DNA from: Lachnospiraceae bacterium
GTDB lineage: Bacteria > Bacillota > Clostridia > Lachnospirales > Lachnospiraceae
Length of the DNA: 63,724 nt
Reading direction: 5' to 3'
Assembly (NCBI GenBank): GCA_017634975.1
Contig: JAGBMJ010000020.1
Location: 1 to 63,724, forward strand
The notes below the pieces were generated by a model that made no database searches, had not been told where the DNA came from, and saw only the letters and a program-made list of their open reading frames with translations. Shown in pieces: positions 1 through 63,724 of this stretch. The first letter of the stretch is position 1. Every line of letters starts with the position of its first letter. The position numbers were made by a program, and so were the translations under genes.

Positions 1-2
1 AA

Positions 3-134
3 AAAGCGTTCTGCTTGCAGAACGCTCGCGCCGAGCGCGGTTGCGATAGCAACATCTTCCTTACGCGCGAGTGCGCATCCCCCGGAGGGCTTTTTACCAT
101 AGGGAATTGCGGAGCAATTTCCTATAAGGTAAAA
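3..134. repeat. Intergenic mosaic of short palindromes, copy A
   Basis: This is a composite of small hairpins: GCGTTCTGC/GCAGAACGC, GTTGCGATAGCAAC, and an ATAGGGAATTGC/GCAATTTCCTAT arm. It is nearly identical to a second copy at 7222-7416. That copy carries about 60 extra bases (further hairpins) after the shared CTTACGCGCGA. Both copies lie directly behind the terminator of a regulator gene (lysR here, the Rrf2 gene there). No coding potential is seen. It may be a REP-like non-autonomous element or a terminator-associated recombination unit. Confidence 0.75.
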
Positions 135-157
135 AAGAGGCGGTTCACACCACCTCT
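131..157 (-). terminator. Intrinsic terminator of lysR
   Basis: On the minus strand, a 9-bp stem (AGAGGTGGT/ACCGCCTCT, one G-U pair) is followed by six T residues. The lysR stop codon lies at the stem-loop boundary, so the last codons of the gene form part of the terminator. It ends the nitrogenase-like operon. Confidence 0.8.
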
Positions 158-1077
158 GATCTTACGCCTGCCAGATAATTCTGCAGTTCCTCGATGTATT
201 CTTCGCCCATCCGGCTTAGGATACTGTTCTTTTTTGTGATATAGCCGATCTCCATAATACTGTTCGGATTCTCTTCATCCTCGTGGAACGGTACCACCAC
301 ATAGCCGTCACCGTTTAAGTCGCCGGAAATGATGCCGGAGCACAGTGTATATCCTTGCAGACCTACCATCAGGTTTAGCATCGTAGATCGGTCATTCACC
401 TTAACCGTCCGCGAATATACCTTCTCGCTCAAAATCTCCTCGGCCAGATAGATCTCATCTTCATCCTGTTCAAAGGAAAGACAGGGATACGGTTCCAGCT
501 GCTCCATACTGATGCTCTTTTCCTTTGCCAACGGATGCTGATCCCAGAGATAGACATATGCCCTGCATTTGATCAGCGGATGAAAGATCACGCCCTGCTC
601 CTTCATCAGCTTATCCAGTGTTTTTTCATTTCTGGCACTTTTATATAGCACACCGATCTCACTTTTTAAGGAGCCTACATCCGTAAGCACCGTCTTGGTC
701 TGTGTTTCGTCGATTGCCAGATCAAACTCCTTCATATCATAGCGTTTCGCCATCTCAACAAACGCTTTTACCGCAAAGGAATAATGCTGCGTGGAGACGC
801 GGAACTTTCTCCGGTAATTACCCTCTCCCTGATACTTCTGCAGCACCAGATTGTAGTGCCGGTAAAGATTGCGGATATCGTTCAGAAACTCCTTTCCTTC
901 CGGGGTGGGGATCACACCTTTGTGTGTCCGCAAAAAGATCGCGATCCCCGCTTCATTTTCCAGTTCCTGAATGGCGCTCGTGAGTGTCGGCTGTACGATA
1001 TACAGTTTTTCGGATGCCCTGCTCATTGAGCCGCATTCCTCGATCGTCAATGCATATAATATCTGCTGTAAGGTCAT
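145..1077 (-). CDS. LysR-type transcriptional regulator of the nitrogenase-like operon
   Basis: A 310-residue DNA-binding regulator of usual LysR length. The N-terminal winged helix-turn-helix is clear (MTLQQILYALTIEECGSMSR start, then SEKLYIVQPTLTSAIQELE at about residues 22-40). It is followed by a periplasmic-binding-like effector domain. It is the last gene of the run nifD-like, nifK-like, nifH-like, nifB-like, MORN-like, lysR, beginning 22 nt after the preceding stop. A LysR-style inverted repeat with T-N11-A geometry lies upstream of the first gene (7152-7172), so it probably controls its own operon. By context the co-inducer would be a sulfur metabolite such as O-acetylserine or O-acetylhomoserine, or an organosulfur compound. 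That part is inference. Confidence 0.9.
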   Translation of the reverse strand: MTLQQILYALTIEECGSMSRASEKLYIVQPTLTSAIQELENEAGIAIFLRTHKGVIPTPEGKEFLNDIRNLYRHYNLVLQKYQGEGNYRRKFRVSTQHYSFAVKAFVEMAKRYDMKEFDLAIDETQTKTVLTDVGSLKSEIGVLYKSARNEKTLDKLMKEQGVIFHPLIKCRAYVYLWDQHPLAKEKSISMEQLEPYPCLSFEQDEDEIYLAEEILSEKVYSRTVKVNDRSTMLNLMVGLQGYTLCSGIISGDLNGDGYVVVPFHEDEENPNSIMEIGYITKKNSILSRMGEEYIEELQNYLAGVRSEVV

Positions 1078-1099
1078 TTTTTAACCCCTTTTCATCGGA

Positions 1100-1909
1100 T
1101 CACATCTTATCAATAATCAGCCGGTAACGTGACCGGTCCCATACTTCTTCTGTTTTCTTATCCAAAGATACACGGATCGTTTCTTCATCCAGTATCACTT
1201 TTACCGCAACCCAGAGCGGAAATCCGGTGTACGGATCTTCCTCAATCCGCGGTACATACTCTTTTACCGTCCCGGTATCCTCCGTGATCACGATCCGATC
1301 CCGTACGGTACAAAAACACCGCAGATCACCGTTATCATCAAAGCCCAGAGACCCTTTTTCCGCATGCATCGGATCCCTGTGTGGATTGAAGGGATGCAGA
1401 GTGCCGAAATCGGTGTAAAGCTCGGCAGCAAAAACACTTTCGATGGATACCAGTCCGCCGTCTTCGTTAAACTCCGCCCCCAGATCCGTGGTAACCATTC
1501 CGTACTTTGTCGCAAAATTCATCCGGTCCTTATTAAAGATCGTAATGCTTTTGACATAACCGCTGCGATCAAAATAAACACACTGCATCTTTGCTTCCAC
1601 GGAACTGTTTCCGACCGACAGCCGGTCCTGATCTGCTTCTTCATACTCATCCTCTTCCGTATGATAGGCACTGATCTTGCCATAGGTCGGAAACACCCTC
1701 TTGATAGTCCCGCATTCATAAAAAGTGACCAGCTCCGCATGAATCCTTCCGACCTGTGTCCAGATCACTGTACGATCCTGCAGGTAGATACTGCGAAGGG
1801 CACCGGAGGGATAACGCTCCAGTGCCTCGCGATAACGTTTCCTTACATCCGAGGAATCATAACAGGGAATCAGATCTCCATATGCTGTTTTGATCCGAAA
1901 AGGAATCAT
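1100..1909 (-). CDS. Unknown protein with MORN-like repeats, in the nitrogenase-like operon
   Basis: A 269-residue soluble protein with no signal peptide or membrane segment. It has about six imperfect beta-type repeats of the pattern Y/F-x-x-x-G-x-(L/V/I)-x-x-(I/V): YPSGALRSIY, YECGTIKRVF, FDRSGYVKSI, FNEDGGLVSI and FDDNGDLRCF. These resemble MORN repeats. I recognise no catalytic motif and no metal-binding cysteine pattern. It sits 32 nt downstream of the NifB-type gene and 22 nt upstream of lysR, so it is co-transcribed with them. It may be an accessory, assembly or sensing factor for the nitrogenase-like complex, but nothing in the sequence proves this. It is not one of the standard nif accessory proteins I know. 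Confidence 0.8.
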   Translation of the reverse strand: MIPFRIKTAYGDLIPCYDSSDVRKRYREALERYPSGALRSIYLQDRTVIWTQVGRIHAELVTFYECGTIKRVFPTYGKISAYHTEEDEYEEADQDRLSVGNSSVEAKMQCVYFDRSGYVKSITIFNKDRMNFATKYGMVTTDLGAEFNEDGGLVSIESVFAAELYTDFGTLHPFNPHRDPMHAEKGSLGFDDNGDLRCFCTVRDRIVITEDTGTVKEYVPRIEEDPYTGFPLWVAVKVILDEETIRVSLDKKTEEVWDRSRYRLIIDKM

Positions 1910-1941
1910 TCCATCCTCTACTCACTTTCTCACACGCCGGT

Positions 1942-3222
1942 TTATCCGTGGCTGAAGTTCTCTACCACTTCCGCATCATAATCCTTGTACAATTCCGTAT
2001 GCAGGTCCTTACCGCTTCCCGGGATACCGATGGCATCCGCTCTGCAGTGTTTGCAGTGACGGAAGACTTCCAGATACTTTCCTGCTTCCGCGCGTACCTC
2101 CTCGAGCATCTTACAATCCGGTGCCGGGATATCCGCCATCTGATTCTGCGGGATCAGCGGCAGGATGTTCAAAAGCGATGCTCCCAGTTCATGCATCTTT
2201 CTCGCTACTTCCGGTATATGCCGGTCATTCACTCCCGGTACCAGTACCGAGTTGATCTTGACAACCAGTCCCAGTTCCGCGGCTTTGCGGATTCCTTCGA
2301 TCTGGTGCGCGATCAGCATTTTTGCTGCCTCTACGCCGGTATGCACGATATTGTTCTCATCCACCACAAATTCGTTGATCTGCGCTTCGATCTCCGGATC
2401 GATCGCATTGACCGTAACCGTTACCGTATCGATTCCCAGAGCCGCCATCCGTTCTACCTTATCCGGCAGCCGGTATCCGTTGGTGGACAAGCAGCATACC
2501 ATCTCGGGATATTCCTTTTTGACCAGCTCAAAGGTATCCAGCGCATTATCGGTCGCAAGAGTATCGCCCGGTCCGGCAATGCCGACCACCGCCAGTTCAG
2601 GACACAGCTCTTTGGCTCTTCGGATAATATCGATGCTTTCCTCGGGCTTCAATACAAGTGAAGAAACCCCGGGACGTATTACCGATTTATCGATCTTACG
2701 TGTACAGAACTTACAGCCGATGTTACATTTGGGACTTACCGGAAGATGGATCCGACCGCGCGAGATGTGCGCTTCGTGAGTCATACAAGGATGCTTTTTG
2801 GCGAGATGTTTGAAATTCGCCAGACTTTCTGATGTGATCGTCTTTATTCGTTCTTTCTCTTTCTCCAGAAATCGCGGGTCTATGATGGAAACCTTTGATC
2901 TCAGCATCGCCTGTAAAACTTTCGGCACACTCTGTTCCATTTCGATCGGTTCGATCTGGTACTGCGCCAGAACCTCTCTTGCTCCTCCGCCGATACACTC
3001 TGCAAATACCGCGTTGCAATCTGCGATAGTATCCGCGACCTTTTGCATTCGGTCCGTGTGGTGCCGGTGTTCCAGACAAGCCTTATCTACCAGCCGGATA
3101 TCTACTTTTTCATATTCCTGTGCTTCTGTGTCCACTTCGTAGATATCGAAGCGTTCCGCCGCACCAAAGTGACGGTCCACACAAAAGCCCATACTCGTCG
3201 CAAATGCAACTCTGGTCTTCAT
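1942..3222 (-). CDS. NifB-type radical SAM cofactor maturase with N-terminal NifX-like domain
   Basis: NifB builds the carbide-containing 8-iron precursor cluster of nitrogenase-family cofactors from two 4Fe-4S clusters and SAM. This 426-residue protein has the NifB signature HPC-x(19)-CNIGCKFC (residues 145-173; SAM-cluster cysteines C166, C170, C173), the AGPGD motif, and the C-terminal CKHCRADAIGIPG segment. Residues 1-110 form a NifX/NifB-accessory-like domain (RVAFATSMG, HFGAAERFDIYEV). In classical NifB that domain is C-terminal, so the order here is swapped. The start is placed at the ATG preceded by AGGAGA; an upstream in-frame extension lacks a ribosome site. It follows nifH by about 90 nt, with a GC-rich hairpin between. 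This is a strong sign that the complex carries a NifB-derived cofactor. Confidence 0.9.
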   Translation of the reverse strand: MKTRVAFATSMGFCVDRHFGAAERFDIYEVDTEAQEYEKVDIRLVDKACLEHRHHTDRMQKVADTIADCNAVFAECIGGGAREVLAQYQIEPIEMEQSVPKVLQAMLRSKVSIIDPRFLEKEKERIKTITSESLANFKHLAKKHPCMTHEAHISRGRIHLPVSPKCNIGCKFCTRKIDKSVIRPGVSSLVLKPEESIDIIRRAKELCPELAVVGIAGPGDTLATDNALDTFELVKKEYPEMVCCLSTNGYRLPDKVERMAALGIDTVTVTVNAIDPEIEAQINEFVVDENNIVHTGVEAAKMLIAHQIEGIRKAAELGLVVKINSVLVPGVNDRHIPEVARKMHELGASLLNILPLIPQNQMADIPAPDCKMLEEVRAEAGKYLEVFRHCKHCRADAIGIPGSGKDLHTELYKDYDAEVVENFSHG

Positions 3223-3261
3223 AATGCTTTTCTCCTGATCTTTTTTCTTTTTAACACGATC

Positions 3262-3289
3262 CGGGAGCCCCCTGAATGCCCCCGGAGCA
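3262..3289 (-). other. Intercistronic hairpin between nifH-like and nifB-like genes
   Basis: TCCGGG and CCCGGA arms flank a C-rich centre in the 90-nt gap. There is no T-run, so it is more likely an mRNA-stabilising or partial-attenuation hairpin than a full terminator. It would favour higher levels of the reductase (NifH-like) message over nifB. The interpretation is inferred. Confidence 0.45.
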
Positions 3290-3311
3290 GTGTTTTGCAA
3301 ATTATTTATTC

Positions 3312-4220
<909 letters not shown>

Positions 4221-5546
4221 TTACCGATAGGTTGCCAATACTCTGTCAAAGATATCTTCTATGGTACGCAGGCCGCCTTCGTAACCGGTATACCCGCAGT
4301 TCATGATCAACCGGTATTTTACCGGTACGGTTACGATCAGCAGATCTGCGTGCAATCTTGATGCCAGCCCTTTCTCCCAGGCACTGCCCAGAAGCAGGAT
4401 CCTCTTGTCCGGATACTTTTTCGCATCCTCCTCGATCAGCAGCTGTGCTGCTCCCGCGTCCGGATCGAAACGCACTTCAATGTCTCTCTTTCTTCCCAGA
4501 TTGGAGATCTCCTCGTATTCTTTCCGCACCGCTTCCTGAAATTTCTCCGGTGTATCATCTACGATGTTCTGCATCGCCGGGATGATGCCCAGCTCGTTGA
4601 GCAGAAACTTGGAGAAGCCCAATGCCGTGGAAGCATCCGCTACCGTGTAAAGTCTTCTCGGTGTTCCGTAACGGAACTCCAGCAGAAATGATGCCATCTT
4701 GTCAATGTGTGCGTAATACTTGCGTTCCTCTTTTTCGATATAAGGTTCTGCATCGATCCCCGCAAACTCCGCTACCTTTCGTAAGAAGCGGCTGGTCTCT
4801 ACCGCGCCCACCGGCAGATACGGAAACTGTACATACGGTGTTTTGTATTTGGCCTTCAGATGCTTTACGATCCCAAGTCCTACCCAGGGGCCGACCAGAA
4901 TGTTGAACTCCGCTTTCGGGATCGTCTTCCATTCTTCCACTCCTCCGGATTCCTGTCCGAAAAGAATGTTGACTTTCAGTCCGATGCCTTCCAGTACTCT
5001 TTTCAGTCCCTCCAGATTTCCGTTCCAGAACGGATCCTGATACGGTATGGAAGCGAATACATTGACCAGACCTTTTTCAACTTCCTTATCTTCCGCAAAC
5101 TTGTCAACGTATTGATCGACGATCGCATTGACCAGTCTTTCGTGTGCCACGTAATTGCTGCTCTTGAATCCACCGGCCTCGAGATAAACCACCGGTTTGT
5201 CCTGCTCCTGAAACTCTCCTACGACCGCTCCAAGATCATCACCGGTGATCGCTGCCGTACATCCCGTGATCACTACATACAGATCACCGTCAATGACTTT
5301 GAACGAATTCTCGATAACACTTCGTAATTTCTTTTCTCCGCCGAATACCACATCCTGCTCTTCCGCATTGGTACAGGGTGCTGTCGATCCTCCGGCATAT
5401 CCTTCGCCCTGGCCGATCAGTTCTCCGATCTTTCCGCCGCATCCGGGACCGGAATGCAGGATCGGTACGCCTCTCTTGATCGCCACTACACTCTGGCAGC
5501 TGCCGAGTGCACATGTAAATCTCGGTTGTTCTATTGTTGATGACAC
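4221..5546 (-). CDS. Nitrogenase-like component 1 subunit, NifK-type
   Basis: This 441-residue subunit should pair with the 5568-7070 product. P-cluster-type cysteines are visible: C12 and C17 (FTCALGSCQS), C36 (HSGPGCGGK), and C96 (VVITGCTAAITGDD, the segment matching the third P-cluster cysteine of NifK). It also has the component-1 motif CTNAEEQDVVFGG. It is shorter than NifK (about 520) and close in size to uncharacterised nitrogenase-like subunits. The start has a GGAGGAG ribosome site. It lies 21 nt after the NifD-like gene and 39 nt before nifH. With no nifE/N in the window, the pair is the catalytic component rather than a scaffold. The substrate is unproven; context points to sulfur compounds. 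Confidence 0.88.
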   Translation of the reverse strand: MSSTIEQPRFTCALGSCQSVVAIKRGVPILHSGPGCGGKIGELIGQGEGYAGGSTAPCTNAEEQDVVFGGEKKLRSVIENSFKVIDGDLYVVITGCTAAITGDDLGAVVGEFQEQDKPVVYLEAGGFKSSNYVAHERLVNAIVDQYVDKFAEDKEVEKGLVNVFASIPYQDPFWNGNLEGLKRVLEGIGLKVNILFGQESGGVEEWKTIPKAEFNILVGPWVGLGIVKHLKAKYKTPYVQFPYLPVGAVETSRFLRKVAEFAGIDAEPYIEKEERKYYAHIDKMASFLLEFRYGTPRRLYTVADASTALGFSKFLLNELGIIPAMQNIVDDTPEKFQEAVRKEYEEISNLGRKRDIEVRFDPDAGAAQLLIEEDAKKYPDKRILLLGSAWEKGLASRLHADLLIVTVPVKYRLIMNCGYTGYEGGLRTIEDIFDRVLATYR

Positions 5547-5567
5547 TTTTTTCTCCTCCGCCTTCTC

Positions 5568-7070
5568 TTATAATTCCGATACCGGTCTGCCGCCCGGACA
5601 TTTTCCGGAACCGCCGCTCTGGAAGTATCCGGGTTCCTGTTCCAGCCACCATTTGGTATATGGCTTGCTGGCATGTTCCGAATAGTTACTGATGAATTCT
5701 ACGGAGTCCAGCGCATCTTCGATCCTTCTTGCATAATTCAGCGCACCGTTGTATCCGATACCGAACTGCTCATCACCGATCAGCAATGTCGGGATGCCGA
5801 GTTTTGCGCCCCACAGCGTCATACCGCCGTGTCTTGCCAGGATCAGATCCGGACGGATCCGGTTGAGTGCGTTTACCAGCTCAAAGGATTGCTTGTTGCA
5901 TACCTGATAATTCTTAACATCGCCGTAGATCTGCACTGCGTGCTGCAGTACATCCATCTCCGGATCACCGCTGTCGTATACAGGATCGTGGTGGAACACG
6001 CTCGCTCCCATCACTTCAAATCCGAGCTCCGAAAGCAGATGGATCAGCGCCTGTCCGTGTGCTGCACCGGCCATTACATAAGCCGTTTTTCCTTTGAAGT
6101 TTTCCTTCAGTTTCTCGATCTTCGGAACGATATCCCGATGACCTTCCGCAATGATCTCTTCTGCCACTTCCGGCTTGCCGAGTACCTTTCCCAGTGCTCT
6201 GAGCCACCGGTCGGTACCTTCCACACCATAGGCCGGCGGGGCTGTGATCTCCGGCACACCGTACAACTGGTTGAGTCCCGCTCCCATATATGTGGAAAGG
6301 GAAGGACAGATATGGATCGTTGCCGCTGCTTCCGAGCATTCCTGCAGCTGTTCGATCGAGGAGAACGGCATCAGATATCTGGTCTTGTAGCCGAACCTCG
6401 CGATGATATCGTCAAATACGTGGCTTCCCCAGAAGTTCACGACATTCACGTAATCTGCTTTTTTCTTCGGCGCCTTTACAATGTTACGCAGCACCGTGTG
6501 ATAAGCCGCATCGAATCCGGTCGTCCATACCTTGGAGCGGAAGCCGTCACAGGTACAGGTAGCTACCGGGATGCCCAGTTTTTCGGTCAGCTTGTGTGCC
6601 GCTCCTTCGATGTCCTCACCAATAATGCCGGCCGCACAGGAAGTCGTGATAAAGATTGCTTTGGGATGTACCCTCTCGTATGCTTTTTCCACGGTCGCTT
6701 CCAGCTTTTTGACTGCACCGAACACGGTATCCTGTTCCGTGATATTCGTGGAAAAATATCTTCCGTCACGCTCCGGCAGGTTTCTGCGTTCCTGTTCGAT
6801 CCGATAGGTAAAATTAAAATCTATAAAATCGCCTGCACAGCCTACCGGCGCGTGGTTGACGACTGCTACATCGTCGATCATCGACAGCTGGCAGAAGGCC
6901 TGTCCGGAATTACATCCGAGACACTGTGAAAATTTTCTTTTACTGTCTTTCAGATTACCGGAATGCGATTTTTCTACCAGTTCTTCCGCCGTTCCGGAAT
7001 AGGCATTGATCGTTCCGAGTCTCTTTTCCCGGATCAGCACTGCCGGTTCGTCAAGATTGATATGAGACAT
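5568..7070 (-). CDS. Nitrogenase-like component 1 subunit, NifD-type (putative catalytic subunit)
   Basis: This 500-residue subunit is the first gene of the operon. Conserved cysteines are C50/C53 (FSQCLGCNSGQAFC), C78 (APVGCAGD) and C145 (TTSCAAGIIGEDIEG), matching the NifD P-cluster ligands. C255 (HICPSLSTYM) aligns by eye with the NifD cysteine that holds the active-site cofactor. The region where NifD has its second cofactor ligand, a histidine, reads GIPTLLIGDEQFGIGYNG and contains no histidine. H360, H361 and H414 lie elsewhere. This fits a cofactor-binding enzyme that is not a standard nitrogenase. Nearby methionine and methanethiol genes suggest C-S bond reduction, as for the MarD subunit of methylthio-alkane reductase. 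That function is inference. Confidence 0.88.
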   Translation of the reverse strand: MSHINLDEPAVLIREKRLGTINAYSGTAEELVEKSHSGNLKDSKRKFSQCLGCNSGQAFCQLSMIDDVAVVNHAPVGCAGDFIDFNFTYRIEQERRNLPERDGRYFSTNITEQDTVFGAVKKLEATVEKAYERVHPKAIFITTSCAAGIIGEDIEGAAHKLTEKLGIPVATCTCDGFRSKVWTTGFDAAYHTVLRNIVKAPKKKADYVNVVNFWGSHVFDDIIARFGYKTRYLMPFSSIEQLQECSEAAATIHICPSLSTYMGAGLNQLYGVPEITAPPAYGVEGTDRWLRALGKVLGKPEVAEEIIAEGHRDIVPKIEKLKENFKGKTAYVMAGAAHGQALIHLLSELGFEVMGASVFHHDPVYDSGDPEMDVLQHAVQIYGDVKNYQVCNKQSFELVNALNRIRPDLILARHGGMTLWGAKLGIPTLLIGDEQFGIGYNGALNYARRIEDALDSVEFISNYSEHASKPYTKWWLEQEPGYFQSGGSGKCPGGRPVSEL

Positions 7071-7151
7071 TTCTTTTTTCCTCCGATTTCTAAACTTGAT
7101 TTATCGTAACATCCGTTTTCCGTGATGTAAAATTGTCTGATTCTATCGAGT

Positions 7152-7172
7152 GCTATCAATAAATTTTATAGC
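7152..7172. promoter_or_regulatory. Candidate LysR operator upstream of the nitrogenase-like operon
   Basis: A perfect inverted repeat GCTAT-N11-ATAGC is centred 92 nt upstream of the NifD-like start codon. Its inner T and A are exactly 11 bases apart, the T-N11-A geometry of LysR-type sites. A TTGATA hexamer overlaps its downstream side on the minus strand and could be a -35 box, but no good -10 follows. The co-transcribed LysR protein is the obvious candidate binder. Confidence 0.55.
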
Positions 7173-7221
7173 TACGTGTTTTTGCTTTACGCTATTGCCT
7201 GCCTCTTTGTTTGCAAACAAG

Positions 7222-7416
7222 AAAGCGTTCTGCCTGCAGAACGCTCGCGCCGAGCGCGGTTGCGATAGCAACACATTCCTTACGCGCGATAGATGATTTT
7301 CTTACGGTTTTACCGTTAGAAAATCACTATGCGTAACGTAGTGAAGAAGTACGCATCCCCCGGAGGGCTTTTTTGCTTTATAGGAATTGCAGAGCAATTT
7401 CCTATAAAGCAAAAAA
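7222..7416. repeat. Intergenic mosaic of short palindromes, copy B
   Basis: Long relative of 3-134, with the same order of hairpins (GCGTTCTGC/GCAGAACGC, GTTGCGATAGCAAC, TATAGGAATTGC/GCAATTTCCTATA). An extra block of about 60 nt holds two more hairpins, GATTTTCTTACGGT/ACCGTTAGAAAATC and CACTA..TAGTG. It lies between the Rrf2-gene terminator and the promoter region of the nitrogenase-like operon. The two copies bracket that operon plus lysR. Confidence 0.75.
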
Positions 7417-7436
7417 GGCGGTCCAGTCAGGCCGCC
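7411..7436 (-). terminator. Intrinsic terminator of the metY-to-Rrf2 operon
   Basis: On the minus strand a 7-bp stem (GGCGGCC/GGACCGCC type) is followed by six T residues, 27 nt past the Rrf2-gene stop. It separates the methionine operon from the nitrogenase-like operon. Confidence 0.85.
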
Positions 7437-7462
7437 CGGTATTCTTAGATGGAAATGTACGA

Positions 7463-7903
7463 TCAAATCACGTAATTATCCCACCCATCAGATACACCGC
7501 TGCGCGCCTGCGCGACAAATTCACTCAGAGACATTCGGTCCGTGTATTCTTTCAGATTGCCATTGATCTTCTGCCAGAAAAAACCGTTGATCACCGGGCG
7601 CAATCCGCCTTCCTCCCCTTCCGTATCCGTACCGGCTAATAAGGTATTGTCCAATGCATTTAACACATCGGAAAGTTTCACACACTCCGGTTTACAGGAC
7701 AACACGTAGCCGCCGCGAAGCCCTTTTTGTGCCGTGATAAATCCGGCCTGTCTGAGCGGCAGTAAGATATGTTCCAGATATTTATGCGAAATATTCTGTC
7801 TTTTGGCAATGTCCGGTGCTGATACACTCTGCCCGTTTTCGCAATGGATCACTATATCCGTCAGTGCGATCAAACCGTACTCCACTCTGGTCGATACTTT
7901 CAT
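7463..7903 (-). CDS. Rrf2-family regulator, CymR-like (sulfur metabolism)
   Basis: A 146-residue winged-helix regulator: MKVSTRVEYGLIALTDIVIH start, then the recognition region IAKRQNISHKYLEHILLPLRQAGFI, and the Rrf2 wing GLRGGYVL. The triple-cysteine Fe-S motif of IscR and NsrR is absent; only isolated cysteines occur. This agrees with the CymR type, which represses cysteine-uptake and synthesis genes in Bacillus through complex formation with CysK. The start is the ATG behind AAAGGAGCAGGAA; the upstream in-frame extension has no ribosome site. As the last gene of the metY-SDR-mccBA-metNI operon, it is well placed to sense cysteine status and repress this operon and possibly its neighbour. 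CymR identity is by context. Confidence 0.85.
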   Translation of the reverse strand: MKVSTRVEYGLIALTDIVIHCENGQSVSAPDIAKRQNISHKYLEHILLPLRQAGFITAQKGLRGGYVLSCKPECVKLSDVLNALDNTLLAGTDTEGEEGGLRPVINGFFWQKINGNLKEYTDRMSLSEFVAQARSGVSDGWDNYVI

Positions 7904-7976
7904 TTCCTGCTCCTTTCTTATATTTCTACAATCACCAATTTCCCGTAACACAGCATCTGATGAACTTCTTCAGATA

Positions 7977-8630
7977 CTATACTTTTCTGTTTTTTTTGGA
8001 TAACCATGTACCACTTTCCTGGATCAGCATCACCATTACGATCAGCAACGCAACCGTCGTCCAGAGTACATCCTTCTGATATCGATAATAGCCATACTGT
8101 AATGCGATCGCCCCCAGTCCGCCGCCGCCGATCACACCGGCCATTGCCGAATACCCAAGAACAGTTGCTACATTGATTGCCGCTCCCTGAAGAAGAGACG
8201 GTGTCGCCTCCGGCAGGATAAAATGCAATAGGATATACAACGGTGATGCCCCCATGGAAGTTGCGGCTTCAATGATCCCCGGCTGCACTTCATATAAGGA
8301 GGATTCTACCATACGTGCAACGATCGGGATGGCCCCCACCGTCAGTGGTACGATAGAAGCTACAGTTCCGATCGAAGATCCGGTCACAAAACGTGTAAAC
8401 GGGATCAATAACACCAGAAGAATCAGAAACGGCAGGGAACGGAGCACATTCACAATGGTTCCAAGCACACCATTCAATATCGTATTTTCCAACAGCCTTC
8501 CTTTCGATGTAGCATAAAGGATCACTCCCAAAGGCAATCCGATCAGATAAGAGATCAGTGCCGAAAAAAATGTCATCTCCAGTGTTTCCAGTATTCCTTT
8601 TTGTATTGCTTCTACTATGTATGCACTCAT
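7977..8630 (-). CDS. metI: Methionine ABC transporter permease MetI
   Basis: A 217-residue integral membrane permease with about five helices. It has the EAA-loop (EAATSMGASPLYILLHFILPEA, about residues 121-142) that docks on the ATPase, and the MetI hallmark GYSAMAGVIGGGGLGAIA. Family knowledge: MetNIQ imports D- and L-methionine and its derivatives. It starts 2 nt after metN. The usual substrate-binding lipoprotein MetQ is not in this window, so the pair must borrow a binding protein encoded elsewhere. Confidence 0.93.
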   Translation of the reverse strand: MSAYIVEAIQKGILETLEMTFFSALISYLIGLPLGVILYATSKGRLLENTILNGVLGTIVNVLRSLPFLILLVLLIPFTRFVTGSSIGTVASIVPLTVGAIPIVARMVESSLYEVQPGIIEAATSMGASPLYILLHFILPEATPSLLQGAAINVATVLGYSAMAGVIGGGGLGAIALQYGYYRYQKDVLWTTVALLIVMVMLIQESGTWLSKKNRKV

Positions 8631-8632
8631 CG

Positions 8633-9640
8633 TTATCGTACCTCCGAGATCAACAATCCGCTTTTTTCAAAAAAGTCGATGATGATCTCCTGATCTTCTT
8701 TTTCTTTCGGCAATTCTAATATCATCTGACCGTAGCCAATGCCGCCTACACTCTTGGTATTTGCGCTTAAGATATTCACCTTTTTCCCGGTCTGCTCCAC
8801 CAGATTAGCGATAAACGGCTCACTGGCAGTCAAACCGTCAAATACGATACGGATCAGCCTTCCGTCCGGATCTGAAGGATCAAACGGATTGGCTGCAATT
8901 GCCGGAAATACCAGTTTCTTTGCAGCATTGGACTGCGGATTGCTGAATACCGTACGCACATCTCCCACTTCTGCCAGACGTCCTTCATCAATGATCGCCA
9001 CACGGTCACAGATCTTTTCCACAACCGACATCTCATGCGTGATGATCACGATCGTCAGCTTACGTTCCTCATTGATCTTTTTGAGCAGTTCCAGGATCTC
9101 TCCGGTCATCTTGGGATCCAGCGCACTGGTTGCCTCATCGCAAAGCAATACTTTGGGATCTGCCGTCAGTGCTCTGGCGATTGCCACCCTCTGTCTCTGC
9201 CCGCCGGAAAGTCTTGCCGGATATACATTCTCCTTTTCCTCCAGTCCCACCACACGCAGCATCTGTCTGGCGATCTGCCTGCGCTCGTCCTTTTTCATAC
9301 CGGCAATCCGAAGCGGCTGTTCCACGTTTTCGATCACCGTCCGCTGCTGCAGAAGATTGAATCCCTGGAAGATCATGGAGATCGAATGACGTACATTACG
9401 CAATTCACGCGGTTTCAATTCTGCCAGATCCTGTCCGTAAAAAAGCACTTTTCCTTCCGAGATTTCCTCCAGGCGGTTGAGGGTACGTACCAGCGTTGAC
9501 TTACCGGCACCGCTCATACCAATGATCCCAAAGATCTCTCCTTCCTCCACCGACAGACTGACATCCTTTAATGCTTCAAATTCCTTCCCATCATTCTTAT
9601 AGATTTTACTGACATGCTCCAGTTCATATACGTAGTCCAT
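8633..9640 (-). CDS. metN: Methionine ABC transporter ATP-binding protein MetN
   Basis: A 335-residue ATPase with Walker A (GMSGAGKST), Q-loop, LSGGQRQRVAIARAL signature, Walker B (VLLCDEATSALDP) and H-loop (IITHEMSVV). The C-terminal extension of about 90 residues (IRIVFDGLTASEPFIANLVE onward) is the NIL/ACT-like domain that mediates methionine trans-inhibition in MetN. The start is the ATG preceded by AAGGA; an upstream TTG overlapping the mccA stop is possible but weaker. It energises MetI. Confidence 0.93.
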   Translation of the reverse strand: MDYVYELEHVSKIYKNDGKEFEALKDVSLSVEEGEIFGIIGMSGAGKSTLVRTLNRLEEISEGKVLFYGQDLAELKPRELRNVRHSISMIFQGFNLLQQRTVIENVEQPLRIAGMKKDERRQIARQMLRVVGLEEKENVYPARLSGGQRQRVAIARALTADPKVLLCDEATSALDPKMTGEILELLKKINEERKLTIVIITHEMSVVEKICDRVAIIDEGRLAEVGDVRTVFSNPQSNAAKKLVFPAIAANPFDPSDPDGRLIRIVFDGLTASEPFIANLVEQTGKKVNILSANTKSVGGIGYGQMILELPKEKEDQEIIIDFFEKSGLLISEVR

Positions 9641-9686
9641 GATTTGTTTCCTTGATTTGTTTCCTTGATTAATTTCTGTTATTGAG

Positions 9687-10610
9687 TTAATCAAACAACC
9701 CCTTGCTCAGATAACGGTCACCACGATCCGGGAAGATCGTTACCACATTTCCATGATCCAGCGTCTTTGCCAGTCTGATCGCAGCCGCAAGCGCTGCACC
9801 GGAAGAAGAACCTGCCAGGATGCCTTCCTTTTTTGCCAGCAGTCTGGCGGTATCAAACGCTTCCGAATCCGAGATCTTGATCACCTGATCCACCAGCGTG
9901 ATGTCCATGGTATCTGCAATAAAATCATTTCCGATGCCTTCGATATCATAATCAAAGTGCTCACCGCCACCAATGATAGAGCCCAGCGGATCCGCCAAAA
10001 CACCCTGTATCCCGCTGTTTTGCTCCTTTAAGTATTTCACGACACCGCTGAAGGTGCCTCCGCTGCCGGCCCCGGCAACAAAGATGTCGATCTGCCCGTC
10101 CAGCTGCTGATAGATCTCCGGTCCGGTCGTCTCATAATGCGCTTTCGGATTCGCCGGATTGTTAAACTGCTTTAAAGAAATGGCCCCGGGGATCTTTGCT
10201 ATGATGCGGTCCGCTTCACGGTCTGCTCCAAGCATCCCTTCCTCTCTCGGCGTATGTACGATCTCTGCACCGAGCGCCCGCATGACCTTTTGCTTTTCCA
10301 CTGAAAACTTTTCCGGTACGGTAAAGATCACGCGAAATCCCTGATTGAGTGCTGCGATGGCGATACCGATACCGGTATTTCCTGCCGTCGCATCTACAAT
10401 CGTTCCGCCTTCCTTCAGGATGCCCCGTTCTTTTGCATCATCGATCATGTACATACCGACACGGTCTTTTACACTGCCGGCCGGATTCATCAATTCCAGT
10501 TTTGCATAAAGTCCGACCTTAGGATCAATCCCGGCTGCCGCTGCAATCTGATTTAATTTCAATACCGGTGTATTTCCGATCATTTCCCGAACGCTGCTAT
10601 ATACATTCAT
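9687..10610 (-). CDS. mccA: O-acetylserine-dependent cystathionine beta-synthase / cysteine synthase
   Basis: A PLP fold-type II enzyme of 307 residues. The PLP lysine is K48 in NPAGSVKDR, the glycine-rich phosphate loop is TAGNTGIG, and the serine PLP-pyridine contact is in GILAGSSSGAA. The length and the immediately upstream cystathionine gamma-lyase (24 nt) match the Bacillus mccA-mccB pair, which converts homocysteine to cysteine by reverse transsulfuration. A plain cysteine synthase (CysK) role cannot be excluded from sequence, so the symbol rests on gene context. It is followed closely by metN in the same operon. Confidence 0.85.
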   Translation of the reverse strand: MNVYSSVREMIGNTPVLKLNQIAAAAGIDPKVGLYAKLELMNPAGSVKDRVGMYMIDDAKERGILKEGGTIVDATAGNTGIGIAIAALNQGFRVIFTVPEKFSVEKQKVMRALGAEIVHTPREEGMLGADREADRIIAKIPGAISLKQFNNPANPKAHYETTGPEIYQQLDGQIDIFVAGAGSGGTFSGVVKYLKEQNSGIQGVLADPLGSIIGGGEHFDYDIEGIGNDFIADTMDITLVDQVIKISDSEAFDTARLLAKKEGILAGSSSGAALAAAIRLAKTLDHGNVVTIFPDRGDRYLSKGLFD

Positions 10611-10633
10611 TTTTTATCTACTCCTTTAAGCTC

Positions 10634-11782
10634 TTATTTGGATGCCTCGATCGCCTGCTTCAGATCGGCGATAATGTCATCCACTCCTTCGATACCAACC
10701 GAAAGACGGATCAGCTCATCCACGATACCGACACTTTTACGGATATCTGCAGGGATCGCTGCGTGCGTCATGCTTGCCGGATGACATACCAGTGACTCCA
10801 CACCGCCCAGACTTTCTGCCAGAGTGACCAGTTTTAAGTTCTTAAAGAATTTCTTATAATCATATTTTGCATCCAGTACAAACGAGATCATTGCTCCCGC
10901 TCCGTCTGCCTGCTTCTTCTGCACTTCATAGCCCGGATCCGATTTTAATCCCGGATAATATACCTTGCTCACATATCCGCTCCGTTCCAGCCATTCCGCG
11001 ATCTTCTGTGCATTCGCCACATGCCGGTCCATCCGGACACCAAGTGTTTTGATACCGCGAATCATCAGGAAGCTGTCCCAGGGTGCGAGTACTCCGCCGA
11101 TCGCATTCTGCAGATAATACAGGCGGTCTGCCAGCGCTTTGTCATTGACCACCACAAAACCGGAGATGGTATCGCTGTGTCCGCCCAGATATTTCGTACC
11201 GCTGTGGATCACAATATCTGCTCCCAGAGTCAGCGGTCTCTGAAGATACGGTGTTAAAAACGTATTGTCCACGATCAGCAGTTTGTTATGCTTCTTTGCG
11301 ATCTTTGATACTGCAGCGATATCGGTTACCGTCAGCAGCGGATTCGCCGGACTTTCCACATATACGGCTTTCACATCTTCATCGATCGCTGCCTCTACCG
11401 CTGCCTGATCCGAAGTGTTTACGATCTTGTAGGTGATGCCGAAATGGCGGAAGACATTATCCAGGATACGAAAGGTACCACCGTATATATTGTCGGATAC
11501 CACCAGTTTATCACCGCTCTTAAACAGAGAAAGAACGGTATTGATCGCTGCCAGTCCGGATGCAAATGCCAGCCCGTACTGTCCCTGCTCCAGATCTGCG
11601 ATCAGTTTTTCCACTGCGGCTCTGGTCGGGTTACCGGTTCTGGAATACTCCCATCCCCGATTTTCTCCCAAGCCATCCTGTTTATAGGTTGAAGTCTGAT
11701 AAATAGGAACATTTACTGCTCCTGTGGTGTCGTCTCCGTCCTGACCACCGTGTATTAATAATGAGTTGATAGATATTGCCAT
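10634..11782 (-). CDS. mccB: Cystathionine gamma-lyase / homocysteine gamma-lyase
   Basis: A PLP fold-type I Cys/Met-metabolism enzyme of 382 residues. The PLP lysine is K197 in HSGTKYLGGHSD, and the substrate-loop motif is IYQTSTYKQD...GWEYSRTGNPTR, characteristic of MccB and MetC/MetB relatives. It would cleave cystathionine to cysteine, 2-oxobutyrate and ammonia, and may also release H2S from homocysteine. It forms a tandem with mccA downstream and follows the SDR gene by 34 nt. MetB (cystathionine gamma-synthase) is the main alternative. Confidence 0.87.
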   Translation of the reverse strand: MAISINSLLIHGGQDGDDTTGAVNVPIYQTSTYKQDGLGENRGWEYSRTGNPTRAAVEKLIADLEQGQYGLAFASGLAAINTVLSLFKSGDKLVVSDNIYGGTFRILDNVFRHFGITYKIVNTSDQAAVEAAIDEDVKAVYVESPANPLLTVTDIAAVSKIAKKHNKLLIVDNTFLTPYLQRPLTLGADIVIHSGTKYLGGHSDTISGFVVVNDKALADRLYYLQNAIGGVLAPWDSFLMIRGIKTLGVRMDRHVANAQKIAEWLERSGYVSKVYYPGLKSDPGYEVQKKQADGAGAMISFVLDAKYDYKKFFKNLKLVTLAESLGGVESLVCHPASMTHAAIPADIRKSVGIVDELIRLSVGIEGVDDIIADLKQAIEASK

Positions 11783-11816
11783 GTTTGTTTTCCTCCCTAA
11801 TCTCCGATTGAAATCT

Positions 11817-12620
11817 TTATGCGGTCAGCAGCCCTGCGTCCAAAACAAACTGGCTGCCGGTTAAAAATCTTGCCCGATCACTTGCGATATATTTAAATGC
11901 CTCCACGATATCCACGGTCTCCAGCCAGGGTGTCCGGAGCAGATTGCCTGCGGATCGTTCTGCGATCTCCGTAGGCGTGGTTCCTTCCAGTTCTGCCAGC
12001 CCGTCGTTCATCGGCGTATTCACACCGGTCGGATGCAGCGACACCACACGGATCCCGTAAGGCGCCAGCTCGATCGCCTGTGATTTGGTCAGCCCTACCA
12101 GTCCGTGTTTGGATGCACTGTAATGTCCCATACGATTAAAACCACGAAGTCCGGCAACGGAAGAATTATAAATGATCACGCCTTTTTTCTTTTCGATCAT
12201 ATGCGGGATCACATATTTGGATACCAGCCATCCACCACGCAGATTGATATCGATCATCGCATCCCATTCTTCTTCCGTCAGTTCCCAGGTCTTTCCGTAT
12301 GCTGCGATCCCGGCATTGCTGAAAAGGATATCGATCGTTCCAAATTCCCGAACGCCTCGCTCTACCGCTTCTTTTACATCCTCTGCCTTACGCACATCCC
12401 CGGCATAGATGAGGATCTTTCCGCCTTTTGCGATCACATCATCTTTAAGCTTCTCCAGATCATCATTGGAAGATCGATTGTATGCCGGAAACGGGATCTT
12501 CTCTCCCAGGTCAAACGCGATGATATTGGCTCCGTCTTCTGCCAGTGCCAGGGCTACTGCTCGCCCCTGTCCCTTGGCTGCACCGGTAATGAATACTGTT
12601 TTATTCGTAAAATCGCCCAT
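11817..12620 (-). CDS. Short-chain dehydrogenase/reductase, mycofactocin-type subfamily
   Basis: A 267-residue NAD(P)-dependent oxidoreductase with the Rossmann motif TGAAKGQGRA (residues 12-21), NAGI, and catalytic S154, Y167 and K171. After the second strand (IIAFDL) there is an insertion of about 20 residues (KIPFPAYNRSSNDDLEK). Together with GxGQGR, this resembles SDRs that hold their nicotinamide tightly and are coupled to mycofactocin in actinobacteria. No mycofactocin genes are in the window. It lies between metY and mccB, so its substrate is probably a sulfur-containing alcohol, aldehyde or ketone. If the neighbouring nitrogenase-like enzyme uses 2-methylthioethanol, reduction of methylthioacetaldehyde would be a fitting but speculative job. 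Confidence 0.82.
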   Translation of the reverse strand: MGDFTNKTVFITGAAKGQGRAVALALAEDGANIIAFDLGEKIPFPAYNRSSNDDLEKLKDDVIAKGGKILIYAGDVRKAEDVKEAVERGVREFGTIDILFSNAGIAAYGKTWELTEEEWDAMIDINLRGGWLVSKYVIPHMIEKKKGVIIYNSSVAGLRGFNRMGHYSASKHGLVGLTKSQAIELAPYGIRVVSLHPTGVNTPMNDGLAELEGTTPTEIAERSAGNLLRTPWLETVDIVEAFKYIASDRARFLTGSQFVLDAGLLTA

Positions 12621-12641
12621 TGCTGTATCCTCCTCTGTCCT

Positions 12642-13943
12642 TTATGCGAATGCTTTTTTGAATGCCTGATCCAGATCGGCGATCAGATCCTCCGCATCTT
12701 CCAGACCGATGGATACACGGAGCAGATTCTGCGGAATGCCTGCTTTCTCCAGAACCTTCAGTTCCAGCTCGGTATGGGTATTCTCAGGCGGATTGGTGAT
12801 CAGGGATCTCACATCACCGATATTTACATGGTAGGAGAAATTGTTCAGTGCCTTGATGAACTTACCTTCCTGTTCACGGGTACCCTTGAATCCAAAGGAG
12901 AGCAATGCGCCCGGACCTTTCTTAAAATCTCTGTCTGCGAGATCTTTATATTTGCTGCCCTTTGCATACGGATAATTTACAAACTCCACCTCCGGACGGT
13001 TCTCCAGAAATTCGACGACTTTGCGTACGGTCTGCAGCTTCTTGTCCAGGCGGACACTCAGTGTCTGCAGTCCCTGCAGTACCAGGTAGGATTCAAAAGA
13101 ACCCAGTGCTCCTCCGAAAAACTCGGTAAAGAAGATCTTAAGCAGTGCGATCACCGGTGCTCCGGGTATAAATTCCGCGCCGCTTCTCGGATTGTTCTGC
13201 AGATCTCTCATCTTCCATGACTTCTCATAGAGCTGCGGGAATCTCTCCTTCGGATACTGGAAATCACCTTTTTCAACAACCAGACCGGCGATCACATTGC
13301 CATGGCCGTTCAATTCCTTGGTCGCGGAGTAAACCGTGATGTCCGCACCGTGTTCAAACGGTTTGTACAGATACGGTGTTGCCACTGTATTGTCTACTAC
13401 AACCGGTACTCCGTATTTGTGAGCGATTGCAGCGATCGCATCGATATCATACAGTTCAATATTCGGATTGCTGATGGATTCCAGATAGATCGCCTTGGTA
13501 TTCTCATCGATCAGTTTTTCATAGGAAGCCGGATCATTACGATCTTCCGGAAATCTGGTTTCGATGCCGTACTTCGGAAGAAATTCCAGTACATCCAGAA
13601 GTGCTGCTCCGTACAGGGAAGATCCTGCTACGATATTGCCGCCGCCCTGTCCCAAAAGGAAAAGTGTATAGGTGATCGCTGCCATTCCGGAAGAAAGCGC
13701 TACCGTAGCTTTTCCGCCATCCAGTTCTGCGATCCTTGCTTCGAGGATTCCGCCGGTCGGTGTACCGACTCTGGAATAAATACCGCCTGCCTCTGCACCG
13801 GTCCACAATCTTCTGGTCCGGTCGATATCTTCCAGATCAAACGATGCGGTCTGATAAATGGGCGGTGTCACCGAATGAAAATGATCTGCGGAATTGTATC
13901 CTGCGCGAATTGCATTTGTACTGAAACCATAATTATTTGCCAT
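12642..13943 (-). CDS. metY: O-acetylhomoserine sulfhydrylase (homocysteine/methionine synthase, MetY)
   Basis: A 433-residue PLP enzyme that transfers the homoserine moiety of O-acetylhomoserine to sulfide (giving homocysteine) or to methanethiol (giving methionine directly). It is longer than the gamma-lyases and has the MetY features GGIYSRVGTPT, SSGMAAI, the PLP lysine K209 in YSATKELNGHG, and the insert around FIPGAPVIALLKIFFTEFFGG. It is the first structural gene of the operon. Upstream are a strong promoter, a cysteine-codon leader peptide and an attenuator. Its methanethiol activity would link the methionine operon to a C-S-cleaving nitrogenase-like enzyme. Confidence 0.93.
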   Translation of the reverse strand: MANNYGFSTNAIRAGYNSADHFHSVTPPIYQTASFDLEDIDRTRRLWTGAEAGGIYSRVGTPTGGILEARIAELDGGKATVALSSGMAAITYTLFLLGQGGGNIVAGSSLYGAALLDVLEFLPKYGIETRFPEDRNDPASYEKLIDENTKAIYLESISNPNIELYDIDAIAAIAHKYGVPVVVDNTVATPYLYKPFEHGADITVYSATKELNGHGNVIAGLVVEKGDFQYPKERFPQLYEKSWKMRDLQNNPRSGAEFIPGAPVIALLKIFFTEFFGGALGSFESYLVLQGLQTLSVRLDKKLQTVRKVVEFLENRPEVEFVNYPYAKGSKYKDLADRDFKKGPGALLSFGFKGTREQEGKFIKALNNFSYHVNIGDVRSLITNPPENTHTELELKVLEKAGIPQNLLRVSIGLEDAEDLIADLDQAFKKAFA

Positions 13944-14016
13944 TGTTTTATCCTCCTAAACTGTGTTTGAATTATTTTGTTATACTTTCGTTCATTGCCG
14001 TCGCTCTGACAGTCAT

Positions 14017-14047
14017 AAAAAAACCGGGACCTTTTTGGGTTCCGGGC
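14017..14047 (-). terminator. Attenuator terminator in the metY leader
   Basis: On the minus strand an 8-bp stem (CCGGAACC/GGTCCCGG with one G-U) and a 6-nt loop are followed by seven T residues. It ends 74 nt before the metY start, inside the leader. Its ascending arm GCCCGGAAC (minus strand of 14039-14047) is perfectly complementary over 9 nt to GTTCCGGGC (minus strand of 14133-14141) within the upstream peptide gene. The terminator and an antiterminator are therefore mutually exclusive. Confidence 0.9.
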
Positions 14048-14071
14048 ATAAGACCTTTCTACGAGTTTACA

Positions 14072-14197
14072 TCAACATCGTACTATATCAGGGTGATTCC
14101 GCAGTACTTCATACACCCCGGTCACAAAACAAGCCCGGAACTTAAACATTCGACAGCAACACATGCTATTCTCTTGTCTTGTCTTTGTTTCGGACAT
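14072..14197 (-). CDS. Cysteine-rich leader peptide of the metY operon
   Basis: A 41-codon reading frame with an excellent ribosome site (GGAAGGAG, 8 nt before ATG). It has three consecutive cysteine codons at positions 13-15 in the context SMCCCRM, plus further cysteines at 23 and 41 and methionines at 12 and 17. It ends 25 nt before an intrinsic terminator that precedes metY. The 9-nt antiterminator strand begins 10 nt after the last of the triple Cys codons. A ribosome stalled there for lack of cysteinyl-tRNA would leave that strand free to open the terminator. A ribosome that finishes the peptide allows termination. This is classic attenuation logic and predicts induction on cysteine limitation. 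No other function is suggested for the peptide. Confidence 0.85.
   Translation of the reverse strand: MSETKTRQENSMCCCRMFKFRACFVTGVYEVLRNHPDIVRC
14133..14141 (-). promoter_or_regulatory. Antiterminator strand within the leader peptide gene
   Basis: GTTCCGGGC (codons Phe20-Arg21-Ala22 of the leader peptide) is the exact reverse complement of the 5' arm of the attenuator terminator at 14039-14047. Pairing would block the terminator hairpin. Confidence 0.75.
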
Positions 14198-14249
14198 TAC
14201 TTTATCTCCTTCCTTTACATTTCTTTCACATCACTTTCGTGATGATGCA

Positions 14250-14278
14250 ACTATAGCATTATTTACCTACTATGTCAA
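14250..14278 (-). promoter_or_regulatory. Sigma-A promoter of the metY operon
   Basis: Minus strand: -35 TTGACA (14273-14278), 17-nt spacer, -10 TATAGT (14250-14255). Transcription should begin near 14243. The transcript then starts with a small stable hairpin (CATCAC-GAAA-GTGATG), followed by the leader-peptide ribosome site. Confidence 0.9.
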
Positions 14279-14352
14279 TAGGTTTTGTAATATTTTTTAT
14301 TTTTTCTTACACAGCATCGAAACCATACTTTCATTCATTGAAAAAAAGGTAG

Positions 14353-14384
14353 AAAAAAGCGCTCCACTCGTGGAACGCTTTTCT
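14353..14384 (-). terminator. Bidirectional intrinsic terminator
   Basis: AAAGCG-C-TCCA / TGGA-A-CGCTTT stem with a CTCG loop, T-rich on both sides. It lies 37 nt past the stop of the repeat-rich membrane protein gene and insulates it from the metY promoter downstream. Confidence 0.85.
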
Positions 14385-14420
14385 TTGTTTTCGTTCTGAT
14401 GATATGAATCTTATAGAATA

Positions 14421-16982
14421 TCACGTATTATTGTTGCCGAATGCTCCGCTGAATACTTTCTTCATTTCCGTATTATCTGCATACAAAGGAGCATTTTCAT
14501 TCCCGTTTTCCGGCTTCTCCGGCTGTGCGGGTGTACCACCATACAACGGATTGTTATTCTGCTGCGTCACACTATTTCCGCTTACCGGAAACGGTGCCGG
14601 CTGCTGTGCAGGTGTACTTGCGTATAGCGGATTGTTGTTCTGCTGGGTCGGGGCACTGTTTCCACCAACCGGAGACTGTACCGGCTGCTGTGCCTGCGTG
14701 TTTGCATACAGCGGATTGTTGTTCTGCTGCGTCGGGGCACTGCTTCCGCCTACCTGCGACGGTGCCGGCTGCTGCGCAGGTGCGTTTGCATACAGCGGAT
14801 TGTTGTTCTGCTGCGTCGGGGCACCGCTTCCGCCGATCGATGATGGTGTCGGCTGTTGTGTAGTCACACTGTTATCCGGGACATTTTCCGTCTGTGTCGC
14901 CGGAGCATTGGACGCCGGACCGCTGCTTACCTCGGTCGGAGACACTCCCAGCGGTAGTGTAGCTGCCTGGGAAGACTGCTGTACCGCTGTAGCACCTCCG
15001 CCCAGCGGAAGTACCGCCGGATGAGAGGATGCATATGCCATAGCCTTGAGCAGTTCTGCTCTTGCCTCTTCCTCTTTCCTTGTTTTCTCAGCTTCTTCCT
15101 TCTCTTTTCTTGCCTTTTCGGTCGCTTCCACATCGATTTCTCCGAAGATGTTGCGTACCGTTATGTCTCCGTCTGTCGATCCGGCATTCTGTGTCGGTGC
15201 ATTCCCGATCGGCACCGCCGGATTCTGCACTGGTGTATTTCCGAGAATCGATGCCGGTTCCTGCTTCGGTGCGTTCCCAAAGATCGATGCCGGTTCCTGC
15301 CCCGGTGTATTTCCGAGAATCGATGCCGGTTCCTGCTTCGGTGCGTTCCCAAAGATCGACGCCGGTTCCTGCTTCGGCTCATTTCCAAGGATTGATGCCG
15401 GTTCCTGTTTCGGCTCATTTCCAAGGATTGACGCCGGTTCCTGCTTCGGCTCATTTCCGAAGATCGACGCCGGTTCCTGCTTCGGTTCACTTCCGAAGAT
15501 CGACGCCGGCTCCTGCTTCGGCTCATTTCCGAAAACCGACGCCGGTTCCTGCTTCGGCTCATTTCCGAAGATCGACACCGGTTCCTGTTTCGGTTCACTT
15601 CCAAAGATTGACGCCGGTTCCTGCTTCGGTGCGTTCCCAAAGATCGACGCCGGTTCCTGTGCCGGAGCATGCGATCCTATTCCCGTGCCTGGGAAAGAGC
15701 CTGTAGATACGGCCGGCCCCGTGGGCTGACTTCCGAGAGATTGCGTCGGTCCTAAGGGCTGTACGGACTGTGTTGCTGCCGCAAAACCACCAAGAGCAGC
15801 GCCTTGTGTCTGCGGATTTGCAATTGCAGATCCGAATCCTCCCTGCACATTCTGCGGCTGCGGACTTCCAAATGCTGCACCCATATTTCCGGCTGCATTC
15901 TGTGTCGGCTGACCTCCCATCGGAGTCCCAAAGCTTCCCTGCATATTCTGCGGTTGCTGGCCTCCAAAAGCTGCACCCATATTTCCGGACGCATTCTGTG
16001 TCGGCTGACCTCCCATCGGAGTCCCAATGCTTCCCTGCATATTCTGCGGTTGCTGGCCTCCAAAAGCTGCACCCATATTTCCGGACGCATTCTGCGTCGG
16101 CTGACCTCCCATCGAAGTTCCAAAGCTTCCCTGCATATTCTGCGGTTGCTGGCCTCCAAAAGCTCCTCCAAAATTACTCTGTGTGTTCTGTGGCTGACCG
16201 CCTGCATACGGATCCACGTTATTTATGGTTCCATTCTGCGCCTGCGGAGCTCCAAAACCTGTGCTGCCAGCATTTCCGGACTGCGGTACAAAACCTGCAT
16301 TCGTTGCTTTTGGCGCGCCGTATAATGCGGTCTGGTCTCCGCTCTTATTCCTAAACATCACAAAGAGGATCCCACCCGTGATCAAAAGACAAATGATACC
16401 CGCGATTGTCATTCCTTTTACCGCTCCGGGTGCCATAATGGGTTCAAACATCACCGGAAGCATATAATCCTCCAGATCCTCTCCGGGATAAACCTTTGAT
16501 TCGATCTCTTTTCGCAGATCATTCGGGATCTTTACCAGTTTTCCGTCAAAGTGCATAGTACTTGTCGGTATCGTAGTAAAATCCTCATCAGTTGCCCACC
16601 AGTCATCCGATTTGCTGATCTGGCTATCCATCGCAGAATTAAAGCTGCTGGGGATCTTTGCAAGTAGAAACGGTGTCGGGTAAATGTAGTCTTTATCCTC
16701 ATCCTGGCAAAAAGGTATCACATAATAACGTCCGGTTTCCCGCTCCGAAGTCGTTACGCCGTAAGTCTTTGACTGTTCTACCTGCGAACCGATCTGATCC
16801 CATACCAGCGTGACATCGAAACATATATGATCCCCCGCTTTAAGGTTGCTGTAATCGTAGTCCCACAGATTGGTAATGTCTTTCACCGGTTTGGAAAGAC
16901 ACATCCAATCCCTTATACCCAAGAACGTCAAAACAACGCCGATCGTCGCAAGCGCTATAAATAATCTGGTTTTCAGCTTCAT
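14421..16982 (-). CDS. Two-TM membrane protein with very long low-complexity repeat tail
   Basis: An 853-residue protein of unknown function. Residues 5-22 form a signal-anchor helix. Residues 30-185 are an ordered domain, probably outside the membrane, and residues 190-210 a second helix. The rest (about 640 residues) is low-complexity. It holds G/Q/N-rich 32-residue repeats (about 270-400), thirteen copies of a 12-residue repeat xPKQEPASIFGN (about 440-595), a short charged helix (EKARKEKEEAEK, about 620-650), then 28-residue repeats containing APTQQNNNPLYAN (about 720-825). If the second helix returns the chain inside, the tail is cytoplasmic. It has its own promoter and terminator, so it is monocistronic. 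The tail suggests a disordered scaffold or tether. Copy number probably varies between strains. Confidence 0.85.
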   Translation of the reverse strand: MKLKTRLFIALATIGVVLTFLGIRDWMCLSKPVKDITNLWDYDYSNLKAGDHICFDVTLVWDQIGSQVEQSKTYGVTTSERETGRYYVIPFCQDEDKDYIYPTPFLLAKIPSSFNSAMDSQISKSDDWWATDEDFTTIPTSTMHFDGKLVKIPNDLRKEIESKVYPGEDLEDYMLPVMFEPIMAPGAVKGMTIAGIICLLITGGILFVMFRNKSGDQTALYGAPKATNAGFVPQSGNAGSTGFGAPQAQNGTINNVDPYAGGQPQNTQSNFGGAFGGQQPQNMQGSFGTSMGGQPTQNASGNMGAAFGGQQPQNMQGSIGTPMGGQPTQNASGNMGAAFGGQQPQNMQGSFGTPMGGQPTQNAAGNMGAAFGSPQPQNVQGGFGSAIANPQTQGAALGGFAAATQSVQPLGPTQSLGSQPTGPAVSTGSFPGTGIGSHAPAQEPASIFGNAPKQEPASIFGSEPKQEPVSIFGNEPKQEPASVFGNEPKQEPASIFGSEPKQEPASIFGNEPKQEPASILGNEPKQEPASILGNEPKQEPASIFGNAPKQEPASILGNTPGQEPASIFGNAPKQEPASILGNTPVQNPAVPIGNAPTQNAGSTDGDITVRNIFGEIDVEATEKARKEKEEAEKTRKEEEARAELLKAMAYASSHPAVLPLGGGATAVQQSSQAATLPLGVSPTEVSSGPASNAPATQTENVPDNSVTTQQPTPSSIGGSGAPTQQNNNPLYANAPAQQPAPSQVGGSSAPTQQNNNPLYANTQAQQPVQSPVGGNSAPTQQNNNPLYASTPAQQPAPFPVSGNSVTQQNNNPLYGGTPAQPEKPENGNENAPLYADNTEMKKVFSGAFGNNNT
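14540..14860. repeat. Coding tandem repeat, 84-bp unit, about 4 copies
   Basis: The unit encodes 28 residues (NNNPLYANAPAQQ-PAPSQVGGSSAPTQQ, split by variants) in the C-terminal part of the repeat-rich membrane protein. The ATTGTT(G/A)TTCTGCTG core recurs at 84-nt spacing. Confidence 0.8.
15202..15668. repeat. Coding tandem repeat, 36-bp unit, 13 copies
   Basis: Thirteen imperfect copies of a unit encoding (E/A/T)PKQEPAS(I/V)(F/L)G(N/S). Copies differ mostly at third-codon positions and by E/A/T at the first residue, so they are fairly old but still in frame. Confidence 0.9.
15850..16195. repeat. Coding tandem repeat, 96-bp unit, 3-4 copies
   Basis: The unit encodes GGQQPQNMQGSFGTPMGG plus QPTQNASGNMGAAF (32 residues). 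The CATATTCTGCGGTTG core recurs exactly every 96 nt. The units are nearly identical at DNA level, implying recent duplication. Confidence 0.85.
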
Positions 16983-17028
16983 GAATTCCCTCCCTCATTC
17001 TTTCATGCAAACCACAACATCGCTTGAT

Positions 17029-17057
17029 AGTATACCATATTCCCCCTCTACCCGCAA
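17029..17057 (-). promoter_or_regulatory. Promoter of the repeat-rich membrane protein gene
   Basis: Minus strand -35 TTGCGG (17052-17057), 17-nt spacer, -10 TATACT (17029-17034), about 45 nt before the start codon and just after the pyrG terminator. Confidence 0.7.
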
Positions 17058-17075
17058 GGATAAAGCAAACCAAAG

Positions 17076-17102
17076 AAAAAACGCCGCCCCAACAGGCAGC
17101 GT
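17076..17102 (-). terminator. Intrinsic terminator after pyrG
   Basis: Minus strand ACGCTGCC/GGGCGGCGT stem (one G-U pair) followed by six T residues, 67 nt after the pyrG stop. It ends the gltB-gltD-asnB-pyrG operon. Confidence 0.85.
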
Positions 17103-17168
17103 CTTTAATGAATCCCAAAAGCAATATACCGGCCAGGTCATTTCGTTTATGAGTATATATCTATCGTT

Positions 17169-20413
<3,245 letters not shown>

Positions 20414-20426
20414 AAAACTTCCTCCC

Positions 20427-21911
20427 TTACAAATACGAATATCCCATCAACGCTTCGTCTACCGCCTTGGCTGCCTCGCGCCCTTCATGGATCGCCCATA
20501 CCACCAGAGACTGTCCCCGGTGCATATCCCCTGCGGTAAATACCCCCGGAACGGAGCTTGCGTACTGTCCTGCCTCGGTCTTTACATTGGTCCGGCCATC
20601 CAGTTCCACGCCGAAGGCATCGGTCACATATTTCTGGCTTCCGAGGAACCCTGCTGCGATCAGTACCAGATCACAAGGTACTTTGCTTTCACTGCCCTCG
20701 ACCGGCACCATCATCATACGTCCGCTCTTCGGATCCTTCTCGCCTTTCAGTTTCACCAGCACCGCCTGCTTCACGTTTCCTTTTTTATCCTTGATAAACT
20801 CTTTTACCGTAGTTGTATAAACACGCGGATCCTGCCCGAATACTTCAATGGCTTCCTCCTGGCCGTAGTCGGTTTTCAAAACCCTCGGCCACTCCGGCCA
20901 CGGATTATTTGCCGCTCTCTCGCTCGGCGGGCAGGGCATCATCTCCAGCTGCGTTACCGAGGCGGCCCCCAGGCGGATCACGGTACCGACACAGTCATTA
21001 CCGGTATCACCACCGCCGATCACGATGACATGCTTATCCTTCGCCAGTTCATAAGGCGGCTTTTCAAAATCCGTATCCAATAACTGTCTGGTTACTTTCC
21101 CGAGAAAATCAACCGCAAAATAAATCCCGTTGGCATCTCTTCCCGGTGCATTGATATCACGCGGGTTGGATGCCCCGCAGCAAAGGACTACGGCATCGTA
21201 TTCTTTTTTCAATTCTTCGGCTGTGATATCCACACCGACATTCACACCTGTTTTAAAGACCACGCCCTCTTCTTCCATGACCTTTACACGACGGTCGATC
21301 ACGGACTTATCCAGTTTCATATTCGGGATGCCATAACGCAGCAGTCCGCCGATCCGGTCGTTGCGTTCATATACCGTTACCAGATGGCCCCTGCGGTTGA
21401 GCTGCTGTGCCGCCGCCAAACCGGACGGTCCGCTGCCGATCACGGCTACTTTCTTACCGCTGCGTACGGCAGGGATCACCGGCTGCACCCAGCCTTCCTG
21501 ATACGCCGTCTCGATGATCGCCTTTTCATTCTCCTTGGTCGATACCGGATCCCCGTTTAAATTGCAGGTGCAGGCCGCCTCACACAATGCCGGACACACC
21601 CTGCAGGTAAACTCCGGAAAGGAGTGTGTCTTGGACAGCCGCAGATACGCCTGCTTCAAGTTACCGGTATACACCAGATCGTTGGTCTCCGGTACCAGAT
21701 TGTGGAGCGGACATCCGCTGGCCATACCGGAAAGCATCCCGCCATACTGGCAGAACGGAACACCGCATGCCATACAGCGTGCCGCCTGCCTGCGCTGCTT
21801 TTCCATATTGAGTCTTCCATGAAACTCCTGAAAGTTCTGTATTCTTTCTTTTACAGGTACTACCTTTCCGTCTTCCCTGTCATATTCCATAAAACCTGTT
21901 GCTTTTCCCAT
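20427..21911 (-). CDS. gltD: Glutamate synthase small (beta) subunit
   Basis: A 494-residue FAD/NAD(P)H oxidoreductase that feeds electrons to GltB. N-terminal cysteine clusters for two 4Fe-4S centres are CMACGVPFC and CRVCPALCEAACTC. The FAD site is VAVIGSGPSGLAAAQQL and the NAD(P) site HVIVIGGGDTGNDC. The start is the ATG with GGAGG six nt upstream, 14 nt after the gltB stop. A nearer in-frame start would overlap gltB and lacks a ribosome site. Confidence 0.95.
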   Translation of the reverse strand: MGKATGFMEYDREDGKVVPVKERIQNFQEFHGRLNMEKQRRQAARCMACGVPFCQYGGMLSGMASGCPLHNLVPETNDLVYTGNLKQAYLRLSKTHSFPEFTCRVCPALCEAACTCNLNGDPVSTKENEKAIIETAYQEGWVQPVIPAVRSGKKVAVIGSGPSGLAAAQQLNRRGHLVTVYERNDRIGGLLRYGIPNMKLDKSVIDRRVKVMEEEGVVFKTGVNVGVDITAEELKKEYDAVVLCCGASNPRDINAPGRDANGIYFAVDFLGKVTRQLLDTDFEKPPYELAKDKHVIVIGGGDTGNDCVGTVIRLGAASVTQLEMMPCPPSERAANNPWPEWPRVLKTDYGQEEAIEVFGQDPRVYTTTVKEFIKDKKGNVKQAVLVKLKGEKDPKSGRMMMVPVEGSESKVPCDLVLIAAGFLGSQKYVTDAFGVELDGRTNVKTEAGQYASSVPGVFTAGDMHRGQSLVVWAIHEGREAAKAVDEALMGYSYL

Positions 21912-21925
21912 GATATCCTCCAATC

Positions 21926-24900
21926 TCAACCATGCAGCTGCATAAATGCTTCCATCTGTGCCTGTTCTGCCGGAACACCTTTTTCTTCCAGAGCTGTACT
22001 CAGAGATACGACTTTCTTGTATTCCTGCGGGATGATCTTTTTGAAATGCTTTAAGCTCTCTTCAAAGTTCTCCAATACCCGCTTACCGATCGCAGATCCG
22101 GTTGCCGCCACATGCGCTTCGATCAATCCTTTCAGCTCCTGGCAGTCAAATTTGTTTTCCACCTTTTCCAACAGGATCAGTTCTTTGTTCAGGTTCTTGT
22201 ACAATACATTATCTTCATCCAAAACGTAAGCCACACCGCCGCTCATACCTGCTGCAAAGTTTTTACCGGTACGTCCCAGTACCACCACACGTCCGCCGGT
22301 CATATATTCACATCCGTGCTCCCCGACACCTTCTACGACCGCATTCGCACCGGAGTTTCGTACCGCAAAACGTTCCCCGGCCACACCACCGATAAATGCG
22401 GTACCGGAAGTTGCACCATAGAGAGCAACGTTTCCGACGATCACGTTTTCTTCTGCTTTGTATGCCGCATCCGCCGGGACCTTTGCGATCAGTTTACCGC
22501 CCGATAAGCCTTTCCCGAAGTAGTCGTTGGAATCACCGGTCAGTTCCAGGGTAAGTCCTTTGGGGATAAATGCGCCGAAACTCTGTCCGCCGGCTCCCTT
22601 GCAGTGCACGACAATGCTGTCTTCCTCCATACCGTCTTTATGCGCTCTTGTGATCTCGCTTCCCAGGATGGTACCGAAAGCGCGGTCGGTATTGGATACT
22701 TCGATCTGCAGTTCCGTATGCTCTCCGCTCTCGATCGCTTTCTTACACTTCTTAAGAAGTATACTCACATCCTTGGTCTTATCCAGTTCAAAATCAAATA
22801 CCGCTTTCGGATCAAATACGGATCTGTCGTTATTGCCCTCTTTCAGCACGGCCTGCAGGTCCACGATACCGCGGTGTACATCCAGTCCGGTGCTGACCTG
22901 CTTAAGCAGATCGGTACGTCCCACCAGTTCTTCCACGCTGCGAACGCCCAGTTTTGCCATATATTCACGCATCTCTTCGGCGATGAACATCATAAAGTTT
23001 TCGACGTATTCCGGTTTGCCGGTGAAGCGCTTGCGCAGTTCCGGATTCTGGGTTGCCACACCAACCGGACAGGTATCCAGATTGCAGACGCGCATCATCA
23101 CACAGCCCATGGTTACGAGCGGTGCCGTAGCAAAACCGAATTCCTCCGCCCCAAGCAGTGCTGCGACAACCACATCCCGGCCGCTCATCAGTTTACCGTC
23201 CGCTTCGATACGCACACGGTTACGCAGACCGTTCTGCAGCAGCGTCTGATGTGCTTCCGCAAGGCCCAGTTCCCAAGGCAGCCCTGCGTGATGGATCGAA
23301 GATCTCGGTGCTGCCCCCGTACCGCCGTCATAACCGGAGATCAGGATAACCTGTGCACCGGCTTTTGCCACACCGGCTGCGATCGTACCTACCCCGGCCT
23401 CGGATACCAGTTTTACAGAGATGTCCGCTTTGCGGTTGGCACACTTCAGATCGTAGATCAGCTGCGCCAGATCCTCGATCGAATAGATATCATGATGCGG
23501 CGGCGGCGAGATCAGCGAAACACCCGGTGTGGAATGTCTCGTCTTGGCGATCCATGGGTATACTTTCTTACCCGGCAGATGTCCGCCTTCGCCTGGTTTT
23601 GCTCCCTGTGCCATCTTGATCTGGATCTCTCTTGCCGATACCAGATAACTGCTGGTCACACCGAACCGTCCGGATGCCACCTGTTTGATCGCAGAACAGC
23701 GATCCGTCTCCGAACCGGCCGATGCGATACGCTCATCGCTCTCACCACCTTCCCCGGTATTGCTCTTGCCGTGCAGATGATTCATCGCGATCGCCAGTGT
23801 CTCGTGCGCTTCCTGTGAAATAGAGCCATACGACATCGCACCGGTCTTGAATCGCTTTACGATCTCGGACGCCGGTTCCACTTCTTCAATAGGAATCGCT
23901 TTTTCCGGATAGGCAAAATCCAAAAGTCCGCGCAGGTTACCGAAGTTTTCCTGATCCACGCGTTTGGTATATTCCTTGAACTTTTCATAGCTTCCCGATC
24001 TTGTGGAAGACTGCAGCAGATGGATCGTTGCCGGATTGTAGCGATGCTGCTCACCCTGGCTGCGCATCTTGTGCGCACCGATGGAATCCAGCGTCAGATC
24101 GGTATACAGCCCCAGCGGATCAAACGCTTCGGAATGCAGCCTGTCTACTGTTTTTTCGATATCTTCCAGTGTGATACCGCCCACACGGCTGATGGTACCG
24201 CCAAAATACTTATCAATGACTTCCTTGGAGATACCCACAGCCTCAAAGATCCGGGAGCCCTGATAGGACTGGATCGTGGAGATACCCATCTTGGAAGCGA
24301 TCTTTACGATACCGGAAAGTACTGCGTGATTGTAATCATCTACGGCTGCGTAGTAATCCTTATCCAGCATATTGTTGTCGATCAGTTCATGGATCGTATC
24401 GAGTGCCAGATACGGGTTGATCGCACTTGCACCGAAGCCGAGCAGGGTCGCAAAATGATGTACTTCCCTTGGTTCACCGGACTCTAAGATGATCGCCAGA
24501 GAGGTACGGCGCTTGGTCTGTACCAGATGCTGGTGTACGGCCGATACCGCGAGCAGGGATGGGATCGCCATATGGTTTTCATCCACGCCGCGGTCGGAGA
24601 GGATCAGCAGATTGGCACCGTCACGATACGCTTTATCCACATCCACAAACAGATGCTCAATTGCTCTCTCCAGACGGGTGCTCTTGTAATATAACGTAGA
24701 AACTTCTGCAGTCCGGAAACCGTCATGTTTGATGCTCTTGATCTTCAAAAGGTCTGTATTAGTCAGGATCGGATTGTTGATCTTGAGTACCTGACAGTTT
24801 TCCTCACTCGGCTCTAACAGGTTTCCGTCCTTTCCGACATAGACGGTGGTTGCGGTCACGATCTCTTCGCGGATCGCATCGATCGGCGGATTGGTCACCT

Positions 24901-26428
24901 GTGCGAACATCTGCTTGAAATAATCAAAGAGCGGCCGGTCCTCTTTGGAAAGTACGGCCAGCGGCGTATCGCAGCCCATTGCACCGATGCCTTCCGCACC
25001 GTTTAATGCCATATTCAAAATTGAAGTACGATACTGCTCATAGGTATAGCCGAATGCCTTCTGCAGTCTGGCCCTCTCTTCTGCCGCATACTCGATCGGC
25101 CGGTGATTCGGGATATGCAGATCTTTGAGCTGCACCAGATTGCTGTCCAGCCATTCCCCGAACGGATGCGCATGCGCATATTGCTCTTTCAGCTCATGAT
25201 CATCGATCACACGGCCTTTTACGGTATCGACCAAAAGCAGTTTGCCCGGGTGCAGACGTTCTTTCAATACGACATGCTTTTCATCGATTGGCAGCACACC
25301 TACTTCCGATGCCAGCACCAGCGTATCATCATCGGTAATATAATAACGGGAAGGACGCAGACCGTTGCGGTCCAGGATTGCGCCCATGATATCGCCATCG
25401 GAAAATACGATGGATGCAGGACCATCCCATGGCTCCATCATCGTTGCATAATACTGGTAGAAATCGCGGATCTCCTGCGAGATCGTATCATTGTTTGCCC
25501 ACGGCTCCGGAATGCAGATCATTGCTGCCAGCGGCAGTTCCATTCCGCTCATCACCAGAAACTCCAATGTGTTATCCAGCATGGACGAATCGGATCCGTC
25601 CCGGTTTACGACCGGCAGTACCTTGTGCAGGTCGTCCCGAAGATGCTCGCTTGCCATGTTTTCTTCGCGGGCCAGCATCTTATCGGCATTTCCGCGGATC
25701 GTGTTGATCTCACCGTTGTGTACGATGAAGCGGTTCGGATGTGCACGCTCCCAGCTCGGATTCGTGTTGGTCGAGAAACGGGAATGCACCATTGCGATCG
25801 CCGATTCGTAATCCTCGCTCTGCAGATCTTCAAAGAACGTACGCAGCTGTCCTACCAGAAACATACCTTTGTATACGATGGTACGGCTGCTCATGGATAC
25901 CACATAAGTATTGTCATTACTCTGTTCAAACTCTCTTCTGGCCACATACAGCTTGCGGTCAAAATCCAGTCCGCGTGCCACCTCTTCCGGCCGCTCGATA
26001 AATGCCTGGCAGATATATGGCATGCAGTCGACCGCACGCTGTCCGAGTACCTGCGGACGTACCGGCACTTCACGCCATCCCAGCAGTTTCAGTCCTTCCT
26101 TCTTCAGGATCACTTCAAACATCTTTCTGGCCTGGGCCCGCTTCAGCTCCTGCTGCGGCAGAAACAGCTGGGCAATACCGTAATCTCTCTCATCTCCGAG
26201 AGTGATACCGCTGTGTTCCTTAAAAAATCTGTGGGAAATCTGTAAAAGAATACCGACACCGTCCCCGGTCTTGCCCTCGGCATCCTTACCTGCACGATGC
26301 TCCAGATTTTCCACGATCCTCAGTGCATTCTCCACGACCGCATGACTTTTCGCTCCCTTGATGTTGACAACCGCTCCGATCCCGCAGTTATCATGTTCAA
26401 ACTCTTTCCGGTACAAACCCTGCTGCAT
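21926..26428 (-). CDS. gltB: Glutamate synthase large (alpha) subunit
   Basis: A 1500-residue GOGAT subunit that makes two glutamates from glutamine and 2-oxoglutarate. A 14-residue propeptide precedes the class II amidotransferase nucleophile C15 (HDNCGIGAVV). The central and FMN domains follow, with TGEGGESDER and the 3Fe-4S motif CVMMRVCNLDTCPVG at about residues 1105-1120. The C-terminal GXGXG beta-helix is seen in YGATSGTAFIGG. Length is normal. It heads the gltB-gltD-asnB-pyrG operon and is preceded by a promoter and a two-hairpin leader related to that of glnA. Confidence 0.96.
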   Translation of the reverse strand: MQQGLYRKEFEHDNCGIGAVVNIKGAKSHAVVENALRIVENLEHRAGKDAEGKTGDGVGILLQISHRFFKEHSGITLGDERDYGIAQLFLPQQELKRAQARKMFEVILKKEGLKLLGWREVPVRPQVLGQRAVDCMPYICQAFIERPEEVARGLDFDRKLYVARREFEQSNDNTYVVSMSSRTIVYKGMFLVGQLRTFFEDLQSEDYESAIAMVHSRFSTNTNPSWERAHPNRFIVHNGEINTIRGNADKMLAREENMASEHLRDDLHKVLPVVNRDGSDSSMLDNTLEFLVMSGMELPLAAMICIPEPWANNDTISQEIRDFYQYYATMMEPWDGPASIVFSDGDIMGAILDRNGLRPSRYYITDDDTLVLASEVGVLPIDEKHVVLKERLHPGKLLLVDTVKGRVIDDHELKEQYAHAHPFGEWLDSNLVQLKDLHIPNHRPIEYAAEERARLQKAFGYTYEQYRTSILNMALNGAEGIGAMGCDTPLAVLSKEDRPLFDYFKQMFAQVTNPPIDAIREEIVTATTVYVGKDGNLLEPSEENCQVLKINNPILTNTDLLKIKSIKHDGFRTAEVSTLYYKSTRLERAIEHLFVDVDKAYRDGANLLILSDRGVDENHMAIPSLLAVSAVHQHLVQTKRRTSLAIILESGEPREVHHFATLLGFGASAINPYLALDTIHELIDNNMLDKDYYAAVDDYNHAVLSGIVKIASKMGISTIQSYQGSRIFEAVGISKEVIDKYFGGTISRVGGITLEDIEKTVDRLHSEAFDPLGLYTDLTLDSIGAHKMRSQGEQHRYNPATIHLLQSSTRSGSYEKFKEYTKRVDQENFGNLRGLLDFAYPEKAIPIEEVEPASEIVKRFKTGAMSYGSISQEAHETLAIAMNHLHGKSNTGEGGESDERIASAGSETDRCSAIKQVASGRFGVTSSYLVSAREIQIKMAQGAKPGEGGHLPGKKVYPWIAKTRHSTPGVSLISPPPHHDIYSIEDLAQLIYDLKCANRKADISVKLVSEAGVGTIAAGVAKAGAQVILISGYDGGTGAAPRSSIHHAGLPWELGLAEAHQTLLQNGLRNRVRIEADGKLMSGRDVVVAALLGAEEFGFATAPLVTMGCVMMRVCNLDTCPVGVATQNPELRKRFTGKPEYVENFMMFIAEEMREYMAKLGVRSVEELVGRTDLLKQVSTGLDVHRGIVDLQAVLKEGNNDRSVFDPKAVFDFELDKTKDVSILLKKCKKAIESGEHTELQIEVSNTDRAFGTILGSEITRAHKDGMEEDSIVVHCKGAGGQSFGAFIPKGLTLELTGDSNDYFGKGLSGGKLIAKVPADAAYKAEENVIVGNVALYGATSGTAFIGGVAGERFAVRNSGANAVVEGVGEHGCEYMTGGRVVVLGRTGKNFAAGMSGGVAYVLDEDNVLYKNLNKELILLEKVENKFDCQELKGLIEAHVAATGSAIGKRVLENFEESLKHFKKIIPQEYKKVVSLSTALEEKGVPAEQAQMEAFMQLHG

Positions 26429-26496
26429 TTTTATCTCTCCTCCTTCGCTTGGTTGCTCTGCCGTTTCGTAAAGCGACAGCCGCCTTTAAACCTGTA

Positions 26497-26625
26497 AAGA
26501 AAAAGATGTCGCAAAAAAGAGAATCTCTTTTCGCGACATCTTCGTCAAACAATATAAAATAATACAAAACAAAAGAAACGGAAAAAGCGCCATGAGTTTT
26601 CTCATGGCGCCTTTGCCCTACAAAA
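26497..26625 (-). promoter_or_regulatory. Structured two-hairpin leader of the gltB operon
   Basis: The transcript begins TGTAGGGCAAAGGCG. Hairpin 1 (26587-26610) is a perfect 10-bp stem GCGCCATGAG/CTCATGGCGC followed by TTTTTC. Hairpin 2 (26505-26540) has GATGTCGC/GCGACATC arms followed by TTTTTCTTT, giving a second terminator-like structure 70 nt before gltB. The 5' side of hairpin 2, CGAAGATGTCGCG, matches CGAAGGTGCCGCG in the glnA leader, with compensating changes on the 3' arm. This argues for a conserved regulatory RNA, probably a nitrogen-responsive attenuator or antiterminator target. Confidence 0.7.
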
Positions 26626-26629
26626 AATC

Positions 26630-26657
26630 AGTATACTCTTTTCTGTTCATTTGTCAA
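26630..26657 (-). promoter_or_regulatory. Sigma-A promoter of the gltB operon
   Basis: Minus strand -35 TTGACA (26652-26657), 16-nt spacer, -10 TATACT (26630-26635). It overlaps the intergenic region just past the chemoreceptor gene. Confidence 0.85.
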
Positions 26658-26675
26658 ACTGTTTTTTGAATTTTT

Positions 26676-28715
26676 TTAATCAATGTGGAAGAACGAGATC
26701 GCCTCACTCATATTCTCGTTGATCCTGCGCATTTCCTGCGTGGAATCCTGCGTATTCTCACAAGCCTGTGTTACAGTCTGACAGGATGCCGCTACCTCTT
26801 CTGCAGAAGCGCCCAGTTCTTCGGAGATTGCCCCCAGATCTGTGGTCGCGCTGGTCAGTTCGTTCTTGATGCCATCCAGCGTCACTGCCATCTGACGGAT
26901 CGTTTCGATCTCTCCGATGGAGGATTCTACCGATTCGGACAGGAGGTTGAATTTTTCCTGTGCCTGCTCGATATCCGCCTGCTCGCGGCTGATCACATCA
27001 AATACACGATCCGAAATCTGTACCGTCCCATTCGAAAGGGTTATGACATTCTCTATGATCTGACGGATCTCCTTTGCCGATTCGGCAGAAGAGTCCGCCA
27101 GACTGCGGATCTCGTCAGCAACTACCGCAAAACCACGGCCTGCATCTCCGGCACGCGCCGCTTCGATCGAAGCATTGAGGGACAGCAGATTGGTCTGTGC
27201 CGCGATGGATTCGATTGCCTGGATTGCGGAACTGATCTGCTCGATCGCCGTGTTTGTTTCGTTGATCTTTCCGTTGATCTCCTGCATCGCTTCCACCGAT
27301 TCATTTGCTCCCGCATAAACCGATTTCATACAATCCGTAGCTTCCAGATTTGCATTTTTGATCGTCTGCGAAGCTTCATGCAGATTCTCTACATTTACAT
27401 TCAGCTGCTCAATATTCGTTCCGAGATCCACGGCCTTTTCCGCCATCATCTGTGCACTCTGTGCTACGCTCTGCGAAGTATCCGCCACTTCATTGACCGC
27501 CGTATTGATCTGTGAGATCGAATTCACATTTTTACCGGTCATATCATCCACACCGATAATGGAGTTGTTCAGGATCTCCGCCGCATCCTTGACCGACCGC
27601 ATGGATCCTCCCAATGCCTCTTTCAGTGCATGGAACGAATTGATGATACTTACTGTTTCCTTAATATGCGAATTCGCCCTGCAGTCTGCATTTACATCAC
27701 CGGTACTGAGATCGTTCAACGAACCGGCGATCTGGATCAGCGGTACCGAGATCAGACGTTCCACCAGCAAAGCAATGATTGTGAACAGGATCACGCACCC
27801 GGTTGCGATTATGATCGTTGTTTTACGGATATCCGCAACACCGGAAAGCACATCTTTTTCATCTGCTGTTAATACGGCAATGTAATGCCCCCCACCTCCG
27901 ATATAATATCCGGCATATTTCGTCTGTCCCTTGTATTGATACTCGATCAGATCCGGTGCAGGTATATTTCCTGCCTGCAGTTCTGCTACCAGGGATTTTA
28001 CTGCCTCATTCTCTACCGGCTGTCCGATCTTTTCCGGTGTGGGATGATGCAGCATGGTTCCTTCGTTGTCAACGAAATAGATATACGCAGTGGACAGATC
28101 CAGTCTGGAAACATCCGAAAGTGCCTCTGCAATTTTTTGTACATAGAAACCGCAGCCGACATATCCGGCCGGCTGGCCATTTACCATGATCGGATAGTAC
28201 ATTGACATGATCAGTTCTCCGGATGCCGGACTGATCATTGCACCGGTATTGAAAACACCATCTTCTGCAGAAAGCATGCAGTTCTGCAACGCTTTCAACC
28301 CTTCTCCTTCCCGCAGGACCTTACCGATCACCGGAGCCGAAGGATGTGTCAGCACCTTGGAATCCCAATCGGCAAGATAAAGCCCTTCCCATCCGTCCAG
28401 ACCGCTGAAATAATCCAGCGTATATTGCTGTGCAAGCGCTGCTTTCTCTGCATTCGACGGATCCGCCAGCAGCTCCTTCAGGATCGGTGCCGAACCATAT
28501 CCACGCAGGATCTCCTTGTTTTTTTCCACCATCGAATCAAAGGAATTTCCCACGCCTGTGATCACCTGCACCAGCGAGTCATGCGTATATTCCTTGATCT
28601 CTTTTTTGCTCTTTTCGATGGATATGATTTCCACCGATAAGCTTGTCACGAGCAGTGGGATCAACGCAAAAAGCAGCAATGTCAGTCGCATGTTCAGTTT
28701 TGCTTTTGAATTCAT
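26676..28715 (-). CDS. Methyl-accepting chemotaxis protein, Cache-type sensor
   Basis: A 679-residue chemoreceptor. It has TM1 at residues 10-30, an extracellular domain of about 265 residues with the look of a double Cache sensor ([29 protein letters not shown]), TM2 at about 295-318, a HAMP-like linker, and a long coiled-coil signalling domain. The tip of that domain matches the kinase-contact hairpin ([20 protein letters not shown], then [19 protein letters not shown]). Such receptors commonly bind amino acids or organic acids; its place between purF and gltB hints at a nitrogen compound, but that is only context. It has its own promoter. No flagellar or che genes are in the window. Confidence 0.92.
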
Positions 28716-28764
28716 ACAATAGTACCCCCTAAGTTGTAGATTTCGCCCTGCGGCATTTATGAGT

Positions 28765-28793
28765 ATTATATCACTTTAGGGATCATTATGCAA
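28765..28793 (-). promoter_or_regulatory. Promoter of the chemoreceptor gene
   Basis: Minus strand -35 TTGCAT (28788-28793), 17-nt spacer, -10 TATAAT (28765-28770), in an AT-rich gap of 266 nt. A sigma-D (flagellar) type promoter was looked for and not found. Confidence 0.75.
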
Positions 28794-28981
28794 ATTGTAC
28801 ATATATTTTATAAAAATATTATTTTTGTATGTGCATATTTACATCATATTATGCATCCCATACCGATGAGCATTATAATACTCTGTATAAAATTTTAGCA
28901 AAAAAAGTGCAAGCAAAGTGCAAGTTTCCCTGCCTAATTTACTAAATTTTCTATAACTTTATAGAGGGTACACGGATCTTC

Positions 28982-30388
28982 TTATTCAAATCTCTCCTTT
29001 TCCGCATGCTCGGATACCGTCGTCGGATAGTCGCCATTGAAGCACGCCGCGCACACCTCCTCCGGCCGTCCGGCCAGTTTTCTTACATTTTCCACCGACA
29101 TAAAGCCCAGAGAATCCACATCGATCATCTTAGCGATCTCTTCCACCGTATGCCCGTTGGCGATCAGGGAGTTTTTGGAATCCACATCCGTCCCGTAGTA
29201 ACATGGGAACAGAAACGGCGGTGCCGAGACACGCATATGCACCTCCTTCGCCCCGGCCTGTCGGATGAGCCGGACAATATGGGCACTGGTGGTCCCCCTT
29301 ACAATGGAATCGTCGATCAGCACGATCCTTTTCCCTTTCAGCGCCGAATCAATCGTATTGAGCTTCAGTCGTACCAGTCCGTTGCGGCTGTTCTGATCAG
29401 GTGCGATAAAAGTTCTTCCTATATATTTATTCTTGACCAATCCTACACCGTACGGAATGCCGGATGCTTCCGCATATCCCAGTGCCGCATCGATCCCGGA
29501 ATCCGGCACCCCGATCACCACATCCGCCTCGCAGGGATGCTCCTGTGCCAGAAACTTTCCCGCCTGCCGTCTGGCTTCATGTACACTCACCCCTTCCACG
29601 ACCGAATCCGGTCTTGCAAAATACACATATTCAAAGATACAGAGCTTATGTTCTTTCCTGCCGCAATGACTGCGGATACTGCGGATCCCTTCCGCATCCA
29701 CGATCACGATCTCCCCCGGATCCAGCTCCCTTTCGTATTTTGCCCCCACCGCATCCAAGGCGCAGCTCTCCGAAGCAAACACATAACTGCCGTCCTCCAG
29801 CCTGCCATAACAAAGCGGACGCAGGCCATGCGGATCCCTGGCCGCGATCAGCTTGGCCGGTGACATCATCACCAGCGAATACGCCCCGGTCAGCTGGTCC
29901 ATCGTCTTTTCCACCGCTTCTTCGATGGACGGCGACTGCAGACGATTGCGCGTGATCAGATATGAGATCACCTCGGTATCCGAACTGGTCTGGAAGATGC
30001 AGCCGGCCAGTTCCAGTTTCCTGCGCAGCTCAAAGGAATTGGTCAGATTCCCGTTATGGCACAGTGCGAGTTGACCTTTTACATGTTTGACTACCATAGG
30101 CTGGGCGTTGATCACACTGTTGCCGCCGCTGGTCGAATAGCGTACATGTCCCACGGCGATATTTCCCTGCCCGAGCTCCTCCATGGTACGCTTATCAAAC
30201 ACTTCATGCACCAGACCGAGTCCTTTATGATACCGGATGATACGGTCTTCATTTACCGCGATCCCGGCCGCCTCCTGTCCGCGATGCTGCAGCGCGATCA
30301 GCCCGTAGTATACACTTTTTGCGATGTCCGCATTCTCCTTCCTCCAGATTCCGAATACACCGCATTCTTCATGGATCATTCCCTGCAT
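28982..30388 (-). CDS. purF: Amidophosphoribosyltransferase
   Basis: A 468-residue first enzyme of purine synthesis, making 5-phosphoribosylamine from PRPP and glutamine. A short propeptide (MQGMIHEE) precedes the catalytic Cys9 of ECGVFGIW. The PRPP-binding motif VLIDDSIVRGTTS is present. Cysteines near the C-terminus (CYYGTDVDSK, CAACFNGDYPT) fit the 4Fe-4S type found in Bacillus. The start has AAGGAG 8 nt upstream. It stands apart from other pur genes, among the glutamine-metabolism genes. Confidence 0.96.
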   Translation of the reverse strand: MQGMIHEECGVFGIWRKENADIAKSVYYGLIALQHRGQEAAGIAVNEDRIIRYHKGLGLVHEVFDKRTMEELGQGNIAVGHVRYSTSGGNSVINAQPMVVKHVKGQLALCHNGNLTNSFELRRKLELAGCIFQTSSDTEVISYLITRNRLQSPSIEEAVEKTMDQLTGAYSLVMMSPAKLIAARDPHGLRPLCYGRLEDGSYVFASESCALDAVGAKYERELDPGEIVIVDAEGIRSIRSHCGRKEHKLCIFEYVYFARPDSVVEGVSVHEARRQAGKFLAQEHPCEADVVIGVPDSGIDAALGYAEASGIPYGVGLVKNKYIGRTFIAPDQNSRNGLVRLKLNTIDSALKGKRIVLIDDSIVRGTTSAHIVRLIRQAGAKEVHMRVSAPPFLFPCYYGTDVDSKNSLIANGHTVEEIAKMIDVDSLGFMSVENVRKLAGRPEEVCAACFNGDYPTTVSEHAEKERFE

Positions 30389-30436
30389 GTTTTTTCTCCT
30401 TATCTATGATTTTTATTTTCCCGAAAAACACAATAC

Positions 30437-30466
30437 GGCAGCTGCCGGATCGCTCCGACAGCTACC
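30437..30466 (-). terminator. Hairpin terminator after amt-PII
   Basis: A 13-bp near-perfect stem (GGTAGCTGTCGGA/TCCGGCAGCTGCC on the minus strand, two G-U pairs) with a GCGA tetraloop, followed by GTATTGTGTTTTT. The T-run is displaced, so read-through into purF is possible. Confidence 0.6.
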
Positions 30467-30506
30467 TTCTCGTAAAACACTCTATGGGATTATGATTGTA
30501 TTACGC

Positions 30507-32264
30507 TTACTCCACATCCTGTAATGCCGCAAAATCTTCTTCTCCGGTACGGATCTTGACCACCCGGCTTACCGGATAAACAAAGATCTTACCATCGCCG
30601 ATCTTACCGGTATACAATGTTTTCTTTGCTGTTTCGATCACGCTGTCCACAGGGATCTTGCTGACAACGACCTCCAGTTTGATCTTGGGCAGGAGTGTCA
30701 TATCCATCTCAACACCACGATACATCTGACTGGAGCCTTTCTCGATACCGCAGCCGGTTACCTGTGTTACAGTGATACCGGTGACTCCCAGACCATTGAG
30801 TGCGCGTTTGATCTTGTCATATCTGGAAAGTTTTGTTATGATGACTACCTTGTGCATACCGGTATCCAGAGAAGTTCCCGCAACACTTGCGGATAAGTTT
30901 TCTACCGGAACGGATGCTTTCTTCTTTGCTTCGCTTGCCTTCTCATAGTCTTCTTCCCCAAGATCCGTGTTTTCATTGGTCGACATAGAAGCCGCACTGA
31001 TATCCACGATGGAGAAGCCTGCATAAGCAGATGCCAGACCATGTTCCTTTGCATCCAGGCCTTCGATCTCTTCCTCTTCGGTTACTCTCAGACCAAAGAT
31101 CGCTTTGATGATCGTAAATACGATGAACATACCGATCGCTGCCCAGGCCGCTACTGCCGCAAACCCGATGAGCTGGATCCCCAGCTGCGTAAATCCGCCT
31201 CCGTAGAACAGACCGTCAACATCGTTGCCAGGAGCCGTGTGTGTGGCAAACAGGCCGGTTGCGATGGTACCCCAGATACCGTTCATCATATGTACGGCAA
31301 CTGCACCGACAGGGTCATCAATATGCAGCTTGTAATCAAGCAGCCATACCCCGAAGCAGACCAGCAATCCTGCAACTGCACCGATGATGATGGCACCGAA
31401 TGCATCGGTCACATCACACGGAGCGGTGATCGCTACCAGACCTGCCAGCGATGCGTTGAGGCACATCGAAACATCCGGCTTGCCATATTTGATCCAGGTA
31501 AAGATCATACATACCACTGTTGCAATGGACGGAGCGATCGTCGTAGTCAGGAATACGCTTGCCAGCTGCTCTTTTGTGGTGCAGGCAGCACCGTTGAATC
31601 CATACCAGCCAAACCAGAGGATAAATACACCAAGCGCGCCTACGACTATGTTATGTCCCGGAAAAGCATTTACTTTTACAATCTTTCCTGTTTCATCTTT
31701 TTCAAACTTACCGATACGCGGGCCTACCATTTTTGCCCCCACCAGTGCTGCGATACCGCCTACCATATGGATCGCGGTAGAGCCTGCAAAATCGTGAAAG
31801 CCCATCTGCGCCAGCCAGCCGCCGCCCCAGATCCAGTGTGCCTCGATGGGATAGATCAGTGCGGAAATGATACCGGAGTATACGCAGTAGCTTAAGAATT
31901 TGGTACGCTCTGCCATAGCACCGGATACGATCGTTGCCGTCGTCGCACAGAATACCAGGTTGAATACGAAGTTGGACCAGTCAAAATCCTGATAGGTTGT
32001 GAAAATATCAAACCCCGGTTTTCCGATAAAACCCAACACATCCTCGCCCAGCAGAAAGCTGAAACCGATCGCGATAAATACGCAGCATCCGATGCAAAAA
32101 TCCATCAGGTTCTTCATCAGGATATTACCTGCGTTCTTTGCTCTGGCAAAGCCTGCCTCCACCATGGCAAAGCCTGCCTGCATCCAGAACACCAGCGCGG
32201 CACCGATCAAAAACCAGACCGCGAAGAGTTCACCATTGATCGCCTCCATAATCTCTTGTGTCAT
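30507..32264 (-). CDS. amt: Ammonium transporter fused to a PII signalling domain
   Basis: A 585-residue fusion. Residues 1-420 are an Amt channel with about 11 helices (WFLIGAALVFWMQAGFAMVEAGF; the pore-histidine region WFGWYGFNGAA). A linker follows, then a PII (GlnB/GlnK) domain from about residue 470 (MHKVVIITKLSRYDKIKRAL). The PII T-loop reads GCGIEKGSSQMYRGVEMDMTLLP. The tyrosine that GlnD uridylylates (Tyr51) is replaced by methionine, while Tyr46 is kept, so control is probably by ADP/ATP and 2-oxoglutarate alone. The start is chosen at the ATG after GGAAGGAGGAGAG; the upstream extension runs through the glnA terminator. It probably shares transcripts with glnA upstream. Confidence 0.95.
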   Translation of the reverse strand: MTQEIMEAINGELFAVWFLIGAALVFWMQAGFAMVEAGFARAKNAGNILMKNLMDFCIGCCVFIAIGFSFLLGEDVLGFIGKPGFDIFTTYQDFDWSNFVFNLVFCATTATIVSGAMAERTKFLSYCVYSGIISALIYPIEAHWIWGGGWLAQMGFHDFAGSTAIHMVGGIAALVGAKMVGPRIGKFEKDETGKIVKVNAFPGHNIVVGALGVFILWFGWYGFNGAACTTKEQLASVFLTTTIAPSIATVVCMIFTWIKYGKPDVSMCLNASLAGLVAITAPCDVTDAFGAIIIGAVAGLLVCFGVWLLDYKLHIDDPVGAVAVHMMNGIWGTIATGLFATHTAPGNDVDGLFYGGGFTQLGIQLIGFAAVAAWAAIGMFIVFTIIKAIFGLRVTEEEEIEGLDAKEHGLASAYAGFSIVDISAASMSTNENTDLGEEDYEKASEAKKKASVPVENLSASVAGTSLDTGMHKVVIITKLSRYDKIKRALNGLGVTGITVTQVTGCGIEKGSSQMYRGVEMDMTLLPKIKLEVVVSKIPVDSVIETAKKTLYTGKIGDGKIFVYPVSRVVKIRTGEEDFAALQDVE

Positions 32265-32279
32265 AGTCTCTCCTCCTTC

Positions 32280-32302
32280 CTCAAACGTCTCCTTCGTTTG
32301 AG
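32280..32302 (-). promoter_or_regulatory. Hairpin immediately upstream of the amt ribosome site
   Basis: An 8-bp stem CTCAAACG/CGTTTGAG with loop AAGGAGA, ending a few bases before the true GGAAGGAGG site. The loop itself looks like a decoy ribosome site. It could modulate translation. It also contains ACGAAGGAGACG, loosely like the CGAAGRTGYCGCG element in the glnA and gltB leaders. Confidence 0.4.
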
Positions 32303-32320
32303 TTCCTTTTTTTGGGATAT

Positions 32321-32368
32321 AAAAAATCATCCCACAATTGCGCTCCACGCCTTTGTGGGATGATTTTT
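32321..32368 (-). terminator. Intrinsic terminator after glnA
   Basis: Minus strand AAAATCATCCCACA/TGTGGGATGATTTT stem of about 14 bp, followed by six T residues, 25 nt past the glnA stop. The loop contains ACAAAGGCG, a sequence also seen at the start of the glnA and gltB leaders. Confidence 0.85.
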
Positions 32369-32392
32369 CTTAATTTTTGTTTATTCGTATGA

Positions 32393-34492
32393 TCAATATA
32401 CCGAGAACAATAGTTTACCATAGCTCGGGAACGGCCAGCACTTTTCACTGGACAGCATCTCCGCTTCATCGACTGCTTTACGCAGTGCTTCCATTGCCGG
32501 GATCAGTTCGTCACGGACGGCTTCCGAAGTCTTCACAACGCTGTCATATCCCTTCAGTGTCTGCAGTACTTCTTCCAGCTTCTGTACTCTCTCCAGGATT
32601 GTATCCGTCAGCTCAGAGAGACGTTCCATTGTACTGATCTCGTAGTTGCACTTTACATTGGAGCTTACCGACTTCATCAGTGAAGTGGTCTTTGCCAGAT
32701 TGTAAAGGTAACCTTCGATGGCCGGCAGATAATTCTTTCTTACCATATCTACCATGGTATGACCTTCGATATTGACGGTCTTGCAGTAATTCTCCAGCAT
32801 GATCTCCAGACGGGAGTGCAGCTCGGATTCGGTAAATACCTGATGAGCGATCAGCATATCCGCATTCTTCTTATCCAGCAGGTGCGGCATAGCATCCGCT
32901 GTGGTCTTTAAGTTGGACAGCCCTCTTACTTCGATCGCCTCCTTCACCCATTCATCGGTATAACCGTTTCCGTTGAAGAGAATCCTCTCGTGTGCTGCGA
33001 TAGTTTCTTTGATCAACGCATGCATTTCTGTTTCAAAGTCTTTTGCGCCTTCCAGGCGATCCGCAAACTGCTTTAACACTTCTGCAACTGCAGCATTCAG
33101 CATGATGTTGCAGCAGGCAATGCTGTTGGAAGATCCCAAAGAACGGAACTCAAACTTATTACCGGTAAACGCAAACGGTGAGGTACGGTTACGATCCGTC
33201 GTGTCTTTGGAAAAGTTCGGCAGGGTATGCACCCCAAGCTTCATCACTTCACGTTCTTTACCGACATACGGGGTATCATTCTTGATCGCATCCAGTACTG
33301 CGCTCAGCTCATCGCCCAGGAAGATCGAGATGATGGCCGGCGGCGCTTCGTTTGCCCCCAATCGGTGATCGTTTCCTGCGGTTGCCACGGAAAGCCGCAG
33401 CAGATCCTGATAATCATCCACCGCTTTGATGACCGCAGTCAGGAATACAAGAAACTGTGCATTGTCATACGGTGTAGCCCCCGGTGATAACAGGTTCATT
33501 CCGGTGTCCGTTGCCATAGACCAGTTGTTATGCTTTCCGGATCCGTTCACCCCTGCAAACGGTTTCTCGTGCAGCAGACATACCAGCCCATGCTTTCTTG
33601 CTACCTTCTGCATGATCTCCATCGTCAGCTGGTTGTTATCGGTAGCTACATTGGTAGTGGAAAAGATTGGTGCCAGCTCATGCTGTGACGGAGCCACTTC
33701 GTTATGCTCGGTCTTTGCAAGGATCCCCAGTTTCCAGAGTTCTTCATTCAGATCTTCCATAAAAGCGGTAACTCTCGGTTTGATCACACCAAAGTAATGA
33801 TCGTCCAATTCCTGTCCCTTCGGCGGCATCGCACCAAACAGGGTTCTTCCGGTATATACCAGGTCCGGTCTCTGTTCAAACAGCTCCTTGTCGATCAGGA
33901 AGTATTCCTGTTCCGGTCCCACACTGGTACGAACATATTTCACATCCTTGCCGAACAGCTTCAGGATCCTTCTGGCCTGCCGGTCCAGCGCCTGCATTGA
34001 ACGCAGCAGCGGCGTCTTTTTGTCCAGCGCTTCACCGCTGTAAGAGCAGAACGCAGTCGGAATGCAAAGGGTGTGATCCTTGATGAATGCATACGAGGTC
34101 GGATCCCAGGCGGTATATCCTCTCGCCTCAAAGGTAGCCCTCAAACCACCGGAGGGGAAGGAAGATGCATCCGGCTCGCCCTTGATCAGTTCCTTGCCGG
34201 AGAATTCCATGATCACGCCGCCATCCGGAGACGGGGTGATGAAACTGTCGTGTTTCTCGGCGGTCACACCGGTCAGCGGTTGGAACCAGTGCGTAAAATG
34301 AGTTGCTCCTTTTTCTACTGCCCAGTCACGCATCTCCTTTGCAACAGCCTCTGCTACTTTCTCATCCAGCTTTGCATTTTCATCGATGGTCTTACGCAGA
34401 GATTCATATACGTCTGCAGACAGTCTTGCACGCATCACTCTGTCATCAAATACCAGCGATCCAAAAAGTTCCGGTACATTCTGCTTTGCCAT
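32393..34492 (-). CDS. glnA: Glutamine synthetase type III (GlnN)
   Basis: A 699-residue GSIII, far longer than GSI (about 450), as usual for Bacteroides and Clostridia GlnN. It starts [20 protein letters not shown]. The ammonium/ATP-site region includes [39 protein letters not shown] and the C-terminal [16 protein letters not shown]. It makes glutamine from glutamate, ammonium and ATP. A sigma-A promoter and a two-hairpin leader precede it. It lies upstream of amt-PII and the other glutamine-using genes. Confidence 0.96.
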
Positions 34493-34528
34493 TTTGTTTT
34501 AATCTCCTCTCTGTAGCTAAAACGGTAA

Positions 34529-34653
34529 GAAAAAAGGCGCCGGGGGTGTTAACACCACGCGGCACCTTCGCCTTATCATTATTTTTTTATTACTTTACCG
34601 GTAAAAAAGAAAAGCGCCTTGAAGATTTCTTCAAGACGCCCTTGTCCTTACAG
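34529..34653 (-). promoter_or_regulatory. Structured two-hairpin leader of glnA
   Basis: The transcript begins CTGTAAGGACAAGGGCG. Hairpin 1 (34614-34639) is GCG-CTTGAAGA/TCTTCAAG-CGC, followed by TTTTCTTTTTT. Hairpin 2 (34534-34568) pairs AAGGTGCCG with CGGCGCCTT around a GGTGTTAACACC palindrome and is followed by TTTTTTCTT, a complete terminator 40 nt before glnA. Layout, first-hairpin ends (GGCG..GCGC) and the CGAAG-R-TG-Y-CGCG element are shared with the gltB leader. This suggests one regulator or ligand controls both. Confidence 0.72.
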
Positions 34654-34659
34654 TTAGCT

Positions 34660-34688
34660 AGTGTACTACTACGTGCTGTGAGTGTCAA
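34660..34688 (-). promoter_or_regulatory. Sigma-A promoter of glnA
   Basis: Minus strand -35 TTGACA (34683-34688), 17-nt spacer, -10 TACACT (34660-34665). It lies 45 nt past the trpG stop. No clear trp-operon terminator was seen in between. Confidence 0.85.
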
Positions 34689-34732
34689 GCACTTTTTTTA
34701 TTTTTTGCAATGTTTCATTGCTTCCCCTGATA

Positions 34733-35299
34733 TTACAGATTCAGGAAGTTCTCCATCATCTTTTTTCCGCACATCGTAAGGATCGATTCCGGATGAAACT
34801 GCACACCGTATACGGGATATTCTGCATGCTGAACTGCCATGATCTCGCCGTCCGTCGTATGTCCCGTGATCCTTAAGCAGTCCGGCAACGTATCCGGATC
34901 CGCTGCTAATGAATGATACCTCGCCACACCGATCTCCGACGGACAGTCTTTGAACAGCGGTGTTTCAATATCGATGTCAATCACAGATGCCTTGCCGTGC
35001 ATCAGCTGTTTTGCATGGGTGATCGTAGCACCATAAGCTGCACAGATGGCCTGATGTCCGAGACATACACCAAGGATCGGTACTTCTCCGCCTAGTTCCT
35101 TTACCACATCGATGATCACACCGGCATCCTCCGGGCGGCCCGGTCCCGGTGAAAGAATGATATGTTCCGGCTTCATTGTGCGGATCTCCTCTACCGTCAG
35201 TTCATCGTTACGGATCACTTTGATCTGCGGATCGATCACGCCGATCAGCTGATACAGATTATAAGAAAAGCTGTCATAATTATCGATCAAAAGGTTCAT
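34733..35299 (-). CDS. trpG: Anthranilate synthase glutaminase subunit
   Basis: A 188-residue class I amidotransferase that supplies ammonia to TrpE. Motifs are NYDSFSYNLYQ, SPGPGRPEDAG, catalytic Cys79 in LGVCLGHQAI, and VQFHPESI. Its start overlaps the trpE stop (ATGA). It could also serve p-aminobenzoate synthesis as in Bacillus. Confidence 0.95.
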   Translation of the reverse strand: MNLLIDNYDSFSYNLYQLIGVIDPQIKVIRNDELTVEEIRTMKPEHIILSPGPGRPEDAGVIIDVVKELGGEVPILGVCLGHQAICAAYGATITHAKQLMHGKASVIDIDIETPLFKDCPSEIGVARYHSLAADPDTLPDCLRITGHTTDGEIMAVQHAEYPVYGVQFHPESILTMCGKKMMENFLNL

Positions 35300-36762
35300 C
35301 CTTCTACCTCCTGTGCCATCTCCAGTGCTTTTATAAGTGCGCCTGCTTTGTTAATGCATTCCTGATATTCTTTCTCCGGCACGGAATCAGCTACAATGCC
35401 CGCTCCGCTGCGAACGAATACCCTGCCGTTCTTTTTGTACGCAATGCGGATCGCGATACATGTATCCATATTGCCGCCAAAATCAATATATCCGATGGCT
35501 CCGCCGTAAATTCCGCGCTTGTTGTTTTCCAGCTCCCCGATCAGCTGGCAGGCCCGGATCTTGGGTGCTCCGGATAACGTTCCTGCCGGCAGCACCGCTT
35601 CGATGGCATCCAGCGCATCCTTGTCTTCCCGGATCTCACCGCGTACCGTAGAACCGATATGCATTACATGTGAGAAACGTTCAATGCTGTGCAGGCGTTC
35701 CACTTTGACCGTTCCGAAATTGCTGATCCTGCCCAGATCATTTCTTCCGAGGTCTACGAGCATATTATGCTCTGCCAGTTCTTTCTCATCTGCCAGCAGT
35801 TCTTTTTCAAGTGCCTCATCTTCTTTCTCCGTCTTTCCTCTGGGTCTCGTCCCTGCCAACGGGAAGGTATGCAGTACACCGTCCTCCAGCTTCACCAATG
35901 TCTCCGGAGACGCTCCCGCCACTTCCACATCCGTTCCGGAAAAATAGAACATATACGGTGACGGATTGATACAGCGCAGCATACGATAGGTATTTAACAG
36001 GCTGCCCTCAAACGGTGCGCTCAGACGGTTGGACAATACGATCTGGAAGATATCTCCTTCGCGGATATATTTCTTTCCGCGCTCTACCATATCGCAATAC
36101 TGCTCTTTACTGAACAGGGCTTCCACCTCCCCGGTCAGCCTGCCCGGCATCTCACTCTTGCGGGTACCGTGCTTGATCAGCTGTGCCATCTTTTCCAGTT
36201 CTTCGACTCCCTTCTGATAGCCCGCTTCACCGTCTTTTACATTTACATTTGCGATCAGAAAGATCTTCTGCCCTACGTGATCAAATGCGATCAGCCGGTC
36301 AAACAGCATCAGATCCATATCCTGAAATTCTTCGGTATCTTCCAGATCACATTTGGTCTTCGGCTCGCTGTAATTGATATAGTCGAAGGAGAAATAGCCC
36401 ACCAGGCCGCCGGTAAAGGACGGCAGGCCATTCACCTTGACACTCTTATGCTGTGCCAGGATACGGCGCAGGAACTCCGAAGGATGTTCCGCTTTCTGCT
36501 TTTCCCCGTTTAACAGTATCTCGCCGTCCCTGCAGCTCATCGACATCTTGGGATCATACCCCAAAAATGTATATCTGCCCCAATTTTCATCAGCTTTTGC
36601 CGATTCCAGCAAAAATACGTGTGTAGACACTCCCTGAAAAATCCGCATTGCTTCGATCGGAGTGATAAAATCCGAAAGCAGTGTCGTACTGATCGGGACC
36701 AGATCATAATCTCCGCCCTTACATAATTCTTTGACTTCTTCATATCCCGGTGTGACCTTCAT
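35296..36762 (-). CDS. trpE: Anthranilate synthase component I
   Basis: A 488-residue chorismate-using enzyme. The N-terminal LLES motif (residues 51-54, VFLLESAKA) that binds feedback tryptophan is intact. The catalytic C-terminal half has IREGDIFQIVLSNR, PSPYMFYF, AGTRPRGKT and GTLSGAPKIRA. It has a strong AGGAGG site, 63 nt after trpC. It pairs with the overlapping trpG. Confidence 0.96.
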   Translation of the reverse strand: MKVTPGYEEVKELCKGGDYDLVPISTTLLSDFITPIEAMRIFQGVSTHVFLLESAKADENWGRYTFLGYDPKMSMSCRDGEILLNGEKQKAEHPSEFLRRILAQHKSVKVNGLPSFTGGLVGYFSFDYINYSEPKTKCDLEDTEEFQDMDLMLFDRLIAFDHVGQKIFLIANVNVKDGEAGYQKGVEELEKMAQLIKHGTRKSEMPGRLTGEVEALFSKEQYCDMVERGKKYIREGDIFQIVLSNRLSAPFEGSLLNTYRMLRCINPSPYMFYFSGTDVEVAGASPETLVKLEDGVLHTFPLAGTRPRGKTEKEDEALEKELLADEKELAEHNMLVDLGRNDLGRISNFGTVKVERLHSIERFSHVMHIGSTVRGEIREDKDALDAIEAVLPAGTLSGAPKIRACQLIGELENNKRGIYGGAIGYIDFGGNMDTCIAIRIAYKKNGRVFVRSGAGIVADSVPEKEYQECINKAGALIKALEMAQEVEG

Positions 36763-36825
36763 TGTCGTCCTCCTTTGTCCTGTTCTTCCCCGGACGCCCT
36801 GCCGGAGTTTTCTTTCCCGTTTCTG

Positions 36826-37602
36826 TTATCCACGCAGTGCATCCAGCATCTGTTTTTTATCCGGTGCACGCATCAGGGTCTCTCCGATCAGTACCGCATC
36901 GGCTCCCGCTTCGCGTATCCTTCTTATATCCTCCGGTGTCCGTACACCGCTTTCGGATACATAGACCGCTTCCTTCGGGATCTGATCCCGCAGACGTAAT
37001 GCCAGAGATGTATCTACGGAAAAATCTTTCAGATTACGATTGTTCACACCGATCACCCGGGCACCTATGGAAACTGCGGTTTTTACTTCCTCTTTATCAT
37101 GCGTTTCGACCAATGCCGTCAGCCCGAGTTCATCGCAGATCCCAAGATATTTTTGCAACTGTTCCTCCGACAGGATCGCAACGATCAGCAGTACCGCCGA
37201 TGCCCCCAGTGTCTTGGCCTCGTAGATCATATATTCATCCACGGTAAAGTCCTTGCGTATCACCGGGATCTTTACGGTATCCGTGATCTCTTTCACGTAC
37301 TCGTTTTTGCCGAGAAACCATTTCGGCTCGGTCAGTACCGAGATGCAATCTGCGCCTGCCGCTTCATACTCCTGGGCGATCTGCAGATACGGAAAGTCCT
37401 CGGCTATGATGCCCTTGGAAGGCGATGCTTTCTTGCATTCGCAGATAAAGGACAGATCCGGTTTCTTCAGTGCTTTCTCAAAGGCGAAATCCCCTTTGGG
37501 CATCGCGTAGGCCTGCTGCATCAGTACTTCCTGAGAAACACTTTGTTTTGCCGCATCAATACGCGTTTTGGTATACGCTGCGATCTCATCTAAAATCGTC
37601 AT
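36826..37602 (-). CDS. trpC: Indole-3-glycerol-phosphate synthase
   Basis: A 258-residue TIM barrel with [25 protein letters not shown]-like [38 protein letters not shown], and [11 protein letters not shown] phosphate-site motifs. It catalyses ring closure of carboxyphenylaminodeoxyribulose phosphate. It is fused to nothing; trpF is separate and not in this window. Start and trpD stop overlap (ATGA). Confidence 0.95.
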
Positions 37603-38615
37603 TTGTTACTTACCTCGATCAGATTCTCCAGTGTAGCGGTAGCCTTACCGCTGTCGATCAGTTCCGCTGCCAGAGCAACACCTTCTTTCATCGACTCTGC
37701 CTTACCGCCGATATAGAGAGCTGCACCAGCATTCATCAGTACTGCATTTCTCTTATGTCCCTTCTGTCCGTTTAAGATATCGCGGGTGATCTGTGCATTC
37801 TCTGCCGGTGCGCCGCCTTTCAGGTCTTCCTTCGTGCAACGTTCAAAGCCAAAGTCCTCCGGCTTGATCACGGTAGATTTGAACCATCCGTCCTTGATCT
37901 CACAGATCTTCGTCGGTGCGGACAGAGAGATCTCATCGAGCTTATCCATACCGTAAACGACCATACCGCGTTTCACGCCTAAGCTTACCAGTACCTGTGC
38001 CAGCGGCTCTACCAGATATTCATCATACACACCAAGCAGCTGCATCGTCGGCATCGCCGGGTTGGTCAGCGGCCCTAAGATATTGAATACGGTACGGAAG
38101 CCCAGTTCCTTACGGATCGGTCCGACATATTTCATGGAACTGTGATACTTCTGTGCAAAGAAGAAGCACATTCCCACTTCCTTCAGCAGTTCGACACATT
38201 TTTCCGGACTCTGGTCAATGTTCACGCCCAGCGCTTCCAGGCAATCCGCCGTACCGCAAAGAGAAGACGCTGCGCGGTTGCCATGCTTTGCTACCTTGAT
38301 TCCGCCTGCTGCACATACCAGTGCGGTCGTCGTGGAAATATTAAAGCTGCCTGCGTTATCACCGCCGGTACCAACGATCTCAAGTACGTCCATACCGGTC
38401 TCTACTCTGGTCGCGTGGGAACGCATTGCTGCTGCACAGCCTGCGATTTCATCGGTAGTCTCTGCTCTTGCACTCTTTGTGGAAAGTGCTGCCAGAAATG
38501 CTGCGTTCTGCGTCGGTGTGGTTTCACCGCTCATGATCTCGTTCATTACGGTGAATGCCTCATCATAAGTTAAGTCACCCTTGTTTACGATTTTTACGAT
38601 TGCTTCCTTGATCAT
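37599..38615 (-). CDS. trpD: Anthranilate phosphoribosyltransferase
   Basis: A 338-residue enzyme joining PRPP and anthranilate. Motifs are the [21 protein letters not shown] loop, KHGNRAASS, and GPLTNPA. The start is the ATG after AAAGGAGG ([10 protein letters not shown]); a longer in-frame frame reads into the leader and is not protein. It is the first gene of the trpD-C-E-G operon behind the T-box. Confidence 0.95.
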
Positions 38616-38649
38616 TTCTTTGTTCCTCCTTTGAAGAATTTGAGATTTC

Positions 38650-38780
38650 CGAAGGATCACCTCGTGAGCTTTGCTCACTCGGTGATGCGGCATTCGCCGC
38701 ATCTCTTTTCGAAGTATTGTCCGCCTGATCTCCTGCAAGCAGGATCAGACGCTCAATACTTCGAAAGTGATCCTTCTCAT
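38650..38780. repeat. Palindromic mosaic between the T-box terminator and trpD
   Basis: A nested inverted repeat. The outer arms are GGATCAC and GTGATCC, with inner arms CGAAGTATTG/CAATACTTCG. Small hairpins CGTGAGCTTTGCTCACTCG and GCGGCATTCGCCGC sit inside. It is transcribed as part of the trp leader, but it lies beyond the T-box terminator. Its TTCGAAGTATT piece recurs near 57957 and 58540. It probably belongs to an intergenic repeat family, not to Trp control. Confidence 0.55.
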
Positions 38781-38791
38781 TGCTAACGCAC

Positions 38792-39114
38792 AAAAAAGTC
38801 CCTGACAGAAAAACTGAGTTTCTGTCAGGGACGAATAATCTTTTATCCGCGGTGCCACCCTGTTTCACGAATGTGACTTCGTGCGCTTGCGGGATACCTG
38901 CATATCCCCGGCAACTAACGTATGCCCTACGTCACGGATACTCGGGATCACTCCTTTTCCCCATGCCCTCAGCGGCCCATATAAGAGAACACTGTGTTCT
39001 CACGCATCCATCGTACCACCCGGCTCACACCACCCCGGGCTCGCTGTGGAGACTTGCATCTCTCTCGGTGATCAGACACTTTTTCTTCCGCTTCACTGGT
39101 TTGTCTGTCAGATT
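38792..39114 (-). promoter_or_regulatory. T-box leader (tRNA-Trp responsive) of the trp operon
   Basis: The antiterminator T-box sequence GGGTGGCACCGCGG is at 38847-38860 (minus strand). It is followed by a strong terminator, GTCCCTGACAGAAA/TTTCTGTCAGGGAC (38798-38832), with six T residues. Stem I is seen upstream, with AGCGAG, a CCCGG/CCGGG arm around GGTGGTGTGAG, and a specifier region reading GATGGATG. This gives UGG (39008-39010), the tryptophan codon. Uncharged tRNA-Trp should stabilise the antiterminator and turn on trpDCEG. Confidence 0.92.
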
Positions 39115-39120
39115 GTTTGT

Positions 39121-39150
39121 AATATACACCGGCCGAAACCGTTTCGTCAA
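39121..39150 (-). promoter_or_regulatory. Promoter of the trp operon
   Basis: Minus strand -35 TTGACG (39145-39150), 18-nt spacer, -10 TATATT (39121-39126), placing the start of the T-box RNA near 39114. Confidence 0.8.
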
Positions 39151-39239
39151 CTGTTTATTTCGAAAACGGATAATACTTTTGATCCGAACGATTATATACA
39201 GCCCTGAAAAATAACGGGGTATCTTCATTAAAACAACGC

Positions 39240-39269
39240 TTGCGTATTCTGTTACGCCTATGTTATACT
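39240..39269 (+). promoter_or_regulatory. Promoter of the DAHP synthase gene
   Basis: Plus strand -35 TTGCGT (39240-39245), 18-nt spacer, -10 TATACT (39264-39269), about 65 nt upstream of the start codon. It is divergent from the trp promoter. No T-box or other leader is seen on this side. Confidence 0.75.
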
Positions 39270-39339
39270 TTGAACGATTTTTCCGACCGGAGCCTGTATG
39301 GTTCCCATCGGTTACGTTTTTTCAGGGAGGAAATAAAGC

Positions 39340-40368
39340 ATGGCATTCGAATTCATACGTAAACTGCCCACACCGGACGAGATCCGTGAGCAGTATCCGG
39401 TTCCGGCAGAACTGGCAGCATTAAAGAAAGAAAGAGATCAGGAAATCTTCGATGTATTATCCGGAAAAAGCGATAAGTTCCTGGTGATCATCGGGCCCTG
39501 CTCCGCAGACAATGAAGAGGCGGTATGCGACTACGCCAACCGTCTGGCAAAGGTCAACGATAAAGTAAAGGATCGTCTGGTCCTGATCCCACGTGTGTAT
39601 ACCAACAAACCGCGCACCAACGGTGACGGCTATAAGGGTATCGTAGCACAGCCCGATCCCGAACAGGCACCGGACTTTCTGCAGGGGCTGATCGCAATGC
39701 GGCAGATGCAGCTGCGCGTGATGTCGGAAACACACCTGACTGCCGCAGACGAGATGCTCTATCCGGAAAACTGGCACTATGTATCCGATATCTTATCGTA
39801 TGTTGCGATCGGTGCACGTTCCGTGGAGGACCAGCAGCATCGCCTCGCTACCAGTGGTTTCGATGTGGCTGCCGGTATGAAAAATCCGACCAGCGGACAT
39901 CTGTCGGTAATGCTCAATTCCATTTATGCCGCTCAGCGTCCGCATTCATTCATCTATCGCGGTTATGAAGTAAAGACGGACGGTAATCCGTATGCACATG
40001 CGATCCTGCGCGGTGCAGTAAACAAGCATGGCTCTTCGATCTCAAACTATCATTACGAAGATCTGGCTTTATTATTGGAACTGTATCAGGAAAGCAACGT
40101 AGTAAACCCGGCCTGCATCATCGATGCAAACCATAACAATTCCGGAAAGAAATTTGCGGAGCAGCCGCGTATCGTTAAGGAAGTGCTGCACTCCCGCCGT
40201 GTCAACGCAGACATAAAAAATCTGGTCAAAGGTGTGATGGTAGAGAGTTACATCAAAGAAGGCAATCAGAAAATCGGCGAAGGTATCTACGGTAAGTCCA
40301 TTACGGATCCCTGCCTCGGCTGGGCCGACTCGGAACAACTGATCTACGATATCGCGGATTTAGTGTAA
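39340..40368 (+). CDS. aroF: 3-deoxy-7-phosphoheptulonate synthase (type I-alpha)
   Basis: A 342-residue first enzyme of the shikimate pathway, condensing PEP and erythrose 4-phosphate. Motifs are the PEP-site IIGPCSADN, RVYTNKPRTNGDGYKG, GARSVEDQQHR, GMKNPTSG, and the metal-site DANHNNSGK. It resembles the enterobacterial AroF/G/H class, not the AroA(Q) type of Bacillus. The ribosome site is GGGAGG. It is next to and divergent from trpDCEG and supplies chorismate precursors. Which aromatic amino acid inhibits it cannot be told here, so the symbol is generic. Confidence 0.95.
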   Translation: MAFEFIRKLPTPDEIREQYPVPAELAALKKERDQEIFDVLSGKSDKFLVIIGPCSADNEEAVCDYANRLAKVNDKVKDRLVLIPRVYTNKPRTNGDGYKGIVAQPDPEQAPDFLQGLIAMRQMQLRVMSETHLTAADEMLYPENWHYVSDILSYVAIGARSVEDQQHRLATSGFDVAAGMKNPTSGHLSVMLNSIYAAQRPHSFIYRGYEVKTDGNPYAHAILRGAVNKHGSSISNYHYEDLALLLELYQESNVVNPACIIDANHNNSGKKFAEQPRIVKEVLHSRRVNADIKNLVKGVMVESYIKEGNQKIGEGIYGKSITDPCLGWADSEQLIYDIADLV

Positions 40369-40374
40369 AAGAAA

Positions 40375-40420
40375 AAGGTGCTTCGCCCGACTGATTTAAT
40401 CAGTGAAAGCGAAGCCCCTT
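40375..40420. terminator. Bidirectional terminator between aroF and the GTPase gene
   Basis: AAGGTGCTTCGC/GCGAAGCCCCTT arms enclose a second stem ACTGATT/AATCAGT. A-rich sequence precedes it and TTTATTATTCTT follows. It serves the convergent genes on both sides. Confidence 0.8.
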
Positions 40421-40435
40421 TATTATTCTTCACGC

Positions 40436-41602
40436 TCAGGATTTTTTAGAAAACGTATCAACGATCAACTGACTCACATTTTTGAAATTGGGCTTTTCCG
40501 GCAGATTCTTTATCACTTTTTCAGCTTTACCGGAAAACTCTTCCGCCAGTTTGGATTCCATCATTTTCTTCACCCAATCTATATCATCCAATGATTTCTT
40601 ACCTAGATAGATCTGTTCAAATGCATAAGCAGCACCTTCTCCCAGGATCGTTACGAAGCTTCCGCCGATCACGCCGTTCATTATGCTTGCCGCTATGTTG
40701 ATCCCGGGGATCGCTTTTAACGCACTGATCGCGGTCCGCGCTACGGCACTCACGGTTCCCACTTCTATGATCGAATCGATAAATCGTTTGGATTTATCCC
40801 CCTTTTTGATCTCGTATATCCCGGCAATGGCCTTTATTTCCGCCAGTTCTAAGGAACTGAGCATCAGACCGTCTGCGATCGGGATCGGTACCGCAGTCAC
40901 CGTAACGCCAAGCACGACCGAGGTGGCAACTACGCCCTGCGCAAGCGCCCGCTTCCTTTGCAGAATATACACAGCCACATCCTGCTGTGACATCCGGATC
41001 GCTTCCGGCATCAGTTCATTTGTTTTATTGATCAGAACATCGATCCCTTTCGGAGGAACTATGATATCATCCTGTATTACAAAAGGAGCCGCTACCACGG
41101 GAATCACCTCTTTGAGCCGTTCCGCCTGGCGGGTCTTTCGAAATGCCTCCTTCACCATTTTGATATTTTCTTCCGATTCCGTACTCGAATACGATTTTGT
41201 GATGACAACCACTATGGGGATCGACTTCCACATACTCGTTGCCCGCAGCATACTTTTTATTGTATCGTAAAACAGTTTTCTTCTCGTTCCTTCCACACAA
41301 AACCAGATAGCATGGATCTGCTTGTCTTCTTTCTCTTCTTCATCTTTCTTCTTTTTTGCACTGTCTTTCGACCATTTCTTTACTGCATTGATGGCCTTTG
41401 TCTTTCGGAAAAACGTCGGTTCAAAACCGATCGTATCAATCACACGAAACGGAAGTCCTTCCCCTTCATAGATCTCCATTCTCTGGGTAGTGCCGGTCAT
41501 CCCGAATCCTACTTCGGTTTCTTCTCTTTTCAAAACCGCGTTGATCAAGGTTGATTTTCCGACTCCGGATTCCCCTATCAACAGCACATTTCCCAATTGC
41601 AT
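40436..41602 (-). CDS. Membrane-associated GTPase of the Era-like/DUF697 type
   Basis: A 388-residue protein. The G1 loop is LLIGESGVGKSTL, G3 is RVIDTIGFE (DxxG as DTIG), and a G4-type TKSY follows VVVI. Lysine/glutamate-rich insert KKKKDEEEKEDK lies near residues 85-97. The C-terminal half holds hydrophobic segments (VVATSVVLGVTVTAVPIPI; TAISALKAIPGINIAASIMNG) as in DUF697 proteins of the YcjF/YcjX kind. Function is unknown; membrane stress or trafficking roles have been proposed for relatives. The start is the ATG with GGAAGGAG. The upstream extension lacks a site and has atypical composition. It appears monocistronic. Confidence 0.85.
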   Translation of the reverse strand: MQLGNVLLIGESGVGKSTLINAVLKREETEVGFGMTGTTQRMEIYEGEGLPFRVIDTIGFEPTFFRKTKAINAVKKWSKDSAKKKKDEEEKEDKQIHAIWFCVEGTRRKLFYDTIKSMLRATSMWKSIPIVVVITKSYSSTESEENIKMVKEAFRKTRQAERLKEVIPVVAAPFVIQDDIIVPPKGIDVLINKTNELMPEAIRMSQQDVAVYILQRKRALAQGVVATSVVLGVTVTAVPIPIADGLMLSSLELAEIKAIAGIYEIKKGDKSKRFIDSIIEVGTVSAVARTAISALKAIPGINIAASIMNGVIGGSFVTILGEGAAYAFEQIYLGKKSLDDIDWVKKMMESKLAEEFSGKAEKVIKNLPEKPNFKNVSQLIVDTFSKKS

Positions 41603-41795
41603 AACGTTCTCCTTCCTTTCCTGCTCAATCCCGGTTTTCGTGTTTGATCGCTTCAACAACAAAAGCGTACAACACCGCAGTAAAAAAATGATCAACCCCT
41701 GAGCCAACCCTGCTTATATTGTATTTCCTGCCGGCCCGGCAGCTTAAAAAATTATATCGTAACGCCATAGAAAAGTAAAGTTACTAACAGAAAAC

Positions 41796-41818
41796 GAGCA
41801 GTCCTTAACGGGCTGCTC
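41796..41818 (-). terminator. Terminator after the xerC/D-like gene
   Basis: GAGCAGTCC-TTAAC-GGGCTGCTC stem, T-rich on both sides (minus strand GTTTTCTGTT), about 50 nt past the recombinase stop. Confidence 0.75.
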
Positions 41819-41869
41819 ATTTTCTTTATAGAGGAGAAGAAGTATCGTGAATGTCTTGGTAATATAAAC

Positions 41870-42790
41870 TTACCCTCTCGGGAAGTTCTTTGCGTATACT
41901 TCACGCAGTTTGTTCTGCGACATATTCGCGTAGATCTGCGTGGTGGAGATGTCGGAATGTCCAAGCATTTCCTGTACACTGCGCAGGTCTGCACCGTTCT
42001 CTACCAAATGTGCTGCAAAGGAATGGCGCAGCGTATGCGGCGTGATATCTGCGGTAATGCCGGCTTTCCGTGCATAATACTTTACAAGTTTCCAAAAGCC
42101 CTGACGACTCATCGGCTGGCCGGAACAGTTGGTAAACAATACATCCGAGGTCTGATCCGCAAGCATCAGATCTCTTGCACTACGGATATAATCGCTCAAG
42201 GCTCTCTTAGCCGGAGCACCAAACGGAACCACACGTTCTTTTCTTGCATCACGGCAGATGATGTATCCGATCTGCAGATTCACATCTGATACTTTGAGTC
42301 CGATCAGCTCGGATACGCGGATACCGGTTGCATATAAAAGCTCGAGCATTGCACGATCCCGAATATCTTTCGGGGTATTGCCCTTCGGCTGATCCAGCAG
42401 ACGATTTACTTCATCGGTCGTTAAGATCTCCGGCATCTTCTTTTCGATCTTCGGTGCTTTCAGATCTTCGGAAATATCTTCCTTCACATATCCCTTGCGG
42501 AAAAGGAAATGGAAAAATGCTTTAATGGATGCAATGTTTCGGGATACGGTTGCTGCCGCTGCGCCGCCCTTCTCCATATACAGTACATAGGACTGCAGTG
42601 TCGTTACGGTCATCTTGGAGATATCCGTGATCCCCTGCATCTGCAGGAACTTTTCCAGCTTCGCAATGTCTCTCTTGTAGGAGAGCTCGGTGTTGTGGGA
42701 TGTCTTCTTCACATCTTTCAGATAAGTGATGAATTCATCCAGTTCTTTTTCCATCATTGTTACTGTCATTTCCTCTGCCATAGTTTCCAT
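41870..42790 (-). CDS. Tyrosine recombinase, XerC/XerD type
   Basis: A 306-residue site-specific recombinase. The N-terminal SAM-like core-binding domain is at about residues 15-100. The catalytic domain has the Arg of ATGIRVSELIGL, HTLRHSFAAHL (HxxR), and LGHSDISTTQIY with the nucleophilic tyrosine. Length and isolation favour the housekeeping chromosome-dimer resolvase over a phage or ICE integrase; no att sites or mobile genes are next to it. The start is the ATG after GAGAGGGA; an ATG 12 nt further upstream has no site. Confidence 0.9.
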   Translation of the reverse strand: METMAEEMTVTMMEKELDEFITYLKDVKKTSHNTELSYKRDIAKLEKFLQMQGITDISKMTVTTLQSYVLYMEKGGAAAATVSRNIASIKAFFHFLFRKGYVKEDISEDLKAPKIEKKMPEILTTDEVNRLLDQPKGNTPKDIRDRAMLELLYATGIRVSELIGLKVSDVNLQIGYIICRDARKERVVPFGAPAKRALSDYIRSARDLMLADQTSDVLFTNCSGQPMSRQGFWKLVKYYARKAGITADITPHTLRHSFAAHLVENGADLRSVQEMLGHSDISTTQIYANMSQNKLREVYAKNFPRG

Positions 42791-42802
42791 AATCCCTCTC
42801 AT

Positions 42803-43212
42803 TTGATTTTCTGTAACCCGTCGGACCCGTTTTCGTATACATAACTTTTTGCTTTGTTTCGGTGTTATGTTTACGCCTCGTGTTCGGCTATGATGTGATT
42901 ATACGAATGCGATTTTTAAAAGGCAAACAAAAAATCAAGTATTTTTTCCGCGAAAAAATGCTCCGATTTTTGGGTTTACAAAATATCGTGTCAACGATTT
43001 TAAAAACACCACATCTTGATAAAAATCCGCCAAAATCGGCGTTAAATTTCGTTTTGAAATTGACTGAAATAGTCAATTTTATGTCTTTTATGTGAACATG
43101 AGGGGGGTAAAAAAGTGATTTACAGAACATTTCGCACGTATTTTTTATGTCCGGTTACATAAAATGCGTGCTAAAAAGATCGGTTTAGCACGCCGTTTCC
43201 TTTCCCACGCAA
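42803..43212. other. AT-rich intergenic region
   Basis: About 410 nt between the recombinase gene and the GH120 terminator. It contains a small inverted repeat CGTGCTA/TAGCACG (43165-43192), near-repeats of AAAATCG/CGATTTT, and no convincing reading frame or complete promoter. A few low-complexity frames exist, but they have no ribosome site. Confidence 0.5.
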
Positions 43213-43244
43213 AAAGCCCCGAAACGCTTTATTTTCGGGGCTTT
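43213..43244 (-). terminator. Terminator after the GH120 gene
   Basis: AAAGCCCCGAAA/TTTCGGGGCTTT perfect 12-bp stem followed on the minus strand by a T-run, 24 nt past the stop codon. Confidence 0.9.
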
Positions 43245-43267
43245 CGTACCCTGTTGCCGGATGATTG

Positions 43268-45265
43268 TCATTCTGCGAACGGACCGGCTAAAATGTTGTC
43301 AATACGTTTTTTTCCGTACAGATCGGTATCAAATACGATTCCGCTGCCGTCCGGATTTTCAAAACCTTCCTCCGGTTCAAAGGCTTCTCCGAGCAATTCA
43401 CTGCGGATCATTGACGCCTTCGGAAGATACTGTATATAGTCGGTGACTACCTTATACTGTCCGTTTTCTTCTTTTAAAGAAATCTGCACTCTATGCTCTG
43501 TATCCACAGCAGCCCCCTCTTCGATATCGCAGGGTCTGGCTCCGTTAAAGTACACATTACCTCCGGTCCATACCGGCAGCGGCATATAGTAGCGGTCTCT
43601 GGGCTTGTCCGCGCCTTCTCCGCAATAGCCTTCAAAGCACTTTGCCCAGTCTTCTTCCTTCATATAACCATTATACGGTATGGTACCGCACTCCAGATTG
43701 AAGCTGTCCCACTCATCATCACGAAGCGGTGCACACAGATCTTCCAGTCCCTGTCGTACTTCCTGTTGTACAAAGACATTATTATAGAAACGCACATCCC
43801 CGTGAAGAACGGTCATAAATCCGGTGATCGCAGTACTATGCGGTTTATGGATCGGTGTATACCGGGGCGATGCATAATTTACGGATCCGTTATTGACACC
43901 GCGTCCCACACCGGTGATGGCCCCGCCGAACAGATTGTGTACAAATGCCACGCCCTGCGCCGCCAAACGCACACTGCGCTCACTCAGCATCACGTTATTA
44001 TCGACCAGTGTCGGTCCATGAGCGATCTCGATCCACAGATCTTCGCCAAGTCCCAATCCTTCCGCACATTCCGGTTTCAGCAGGTGTTCTCTGGAAAGGC
44101 AGTTATCATGGAACAGATTTTGCGTCACCCTGGTGCCCTGACACTGCCAGTCCAGCCAGATGCCACGGGTGCAGTCATGAAAATGATTGTTACGGATGAT
44201 CACATCGATCGCTGCATGCAGCTTGATACCGCCAATCTCCGCTCCTGCCAGATTCCGCTTATTATTAATATGATGGATGTGATTGTTCTCAATTACGGAA
44301 AATACACAGCCCAGATTACCGACGATACCGGTCTGTCCGCAATCATGGATATGGCAGTTGCGTACGATATGCGAACCGATGGTCTCTTTGCTCCAGCCGT
44401 CCAACTGTGCGATCAGTGAACAGTCTCGCTGTGTCTGCGCACCGTCTTTGTATTTATAGTGCAGCCACTTATTATCATTTCCCTGCTGCCGGTATTTGCC
44501 GAGGGATATGCCCGAGCATTTGCTGTGTGTGATCTCGCAGTTCTCAATGATCCAGCCTTTGGACCAGTGCGGCCCGATCATGCCTTCCTGCAGTGCCGTC
44601 GGCGGCGCCCACTGTGTAGCCGCCTTGGTCACGATAAAGCCATCCAGCGTGATATAGTTTACATGCTCTGCCACCGGCCAGAAACAGTGGGGACGTACAT
44701 TGATCTCCACACATTCCTGATTGGGATCTTTTCCCTGAAAATTTGCATAGATCACGGTCGCATCCTGTGCATCATCCTGACAGGTGTACCATGTATGTTT
44801 GGTGAATTCCCGATCCCATGATGGCTCATAATATTCCGGGTCCAGTACTTTTTCCAGGGTATCGCGTTCATATAAGGATTTGCCGTTCAAGAAGACTTCA
44901 CCGGTGTGAACCGGCACCGTGATATTCAGCCAGTCTCCGCTGACATTGGTGGTATAGGGATTGTAATCCCTAAAATACGAATTGGCGATCGTCAGTTTCC
45001 AGACATCTCCCTGATACTTCTCCCATGTATCAAATATATCTGCGCCGGTGATCACCGCGGCCAGCGGTTTCTCCGAACGGTATACGATCCTTTGCTTTTC
45101 GGTTCCCGCATTAATGGGATTGACATCTTCCCGATAGATCCCGGGGCGTACGATGACCTCATCTCCGGGCAGAGCTATCGCTGCCGCTTCATTGATTCTG
45201 CGAAACGGCTTATCACTGCTGCCGTTCCCGCCTGCTTTTGCCTTACAATCTACATAGTAAACCAT
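43268..45265 (-). CDS. GH120 beta-xylosidase
   Basis: A 665-residue protein with no signal peptide, so cytoplasmic. It resembles GH120 XylC of Thermoanaerobacterium throughout: an MVYYVD start with KPFRRINEAAAIALPGDEV, YANFQGKDPNQE, WAPPTALQEGMIGPHWSKGWIIE, GSHIVRNCHIHDCGQ, IKLHAAIDV, and GIWLDWQCQGTRV followed by the FHDN segment. These form the right-handed parallel beta-helix with the catalytic acidic residues (LDW and EIAHGP regions). It would release xylose from short xylo-oligosaccharides taken into the cell. A good AGGAGG site lies at the start. The gene is monocistronic, and no xylan-uptake genes adjoin it. The family call rests on remembered similarity. Confidence 0.88.
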   Translation of the reverse strand: MVYYVDCKAKAGGNGSSDKPFRRINEAAAIALPGDEVIVRPGIYREDVNPINAGTEKQRIVYRSEKPLAAVITGADIFDTWEKYQGDVWKLTIANSYFRDYNPYTTNVSGDWLNITVPVHTGEVFLNGKSLYERDTLEKVLDPEYYEPSWDREFTKHTWYTCQDDAQDATVIYANFQGKDPNQECVEINVRPHCFWPVAEHVNYITLDGFIVTKAATQWAPPTALQEGMIGPHWSKGWIIENCEITHSKCSGISLGKYRQQGNDNKWLHYKYKDGAQTQRDCSLIAQLDGWSKETIGSHIVRNCHIHDCGQTGIVGNLGCVFSVIENNHIHHINNKRNLAGAEIGGIKLHAAIDVIIRNNHFHDCTRGIWLDWQCQGTRVTQNLFHDNCLSREHLLKPECAEGLGLGEDLWIEIAHGPTLVDNNVMLSERSVRLAAQGVAFVHNLFGGAITGVGRGVNNGSVNYASPRYTPIHKPHSTAITGFMTVLHGDVRFYNNVFVQQEVRQGLEDLCAPLRDDEWDSFNLECGTIPYNGYMKEEDWAKCFEGYCGEGADKPRDRYYMPLPVWTGGNVYFNGARPCDIEEGAAVDTEHRVQISLKEENGQYKVVTDYIQYLPKASMIRSELLGEAFEPEEGFENPDGSGIVFDTDLYGKKRIDNILAGPFAE

Positions 45266-45611
45266 GCTCTCACAACCTCCTGCATTTTATATTGTCACTA
45301 TCATATCACTTTTCCGGTCTTACTCTCTTCTTAAAACCTGTTAACGTTGTTTCCATTTTTTGCGTTGCATCCAGTCATTCGCCGAGTCTTCCGAAAATCG
45401 CAATCCTTCTCTGCCGCTCTTCCACAAGCCCCAATACCTTCTGCGCCGCTCTCCGCACATACAATTTTCCTCTATTTACAGCATTCATTTATTCGATAAT
45501 CTATCAAAACAAGGACCAACTGTCAAAATACCGGATACCTACCATAGAGACAGTTCTACGTCCCACTCGCGCAATTTGAAAATCATTTTCATTTTTTTAT
45601 TAACATAGTGA

Positions 45612-45830
45612 CAGGCCGGCAGAAATGCTTCCGTCACGGAGCTTTCCGAATGGGTATCCGCCTGGAGCGAAGAGGAACTGCAGGCGGTCGAAAAAGATTT
45701 CCCGGATATCCGCGAAGACTGGGATGCTGTCTACGGTGACCGCACCAACCAATTGGTCTTCATCGGAAAGGGATATGAAAAGGCAGACATTTTAAAACTG
45801 GTTAACGCCTGTATTGAAACGGAACGGTAA
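45612..45830 (+). pseudogene. C-terminal remnant of a CobW/COG0523-family GTPase
   Basis: The plus strand reads an open frame of 72 codons with no start codon, bounded upstream by TGA (45609). It encodes a typical CobW C-terminal tail: [18 protein letters not shown], then [17 protein letters not shown], ending ACIETER. The conserved [13 protein letters not shown] strand is the hallmark of this zinc/cobalt metallochaperone family. The GTPase domain is missing, and AT-rich unrelated sequence lies upstream. It is therefore the decayed 3' end of a deleted gene, abutting a dispersed palindrome at 45851. Confidence 0.82.
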
Positions 45831-45850
45831 GAAATGTTCTCACAACTGCC

Positions 45851-45907
45851 AGCCACGGGGACGGTTCTCCGGCTCGTTTTGCGCCGGAGAACCGTCCCTT
45901 TGGCTCA
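45851..45907. repeat. Dispersed palindrome (GGGACGGTTCTCCGGC family), copy 1
   Basis: Perfect arms GGGACGGTTCTCCGGC/GCCGGAGAACCGTCCC around a 9-nt loop, flanked by AGCCACG and TTGGCTCA. The distal TGA supplies the stop codon of the GH3 gene. It can act as a terminator-like hairpin. Confidence 0.9.
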
Positions 45908-47740
45908 CTTCAAGGCGCTCCAGCCTGTTTCATGCCAGCACTCTCCTGTGCCGATCTGCTCTACGGATGAGTAGTACGGCATAGGAAGTGTGCCGGTAAG
46001 GCCGACATCTCCGGTCAGCACATCCGCCACTGCATTTCCTCCCTCGGAACCTGGGAGATAACACATAATGCAAGAATCCCAGTCATCCAGATAATCACGG
46101 ATCAATACATTTCTTCCTGCCATAATGATCGTAGTAACCGGCTTTCCGGATGCTTTCGCTTCCTCGATCGCTTTTTTATTTCCGGCCAATGCCATATCAC
46201 CCACAACAGACAGATCCTGCGTATCGCCATTCCATTCCGCATAAGGTCTTTCACCTATACAGAGCAGAACCATATCACAATCCTTTATCTTTTTCGGATC
46301 CGTGATGATCTCAAAGCCTTTCTCTGCAGCAGCCGCCTTAAGCGCTTCCAAAACAGACGGGTCATCCGGAAGCATCCTCTTTACCGTATCGCCATCCGAT
46401 GCCCCCTGCCAGAAATACGTCCATCCGCCGCACATCGCTCCCGTATCTTTTGCCGCCGGTCCGGTGACATAGACTTTCATTCCCGGCTGGATCGTCAGAT
46501 ACTCTCCGGCCTTCAACGGTACAAACGATCTTGCCGCGAGTTCTCTGGCGACCTGATGTGATCTCTCACTTCCGAATTCATAACGCGGATCAAAGTTTTC
46601 GATATACGGATCCTCAAAGAGCCCTGCCTGCTGCTTCACCCGGATGATCCTTGTAACAGCATCGTCTACGCGTTCTTCACTGATCGCGCCTTCCTGCACC
46701 GCTTCAACAATATACTTTCTGCACTCCTCATAGTGGTCTGCTTCCATCAGCATATCGATCCCTGCATTTACGCAGAGAATTACGTTTTCCTTCAGATCCG
46801 CCCCGGAACATTTCTCGATCGAGTCCCAGTCCGAAAGAAGGAAGCCTTCGAAACCCAGATCGTTTTTCAGGTAACTCAGATACTTTTCGTTTTCGTGCAT
46901 CTTCGTTCCCATCAGGGATGAGTGCGAAACCATAATGGACTGTACCCCGGCATTTACAAGACTTTCATATACGGAAAGCTGCGCATCGATCTGTTCCTGT
47001 GACATCTGCGCATCCCCACGGTCAATGATCCTTATGGTATTATCCGATTCTTCTCCGGTTCCGTATTTTGTGTATCCGCCTCCGAAGAAATGCTTCGCAC
47101 AGACCACTACCCCCGCTGATAAAAGGCCTTCTGCATAAGCCGTGGAAAGATTCTGGATCACTTCATTATCATCCGAAAAACACTCATAAGTCCTTCCCCA
47201 TCTGGGATCCTGCGCTGCATCTACACAGGGCGAGAAATTCAAAAGCATCCCCGTATGCACGATATCCGAACCGACGAGTGCTCCATACTCCTTTGTCAGC
47301 TCTGCGTCATTCGCTGCGCCGATATTTATATTCTGAGGAAAGATCACAGAACCGTATGCGAAATTTACTCCATGAACACTATCCTGACCGTAGATGTACG
47401 GGATCCCTGCTTCCGAAGAAAGCGCACTCGTCTGATAGTCAGTTACAATCCCGTACCACTCTTCTGCCGTAGGATTCGGAAACGTCTCAAACTTGGAGAG
47501 CACGGAACCATAGTCATAATGCTGCATATCCTCATAGCTTACGTTGTAAAAAGCCCCCTGCACCATCTGTGCTGCTTTCTGCTCAAGTGTCAGAGATGCC
47601 ACGATCTCTTCTGCCGACATGCCCTGATATTGGTCGAGAACAGCTGCATCGACTTTTTCCAAATGGGTCTCTTCCTCATTTCCGCATGCGGTCATCAGCA
47701 GGATTGCCGCAAACAATGCCGCAACCGTCTTCTTTTTCAT
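45905..47740 (-). CDS. GH3 beta-glucosidase, lipoprotein
   Basis: A 611-residue secreted glycosidase. The lipobox is LLMTAC with lipidated Cys19 after a basic/hydrophobic signal (MKKKTVAALFAAIL). The GH3 TIM barrel is evident: NFSPCVDAAQDPRWGRTYECF, VCAKHFFGGG, and catalytic nucleophile Asp304 in EGFLLSDWDS. The alpha/beta sandwich domain ends near VTTIIMAGRNV, and a C-terminal segment follows. It is anchored outside the membrane and probably cleaves beta-glucosides or short beta-glucans. The start is the ATG with CAGGGGG; the stop codon lies in a dispersed palindrome. Confidence 0.92.
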   Translation of the reverse strand: MKKKTVAALFAAILLMTACGNEEETHLEKVDAAVLDQYQGMSAEEIVASLTLEQKAAQMVQGAFYNVSYEDMQHYDYGSVLSKFETFPNPTAEEWYGIVTDYQTSALSSEAGIPYIYGQDSVHGVNFAYGSVIFPQNINIGAANDAELTKEYGALVGSDIVHTGMLLNFSPCVDAAQDPRWGRTYECFSDDNEVIQNLSTAYAEGLLSAGVVVCAKHFFGGGYTKYGTGEESDNTIRIIDRGDAQMSQEQIDAQLSVYESLVNAGVQSIMVSHSSLMGTKMHENEKYLSYLKNDLGFEGFLLSDWDSIEKCSGADLKENVILCVNAGIDMLMEADHYEECRKYIVEAVQEGAISEERVDDAVTRIIRVKQQAGLFEDPYIENFDPRYEFGSERSHQVARELAARSFVPLKAGEYLTIQPGMKVYVTGPAAKDTGAMCGGWTYFWQGASDGDTVKRMLPDDPSVLEALKAAAAEKGFEIITDPKKIKDCDMVLLCIGERPYAEWNGDTQDLSVVGDMALAGNKKAIEEAKASGKPVTTIIMAGRNVLIRDYLDDWDSCIMCYLPGSEGGNAVADVLTGDVGLTGTLPMPYYSSVEQIGTGECWHETGWSALK

Positions 47741-47756
47741 ACTATTTTCCCCCTGT

Positions 47757-47812
47757 ACCACGGGGACGGTTCTCCGGCTCCTTTTGAACCAAAGAACCGT
47801 CCCTATGGCTCA
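47757..47812. repeat. Dispersed palindrome, copy 2
   Basis: The same family with partly diverged right arm (GAACCAAAGAACCGTCCC). It sits between the ABC-F stop and the GH3 start. Its TGA (minus strand of 47810-47812) is the ABC-F stop codon. Confidence 0.88.
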
Positions 47813-49627
47813 TCCGATCTTATCGACCAGCTCCTGCAGTTCCATAAAACGTTCAAATTTCCGTTCGATTTCCTGATCTACTGCCTCTTTTTCTTTTCCG
47901 AGTTCGATCAGTTTCGAATAATCCGAAGACGCATCCGCCATCAGGCGTTCCAGCTTTTCGCTGCGTTTTTCCAATGTCTCGATCTCTTCTTCGATATGAT
48001 CATAATCATACTGTTCTTTAAAGGACAGTTTCTTTTTCTCACGCGTCCTGCCGGCATCCCGGTTCTCCGTCTGCTTTTCTGCCTTTGGTTTATCCGTCGG
48101 TATTGCAGATTCCATTCGTTTCTCCAGATACTCGGAATAACCGCCCTCACTCCGAAGAATACTGCCATCCGGTTCGAAGGAGAAGATCGTCGTGACCACA
48201 CGGTCCAGAAAATACCGGTCATGCGATACCGTGATCACAATTCCCGCAAACGTATCCAGATAATCCTCCAGAATACGCAGTGTCGCGATGTCCAGATCAT
48301 TGGTCGGCTCATCCAGCACGATCACATTCGGCGCGCCCATCAGCACTTTCAACAGGAAAAGTCTTCTGCGTTCACCGCCCGACAGTTTGGAGATCGGCGC
48401 ATATTGCATATTTCCGTCAAAAAGAAAGCGTTCACACATCAGTGACGCCGAAACCGGCCCGTCTTTCGTATGTATATACTCCGCCGTTTCCTTGATGTAA
48501 TCGATCACACGCATGTTTTCATCAATGATTTTCCCAGCAGCTTCCCCGCCTGTTCCGACTGCCACATTATCCTGCCGGAAATATCCGATCTCGATCGTCT
48601 GCCCAATCTCGATCGTTCCGCGATCCGGTGTCACATCACCCGTGATGCATTTTAACAAAGTCGTTTTCCCACAGCCGTTCGGCCCGATGATACCGATGCG
48701 ATCCAGTTTTTTGAAATGATAGGAAAAATCGGAGAACAACGTCCGTTCTCCGTACTTCTTGGTAAGTCCGTCCAGTATGATCGTCTTATTTCCCATACGC
48801 ACCGAAAGCGAGCTCAGCTCCATTGCCCGTTCTTCTTCCGGCTTTTTCCGATCCTTCAGTTCTTCAAAGCGCTTGATATGCGCCTTCTGCTTGGTGGAAC
48901 GTGCCCTCGCCCCCCGAAGCATCCATGCAAGATCTTTTTTATATAATGCAGCCGCTTTGCGTTCTGCGGCCTGCTCATAATCCATCCGCTGCTCTTTCAG
49001 TTCCAGATATCCTGAGTAATTAGCTGTATAGCGGTATGCATTCCCTTTATCGATCTCGACGATCTGGTTGGTCACTTCATCCAGAAAATAACGGTCGTGC
49101 GTCACCATAAAGATTGCGCCGCGATACCGTTTGAGATACTCCTCCAGCCATTCGATCATTTCGGAATCCAGATGGTTGGTCGGCTCGTCCAGGATCAGCA
49201 GATCCGCCGGAGTCATGATCGCCCCTACCAGTGCTGCGCGTTTTTTTTGACCGCCCGAAAGAATCGACGGGCTGCATTCCGGATCATCAATACCAAACTT
49301 TGCAAGATTAGCCTTGATCTCTCCCATTTTGTCCCAATGATCCTCACCTGCATAGATCGCAGCTGTCACATTCTCCAGTACCGTCCTGTTTTCATCAAAC
49401 ACCGGCTCCTGCGGCAGATAAGAGATCCGTATCCCCGCTCCCTTTACAACCGCGCCTTCATCCGCTTCGATCGCCCCCGCCGTGATCCCCAGTATCGTCG
49501 ACTTTCCCGTACCGTTCGCGCCGACTACACCGATCTTATCTTCATCATCGATCCCGATGCAGACGTTGCTCAGCACCTTTTTGGACATATACGTTTTCGA
49601 AACATTTTCCAGATTCAGTATGTTCAC
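47810..49627 (-). CDS. ABC-F family ATPase, Uup-like
   Basis: A 605-residue soluble protein with two ATPase domains: Walker A GANGTGKST and GPNGCGKTT, signatures LSGGQKKRAAL and LSGGERRRL, and H-loops THDRYFLDEV and SHDRYFLDRV. The inter-domain linker and a C-terminal coiled coil (residues about 530-600) match the Uup type. ABC-F proteins bind the ribosomal E-site and relieve stalled translation. No membrane domain or resistance-leader peptide is seen, so a housekeeping role is likelier than antibiotic protection. It follows three small unknown genes, and its own stop codon lies in a dispersed palindrome. Confidence 0.92.
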   Translation of the reverse strand: MNILNLENVSKTYMSKKVLSNVCIGIDDEDKIGVVGANGTGKSTILGITAGAIEADEGAVVKGAGIRISYLPQEPVFDENRTVLENVTAAIYAGEDHWDKMGEIKANLAKFGIDDPECSPSILSGGQKKRAALVGAIMTPADLLILDEPTNHLDSEMIEWLEEYLKRYRGAIFMVTHDRYFLDEVTNQIVEIDKGNAYRYTANYSGYLELKEQRMDYEQAAERKAAALYKKDLAWMLRGARARSTKQKAHIKRFEELKDRKKPEEERAMELSSLSVRMGNKTIILDGLTKKYGERTLFSDFSYHFKKLDRIGIIGPNGCGKTTLLKCITGDVTPDRGTIEIGQTIEIGYFRQDNVAVGTGGEAAGKIIDENMRVIDYIKETAEYIHTKDGPVSASLMCERFLFDGNMQYAPISKLSGGERRRLFLLKVLMGAPNVIVLDEPTNDLDIATLRILEDYLDTFAGIVITVSHDRYFLDRVVTTIFSFEPDGSILRSEGGYSEYLEKRMESAIPTDKPKAEKQTENRDAGRTREKKKLSFKEQYDYDHIEEEIETLEKRSEKLERLMADASSDYSKLIELGKEKEAVDQEIERKFERFMELQELVDKIG

Positions 49628-49655
49628 TTCGTTCTTCTCTCCAATTCATTTCCGG

Positions 49656-49680
49656 GCCACAGGGACGGTTCTATGGCTCA
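49656..49680. repeat. Dispersed palindrome, half copy 3
   Basis: GGCCACAGGGACGGTTCTATGGCTCA is one arm plus both outer ends, with the second arm deleted. Its TGA is the stop codon of the 103-residue gene that follows. Confidence 0.8.
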
Positions 49681-49989
49681 TCCCATCCATAGCCGCTCTG
49701 CATCCGGCGCAGATGTATTCCAGTTTTCTTCCAGATGTTCGATTATATAAGCCGCCTGTTCTGAAATAGCTTTTATATTATTTTTTTCTGCATAAACAAG
49801 GATCTGCCGAAACTCTTCCCGAATCTCCGGCAGATCTTTCCGGTACAGCCATCTCTGATCCCCGATCCGTTTCAGCTCCAGCTCTTTGATCACCGGTTCC
49901 CAGATCTTATGAAACATTTCTTCACCGGAAACGGTCAAGGTATGAAACTGTTTTGCATTATCATCAATACCATAGATCAGAACTGACAT
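49678..49989 (-). CDS. Small unknown protein (103 aa)
   Basis: A soluble, charged, mostly helical protein starting MSVLIYGIDDNAKQFHTLTV. I recognise no family. A GGAGA site precedes the start. It is the last of three closely spaced small genes (50782 down to 49678), and its stop codon is contributed by a partial dispersed palindrome. The original C-terminus may therefore have been altered. Confidence 0.7.
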   Translation of the reverse strand: MSVLIYGIDDNAKQFHTLTVSGEEMFHKIWEPVIKELELKRIGDQRWLYRKDLPEIREEFRQILVYAEKNNIKAISEQAAYIIEHLEENWNTSAPDAERLWMG

Positions 49990-50013
49990 ATACTCTCTTC
50001 TCCGTTGCGAATC

Positions 50014-50337
50014 TCATTGATTCCAGCTTTTCTCGCTCACCGGATCCCCTTCTGTTTCCCAATCTTCAAACGGCGGCTCCACCGTATAGGAGGCATCGAA
50101 ATAATTACGGACATACTGCGCTGCTCTGTATTCGGCCTGTTTATAATTTATGACACCGTTTTCATCATACTCAAGATGATTCATAAAGATCACAAATGCC
50201 TGCTCCACAAACGAACTCTCTTCCTGCAGCTGACTGACATAATCAATCCCCGCAAGTAAACCGCCTCCGATCGTCCCATGCGCAAACCAGTAGGCGAATT
50301 GTCTGACCACACCTTTAACATGTTTTTCTACTTTCAT
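50014..50337 (-). CDS. Small unknown protein (107 aa)
   Basis: It starts MKVEKHVKGVVRQFAYWFAH, 4 nt after the stop of the upstream gene, with GGAGAAG inside that gene as ribosome site. Mixed helical content with a tryptophan/tyrosine-rich acidic tail (PPFEDWETEGDPVSEKSW). No family was recognised. Operon position and size recall cell-contact immunity or accessory proteins, but no toxin gene is nearby, so no function is proposed. Confidence 0.7.
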   Translation of the reverse strand: MKVEKHVKGVVRQFAYWFAHGTIGGGLLAGIDYVSQLQEESSFVEQAFVIFMNHLEYDENGVINYKQAEYRAAQYVRNYFDASYTVEPPFEDWETEGDPVSEKSWNQ

Positions 50338-50341
50338 ATTC

Positions 50342-50782
50342 TTATTTCTTCTCCAGCTTGCTGTACTTCCACTCGGGATAAAGCATATTGTTCTCATTCG
50401 CCGGATCCCCGGCATAAACCCTGTAACTGCCTCTTAATGGATATACCCCTACGAAAAGATAATCACCATTGGAAAGCTTCGAATCAAAATTCTCTCCAAG
50501 CTTCTCCGCCAGTTTCGTATAAAACTCTCCGTCTTTTTGATAGATCAGACGCAGATCAAAAATATACCACTGCCCCTGGTCAGTCCCGAGCGATTTTACA
50601 GCCGATGTACCTGCCAGCTGTTCCACTGCCTGACGAACGGTTTCAATCTTATCATAGTCTGACACGCCTGTCACCCCTGTTACGCCATTCGTTTCATTTC
50701 CGCCCTTTCCTTTCATCGCAAAGATCAAGACAACAATGACTGCTGCCACTAAAAGCAATACTATAGGATTGTTATTCTTCAT
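50342..50782 (-). CDS. Small membrane-anchored unknown protein (146 aa)
   Basis: An N-terminal uncleaved TM helix (residues 6-23, NPIVLLLVAAVIVVLIF) is followed by a short GNETNGVTGVTG linker and an ordered outer domain of about 110 residues (SDYDKIETVRQAVEQL onward, with LRGSYRVYAGDP). No family was recognised. It is the first gene of the three-gene cluster. Upstream AT-rich sequence has a good -10 (TATAAT, near 50905) with a weak -35. Confidence 0.7.
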   Translation of the reverse strand: MKNNNPIVLLLVAAVIVVLIFAMKGKGGNETNGVTGVTGVSDYDKIETVRQAVEQLAGTSAVKSLGTDQGQWYIFDLRLIYQKDGEFYTKLAEKLGENFDSKLSNGDYLFVGVYPLRGSYRVYAGDPANENNMLYPEWKYSKLEKK

Positions 50783-50989
50783 ACTTCCGTGTCCTCTCTT
50801 TCTTAGTTGCAATACAATTTTTTATTATATCATAGTTTATAGCCCTGTGGCTTAATATGATCCGTCACACTAATCTTACTTTCCGGGAATTTTTCATTAT
50901 AGCATTCATTCATTCTTTTTTATAACTTTTATTATGGTATTATTATTACTTATGTATTGTCAATATACAAACAGACTTTTTTCAAAACA

Positions 50990-51062
50990 AGCCACAGGGA
51001 CCGCAAACCACGGGGACGGTTCTTCCGGCTTGTTTTGAGCCGGAGAACCGTCCCCGTGGCTG
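50990..51062. repeat. Dispersed palindrome, copy 4 with partial duplicate
   Basis: A complete element (CCACGGGGACGGTTC / GAACCGTCCCCGTGG outer arms) is preceded by a fragment AGCCACAGGGACCG. It lies directly after the stop of the flavoprotein gene and forms a strong hairpin there. Confidence 0.88.
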
Positions 51063-51070
51063 GAGAAAGA

Positions 51071-51787
51071 TCATCGCCAGGGGCGTTCTTTATCTAACCA
51101 TCCATTGGCTTTCCAGTATTTATAGTCCGTATATTCCGGATCCTGTTTTCCGAGCCCGCTCTGCATCATGCGGACCATATAGAATTTCATCTTAGTCGCC
51201 AGGTTCGTATGCGCCGGCCTGCTGTAATCGACTGCCTGCATTTTCAGTGCCATACGCTTAAGAGATTTTGTCATTGCCTCCCGCTTCTTTTCCGGGATCT
51301 TTTCCCATGTGATATCGCTCATCAGTTTAAAAGAACAGGTATGTATATCACTGATCCCCCACCAGGACAGGCTGTCTTTGATATCCTTTGCCGCAGACGT
51401 GTCGCCCGCTCCCAGACACTGCGTAATGACTAACGCCCGCTTTCCGAACATTTCCCCGGCCGGTCGATGCGGCATCCACCGGTAACCGAAATGATCCAGC
51501 ATTGCTTTCATCGCGCCGGTTGTATGAAATACGTAAGCCGGTGAAGTAAATACCAGCAGATCCGCTTCCAGTAACGCCTTTTCGATCTTCTGTACATATT
51601 CGGCAGCTTTGCATTTCTTTTCATCCGTAAGAAAGCATACTGTGCATCCCGCGCAGAAGTGCGGACAATCCTTTGGCAGATAAAATTCCGTAATCTCTGC
51701 TTTTTCACGAAATTCTTCCAGAAAAATCTCTTTTAACCGATAGGTCATGCCATGCTTTTCCGTTCCGTTGATCACTGTGATCTTCAT
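51071..51787 (-). CDS. NADPH-dependent FMN reductase / flavodoxin-like oxidoreductase
   Basis: A 238-residue flavodoxin-fold protein. It has the N-terminal MKITVINGTEKHGMTYRL (FMN phosphate loop), a cysteine-rich CPHFCAGCTVCF segment as in iron-sulfur flavoprotein relatives, and the second flavin loop TSPAYVFHTTGAMK. Its start overlaps the TetR stop (ATGA), so it is the target gene of that repressor. It probably reduces quinones, nitro compounds or other redox-active drugs. The physiological substrate is unknown. Confidence 0.88.
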   Translation of the reverse strand: MKITVINGTEKHGMTYRLKEIFLEEFREKAEITEFYLPKDCPHFCAGCTVCFLTDEKKCKAAEYVQKIEKALLEADLLVFTSPAYVFHTTGAMKAMLDHFGYRWMPHRPAGEMFGKRALVITQCLGAGDTSAAKDIKDSLSWWGISDIHTCSFKLMSDITWEKIPEKKREAMTKSLKRMALKMQAVDYSRPAHTNLATKMKFYMVRMMQSGLGKQDPEYTDYKYWKANGWLDKERPWR

Positions 51788-52404
51788 TTCTTTTTCCTCC
51801 CGTAAATCTGATCAAACTGCCGCAGGTGTTCTTTTAGAATACGGATTGCTTCTTCCTCTCTGTCCGGATCACGGTCACACACCGTGAGCAGCAGATAGAT
51901 CGGCGCATAAAAGTGCAGAGTCATGATCGAAACATTATCCGTCTTTAAAAATCCCTGCGCTGCCATCATTCCAAGCAGCATCCCCTGATAGGAAAGGGGA
52001 TCGTCATAGTACTGTTTCATATAAGTATCTGCCAATGCCTTATCATGAAACTGCTCGATGGTCAGCATTTTCCGAAAGCGCCTCGTATAATCATCGTGAA
52101 GATAATACTGAAACAGACTTACTCCAAGCTCGATCATTTTCTCTTCCGACATTTCCTGATAGATCCCGGCATCTTTTCCGGCGTCATTTCCCGCAATATG
52201 CAGCATATCTGCCGTCACTGAAAACCGCCGGTTCATCTCCCCGATGATCGCATCAAAGATGGCCTGCTTGTTTTTGTAGTGCTTATATAGAGACGGCGCC
52301 TTGATACCGACCCGCTCTGCAATCTCCCCGACAAAAACATTCGTATATCCTTTTTCCGAGAATAAAGTCAGCGCTTCATCCAAAATTCTTTCTTTGGTAT
52401 TCAT
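51784..52404 (-). CDS. TetR-family repressor
   Basis: A 206-residue repressor with an N-terminal helix-turn-helix (ILDEALTLFSEKGYTNVFVG, then IAERVGIKAPSLYKHYKNK) and a helical ligand-binding domain. It is the first gene of a two-gene operon with the flavoprotein. Two 16-bp palindromes, one in the promoter spacer and one just downstream of the -10, make autoregulation almost certain. The ligand is probably a redox-active or electrophilic compound. Confidence 0.92.
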   Translation of the reverse strand: MNTKERILDEALTLFSEKGYTNVFVGEIAERVGIKAPSLYKHYKNKQAIFDAIIGEMNRRFSVTADMLHIAGNDAGKDAGIYQEMSEEKMIELGVSLFQYYLHDDYTRRFRKMLTIEQFHDKALADTYMKQYYDDPLSYQGMLLGMMAAQGFLKTDNVSIMTLHFYAPIYLLLTVCDRDPDREEEAIRILKEHLRQFDQIYGRKKK

Positions 52405-52421
52405 CTCAAACCTCTCTTTTA

Positions 52422-52469
52422 GCTAATTCGGATTAGCCTTATTATAAGCTAATTCAAATTAGCCGTCAA
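52422..52469 (-). promoter_or_regulatory. TetR operon promoter with two operator palindromes
   Basis: Minus strand -35 TTGACG (52464-52469), 17-nt spacer, -10 TATAAT (52441-52446). Operator 1 (52448-52463) is GCTAATTTGAATTAGC, filling the spacer. Operator 2 (52422-52437) is GCTAATCCGAATTAGC, at the transcription start. Centres are 26 bp apart. Binding would block RNA polymerase. Confidence 0.9.
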
Positions 52470-52480
52470 GTCAAAAAATA

Positions 52481-52530
52481 AGGGACGGTTCTCCGGCTCA
52501 TTTTGGACCGGAGAACCGTCCCCCTGGTTT
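52481..52530. repeat. Dispersed palindrome, copy 5
   Basis: GGGACGGTTCTCCGG/CCGGAGAACCGTCCC arms around a short loop, between the TetR promoter and the 3' end of the cation-diffusion gene, where it may serve as terminator. Confidence 0.88.
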
Positions 52531-52542
52531 GCCTGTAATTTA

Positions 52543-53658
52543 TCAGTCGCTGTAGTTGGTATCACAGTTTACATTTAGGGAATACCCCTCATAGATCTGC
52601 CCGATCTCTTCACGGATCATTTCGCACATCTTCTGCTTCTCACGGATACTGAAATCCAGCGTGATATCAAATGAAATACTTTTTTCTTCCGAATCAATAT
52701 ATACGCCATGACAGTTGACTACACCTTCATGCGCCTTGCAGGTTTCCGTGATCTTCTCCCGCATCGTCTTCTTAGTTTCATCCGCGTTGTCCACGGCATA
52801 GATCCCTACTGTCATAAAGATACGGAATTTTTCCAATACCGCTCCCTGTACTTTCTGCGTCAGTGTATGCAGTTCATTCGCAGTCATAGCTCCGTCCACT
52901 TCGATATGCAGACTGCCGATCGCAGAGTCCGGTCCGTAATTGTGCAGGATCAGATCATAGGTCCCGAGTACTCCCGGGATCGCATTGACCGTTTCTTTGA
53001 TCTCCCCGGTAATGACACTCTCCGGGCGTTTGCCAAGCACATGACTGAACGCCTCCAGCATCATTTCCAGACCGGCCTTGATGATGAAACAGGAGATGAT
53101 CGCACCGACAATACCGTCCACCGAAACGTGGCAGAAGTACATTACCGCTGCCGCGATCAGCGTCGATGCCGATATGATGGCATCAAAACTTGCATCCGAA
53201 CCGGAAGCTACCAGTGCATCCGAACTGTACTTTTCTCCCTGTGCCTTCACATAATGCCCCAGGATCAGTTTTGTGATCACGGAAACAATAATGATGACTA
53301 CTGTCACGATCGTGTAATCCGGTTGTGTCGGCTTTATGATCTTTTTAACAGATTCTACAAAAGACGCTGCTCCGGCAGAAAAAACGATCAATGCGATCAT
53401 GATCGTACTGAAGTATTCGATCCTCCCGTACCCGAACGGATGATTTTCATCCGGTTCTTTTTTCGCCAATTTTATGCCCAGTATCGTGATCACCGAACTG
53501 AATGCATCCGTCAGATTGTTGACTGCATCCAGCACGATTGCAACCGAACCGGCTATCAAACCTGCTCCCGCCTTAAATGCCGCAAGAAAAATATTGGCAC
53601 AGATCCCTATGATGCTGGTTCTTGTGATCGCTTTTTCCCGTTTCTTATTATCTGTCAT
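52543..53658 (-). CDS. Cation diffusion facilitator (metal efflux), possibly Mn-type
   Basis: A 371-residue CDF transporter with six TM helices and a C-terminal cytoplasmic ferredoxin-like dimerisation domain (about residues 215-370, longer than usual). TM2 has N47 and D51 (DAVNNLTD) and TM5 has D155 and D159 (SDASFD). Zinc CDFs carry His/Asp at the first position, and the N-D-D-D set is typical of manganese CDFs. Specificity is therefore inferred as Mn2+ (or Fe2+). HPFGYGRIEYF is the usual TM2-TM3 motif. It lies 25 nt downstream of the zinc-ribbon gene, probably in one operon. Confidence 0.9.
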   Translation of the reverse strand: MTDNKKREKAITRTSIIGICANIFLAAFKAGAGLIAGSVAIVLDAVNNLTDAFSSVITILGIKLAKKEPDENHPFGYGRIEYFSTIMIALIVFSAGAASFVESVKKIIKPTQPDYTIVTVVIIIVSVITKLILGHYVKAQGEKYSSDALVASGSDASFDAIISASTLIAAAVMYFCHVSVDGIVGAIISCFIIKAGLEMMLEAFSHVLGKRPESVITGEIKETVNAIPGVLGTYDLILHNYGPDSAIGSLHIEVDGAMTANELHTLTQKVQGAVLEKFRIFMTVGIYAVDNADETKKTMREKITETCKAHEGVVNCHGVYIDSEEKSISFDITLDFSIREKQKMCEMIREEIGQIYEGYSLNVNCDTNYSD

Positions 53659-53683
53659 CTTTCATTTCTCCAAATTTATCTTT

Positions 53684-54802
53684 TTACTCGATCTCCAGTT
53701 CCGAGATCGGATTTTTACTGAACCGGAAGGATTTATAGGTCAGGCGGTCGCCCACTTTCAGGCGGCCCCACTCGCTGTAGTTTACGGAAGCCTCGTAAAA
53801 CTTTCCGTCCGGTTTCTTAAGCTGTACATAATAATGCTCCGTCCTGGTTCCCTGCTTCAGATCGTCGTAATCCGGATTGCTCACCGACTGAGGGATGTCG
53901 GTTTCATGCCAGTACGGATTCTGATCTCCGCCGTCCGTTTCCAGATCATAGGCATGTTTCCATCTGCCGATATCGTAATAATACTTTGTCTGATAGACCG
54001 GAACATCGACATATACGGGATCCTGATAGGTCTCCGTATGATATTCCGTCCTGTACCTGGGCGTCTGCACCATTTCCGCCTGCCCGTTTCCCAGATCTTT
54101 ATAGGATGTATCATATCCGTCCAAAACCCGTTCGCTTACCTGCCGGGTCTTCGTTTCGTAATGGTCCAGGACATGATCATAATGGTGGATCTCCTGCCTG
54201 CTGCCGGTCATCTTCCCGCCGGGTGGAACAGACCAGTCATCTTCATGACAAAGTGTATATTTCTCAATTTCTATACTGCGTTCCCACCGGAAGCTCTGTA
54301 CTGTCGCTTTTCTGGTGACCGGTAAAAACAGCCACAGCAGAAAAAGTACTCCCAGGATCGCAAGCACCGGCTTGAGCAGCTTATTTCTGTTACCGGATGG
54401 CTGCGGCAGGACCGGCCGGTCGATCGGTGTCAGTCTCGACTGTGTGGGTGCCGGTTTTGGTTCGGTCTGATAGATCTTTTCACTTCTCGGGCTTCCGCAA
54501 CCGGCGCAGGTATTACTGTCGGAATAGTTCTGCGCCCCGCAATAGGAACAGATCCAGTTGGGGCCGGTCCGTTCCTCTTCTTTGGCTACGACCTCCGCTT
54601 TGATCCCCTTCTCATCCACGTTGACATTTTCTGTATTGAGTATCACTTTGCCTTTTGCCAAAGCATCGATCACTCTGGGATCATCCGGCATCAGATATTT
54701 TGCATCCTCCGGCACAGGGGTTGCACAGTTCGGGCACTCCCTGTGCTTTCCCTGGATCATGCTGTCACATGACGGACAGATCCAATAAGTCCATACTTTC
54801 AT
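53684..54802 (-). CDS. Zinc-ribbon membrane protein
   Basis: A 372-residue protein. Two zinc ribbons are at residues 9-26 (CPSCDSMIQGKHRECPNC) and about 85-103 (CSYCGAQNYSDSNTCAGC), followed by a proline-rich stretch. One TM helix (about 145-163, LLKPVLAILGVLFLLWLFL) precedes a C-terminal domain of about 200 residues rich in Tyr/His/Asp (HHYDHVLDHYETKTRQVSER). The C-terminal domain is outside if the ribbons face the cytoplasm. No enzymatic motif was recognised. Its start overlaps the preceding small gene's stop (ATGA). Possibly a sensor or secretion-associated protein; function unknown. Confidence 0.8.
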   Translation of the reverse strand: MKVWTYWICPSCDSMIQGKHRECPNCATPVPEDAKYLMPDDPRVIDALAKGKVILNTENVNVDEKGIKAEVVAKEEERTGPNWICSYCGAQNYSDSNTCAGCGSPRSEKIYQTEPKPAPTQSRLTPIDRPVLPQPSGNRNKLLKPVLAILGVLFLLWLFLPVTRKATVQSFRWERSIEIEKYTLCHEDDWSVPPGGKMTGSRQEIHHYDHVLDHYETKTRQVSERVLDGYDTSYKDLGNGQAEMVQTPRYRTEYHTETYQDPVYVDVPVYQTKYYYDIGRWKHAYDLETDGGDQNPYWHETDIPQSVSNPDYDDLKQGTRTEHYYVQLKKPDGKFYEASVNYSEWGRLKVGDRLTYKSFRFSKNPISELEIE

Positions 54803-55119
54803 CCCTCATTCTCCGTTTCTGTTCCCAATCCGTAATACAGGATCTCATTATATCTTGCATTCGCATCTTCAGCGGCTTTCTTATCCCGCCAACGGTCGAT
54901 ATCCGAGCAGATGGCCAAAGCTTCATCCACCACCAGTTCGGTGCTTTTCGGTTTTACATTATACAGATAAGAGCACATACGGCTCATCGCCTTCGGGCTC
55001 CCCAGCATCTTTGCGATCTGCTCCCCCAGTTCTGCCGGAAAACCAAGCTGCGCCATCACTGTTACCAGATGGTCTTTCGCCCTTACCCATTCCTTCTGAC
55101 TCTCTGTCATCTGTGCCAT
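54799..55119 (-). CDS. Small helical unknown protein (106 aa)
   Basis: It starts MAQMTESQKEWVRAKDHLVT and is predicted to be almost all helical and soluble. No family was recognised. It is translationally coupled to the zinc-ribbon gene (4-nt overlap) and begins a likely three-gene operon ending with the CDF transporter. A GGAGAG-type site precedes the start. Confidence 0.7.
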   Translation of the reverse strand: MAQMTESQKEWVRAKDHLVTVMAQLGFPAELGEQIAKMLGSPKAMSRMCSYLYNVKPKSTELVVDEALAICSDIDRWRDKKAAEDANARYNEILYYGLGTETENEG

Positions 55120-55182
55120 TCTCTCCTCTTCATTAAAACATAGTCTTTATTATATCATGAAATCCCGCTTCTGCAAAAAAAC

Positions 55183-55266
55183 AGCCACAGGGACGGTTCT
55201 CCGGCTCAAAACGAGCCAGAGAACCGTCCCTGTGGCTGAAAAAAAGCCGGAGAACCGTCCCCGTGT
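55183..55266. repeat. Dispersed palindrome, copy 6 plus a half copy
   Basis: A complete element (GCCACAGGGACGGTTCTC... ...GAGAACCGTCCCTGTGGC) is followed by a second half arm AGCCGGAGAACCGTCCCCGTG. It lies between the 3' end of the first ArsA-like gene and the small helical gene. Confidence 0.88.
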
Positions 55267-55270
55267 CGGG

Positions 55271-56425
55271 TCAGGCAAAGCGGATGTTAAGATATCCGTT
55301 GGCAAATTTAGCGCCGACGATCTCCCGGTCCGTAAACTCTTCCGGTAAGGGAAATCTGCGGCTTTCGTTCCGGATCCCGACCATGATCTCGCGTCCCTGC
55401 TGCTCGAGTTCCAGTTCCTGCTTATCTGCATAGGGAAGGTAGATCCGAAGATTCGACGCATCCCTGTCCACTGCATAGATTTCTTTTCGAAACAGTACTT
55501 CATCCGGATCGGTGTCTCCGTAGATCCGATCCCCCATCTCACAAAGCACCTCCAAAGTGCAGAGTTCCTTTTTCTGCAGCTCCACATAAAACTTCGGTAC
55601 CTCGCTGAAGCTTTCCCGGATCTCCCGCAGCCCTTCGTCCTGCAGCCGGATCCATTTGCTGAAATATCCCGCCATCGCTTTCTCCGGATAGATATGATTC
55701 ACAATCACCGCATCCACATTGTAATGATACAGATACAGGCAGGTAAAATTTCTCTTTGCCTCGCTGATCACGATCTTTTCCGGAGTGGTCACCACGCGCA
55801 GACTTACTATGTCTTTGTTGAGCAGCAGTTCCTGCAGCCGCTGCATCTTATCCATCAGATACTCGATATCGTCAAATACGTTTTCTTCCGGCATGGGGAT
55901 CTTTGCGATCTTCTCTACCACCGGGCCGATGGTCGTAATACCCTTCTTTTTTACCGGCAGCACTTTGTTGATCAGATCGGACAGACGCTCCGGATATTTG
56001 AGCAGTTGCAGTGTTTCCCCTGTCGGTGCACAATCAACGATCAGGGTATCGTATTTCCCGCTTTCATAAATCTCCAGTATCTTAAACATGGAGAAGAGTT
56101 CCTCCAGCCCCGGAAAGACCAGCAGTTCTTCCACTTCGATACCGCCTTCCCCGCGGGACGTCAGCAGTTCCTTAAAATATCCTTTCAGGTTTCCCCAGCT
56201 TTTCTCGCTCTCATAGACCGTATCGATCTCCAGAGCATCCAGACGCTCTGCGATCTTTGTGGGCTCTTTTCCGATCTTTTGGTCAAAGGAATCGCCCAGG
56301 CTGTGTGCCGGATCGGTACTCATCACAAGCACCCGTTTCCCGCTCTTAGCGATCCTGCACGCCGTGGCTGCCGCCATACTCGTCTTTCCTACGCCGCCTT
56401 TTCCTGTATAGATAATGATCCTCAT
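55271..56425 (-). CDS. Get3/ArsA-like ATPase with C-terminal HSP20-like domain (paralog 1)
   Basis: A 384-residue single-NBD ATPase of the deviant Walker A class (TGKGGVGKTS, residues 7-16). Other motifs are STDPAHSLGDSF (switch I), VDCAPTGETLQLL (switch II) and VTTPEKIVISEA. The last 60 residues (NLRIYLPYADKQELELEQ ... GAKFANGYLNIRF) look like the alpha-crystallin-type domain appended to bacterial and plastid Get3 homologs. No metal-binding CxxC of eukaryotic Get3 is seen, and there are no arsenic-efflux genes, so a client-protein-handling role is more likely than arsenite transport. It forms a divergent-paralog pair with 56737-57915. Confidence 0.88.
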   Translation of the reverse strand: MRIIIYTGKGGVGKTSMAAATACRIAKSGKRVLVMSTDPAHSLGDSFDQKIGKEPTKIAERLDALEIDTVYESEKSWGNLKGYFKELLTSRGEGGIEVEELLVFPGLEELFSMFKILEIYESGKYDTLIVDCAPTGETLQLLKYPERLSDLINKVLPVKKKGITTIGPVVEKIAKIPMPEENVFDDIEYLMDKMQRLQELLLNKDIVSLRVVTTPEKIVISEAKRNFTCLYLYHYNVDAVIVNHIYPEKAMAGYFSKWIRLQDEGLREIRESFSEVPKFYVELQKKELCTLEVLCEMGDRIYGDTDPDEVLFRKEIYAVDRDASNLRIYLPYADKQELELEQQGREIMVGIRNESRRFPLPEEFTDREIVGAKFANGYLNIRFA

Positions 56426-56507
56426 AGTAATCGTCCTTTCCTAAAATAGTTGCTGTTTTTCCACTTCATCCGTCCGCCTTCCCTCAAGGGGCAGCCTCTG
56501 ATGGACT

Positions 56508-56750
56508 CTACATTATTTCTACTTTTTTTGTCTTGGCTGTTTCCCTCACATCTGTATCCTTTTCCTTATCGTGTCTATGCATTTCTGTGCATTCTGCGAT
56601 CATTGCCCGGAATTCTCCGTCGATCACTTTCAGATGCTCTCTGGTCCGCTCCGGAAAAAGCGCCAGCACCGCTTTTCTCTGATAGCCCGCTGCTTCTTTG
56701 ATCCTGCCCAGCACTTCCATACGTTTTTTCATCATCTTATTTTTCAGCAT
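56508..56750 (-). CDS. Small basic unknown protein between the two ArsA-like genes
   Basis: An 80-residue, strongly charged helical protein (MLKNKMMKKRMEVLGRIKEA start). A good GGAGGAG site lies upstream, and the start overlaps the end of the upstream ATPase gene by 14 nt, so it is translationally coupled. No family was recognised. By position it could be a partner or adaptor of the ATPases; this is inference. Confidence 0.65.
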   Translation of the reverse strand: MLKNKMMKKRMEVLGRIKEAAGYQRKAVLALFPERTREHLKVIDGEFRAMIAECTEMHRHDKEKDTDVRETAKTKKVEIM

Positions 56751-57915
56751 CGTCGTTCTCCTCCTTCGCAAATGTCACTTGTAATACACCATCCTCAAAC
56801 TTTGCTCCCGATACCGCATAGGTTCGCAGTGCATTCGGAAGCGGGATATTCCGTTTGAAGTTTCCCATTTTGATCACCACATCCGTTGTTCCCTGATACA
56901 GATCGATCTCCGCCTTCTCAGCTCCCGGAAGATGAATGTCCAGCTGATAACCATCCTCCGTTGCCTTGAAGTATTCCCTCTGCGTCAGAACCTTTGATGC
57001 AAACACATCCTTATCCTTCAGCACATCCTCTACGATCCGTCGTATATTGGCTTCCCCTACCAGTTCCTCGTCGTACCAGGGGATCTCGTAGACCGGAAGC
57101 GCTGCGAAGCTTTCCCTCAGGCTTTCAATATAGCCCCTCTGCAGCCCCAGCCACTGGTCAAAGAACTCATTGCCGATGTCCTGCGGCAGAATGCGGTTGA
57201 TATAGAGCGCATCCACATTAAAGTTGTACAGATTCATATACATATAGTTCCGTTTCGTTTCTTCCACCACCATCTTTTCCGGTGTGGTTACGATCCGTAC
57301 ACTGGTAATCTCCCGGTCTTTGAGCATCTCCTGCAGATCCATCAGCTTCACGAACATCCTCTCGATCTCGTTCATGGCTTCCTTGTTCGGCATATCCACC
57401 GAGAAGAGTTTCTGCGAAAACGGTGCCAGAAGTCTTACGCCCACCTTACCGATCGGAAAGAATTTCTCCATATACCAGGAGAGCAGTTCCGGAAATTTTA
57501 ACAGCGATAGCGTTTCTCCGGTCGGTGCACAGTCCACGATCATCCTCTCGTAAGTCTTACTTTTGTAGATCTCTGCGATCTTAAGCAATGAAAACAGTTC
57601 CTCCATGCCCGGGATCATTCCCATCGCTTCGGAGTCATCGACCATCTGTAATAACTTCTTCACATAATCCATATATTCCGAGAAGTCATTTTTCATCGCA
57701 TATGTCGGATCGATCTCATAGATATCCAGATCCTTGCGGACGGTTAAGATCTCTTTTCCCGGCTTTACCCCGAAGATATCTCCCAGGTTATGTGCCATAT
57801 CCGTACTCACCAGCAAAGTCTTCTTTCCTTCCTCTGCGCTCTTAAGTGCATGTGCTGCTGCCACACTGCTTTTTCCTACGCCGCCTTTTCCTGTAAAAAT
57901 ATAGATCCTGTTCAT
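56737..57915 (-). CDS. Get3/ArsA-like ATPase with C-terminal HSP20-like domain (paralog 2)
   Basis: A 392-residue paralog of the 55271-56425 product with identical layout: TGKGGVGKSS (residues 7-16), STDMAHNLGDIF, VDCAPTGETLSLLKF, and a C-terminal crystallin-like segment (YQLDIHLPGAEKAEIDLYQG ... SGAKFEDGVLQVTF). It is the first ATPase of the MarR-led operon. Two distinct paralogs suggest an obligate heterodimer, in contrast to Get3 homodimers. The charged tail EENDDAEK overlaps the next gene. Confidence 0.88.
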   Translation of the reverse strand: MNRIYIFTGKGGVGKSSVAAAHALKSAEEGKKTLLVSTDMAHNLGDIFGVKPGKEILTVRKDLDIYEIDPTYAMKNDFSEYMDYVKKLLQMVDDSEAMGMIPGMEELFSLLKIAEIYKSKTYERMIVDCAPTGETLSLLKFPELLSWYMEKFFPIGKVGVRLLAPFSQKLFSVDMPNKEAMNEIERMFVKLMDLQEMLKDREITSVRIVTTPEKMVVEETKRNYMYMNLYNFNVDALYINRILPQDIGNEFFDQWLGLQRGYIESLRESFAALPVYEIPWYDEELVGEANIRRIVEDVLKDKDVFASKVLTQREYFKATEDGYQLDIHLPGAEKAEIDLYQGTTDVVIKMGNFKRNIPLPNALRTYAVSGAKFEDGVLQVTFAKEENDDAEK

Positions 57916-57953
57916 AGCATTCTCCTTTATATAGTTCCGTTTGCGAATAGTTC

Positions 57954-58004
57954 CGTGTTCGAAGTATTTGGGCGATCTTTTGGGCAGCGCATCCGCTGCC
58001 CTGT
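57954..58004. repeat. Hairpin and TTCGAAGTATT element between marR and the ATPase gene
   Basis: It contains TTCGAAGTATT (57959-57969), matching sequence at the marR promoter and in the trp leader palindrome, and a perfect GGGCAGCG-CATC-CGCTGCCC hairpin (57983-58002). There is no T-run, so it is not a clear terminator. It may be a second MarR site or only a repeat fragment. Confidence 0.4.
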
Positions 58005-58012
58005 TGCCTTTG

Positions 58013-58510
58013 TTATTCGATCACGATCTTCCGTACTTTCTTTTGCGGTTCTTCTTTCTTCCGCTCCTCCTTTAAGACTCTCTTCGCCTTCTCGATCATC
58101 TTAAAGAACAGCTGCACCTCTTCTTCCGTCATCTCACTGAAGATCTTCCCGCCGTACCGGAGCAGTTCCCCCATCAGTTTCTGAAACTGGCGGCTGCCCT
58201 TCGCGCTGAAGCGGATCAGAACCACTCTCTTATCTTCTGCCGATCTGGTACGCTCCACCAGACCGTTCTTTTCCAGCCTGCCGATCATCCCGGTTGCCGT
58301 ATTGAGCGGTACATGAATATACTCGGCGATCTCCGTCATATTCACTTCCTTCTTCAGGTACAGCAGCCAAAAGATCAGGATCTCGTTTTTCGAGCAGTTC
58401 AAAAAGATATTCTCCCAGATCTCCGAGGATAGCAGTTCCTTGACCTCGTCAACATACCGTATCATCATTTCAAAAATATCTTTTGGTATACCGTACTCTT
58501 CCAGTTCCAT
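58013..58510 (-). CDS. MarR-family regulator
   Basis: A 165-residue winged-helix regulator: MTEIAEYIHVPLNTATGMIGRLEKNGLVER is the recognition region and EDKRVVLIRFSAKG the wing. It heads the operon with the two Get3/ArsA-like ATPases and is likely an autorepressor. Copies of TACTTCG flank the -10 of its promoter. The signal is unknown. Confidence 0.9.
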   Translation of the reverse strand: MELEEYGIPKDIFEMMIRYVDEVKELLSSEIWENIFLNCSKNEILIFWLLYLKKEVNMTEIAEYIHVPLNTATGMIGRLEKNGLVERTRSAEDKRVVLIRFSAKGSRQFQKLMGELLRYGGKIFSEMTEEEVQLFFKMIEKAKRVLKEERKKEEPQKKVRKIVIE

Positions 58511-58552
58511 ATTCCGGCTTCTCCATTTTATTTCTTTCTTCGAAGTAATTTA

Positions 58553-58581
58553 ATTCTACACCCGAAGTATTTTTCTGTCAA
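58553..58581 (-). promoter_or_regulatory. Promoter of the marR-ATPase operon with repeated TACTTCG sites
   Basis: Minus strand -35 TTGACA (58576-58581), 17-nt spacer, -10 TAGAAT (58553-58558). TACTTCG occurs once inside the spacer and once just downstream of the -10 (within CTTCGAAG). These are plausible MarR half-sites. Confidence 0.75.
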
Positions 58582-58591
58582 GCAGATTTGT

Positions 58592-58650
58592 GAGGACAGC
58601 GGGGACTGAGGACAACAGGACCGTCCCCGTGTCCTCTCCCCTGTCCCCGT
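58592..58650. repeat. Diverged GC-rich palindrome related to the dispersed family
   Basis: GAGGACAGCGGGGACTGAGGAC and GTCCCCGTGTCCTC arms. It shares GGGGAC/GTCCCCGTG with the other copies but lacks the TTCTCCGGC core, so it may be a different subfamily. Confidence 0.6.
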
Positions 58651-58700
58651 TTATGCATTTTTACTCATATTTTCTATAGATTCTATGCAAGTTGACAACT

Positions 58701-58729
58701 TTGCCGAAATCCTTATTTTATAGTATAAT
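58701..58729 (+). promoter_or_regulatory. Promoter of the GGDEF gene
   Basis: Plus strand -35 TTGCCG (58701-58706), 17-nt spacer, -10 TATAAT (58724-58729). Transcription starts near 58737. This rules out the in-frame ATG at 58732 and supports translation from 58777. Confidence 0.75.
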
Positions 58730-58776
58730 GTATGTGTATTTTTTGTTCTTTATATGATGATCGGGGGCATACATTT

Positions 58777-60183
58777 ATGACAGATTTTCAATCAATGATA
58801 GATCATATGGGAGCTATGAGCTGTGTGGTTTCTGTGGAAACACTGGAGGACGGCCGCACGGGCAAATTTCGCATCGTTGCCGGAAACAAGGCTTATGTGG
58901 ATTCGATCGAGCATCCTGCTCCGGGTACGGAAATACTCACAAACAAATTCACCCCGAATTCCGAGTATACCGATTATCTCACGCGGGATTTGAATTTTGA
59001 AGACGCCTGCTATCAGGCAGCCGTTCTGAAAAAATGTCTCCACTCCTATGCCCATCCGAACCGGATGCCCTTATGGTTCAACATGTCTTTCCTGCCGGTC
59101 TTTCCCGACGAGGGCAATCTGCACTATTGTATCTATATGATGGAGATCAATCAGACTGCCGATTCGAGAAATCTGTCTACAATCTCCGGCGATCTGGCTT
59201 CGGCTATTCTCGAGACCAGCATCAAACTGCGCGGTACCACGGATTTTCCCGAGGCTATGAAAGAAGTGATCGGGGATATCCGGGATCTCTGCGATGCCGA
59301 ACATTGCTGTATCCTGCTGGTGGATGACGTCAAAAAAGAGCTCACCGTATTCTGTGAAGCCTTTTCCGCTTTTACCGATCTCCTTCCGATGGCGCATTAT
59401 GTAAATCCGGAGTTTTATGATCTCGTACAGACCTGGGACGCAACGATCGCCGGCAGCAACTGCCTGATCGCAAAAAATGAAGCCGATATGGAAGTCGTAA
59501 AAGAACGTAATCCGGTCTGGTATGCGTCTCTGACAGCCGCCGGTGCAGAGAATATCGTTCTCTTTCCGTTAAAATCACAGGAACGTCTGCTCGGTTATAT
59601 CTGGGCGATCAATTTCGATACCGAAAAAGCAACTGAGATCAAAGAGACTCTGGAACTGGCCACTCTTGTCCTGGGGGCTGAACTTGGCAATTATCTTCTG
59701 GTCGACCGTCTGAAAGTATTAAGCTCCAGAGATATGCTGACCGGTGTGATGAACCGAAACGAAATGAATAATTTTGTGGATGGGATCTGCGAAGGCAGTG
59801 CCGACGATACGGATTCGGTCGGCGTAATCTTTGCCGATCTGAACGGCTTAAAGGAAGTCAATGATCTCCTGGGTCATTCCACCGGTGATGTTTTGCTCAA
59901 GGATGCAGCCAAAGCTCTTCGCAGCGTCTTTAATGAAGAGAATATCTATCGTGCCGGCGGTGATGAATTTTCGATCATCGTACTCGGTATGACCGAAGAG
60001 GATATCAAGGAAAAGATCCAGACGATCCGTACCGCTTCCGAGGATTACGATCTGGTTTCCTTTGCTCTCGGCGGAGCCTCCGTAGACAATGCCAGAGATA
60101 TCCGTAAGGCTCTGCGCAAAGCCGATGAGCGCATGTACGAAGATAAAGCCAGATACTATGAAACCCACAAAAAATACCGGTAA
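58777..60183 (+). CDS. GAF-GGDEF diguanylate cyclase
   Basis: A 468-residue soluble signalling protein. The N-terminal region (about residues 1-125) is a possible PAS-like domain. A GAF-like domain follows (about 150-295, LCDAEHCCILLVDDVKKELTVF). The C-terminal GGDEF domain starts at DMLTGVMNRNEMN and has the intact active-site motif YRAGGDEFSIIV. The inhibitory RxxD site is missing at its usual place ahead of GGDEF, so product feedback is not expected there. It should make cyclic di-GMP. The start is the ATG after CGGGGG. It is monocistronic and one of only two plus-strand intact genes in this window. Confidence 0.88.
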   Translation: MTDFQSMIDHMGAMSCVVSVETLEDGRTGKFRIVAGNKAYVDSIEHPAPGTEILTNKFTPNSEYTDYLTRDLNFEDACYQAAVLKKCLHSYAHPNRMPLWFNMSFLPVFPDEGNLHYCIYMMEINQTADSRNLSTISGDLASAILETSIKLRGTTDFPEAMKEVIGDIRDLCDAEHCCILLVDDVKKELTVFCEAFSAFTDLLPMAHYVNPEFYDLVQTWDATIAGSNCLIAKNEADMEVVKERNPVWYASLTAAGAENIVLFPLKSQERLLGYIWAINFDTEKATEIKETLELATLVLGAELGNYLLVDRLKVLSSRDMLTGVMNRNEMNNFVDGICEGSADDTDSVGVIFADLNGLKEVNDLLGHSTGDVLLKDAAKALRSVFNEENIYRAGGDEFSIIVLGMTEEDIKEKIQTIRTASEDYDLVSFALGGASVDNARDIRKALRKADERMYEDKARYYETHKKYR

Positions 60184-60232
60184 TGGGTTCAGCACTTTTG
60201 CAATACCATTACCGTAAAGATGTACGACCGTA

Positions 60233-62500
60233 TCAGGATATGGTCGTTATCTCATATTCGCCTCTTTCGTAACCGTACCCGTCTCCGGCATCACGGTAAA
60301 ACGCATACGGTCTTGCTTTCCCCGGGAATTGTTTTACGGTATAAGCATCCCCCTGTTCTTCCGTAGAGCGCGCTGCGTCCGCCAGCGGGATCACGCTGCC
60401 CTCTCTGGCAAATACCGGGATCGTATCTAACGGTGCCGCGATCTTATGCGTACTTCCGCCGGCATATTTTTCCCCGGTATAGAAATCGTACCAGTCACAG
60501 CCTGCCGGGAAATAAACCATCCTGGATGCGTCCGTATCGTTCCTCGGTGTTCCATCCGGTTCATAATACATCGGCCCGGTAACCGGACATACCATCAAGG
60601 ACTCACCGAACATGAACTGATCCGTAAGCTCCCATGTATTCTTATCTTCCGTAAAGTCAAATGCCAGCCAGCGGATCAGCGACTGATCGTTCTGCCATAC
60701 CTTCCCGGCCTCCGAATAGATATATGGCATCAGCTGATAACGCAGTCGGTTTGCTTTCCTCAGCGCCTCGTAAAACTCATCTTTAAAATGCCACATCTCC
60801 CTGCGACAGTCCGTACCGTGCGCACGAAACATCGGCAAAAATGCCGCAAACTGATACCAGCGTGTGTACAGTTCGCAGTACGCTTTGGAATCCGTCGCTT
60901 CGGCATATTCCCCATTCCAATACCAGATGCTGCCGGGCTTTACAAAAAACGCTCCGATATCCATCGTCCAAAAAGGCAGACCGCTGGCGGAAAAATGCAG
61001 GCCGATCGCGATCTGATCCTTCAGGGTCTCCCATGAGGCTGCGGTATCTCCGGACCACATGACCGTCCCGTAGCGTTGCTGCCCGGTATAGGCGCTTCTG
61101 GTCAGATTGCATACGCGCTTCTCCTGCGTCTCCTTCATCGCTTCCCGCTGGTTCTCCCAGATCCCCTGCGCATGATAAAGTGCAAAGCTGTTGCTGTATT
61201 CATACGGAAGACGCAGTCCCGCTTCTTTTAAATATTCCTGCCAGTTCTGTCCTTCCTCCGGCCTTATCGCGTGTCCCCATTCCGGGGTGAAGGGTTCACT
61301 GCTGTCGCACCACCACGCATCCGTCCCATAGGAAAAATGCGTCCGCTTGAGCTGTGCAAAATACAGATCTCTTGCTTCCTTCTTCAGCGCATCATATACA
61401 CCACAGCCCGGCAGCAATAATTTCTGCTCTGCAAATTCCCGGTAGTTCTCCGTCTCCTGTCCCATATTCGGCCAGATGGAGATCATAAAGTGCACATGCT
61501 CTTTGTGCAGCTGATCGATCATCGCTTTCGGATCCGGAAACCGCTTTTCATCATAGGATTTCTGCCCCCACTGGTTCTCTCCCCAGCTGAGCCAGTCCAG
61601 CACGATGCAGTCCATGCCAAGCCCCAGTTTCCGCGATGTTTCTACCGTCTTGAGGATCTCTTCCTGCGATTCATAACGTTCCTGCGACTGTACATAACCA
61701 AAGGCCCACTTCGGAAGCAGCGCGGCTTTCCCGGTCAGCAGGCGATATCCTTTGATCACGGTATTCATATCCCCGGCAATAAAGTACTGATCCAGCTCCT
61801 GATCCGCTTCCAGATACAGATAGGCACCCTTTGGATCGTCATGAAAGATCATCGGTGCATAGGTATCAGTAAGTATTCCATACCCATTGGTCGATACAAA
61901 CATAGGGATCGCGATCTTTCGGTTGGCCTGCTGCAGATACAGGTTCTGTCCACGCAGTGACGCACAGCCCTTCTCCTGCTGACCAAGTCCGTAGATTGCC
62001 TCGTCTCCAAAGGTAAAATGCGTACGGATATGATAGCTCTTCCCGGTAAATACTTTCAGTGGTTCCTCGATCACATCCTTCTTTCCGTCAGCCGTCTGAA
62101 TCTGTTTCGTCTTCTGCTCCACATCTGCCAGATGATAGCTGTCAAAAGCTTCAAACTCCACCGGCTGTATTGCGTCCTGCGCAAAGAGCAGATGGTCGTT
62201 TCGGTCATAAAAGCGAAGCGCACCGGTTCCCCGGTTTATTTGTATTTTTAATTCCGGCAGCGTGAGGACCACACTGTCTTCTGTTTCACTATATTCCCAT
62301 CCGGAAAAATCCCCATGATATACAACGCCCGGTTTTTCTTTTTGTGAAAATGCTTCCGCTACCCGGTATCGTATCCGCACGATGGATTCCGTTTTCGGCT
62401 CCAAACATAAAATCCCATATTCCGAATACAGATACAGCCCTTCCTCTTTTCTTTCGATCCTCCGGATCCTTCTGCTCTTTGGTGCCATTGCAGTCAGCAT
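60233..62500 (-). CDS. GH31 alpha-glycosidase (alpha-xylosidase/alpha-glucosidase)
   Basis: A 755-residue cytoplasmic enzyme with no signal peptide. The GH31 barrel shows MDCIVLDWLSWG, the nucleophile Asp in DAWWCDSSEP, and the acid/base region TVMWSGDTAASWETL, followed by GLPFWTMDIGAFF and WYQFAAFLPMFRAHG. Beta-sandwich domains lie on both sides. WCDSSEP at the nucleophile differs from the WxDMNE of maltases and resembles alpha-xylosidase-like members, so substrates may be xyloglucan or isoprimeverose fragments. Specificity is uncertain. A GGGGGGAG site precedes the ATG. Confidence 0.92.
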   Translation of the reverse strand: MLTAMAPKSRRIRRIERKEEGLYLYSEYGILCLEPKTESIVRIRYRVAEAFSQKEKPGVVYHGDFSGWEYSETEDSVVLTLPELKIQINRGTGALRFYDRNDHLLFAQDAIQPVEFEAFDSYHLADVEQKTKQIQTADGKKDVIEEPLKVFTGKSYHIRTHFTFGDEAIYGLGQQEKGCASLRGQNLYLQQANRKIAIPMFVSTNGYGILTDTYAPMIFHDDPKGAYLYLEADQELDQYFIAGDMNTVIKGYRLLTGKAALLPKWAFGYVQSQERYESQEEILKTVETSRKLGLGMDCIVLDWLSWGENQWGQKSYDEKRFPDPKAMIDQLHKEHVHFMISIWPNMGQETENYREFAEQKLLLPGCGVYDALKKEARDLYFAQLKRTHFSYGTDAWWCDSSEPFTPEWGHAIRPEEGQNWQEYLKEAGLRLPYEYSNSFALYHAQGIWENQREAMKETQEKRVCNLTRSAYTGQQRYGTVMWSGDTAASWETLKDQIAIGLHFSASGLPFWTMDIGAFFVKPGSIWYWNGEYAEATDSKAYCELYTRWYQFAAFLPMFRAHGTDCRREMWHFKDEFYEALRKANRLRYQLMPYIYSEAGKVWQNDQSLIRWLAFDFTEDKNTWELTDQFMFGESLMVCPVTGPMYYEPDGTPRNDTDASRMVYFPAGCDWYDFYTGEKYAGGSTHKIAAPLDTIPVFAREGSVIPLADAARSTEEQGDAYTVKQFPGKARPYAFYRDAGDGYGYERGEYEITTIS

Positions 62501-62557
62501 CACTTCTCCCCCCTTTCTTCTCTTTGCTTCGGATCCTTCATGATCTTTACAAGGATC

Positions 62558-63238
62558 TCATTTGGTATGGTTCTGGCGAATGCCCCCGGCCCTGCCAGAT
62601 ATACCCAAAATTTCTTCCGCAAGTCTTACGGTCTCTTCCTGCATTCGATTCTCATCACGATAGATCACCGGGAAGCCGGAGTTTTCCAGTTCATCATAGC
62701 ATTCTTTGCTGCAGATCCTTGTGAGTATCTCCCGATAGTTATCCAGCGCCGCCTGCGGATCCGGTTCTTCCAACATAAGCTGATACAAAAACTGTTTTTC
62801 AGGATCCGGCCGGTCAAAGAACCGGTGTATGGATATCTCCGGATCCGAAAGCAGTACCAGCACATGTTTCGTATCCGAGATCTTATGCAATGTTTCGATA
62901 GAGATATTGGTATCCACAAAGATTTTTTTCTCTTGATTCTCCGGTTTCGCCAACAATTCTTCCAGGATCTGCAACTCCACGATCTCACATTCTTTCTTGG
63001 TATTATTCAACCAAGTCACATATTCCTCCGGCGTCCTTCGGATGAACTCATGCCAATCCTGCAGATCCCTGGTATATGTCAGTCCCGGAAATACTTTGCT
63101 ATCCAGTTCCGGCAGTTTCTCATCGTGATAATTTTCTTCCAGAGCAATCCCATTGTGTTTCTTCGCTAAATTCTTAACAATCGTTGACTTTCCCGCATAG
63201 GAAGTCCCTATTACAAAATATACATTTTTCAGATTCAT
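62558..63238 (-). CDS. P-loop kinase/AAA-like protein
   Basis: A 226-residue soluble protein with an N-terminal Walker A (VYFVIGTSYAGKST, residues 6-19), a Walker-B-like KIFVDTNIS near residue 107, and a C-terminal helical region with arginine HRFFDRPD that could be a lid. It resembles nucleoside or shikimate-type small-molecule kinases in size, but I cannot assign the substrate. It lies 57 nt upstream of the GH31 gene; whether they are co-transcribed is unclear. Confidence 0.75.
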   Translation of the reverse strand: MNLKNVYFVIGTSYAGKSTIVKNLAKKHNGIALEENYHDEKLPELDSKVFPGLTYTRDLQDWHEFIRRTPEEYVTWLNNTKKECEIVELQILEELLAKPENQEKKIFVDTNISIETLHKISDTKHVLVLLSDPEISIHRFFDRPDPEKQFLYQLMLEEPDPQAALDNYREILTRICSKECYDELENSGFPVIYRDENRMQEETVRLAEEILGISGRAGGIRQNHTK

Positions 63239-63307
63239 GTTCTTTTCCTATTCTACGGTAAACTCCGTCCATTCAATCTTGTTATACTGCATGACATCAT
63301 CCGAAAA

Positions 63308-63724
63308 TTACAGATACAGTTTCCCATCAAAGAATTTCTCCTGAAATTCTATTTTCGCCAGGATCTCTTCCGATGTGAACTTAGCCCCTTCCGCTGTAAC
63401 TACCCACTTATCTTCATTATCATTTAATCTATGGTATACAGCGGTTACCGTCCCTGAGAATTCAGCGGTTCATCTACGCCCAGGATATACACATCCTGCT
63501 CCGCTCCGTCTCCGGCTATGATCCCCGGAACATAACCGTAATTTACAGGATAGCACAGATCCGGATGTCTGGGATGCTTACTTCCCAATGGCCGGTCTAT
63601 CTTACAATCCACCTGTTTTCCTATGATATCAGAATAATCAAGAATTTTTGCCTGCTTTTTAATGGTTGCCTCAATGAAATAATGCTTCTGATTCTTCCAC
63701 TTGTCTCCATCATAGCAGTCATCG
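63308..63724 (-). pseudogene. Inorganic-pyrophosphatase-like gene, frameshifted and cut by the window edge
   Basis: The minus strand from the window end reads WKNQKHYFIEATIKKQ, then DCKIDRPLGSKHP, YPVNYGYVPGIIAGDG and EQDVYILGVDEPLN. The frame then meets a TAA (63445-63447). A one-base shift near 63460 restores the family sequence: FSGTVTAVYHR, DNEDKWVVTAEG, and a stop at 63308. The RPxGSxHP and YPVNYGYVPG blocks are those of soluble family I-like pyrophosphatases found in Clostridia. The lesion is a missing base within CTGAATTC. It is a true pseudogene or a sequencing error. The 5' part is outside the window. Confidence 0.8.

Follow-up and report, generated by a model that had tools for sequence, protein, structure and literature searches.

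The nitrogenase-like operon analysed here probably encodes an ATP-driven C–S reductase of Group IV-A, sister to methylthio-alkane reductase (MAR), whose thiol or sulfide product would be caught by MetY. It lies on a contig of 63,724 nucleotides (JAGBMJ010000020.1 of assembly GCA_017634975.1; this whole stretch is denoted the window) from a Lachnospiraceae bacterium whose closest relatives are of rumen origin. The family has so far been read mainly as nitrogen-fixing; for the window enzyme, the release of sulfur from organic compounds is the likeliest role instead. The original prediction of an organosulfur reductase has gained from the MAR-like grouping of subunits D and K and from a widely conserved sulfur context, but it had foreseen neither the MAR-sister NflDK1/NfaDK clade, nor the co-occurrence of this clade with MarDK as a distinct enzyme, nor a reductase component H of the NifH type. 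The genes, ligands, clade and conserved context, together with the missing nif and sulfate/sulfite genes, can be read from the sequence itself.

Subunits and cofactor gene of the nitrogenase-like operon

The list of open reading frames gives six co-directional genes at 145–7070, with intergenic spacings of 21 to about 90 bp:

5568..7070, minus strand: D, MarD/NflD1-like catalytic subunit, 500 aa (PF00148)
4221..5546, minus strand: K subunit, 441 aa (PF00148)
3312..4181, minus strand: H, reductase component of NifH type, 289 aa (PF00142)
1942..3222, minus strand: NifB-like radical SAM protein with a NifX-like domain in front, 426 aa (Radical_SAM and Nitro_FeMo-Co)
1100..1909, minus strand: gene of no assigned family, 269 aa, conserved in relatives' operons
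145..1077, minus strand: LysR-type regulator, last gene of the operon (PF00126/PF03466)

The terminator scan places a terminator-like stem (157–136) at the end of the LysR gene. Family matches and residues agree with the earlier description of one operon with NifD-, NifK-, NifH- and NifB-like genes, intact cluster cysteines and a LysR gene. The label "MORN-like" for the fifth gene falls away, as its product has no match in Pfam or NCBIfam; relatives of this gene occur in L006, L007, L009, L011, L014 and other related loci.

The best 80 of 115 related loci were used; once identical proteins and overlapping copies (L001–L004, L086) had been dropped, the window-type set contained 82 D proteins, which fell into 30 clusters at an identity of 82%. 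One row of 724 aa was left out of the trees, and the careful tree was built without 7 long-branch rows and 10 of the 18 nif rows. Phylogeny, which the original prediction had proposed as its check, placed D and K with MAR-like proteins and with neither true nitrogenases nor the NifEN scaffold. Window D and MarD shared one 39-row clade (100/99) apart from NifD and NifE; window D fell into a 30-row clade (100/99) and MarD into a separate 3-row clade (100/100). The K tree agreed at both levels, and the two trees rule out a NifEN cofactor scaffold.

MAR of Rhodospirillum rubrum is by far the best characterised match. D scored 422 bits against MarD (9FMG) and at most 124 bits against any other family; K scored 383 bits against MarK, with the next match at 57 bits. 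In comparison with MarD, the cluster residues of D are intact (Cys53/78/145 for the P-cluster, Cys255, Arg413 and His414), and K carries Cys at all three MarK P-cluster positions. The site-lining residues Cys60-Gln61, Trp182, Phe186 and Arg413-His414 of D are MAR-like, not NifD-like. The Arg428-His429 hallmark and the Cys270 ligand are features of MAR (PMC12552129); their counterparts in D (Arg413, His414 and Cys255) also occur in other Group IV clades and are not diagnostic of MAR alone.

In spite of the shared ligands, it is unlikely that the operon encodes MAR proper, acting on 2-methylthioethanol and DMS as in R. rubrum and serving MTA salvage. Identity to R. rubrum MAR is 41–43%, and an AU test against MarD joined to the window's subclade, a group picked after the tree had been seen, gave p 1.7e-11. 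In three genomes a member of the MarD clade co-occurs with a protein of the window type: L031 and Heliophilum fasciatum have a MarD of about 80% identity, and L026 has a MarD-clade row. Val181 of D stands where MarD has His194, a position at which none of the 30 window-type rows has His; the genome yields no match to MtnA, and H is not of the MarH type. Plain MAR orthology is rejected on the co-occurrence, the D tree and the AU test; on this phylogenetic evidence, D and K are sister to, and distinct from, MAR.

Window D and K belong to the same clade as NflDK1 of Heliophilum (60% identity for D, 62% for K). The name was mapped by gene place: the window-type DK of Heliophilum (C7:113691-116475) adjoins a NifH-like gene (C7:116744), as PMC9147875 describes for NflDK1.

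H scored 472 bits against NifH of C. pasteurianum (1CP2) and 291 bits against MarH. Its TIGR01287 score of 451.3 bits exceeds the cut-off of 394.35 and marks it as a NifH-type Fe protein, and it places with NifH in the tree. Its P-loop and Cys94/129 are intact, and no other PF00142 match of the genome is strong, the remaining three scoring at most 45 bits. The operon may present a naturally occurring case in which an Fe protein of the nitrogenase type supports a sulfur enzyme.

In the NifB-like protein the Nitro_FeMo-Co domain precedes the Radical_SAM domain, an order shared by 15 of 60 NifB ORFs. The motifs HPC, Cx3Cx2C, AGPG, TxTxN and Cx2CRxDAxG are all present. ExRP, a motif required in NifB (PMC5715403), is lost: the window protein reads VIRP, and the motif is missing in all 15 proteins of the window lineage and kept in 44 of 46 others. 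The cluster made by the ExRP-less NifB of the window lineage may accordingly differ.

The adjoining sulfur genes and their possible regulation

The MetY, SDR, MccB, MccA, MetNI and CymR-like genes described earlier are indeed present next to the operon; the family scan covered all but MetN, which is named by resemblance:

7071..7462, minus strand: spacer with a terminator-like stem near 7417–7436 and a conserved block before D, the probable promoter region (read by eye)
7463..7903, minus strand: Rrf2-family (CymR-like) regulator (PF02082; NF047409 CymR 73.8 bits, below the cut-off of 195; IscR 70.6)
7977..8630, minus strand: MetI-like ABC permease (PF00528)
8633..9640, minus strand: MetN-like ABC ATPase (ORF, with homologues in L008 and others)
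9687..10610, minus strand: MccA/cysteine-synthase family (TIGR01136 341.1 bits, just below the cut-off of 344.15)
10634..11782, minus strand: MccB/cystathionine gamma-lyase family (NF005810 546.6 bits, below the cut-off of 594)
11817..12620, minus strand: short-chain dehydrogenase (PF00106)
12642..13943, minus strand: MetY family, O-acetylhomoserine sulfhydrylase (TIGR01326 409 bits, below the cut-off of 495.1)
14016..14278, minus strand: possible cysteine attenuator (promoter-like site, leader ORF, terminator-like stem)

This sulfur context is conserved far beyond the genome of the window. At 61 of 82 loci, and in 23 of the 30 D clusters, D has MetY, MccB or MccA no more than 8 kb away, counts that are lowered by some contigs stopping near D; none of the three was found within 8 kb for the remaining 7 clusters. 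Among the controls, neither the 20 random stretches (taken from 11 genomes) nor the 11 nif loci (drawn from the same class) gave a single case. Transporter binding proteins were of the NlpA type in 15 of the 30 clusters and of the NMT1 type in 13. MccA and MccB work in the methionine-to-cysteine direction, and the gene context argues for a sulfur role. The genome holds no match to the PAPS/APS reductase family PF01507 or the sulfite reductase family PF01077, and nothing over the cut-off for AsrC; the bacterium would therefore need reduced sulfur.

The sulfur genes look like a transcription unit separate from the nitrogenase-like genes. The 392-bp spacer before D opens with a stem of five G–C pairs followed by six T (by eye, minus strand); the terminator scan lists the palindrome at 7417–7436 on the plus strand only. 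A single transcription unit for both gene sets was rejected on this eye-read stem, which the scan does not list on the coding strand. The conserved block in front of D is common to the window, L006, L007 and L008.

Upstream of metY, the putative attenuator comprises a promoter-like site (14278–14250), a 41-aa leader ORF (14197–14072) with three consecutive Cys codons, and a terminator-like stem that ends at about 14016 and is not listed by the terminator scan. Its folding energy is not unusual (z -1.18), and small ORFs bearing three Cys codons are frequent (141 across all loci). Over 42 codons, the leader ORFs of the window and L006 show 12 differences that alter the amino acid and 3 that are silent. 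Overall, the promoter scan returned 11 sites, fewer than the 18.1 in shuffles. Comparing the regions upstream of MetY and D yielded three 13-base words that, in the window, match with one mismatch; L006 and L008 have none, and no common operator is proposed. Rfam at gathering threshold yielded a single match across the window, L006 and L005, a GA-cis RNA in L005.

Nitrogen fixation and the proposed function

N2 fixation has been credited to Group IV-A enzymes in the available parts of PMC9147875, PMC11257099 and PMC8399215. There, NflDK1 of Heliophilum is grouped with NfaDK as Group IV-A, a placement of Endomicrobium proavitum NfaDK taken from the text of PMC9147875; behind the clade name stand 15N2 uptake by E. 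proavitum and predicted diazotrophy in Heliophilum (PMC9147875, PMC11257099). Methyl-sulfur metabolism has also been credited to Group IV-A from gene context, in the available part of PMC10418091.

A Group IV-A nitrogenase fixing N2 without NifEN, as claimed for NfaHDK of E. proavitum and predicted for NflDK1, is a very unlikely reading of the operon. It would fit the clade of D and K, the NifH type of H and a cluster for ammonium assimilation at 18758–34492 (AsnB, GltD, GltB, AmtB-PII and GSIII, hence GSIII, AmtB-PII and GOGAT genes), which the original prediction had missed and which lies about 5–20 kb upstream of metY and 12–27 kb from D. However, this cluster does not adjoin metY in L006 or L008, the site-lining residues of D are those of MAR, and the conserved neighbours are sulfur genes that are missing near the 11 nif loci. 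MAR, which has the same Arg–His hallmark, does not reduce N2 (PMC12552129). The noted absence of nifE and nifN holds genome-wide, as the four PF00148 matches form two DK pairs, all outside NifDKEN in the trees, and that of nifV is upheld by a best genome match of 152.9 bits against a cut-off of 462.9. The supposed absence of Mo-transport genes, by contrast, is contradicted by a modA over the cut-off elsewhere in the genome (contig C45).

A sulfonate reductase of the IsrHDK type that releases sulfite is barely credible: Isr is a Group IV enzyme with proposed C–S cleavage, reported also from intestinal bacteria, and NMT1-type transporters accompany 13 of the 30 window-type clusters, but IsrD carries a single P-cluster Cys out of three and neither the Cys nor the His ligand of the cofactor (PMC11423573), whereas window D has them all, and without AsrC over the cut-off or PF01077 in the genome sulfite would hardly be usable; the ligand set and the missing sulfite-reductase families led us to reject an Isr identity.

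For the proposed C–S reductase, we infer cluster type, chemistry, product and regulation as follows. The H dimer would hand electrons to a (DK)2 tetramer bearing a P-cluster and holding, via Cys255 and His414, an Fe8S9C-type cluster made by NifB. The enzyme would cut a C–S bond in an organosulfur substrate, for which the linked methionine-type ABC transporter is the probable importer. MetY would capture the freed thiol (or sulfide) on O-acetylhomoserine, and MccA and MccB would channel the sulfur into cysteine. Cysteine shortage probably induces the sulfur operon, through leader-peptide attenuation and the CymR-like regulator.

Several observations were counted against the C–S reading: the N2 literature, the NifH-type H, the ammonium cluster, the genomic modA, the NifB without ExRP, the 7 of 30 D clusters without MetY, MccB or MccA within 8 kb, and the contamination of the assembly (rated 99.13% complete and 7.46% contaminated).

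More tentatively, all of Group IV-A ("Nfa") could form, rather than nitrogenases, a second family of Fe8S9C-type C–S reductases with a substrate unlike that of MAR, in which the window lineage would have undergone a swap to a NifH-type reductase and would carry a rearranged NifB, perhaps one that assembles a variant cluster. Were this true of the whole group, the N2 fixation credited to it would need another explanation. The window lineage offers a clean case for the function of Group IV-A: it has two DK pairs with a single NifH and an adjoining sulfur operon, while NifEN is absent and no sulfate/sulfite reductase was found in the genome. In gut nifH surveys, such as that in the available part of PMC4995403, an H of NifH type that serves a sulfur enzyme could be scored as a nitrogen fixer. 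A literature search found no paper combining nitrogenase-like enzymes, methanethiol and the rumen.

Comparison with known systems

Mo-nitrogenase NifHDK resembles the window system in H, which is close to NifH of C. pasteurianum; D and K lie outside it, and NifEN and a NifV over the cut-off are missing. IsrBHDK of Rhodobacter capsulatus shares Group IV membership and proposed C–S cleavage, but it has neither the set of P-cluster Cys nor the ligands of the cofactor, and its radical SAM protein is a different one (PMC11423573).

MarBHDK of R. rubrum (9FMG) is similar in its HDK and NifB-like genes and its methionine/sulfur setting, and the window has equivalents of its P-cluster Cys, Cys270/His429, Arg428, Trp195, Phe199 and His375. 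The window proteins differ in their identity of 41–43%, their own clade, which co-occurs with the MarD clade, the His194-to-Val exchange, the NifH-type H, the NifX domain in front of NifB and the lack of MtnA in the genome.

The NflDK1/NfaDK systems of Heliophilum and Endomicrobium share with the window the absence of NifEN and, for Heliophilum NflDK1, the D/K clade. They differ in that the available literature describes N2 fixation, whereas the window-type neighbours are MetY, MccA, MccB and methionine-type transporters; moreover, the Heliophilum H is of the MarH type and that of the window of the NifH type. Finally, the MarHDK-like genes of Group IV-A that PMC10418091 describes next to type I mlp gene clusters have in common with the window operon the group label and a proposed link to methionine and sulfur metabolism.

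The nitrogenase-like operon and its relation to MarDK

The six co-directional genes of the nitrogenase-like operon in the original prediction were found on the minus strand, together with a stem revealed by a terminator scan:

7070 to 145, minus strand: D, K, H, NifB-like gene, unnamed gene and LysR gene, in this order, with gaps of 21 to about 90 bp
157-136: terminator-like stem closing the LysR gene

D and K matched PF00148 above cut-off (Pfam) and scored below the cut-off of each NCBIfam subfamily listed (NifD, NifK, NifE, VnfD, AnfD, BchN, BchB and others); H scored above the family cut-off as a nitrogenase iron protein. The unnamed gene yielded no Pfam or NCBIfam match, which leaves its earlier label "MORN-like" without support.

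Searches against solved structures yielded 422 bits between window D and Rhodospirillum rubrum MarD (9FMG) of methylthio-alkane reductase (best other family, 124), and 383 bits between K and MarK (next match, 57). Compared by the residue list in the accessible part of PMC12552129, window D has the same residues as MarD at the three P-cluster cysteines, Cys270, Arg428, His429, His375, Trp195 and Phe199, and Val for His194; K retains its three P-cluster cysteines. The three MarD rows all have His at position 194, where the 30 window-type rows show Val, Ile, Met or Gly. MarD rows, window-type rows and further Group IV clades have the Arg-His hallmark in common. Another Group IV D clade of seven rows (L033, L036, L039, L043, L091, L110 and L111) has the hallmark His without Arg, and Tyr replaces Phe199.

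Loci comprised the best 80 of 115 related ones with flanks of up to 10 kb, the second DK pair of the genome (contig C133), nif loci and others. The D/H/K phylogeny that had been proposed placed D and K apart from R. rubrum MarD, and H among NifH-type proteins. In the careful 56-row D tree (support as bootstrap/SH-aLRT; related loci being the best 80 of 115), window D fell into a 30-row clade (100/99) consisting of subclades A1 (21 rows, including the window) and A2 (9 rows); MarD formed a separate clade with rows from loci L031 and L026 (100/100). A quick K tree agreed. Forcing MarD into A1, a group picked after the tree was seen, cost 49.6 log units (AU p 1.7e-11). Both types occur together in L031 and L026, and Heliophilum fasciatum carries on separate contigs one pair with 81-82% identity to MarDK and a window-type pair with 60-62% identity to window DK. 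Separate clades, AU test and co-occurrence argue that window D is not MarD itself. Because the two types co-occur in these three cases, we regard MarDK and window-type DK, on sequence grounds, as paralogous enzymes maintained side by side.

Sulfur genes and the region upstream of metY

Of the 82 window-type loci, 61 have MetY, MccB or MccA no further than 8 kb from D; this corresponds to 23 of 30 D clusters, compared with 0/20 random stretches and 0/11 nif loci (Fisher on clusters, p 2.4e-8 and 1.0e-5, respectively). Binding proteins of the NlpA type (15/30 clusters) and NMT1 type (13/30) also occur near D, as does a PF04204 homoserine acyltransferase in one cluster (10 loci). In three related loci (L006, L009 and L012; D 90, 76 and 78% identical to the window), the NifB gene is followed, within the nitrogenase-like operon, by genes for an ABC transporter and its NlpA-type protein. 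Twelve of the 82 loci (4/30 clusters) have no scored sulfur or transporter gene; several such contigs end close by.

14016-14278, minus strand: candidate cysteine attenuator before metY

This element comprises a promoter-like site (14278-14250, minus strand; 11/12 matches, top of the promoter scan), a 41-residue leader ORF encoding Cys-Cys-Cys, and overlapping stems, the last followed by seven T. The leader ORF recurs in L006-L008, the window peptide differing from that of L006 at 12 amino acids, and shorter ORFs with M-CC-RML precede MetY in L015 and L016. The layout is that of cysteine attenuation; weakening the case are the divergence of the leader peptides, an ordinary fold energy (z -1.18) and the abundance of short ORFs with three Cys codons (141 in the loci examined). 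D is preceded by its own upstream block, common to the window and L006-L008. Positions 14421-16982 (minus strand) encode an 853-residue protein that matches DUF6709 at its N-terminal end and contains a lengthy tract of EPKQEPASIFGN-like and QPQN-like repeats.

Genome content and NifB

Profile searches of the genome (99.13% complete, 7.46% contaminated) revealed two DK pairs and one strong NifH. No NifV scored above cut-off, in agreement with the predicted absence of nifV; modA is present on contig C45. MtnA, PF01507 and PF01077 were not found in the genome, and AsrC was not above cut-off. R. rubrum proceeds from MTA to 2-methylthioethanol, a route not expected here since MtnA is missing; likewise, without sulfite reductase a sulfite-releasing enzyme could hardly supply biosynthesis.

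The second DK pair (L005, 9558-12421, plus strand, contig C133) lies behind an SBP_bac_3-type ABC transporter, and no H is seen before the contig ends about 0.6 kb past D. Given the single strong NifH, the two pairs probably share H. In the tree, a long branch leads to the second D close to MarD; a GA-cis RNA match (Rfam, 69.6 bits) lies at 2286-2372 (plus strand) of the same locus. Three of 60 family genomes carry D at at least 50% identity (this genome, itself among the 60, G004 at 52% and G040 at 50%). A single PF00148 pair at E 1e-15 was found in 5 of 19 genomes, of completeness not given, searched through related loci (L009, L012, L048, L084 and L085).

A NifX-like domain stands in front of radical SAM in 15 of 60 NifB ORFs (the 14 named all belong to the window lineage) and behind it in three; 42 gave no match. 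The accessible text of PMC5715403 describes three NifB architectures, none with NifX in front. Of the six motifs used there, all except ExRP are present in window NifB; ExRP is missing in 15/15 window-lineage proteins and kept in 44/46 others. The Cx2CRxDAxG pattern, retained in window NifB, is also missing in 8 of 17 ExRP-less proteins. NifB of the window lineage is rearranged and may build a different cluster.

The reductase, nitrogen fixation and Heliophilum NflDK1

Window H scored 472 bits against Clostridium pasteurianum NifH versus 291 against MarH; Heliophilum H scored 494 against MarH versus 295 against NifH. In the H tree, window H belongs to a 19-row clade that also includes NifH of C. 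pasteurianum and of nif operons (98/97), and MarH-type rows form a separate 10-row clade (98/95). Within 8 kb, H is NifH-type in 13/15 window-lineage loci (none in 2); other A1 loci have MarH-type in 10/28, NifH-type in 1 and none in 17, and A2 loci NifH-type in 28/39, MarH-type in 2 and none in 9. The window-lineage reductase is, to judge from the tree, a NifH-type protein and has probably been swapped.

Such an H would suit a nitrogenase, as would the N2-fixation literature on this group. The available portion of PMC9147875 names five Heliophilum pairs NflDK1-5 and locates NflDK1 next to the sole nifH-like gene. It assigns NflDK1 to one group with Endomicrobium proavitum NfaDK (Group IV subgroup A), with N2 fixation as the predicted function of NflDK1; that Endomicrobium NfaDK shares the clade is taken solely from this text. 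PMC11257099 and PMC8399215, in the parts available, restate the claim from Zheng et al. 2016. For Group IV-A genes close to mlp clusters, the available part of PMC10418091 instead suggests a function in methyl-sulfur metabolism. Ammonium-assimilation genes, with an MCP gene between them, likewise count against a C-S reductase:

18758-34492, minus strand: AsnB, GltD, GltB, glutamine amidotransferase, AmtB-PII fusion and GSIII (glutamine synthetase type III)

However, neither L006 nor L008 conserves this cluster as a neighbour of MetY: the preceding genes in L006 encode a hexapeptide transferase, ThiF and JAB proteins, and those in L008 resemble, by eye, an NlpA-type fragment, an adenylate-forming enzyme and an aminotransferase. 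We consider a nitrogenase improbable. The enzyme is a nitrogenase-like one of Group IV-A and, as originally predicted, most likely a C-S reductase supplying MetY: the sulfur genes near D in 23/30 clusters speak for it, and the N2 literature, the NifH-type H and the ammonium cluster against it.

The Heliophilum window-type pair matches NflDK1 by its place directly in front of a NifH-like gene (C7:116744, 338 bits), and NflDK5 is consistent with the pair at about 81% identity to MarDK; two weaker PF00142 matches on contig C3 (289 and 256 bits) could represent BchL and BchX, which are bacteriochlorophyll proteins. The NflDK1 system differs from that of the window in its reductase: its H is MarH-type, whereas window H is NifH-type.
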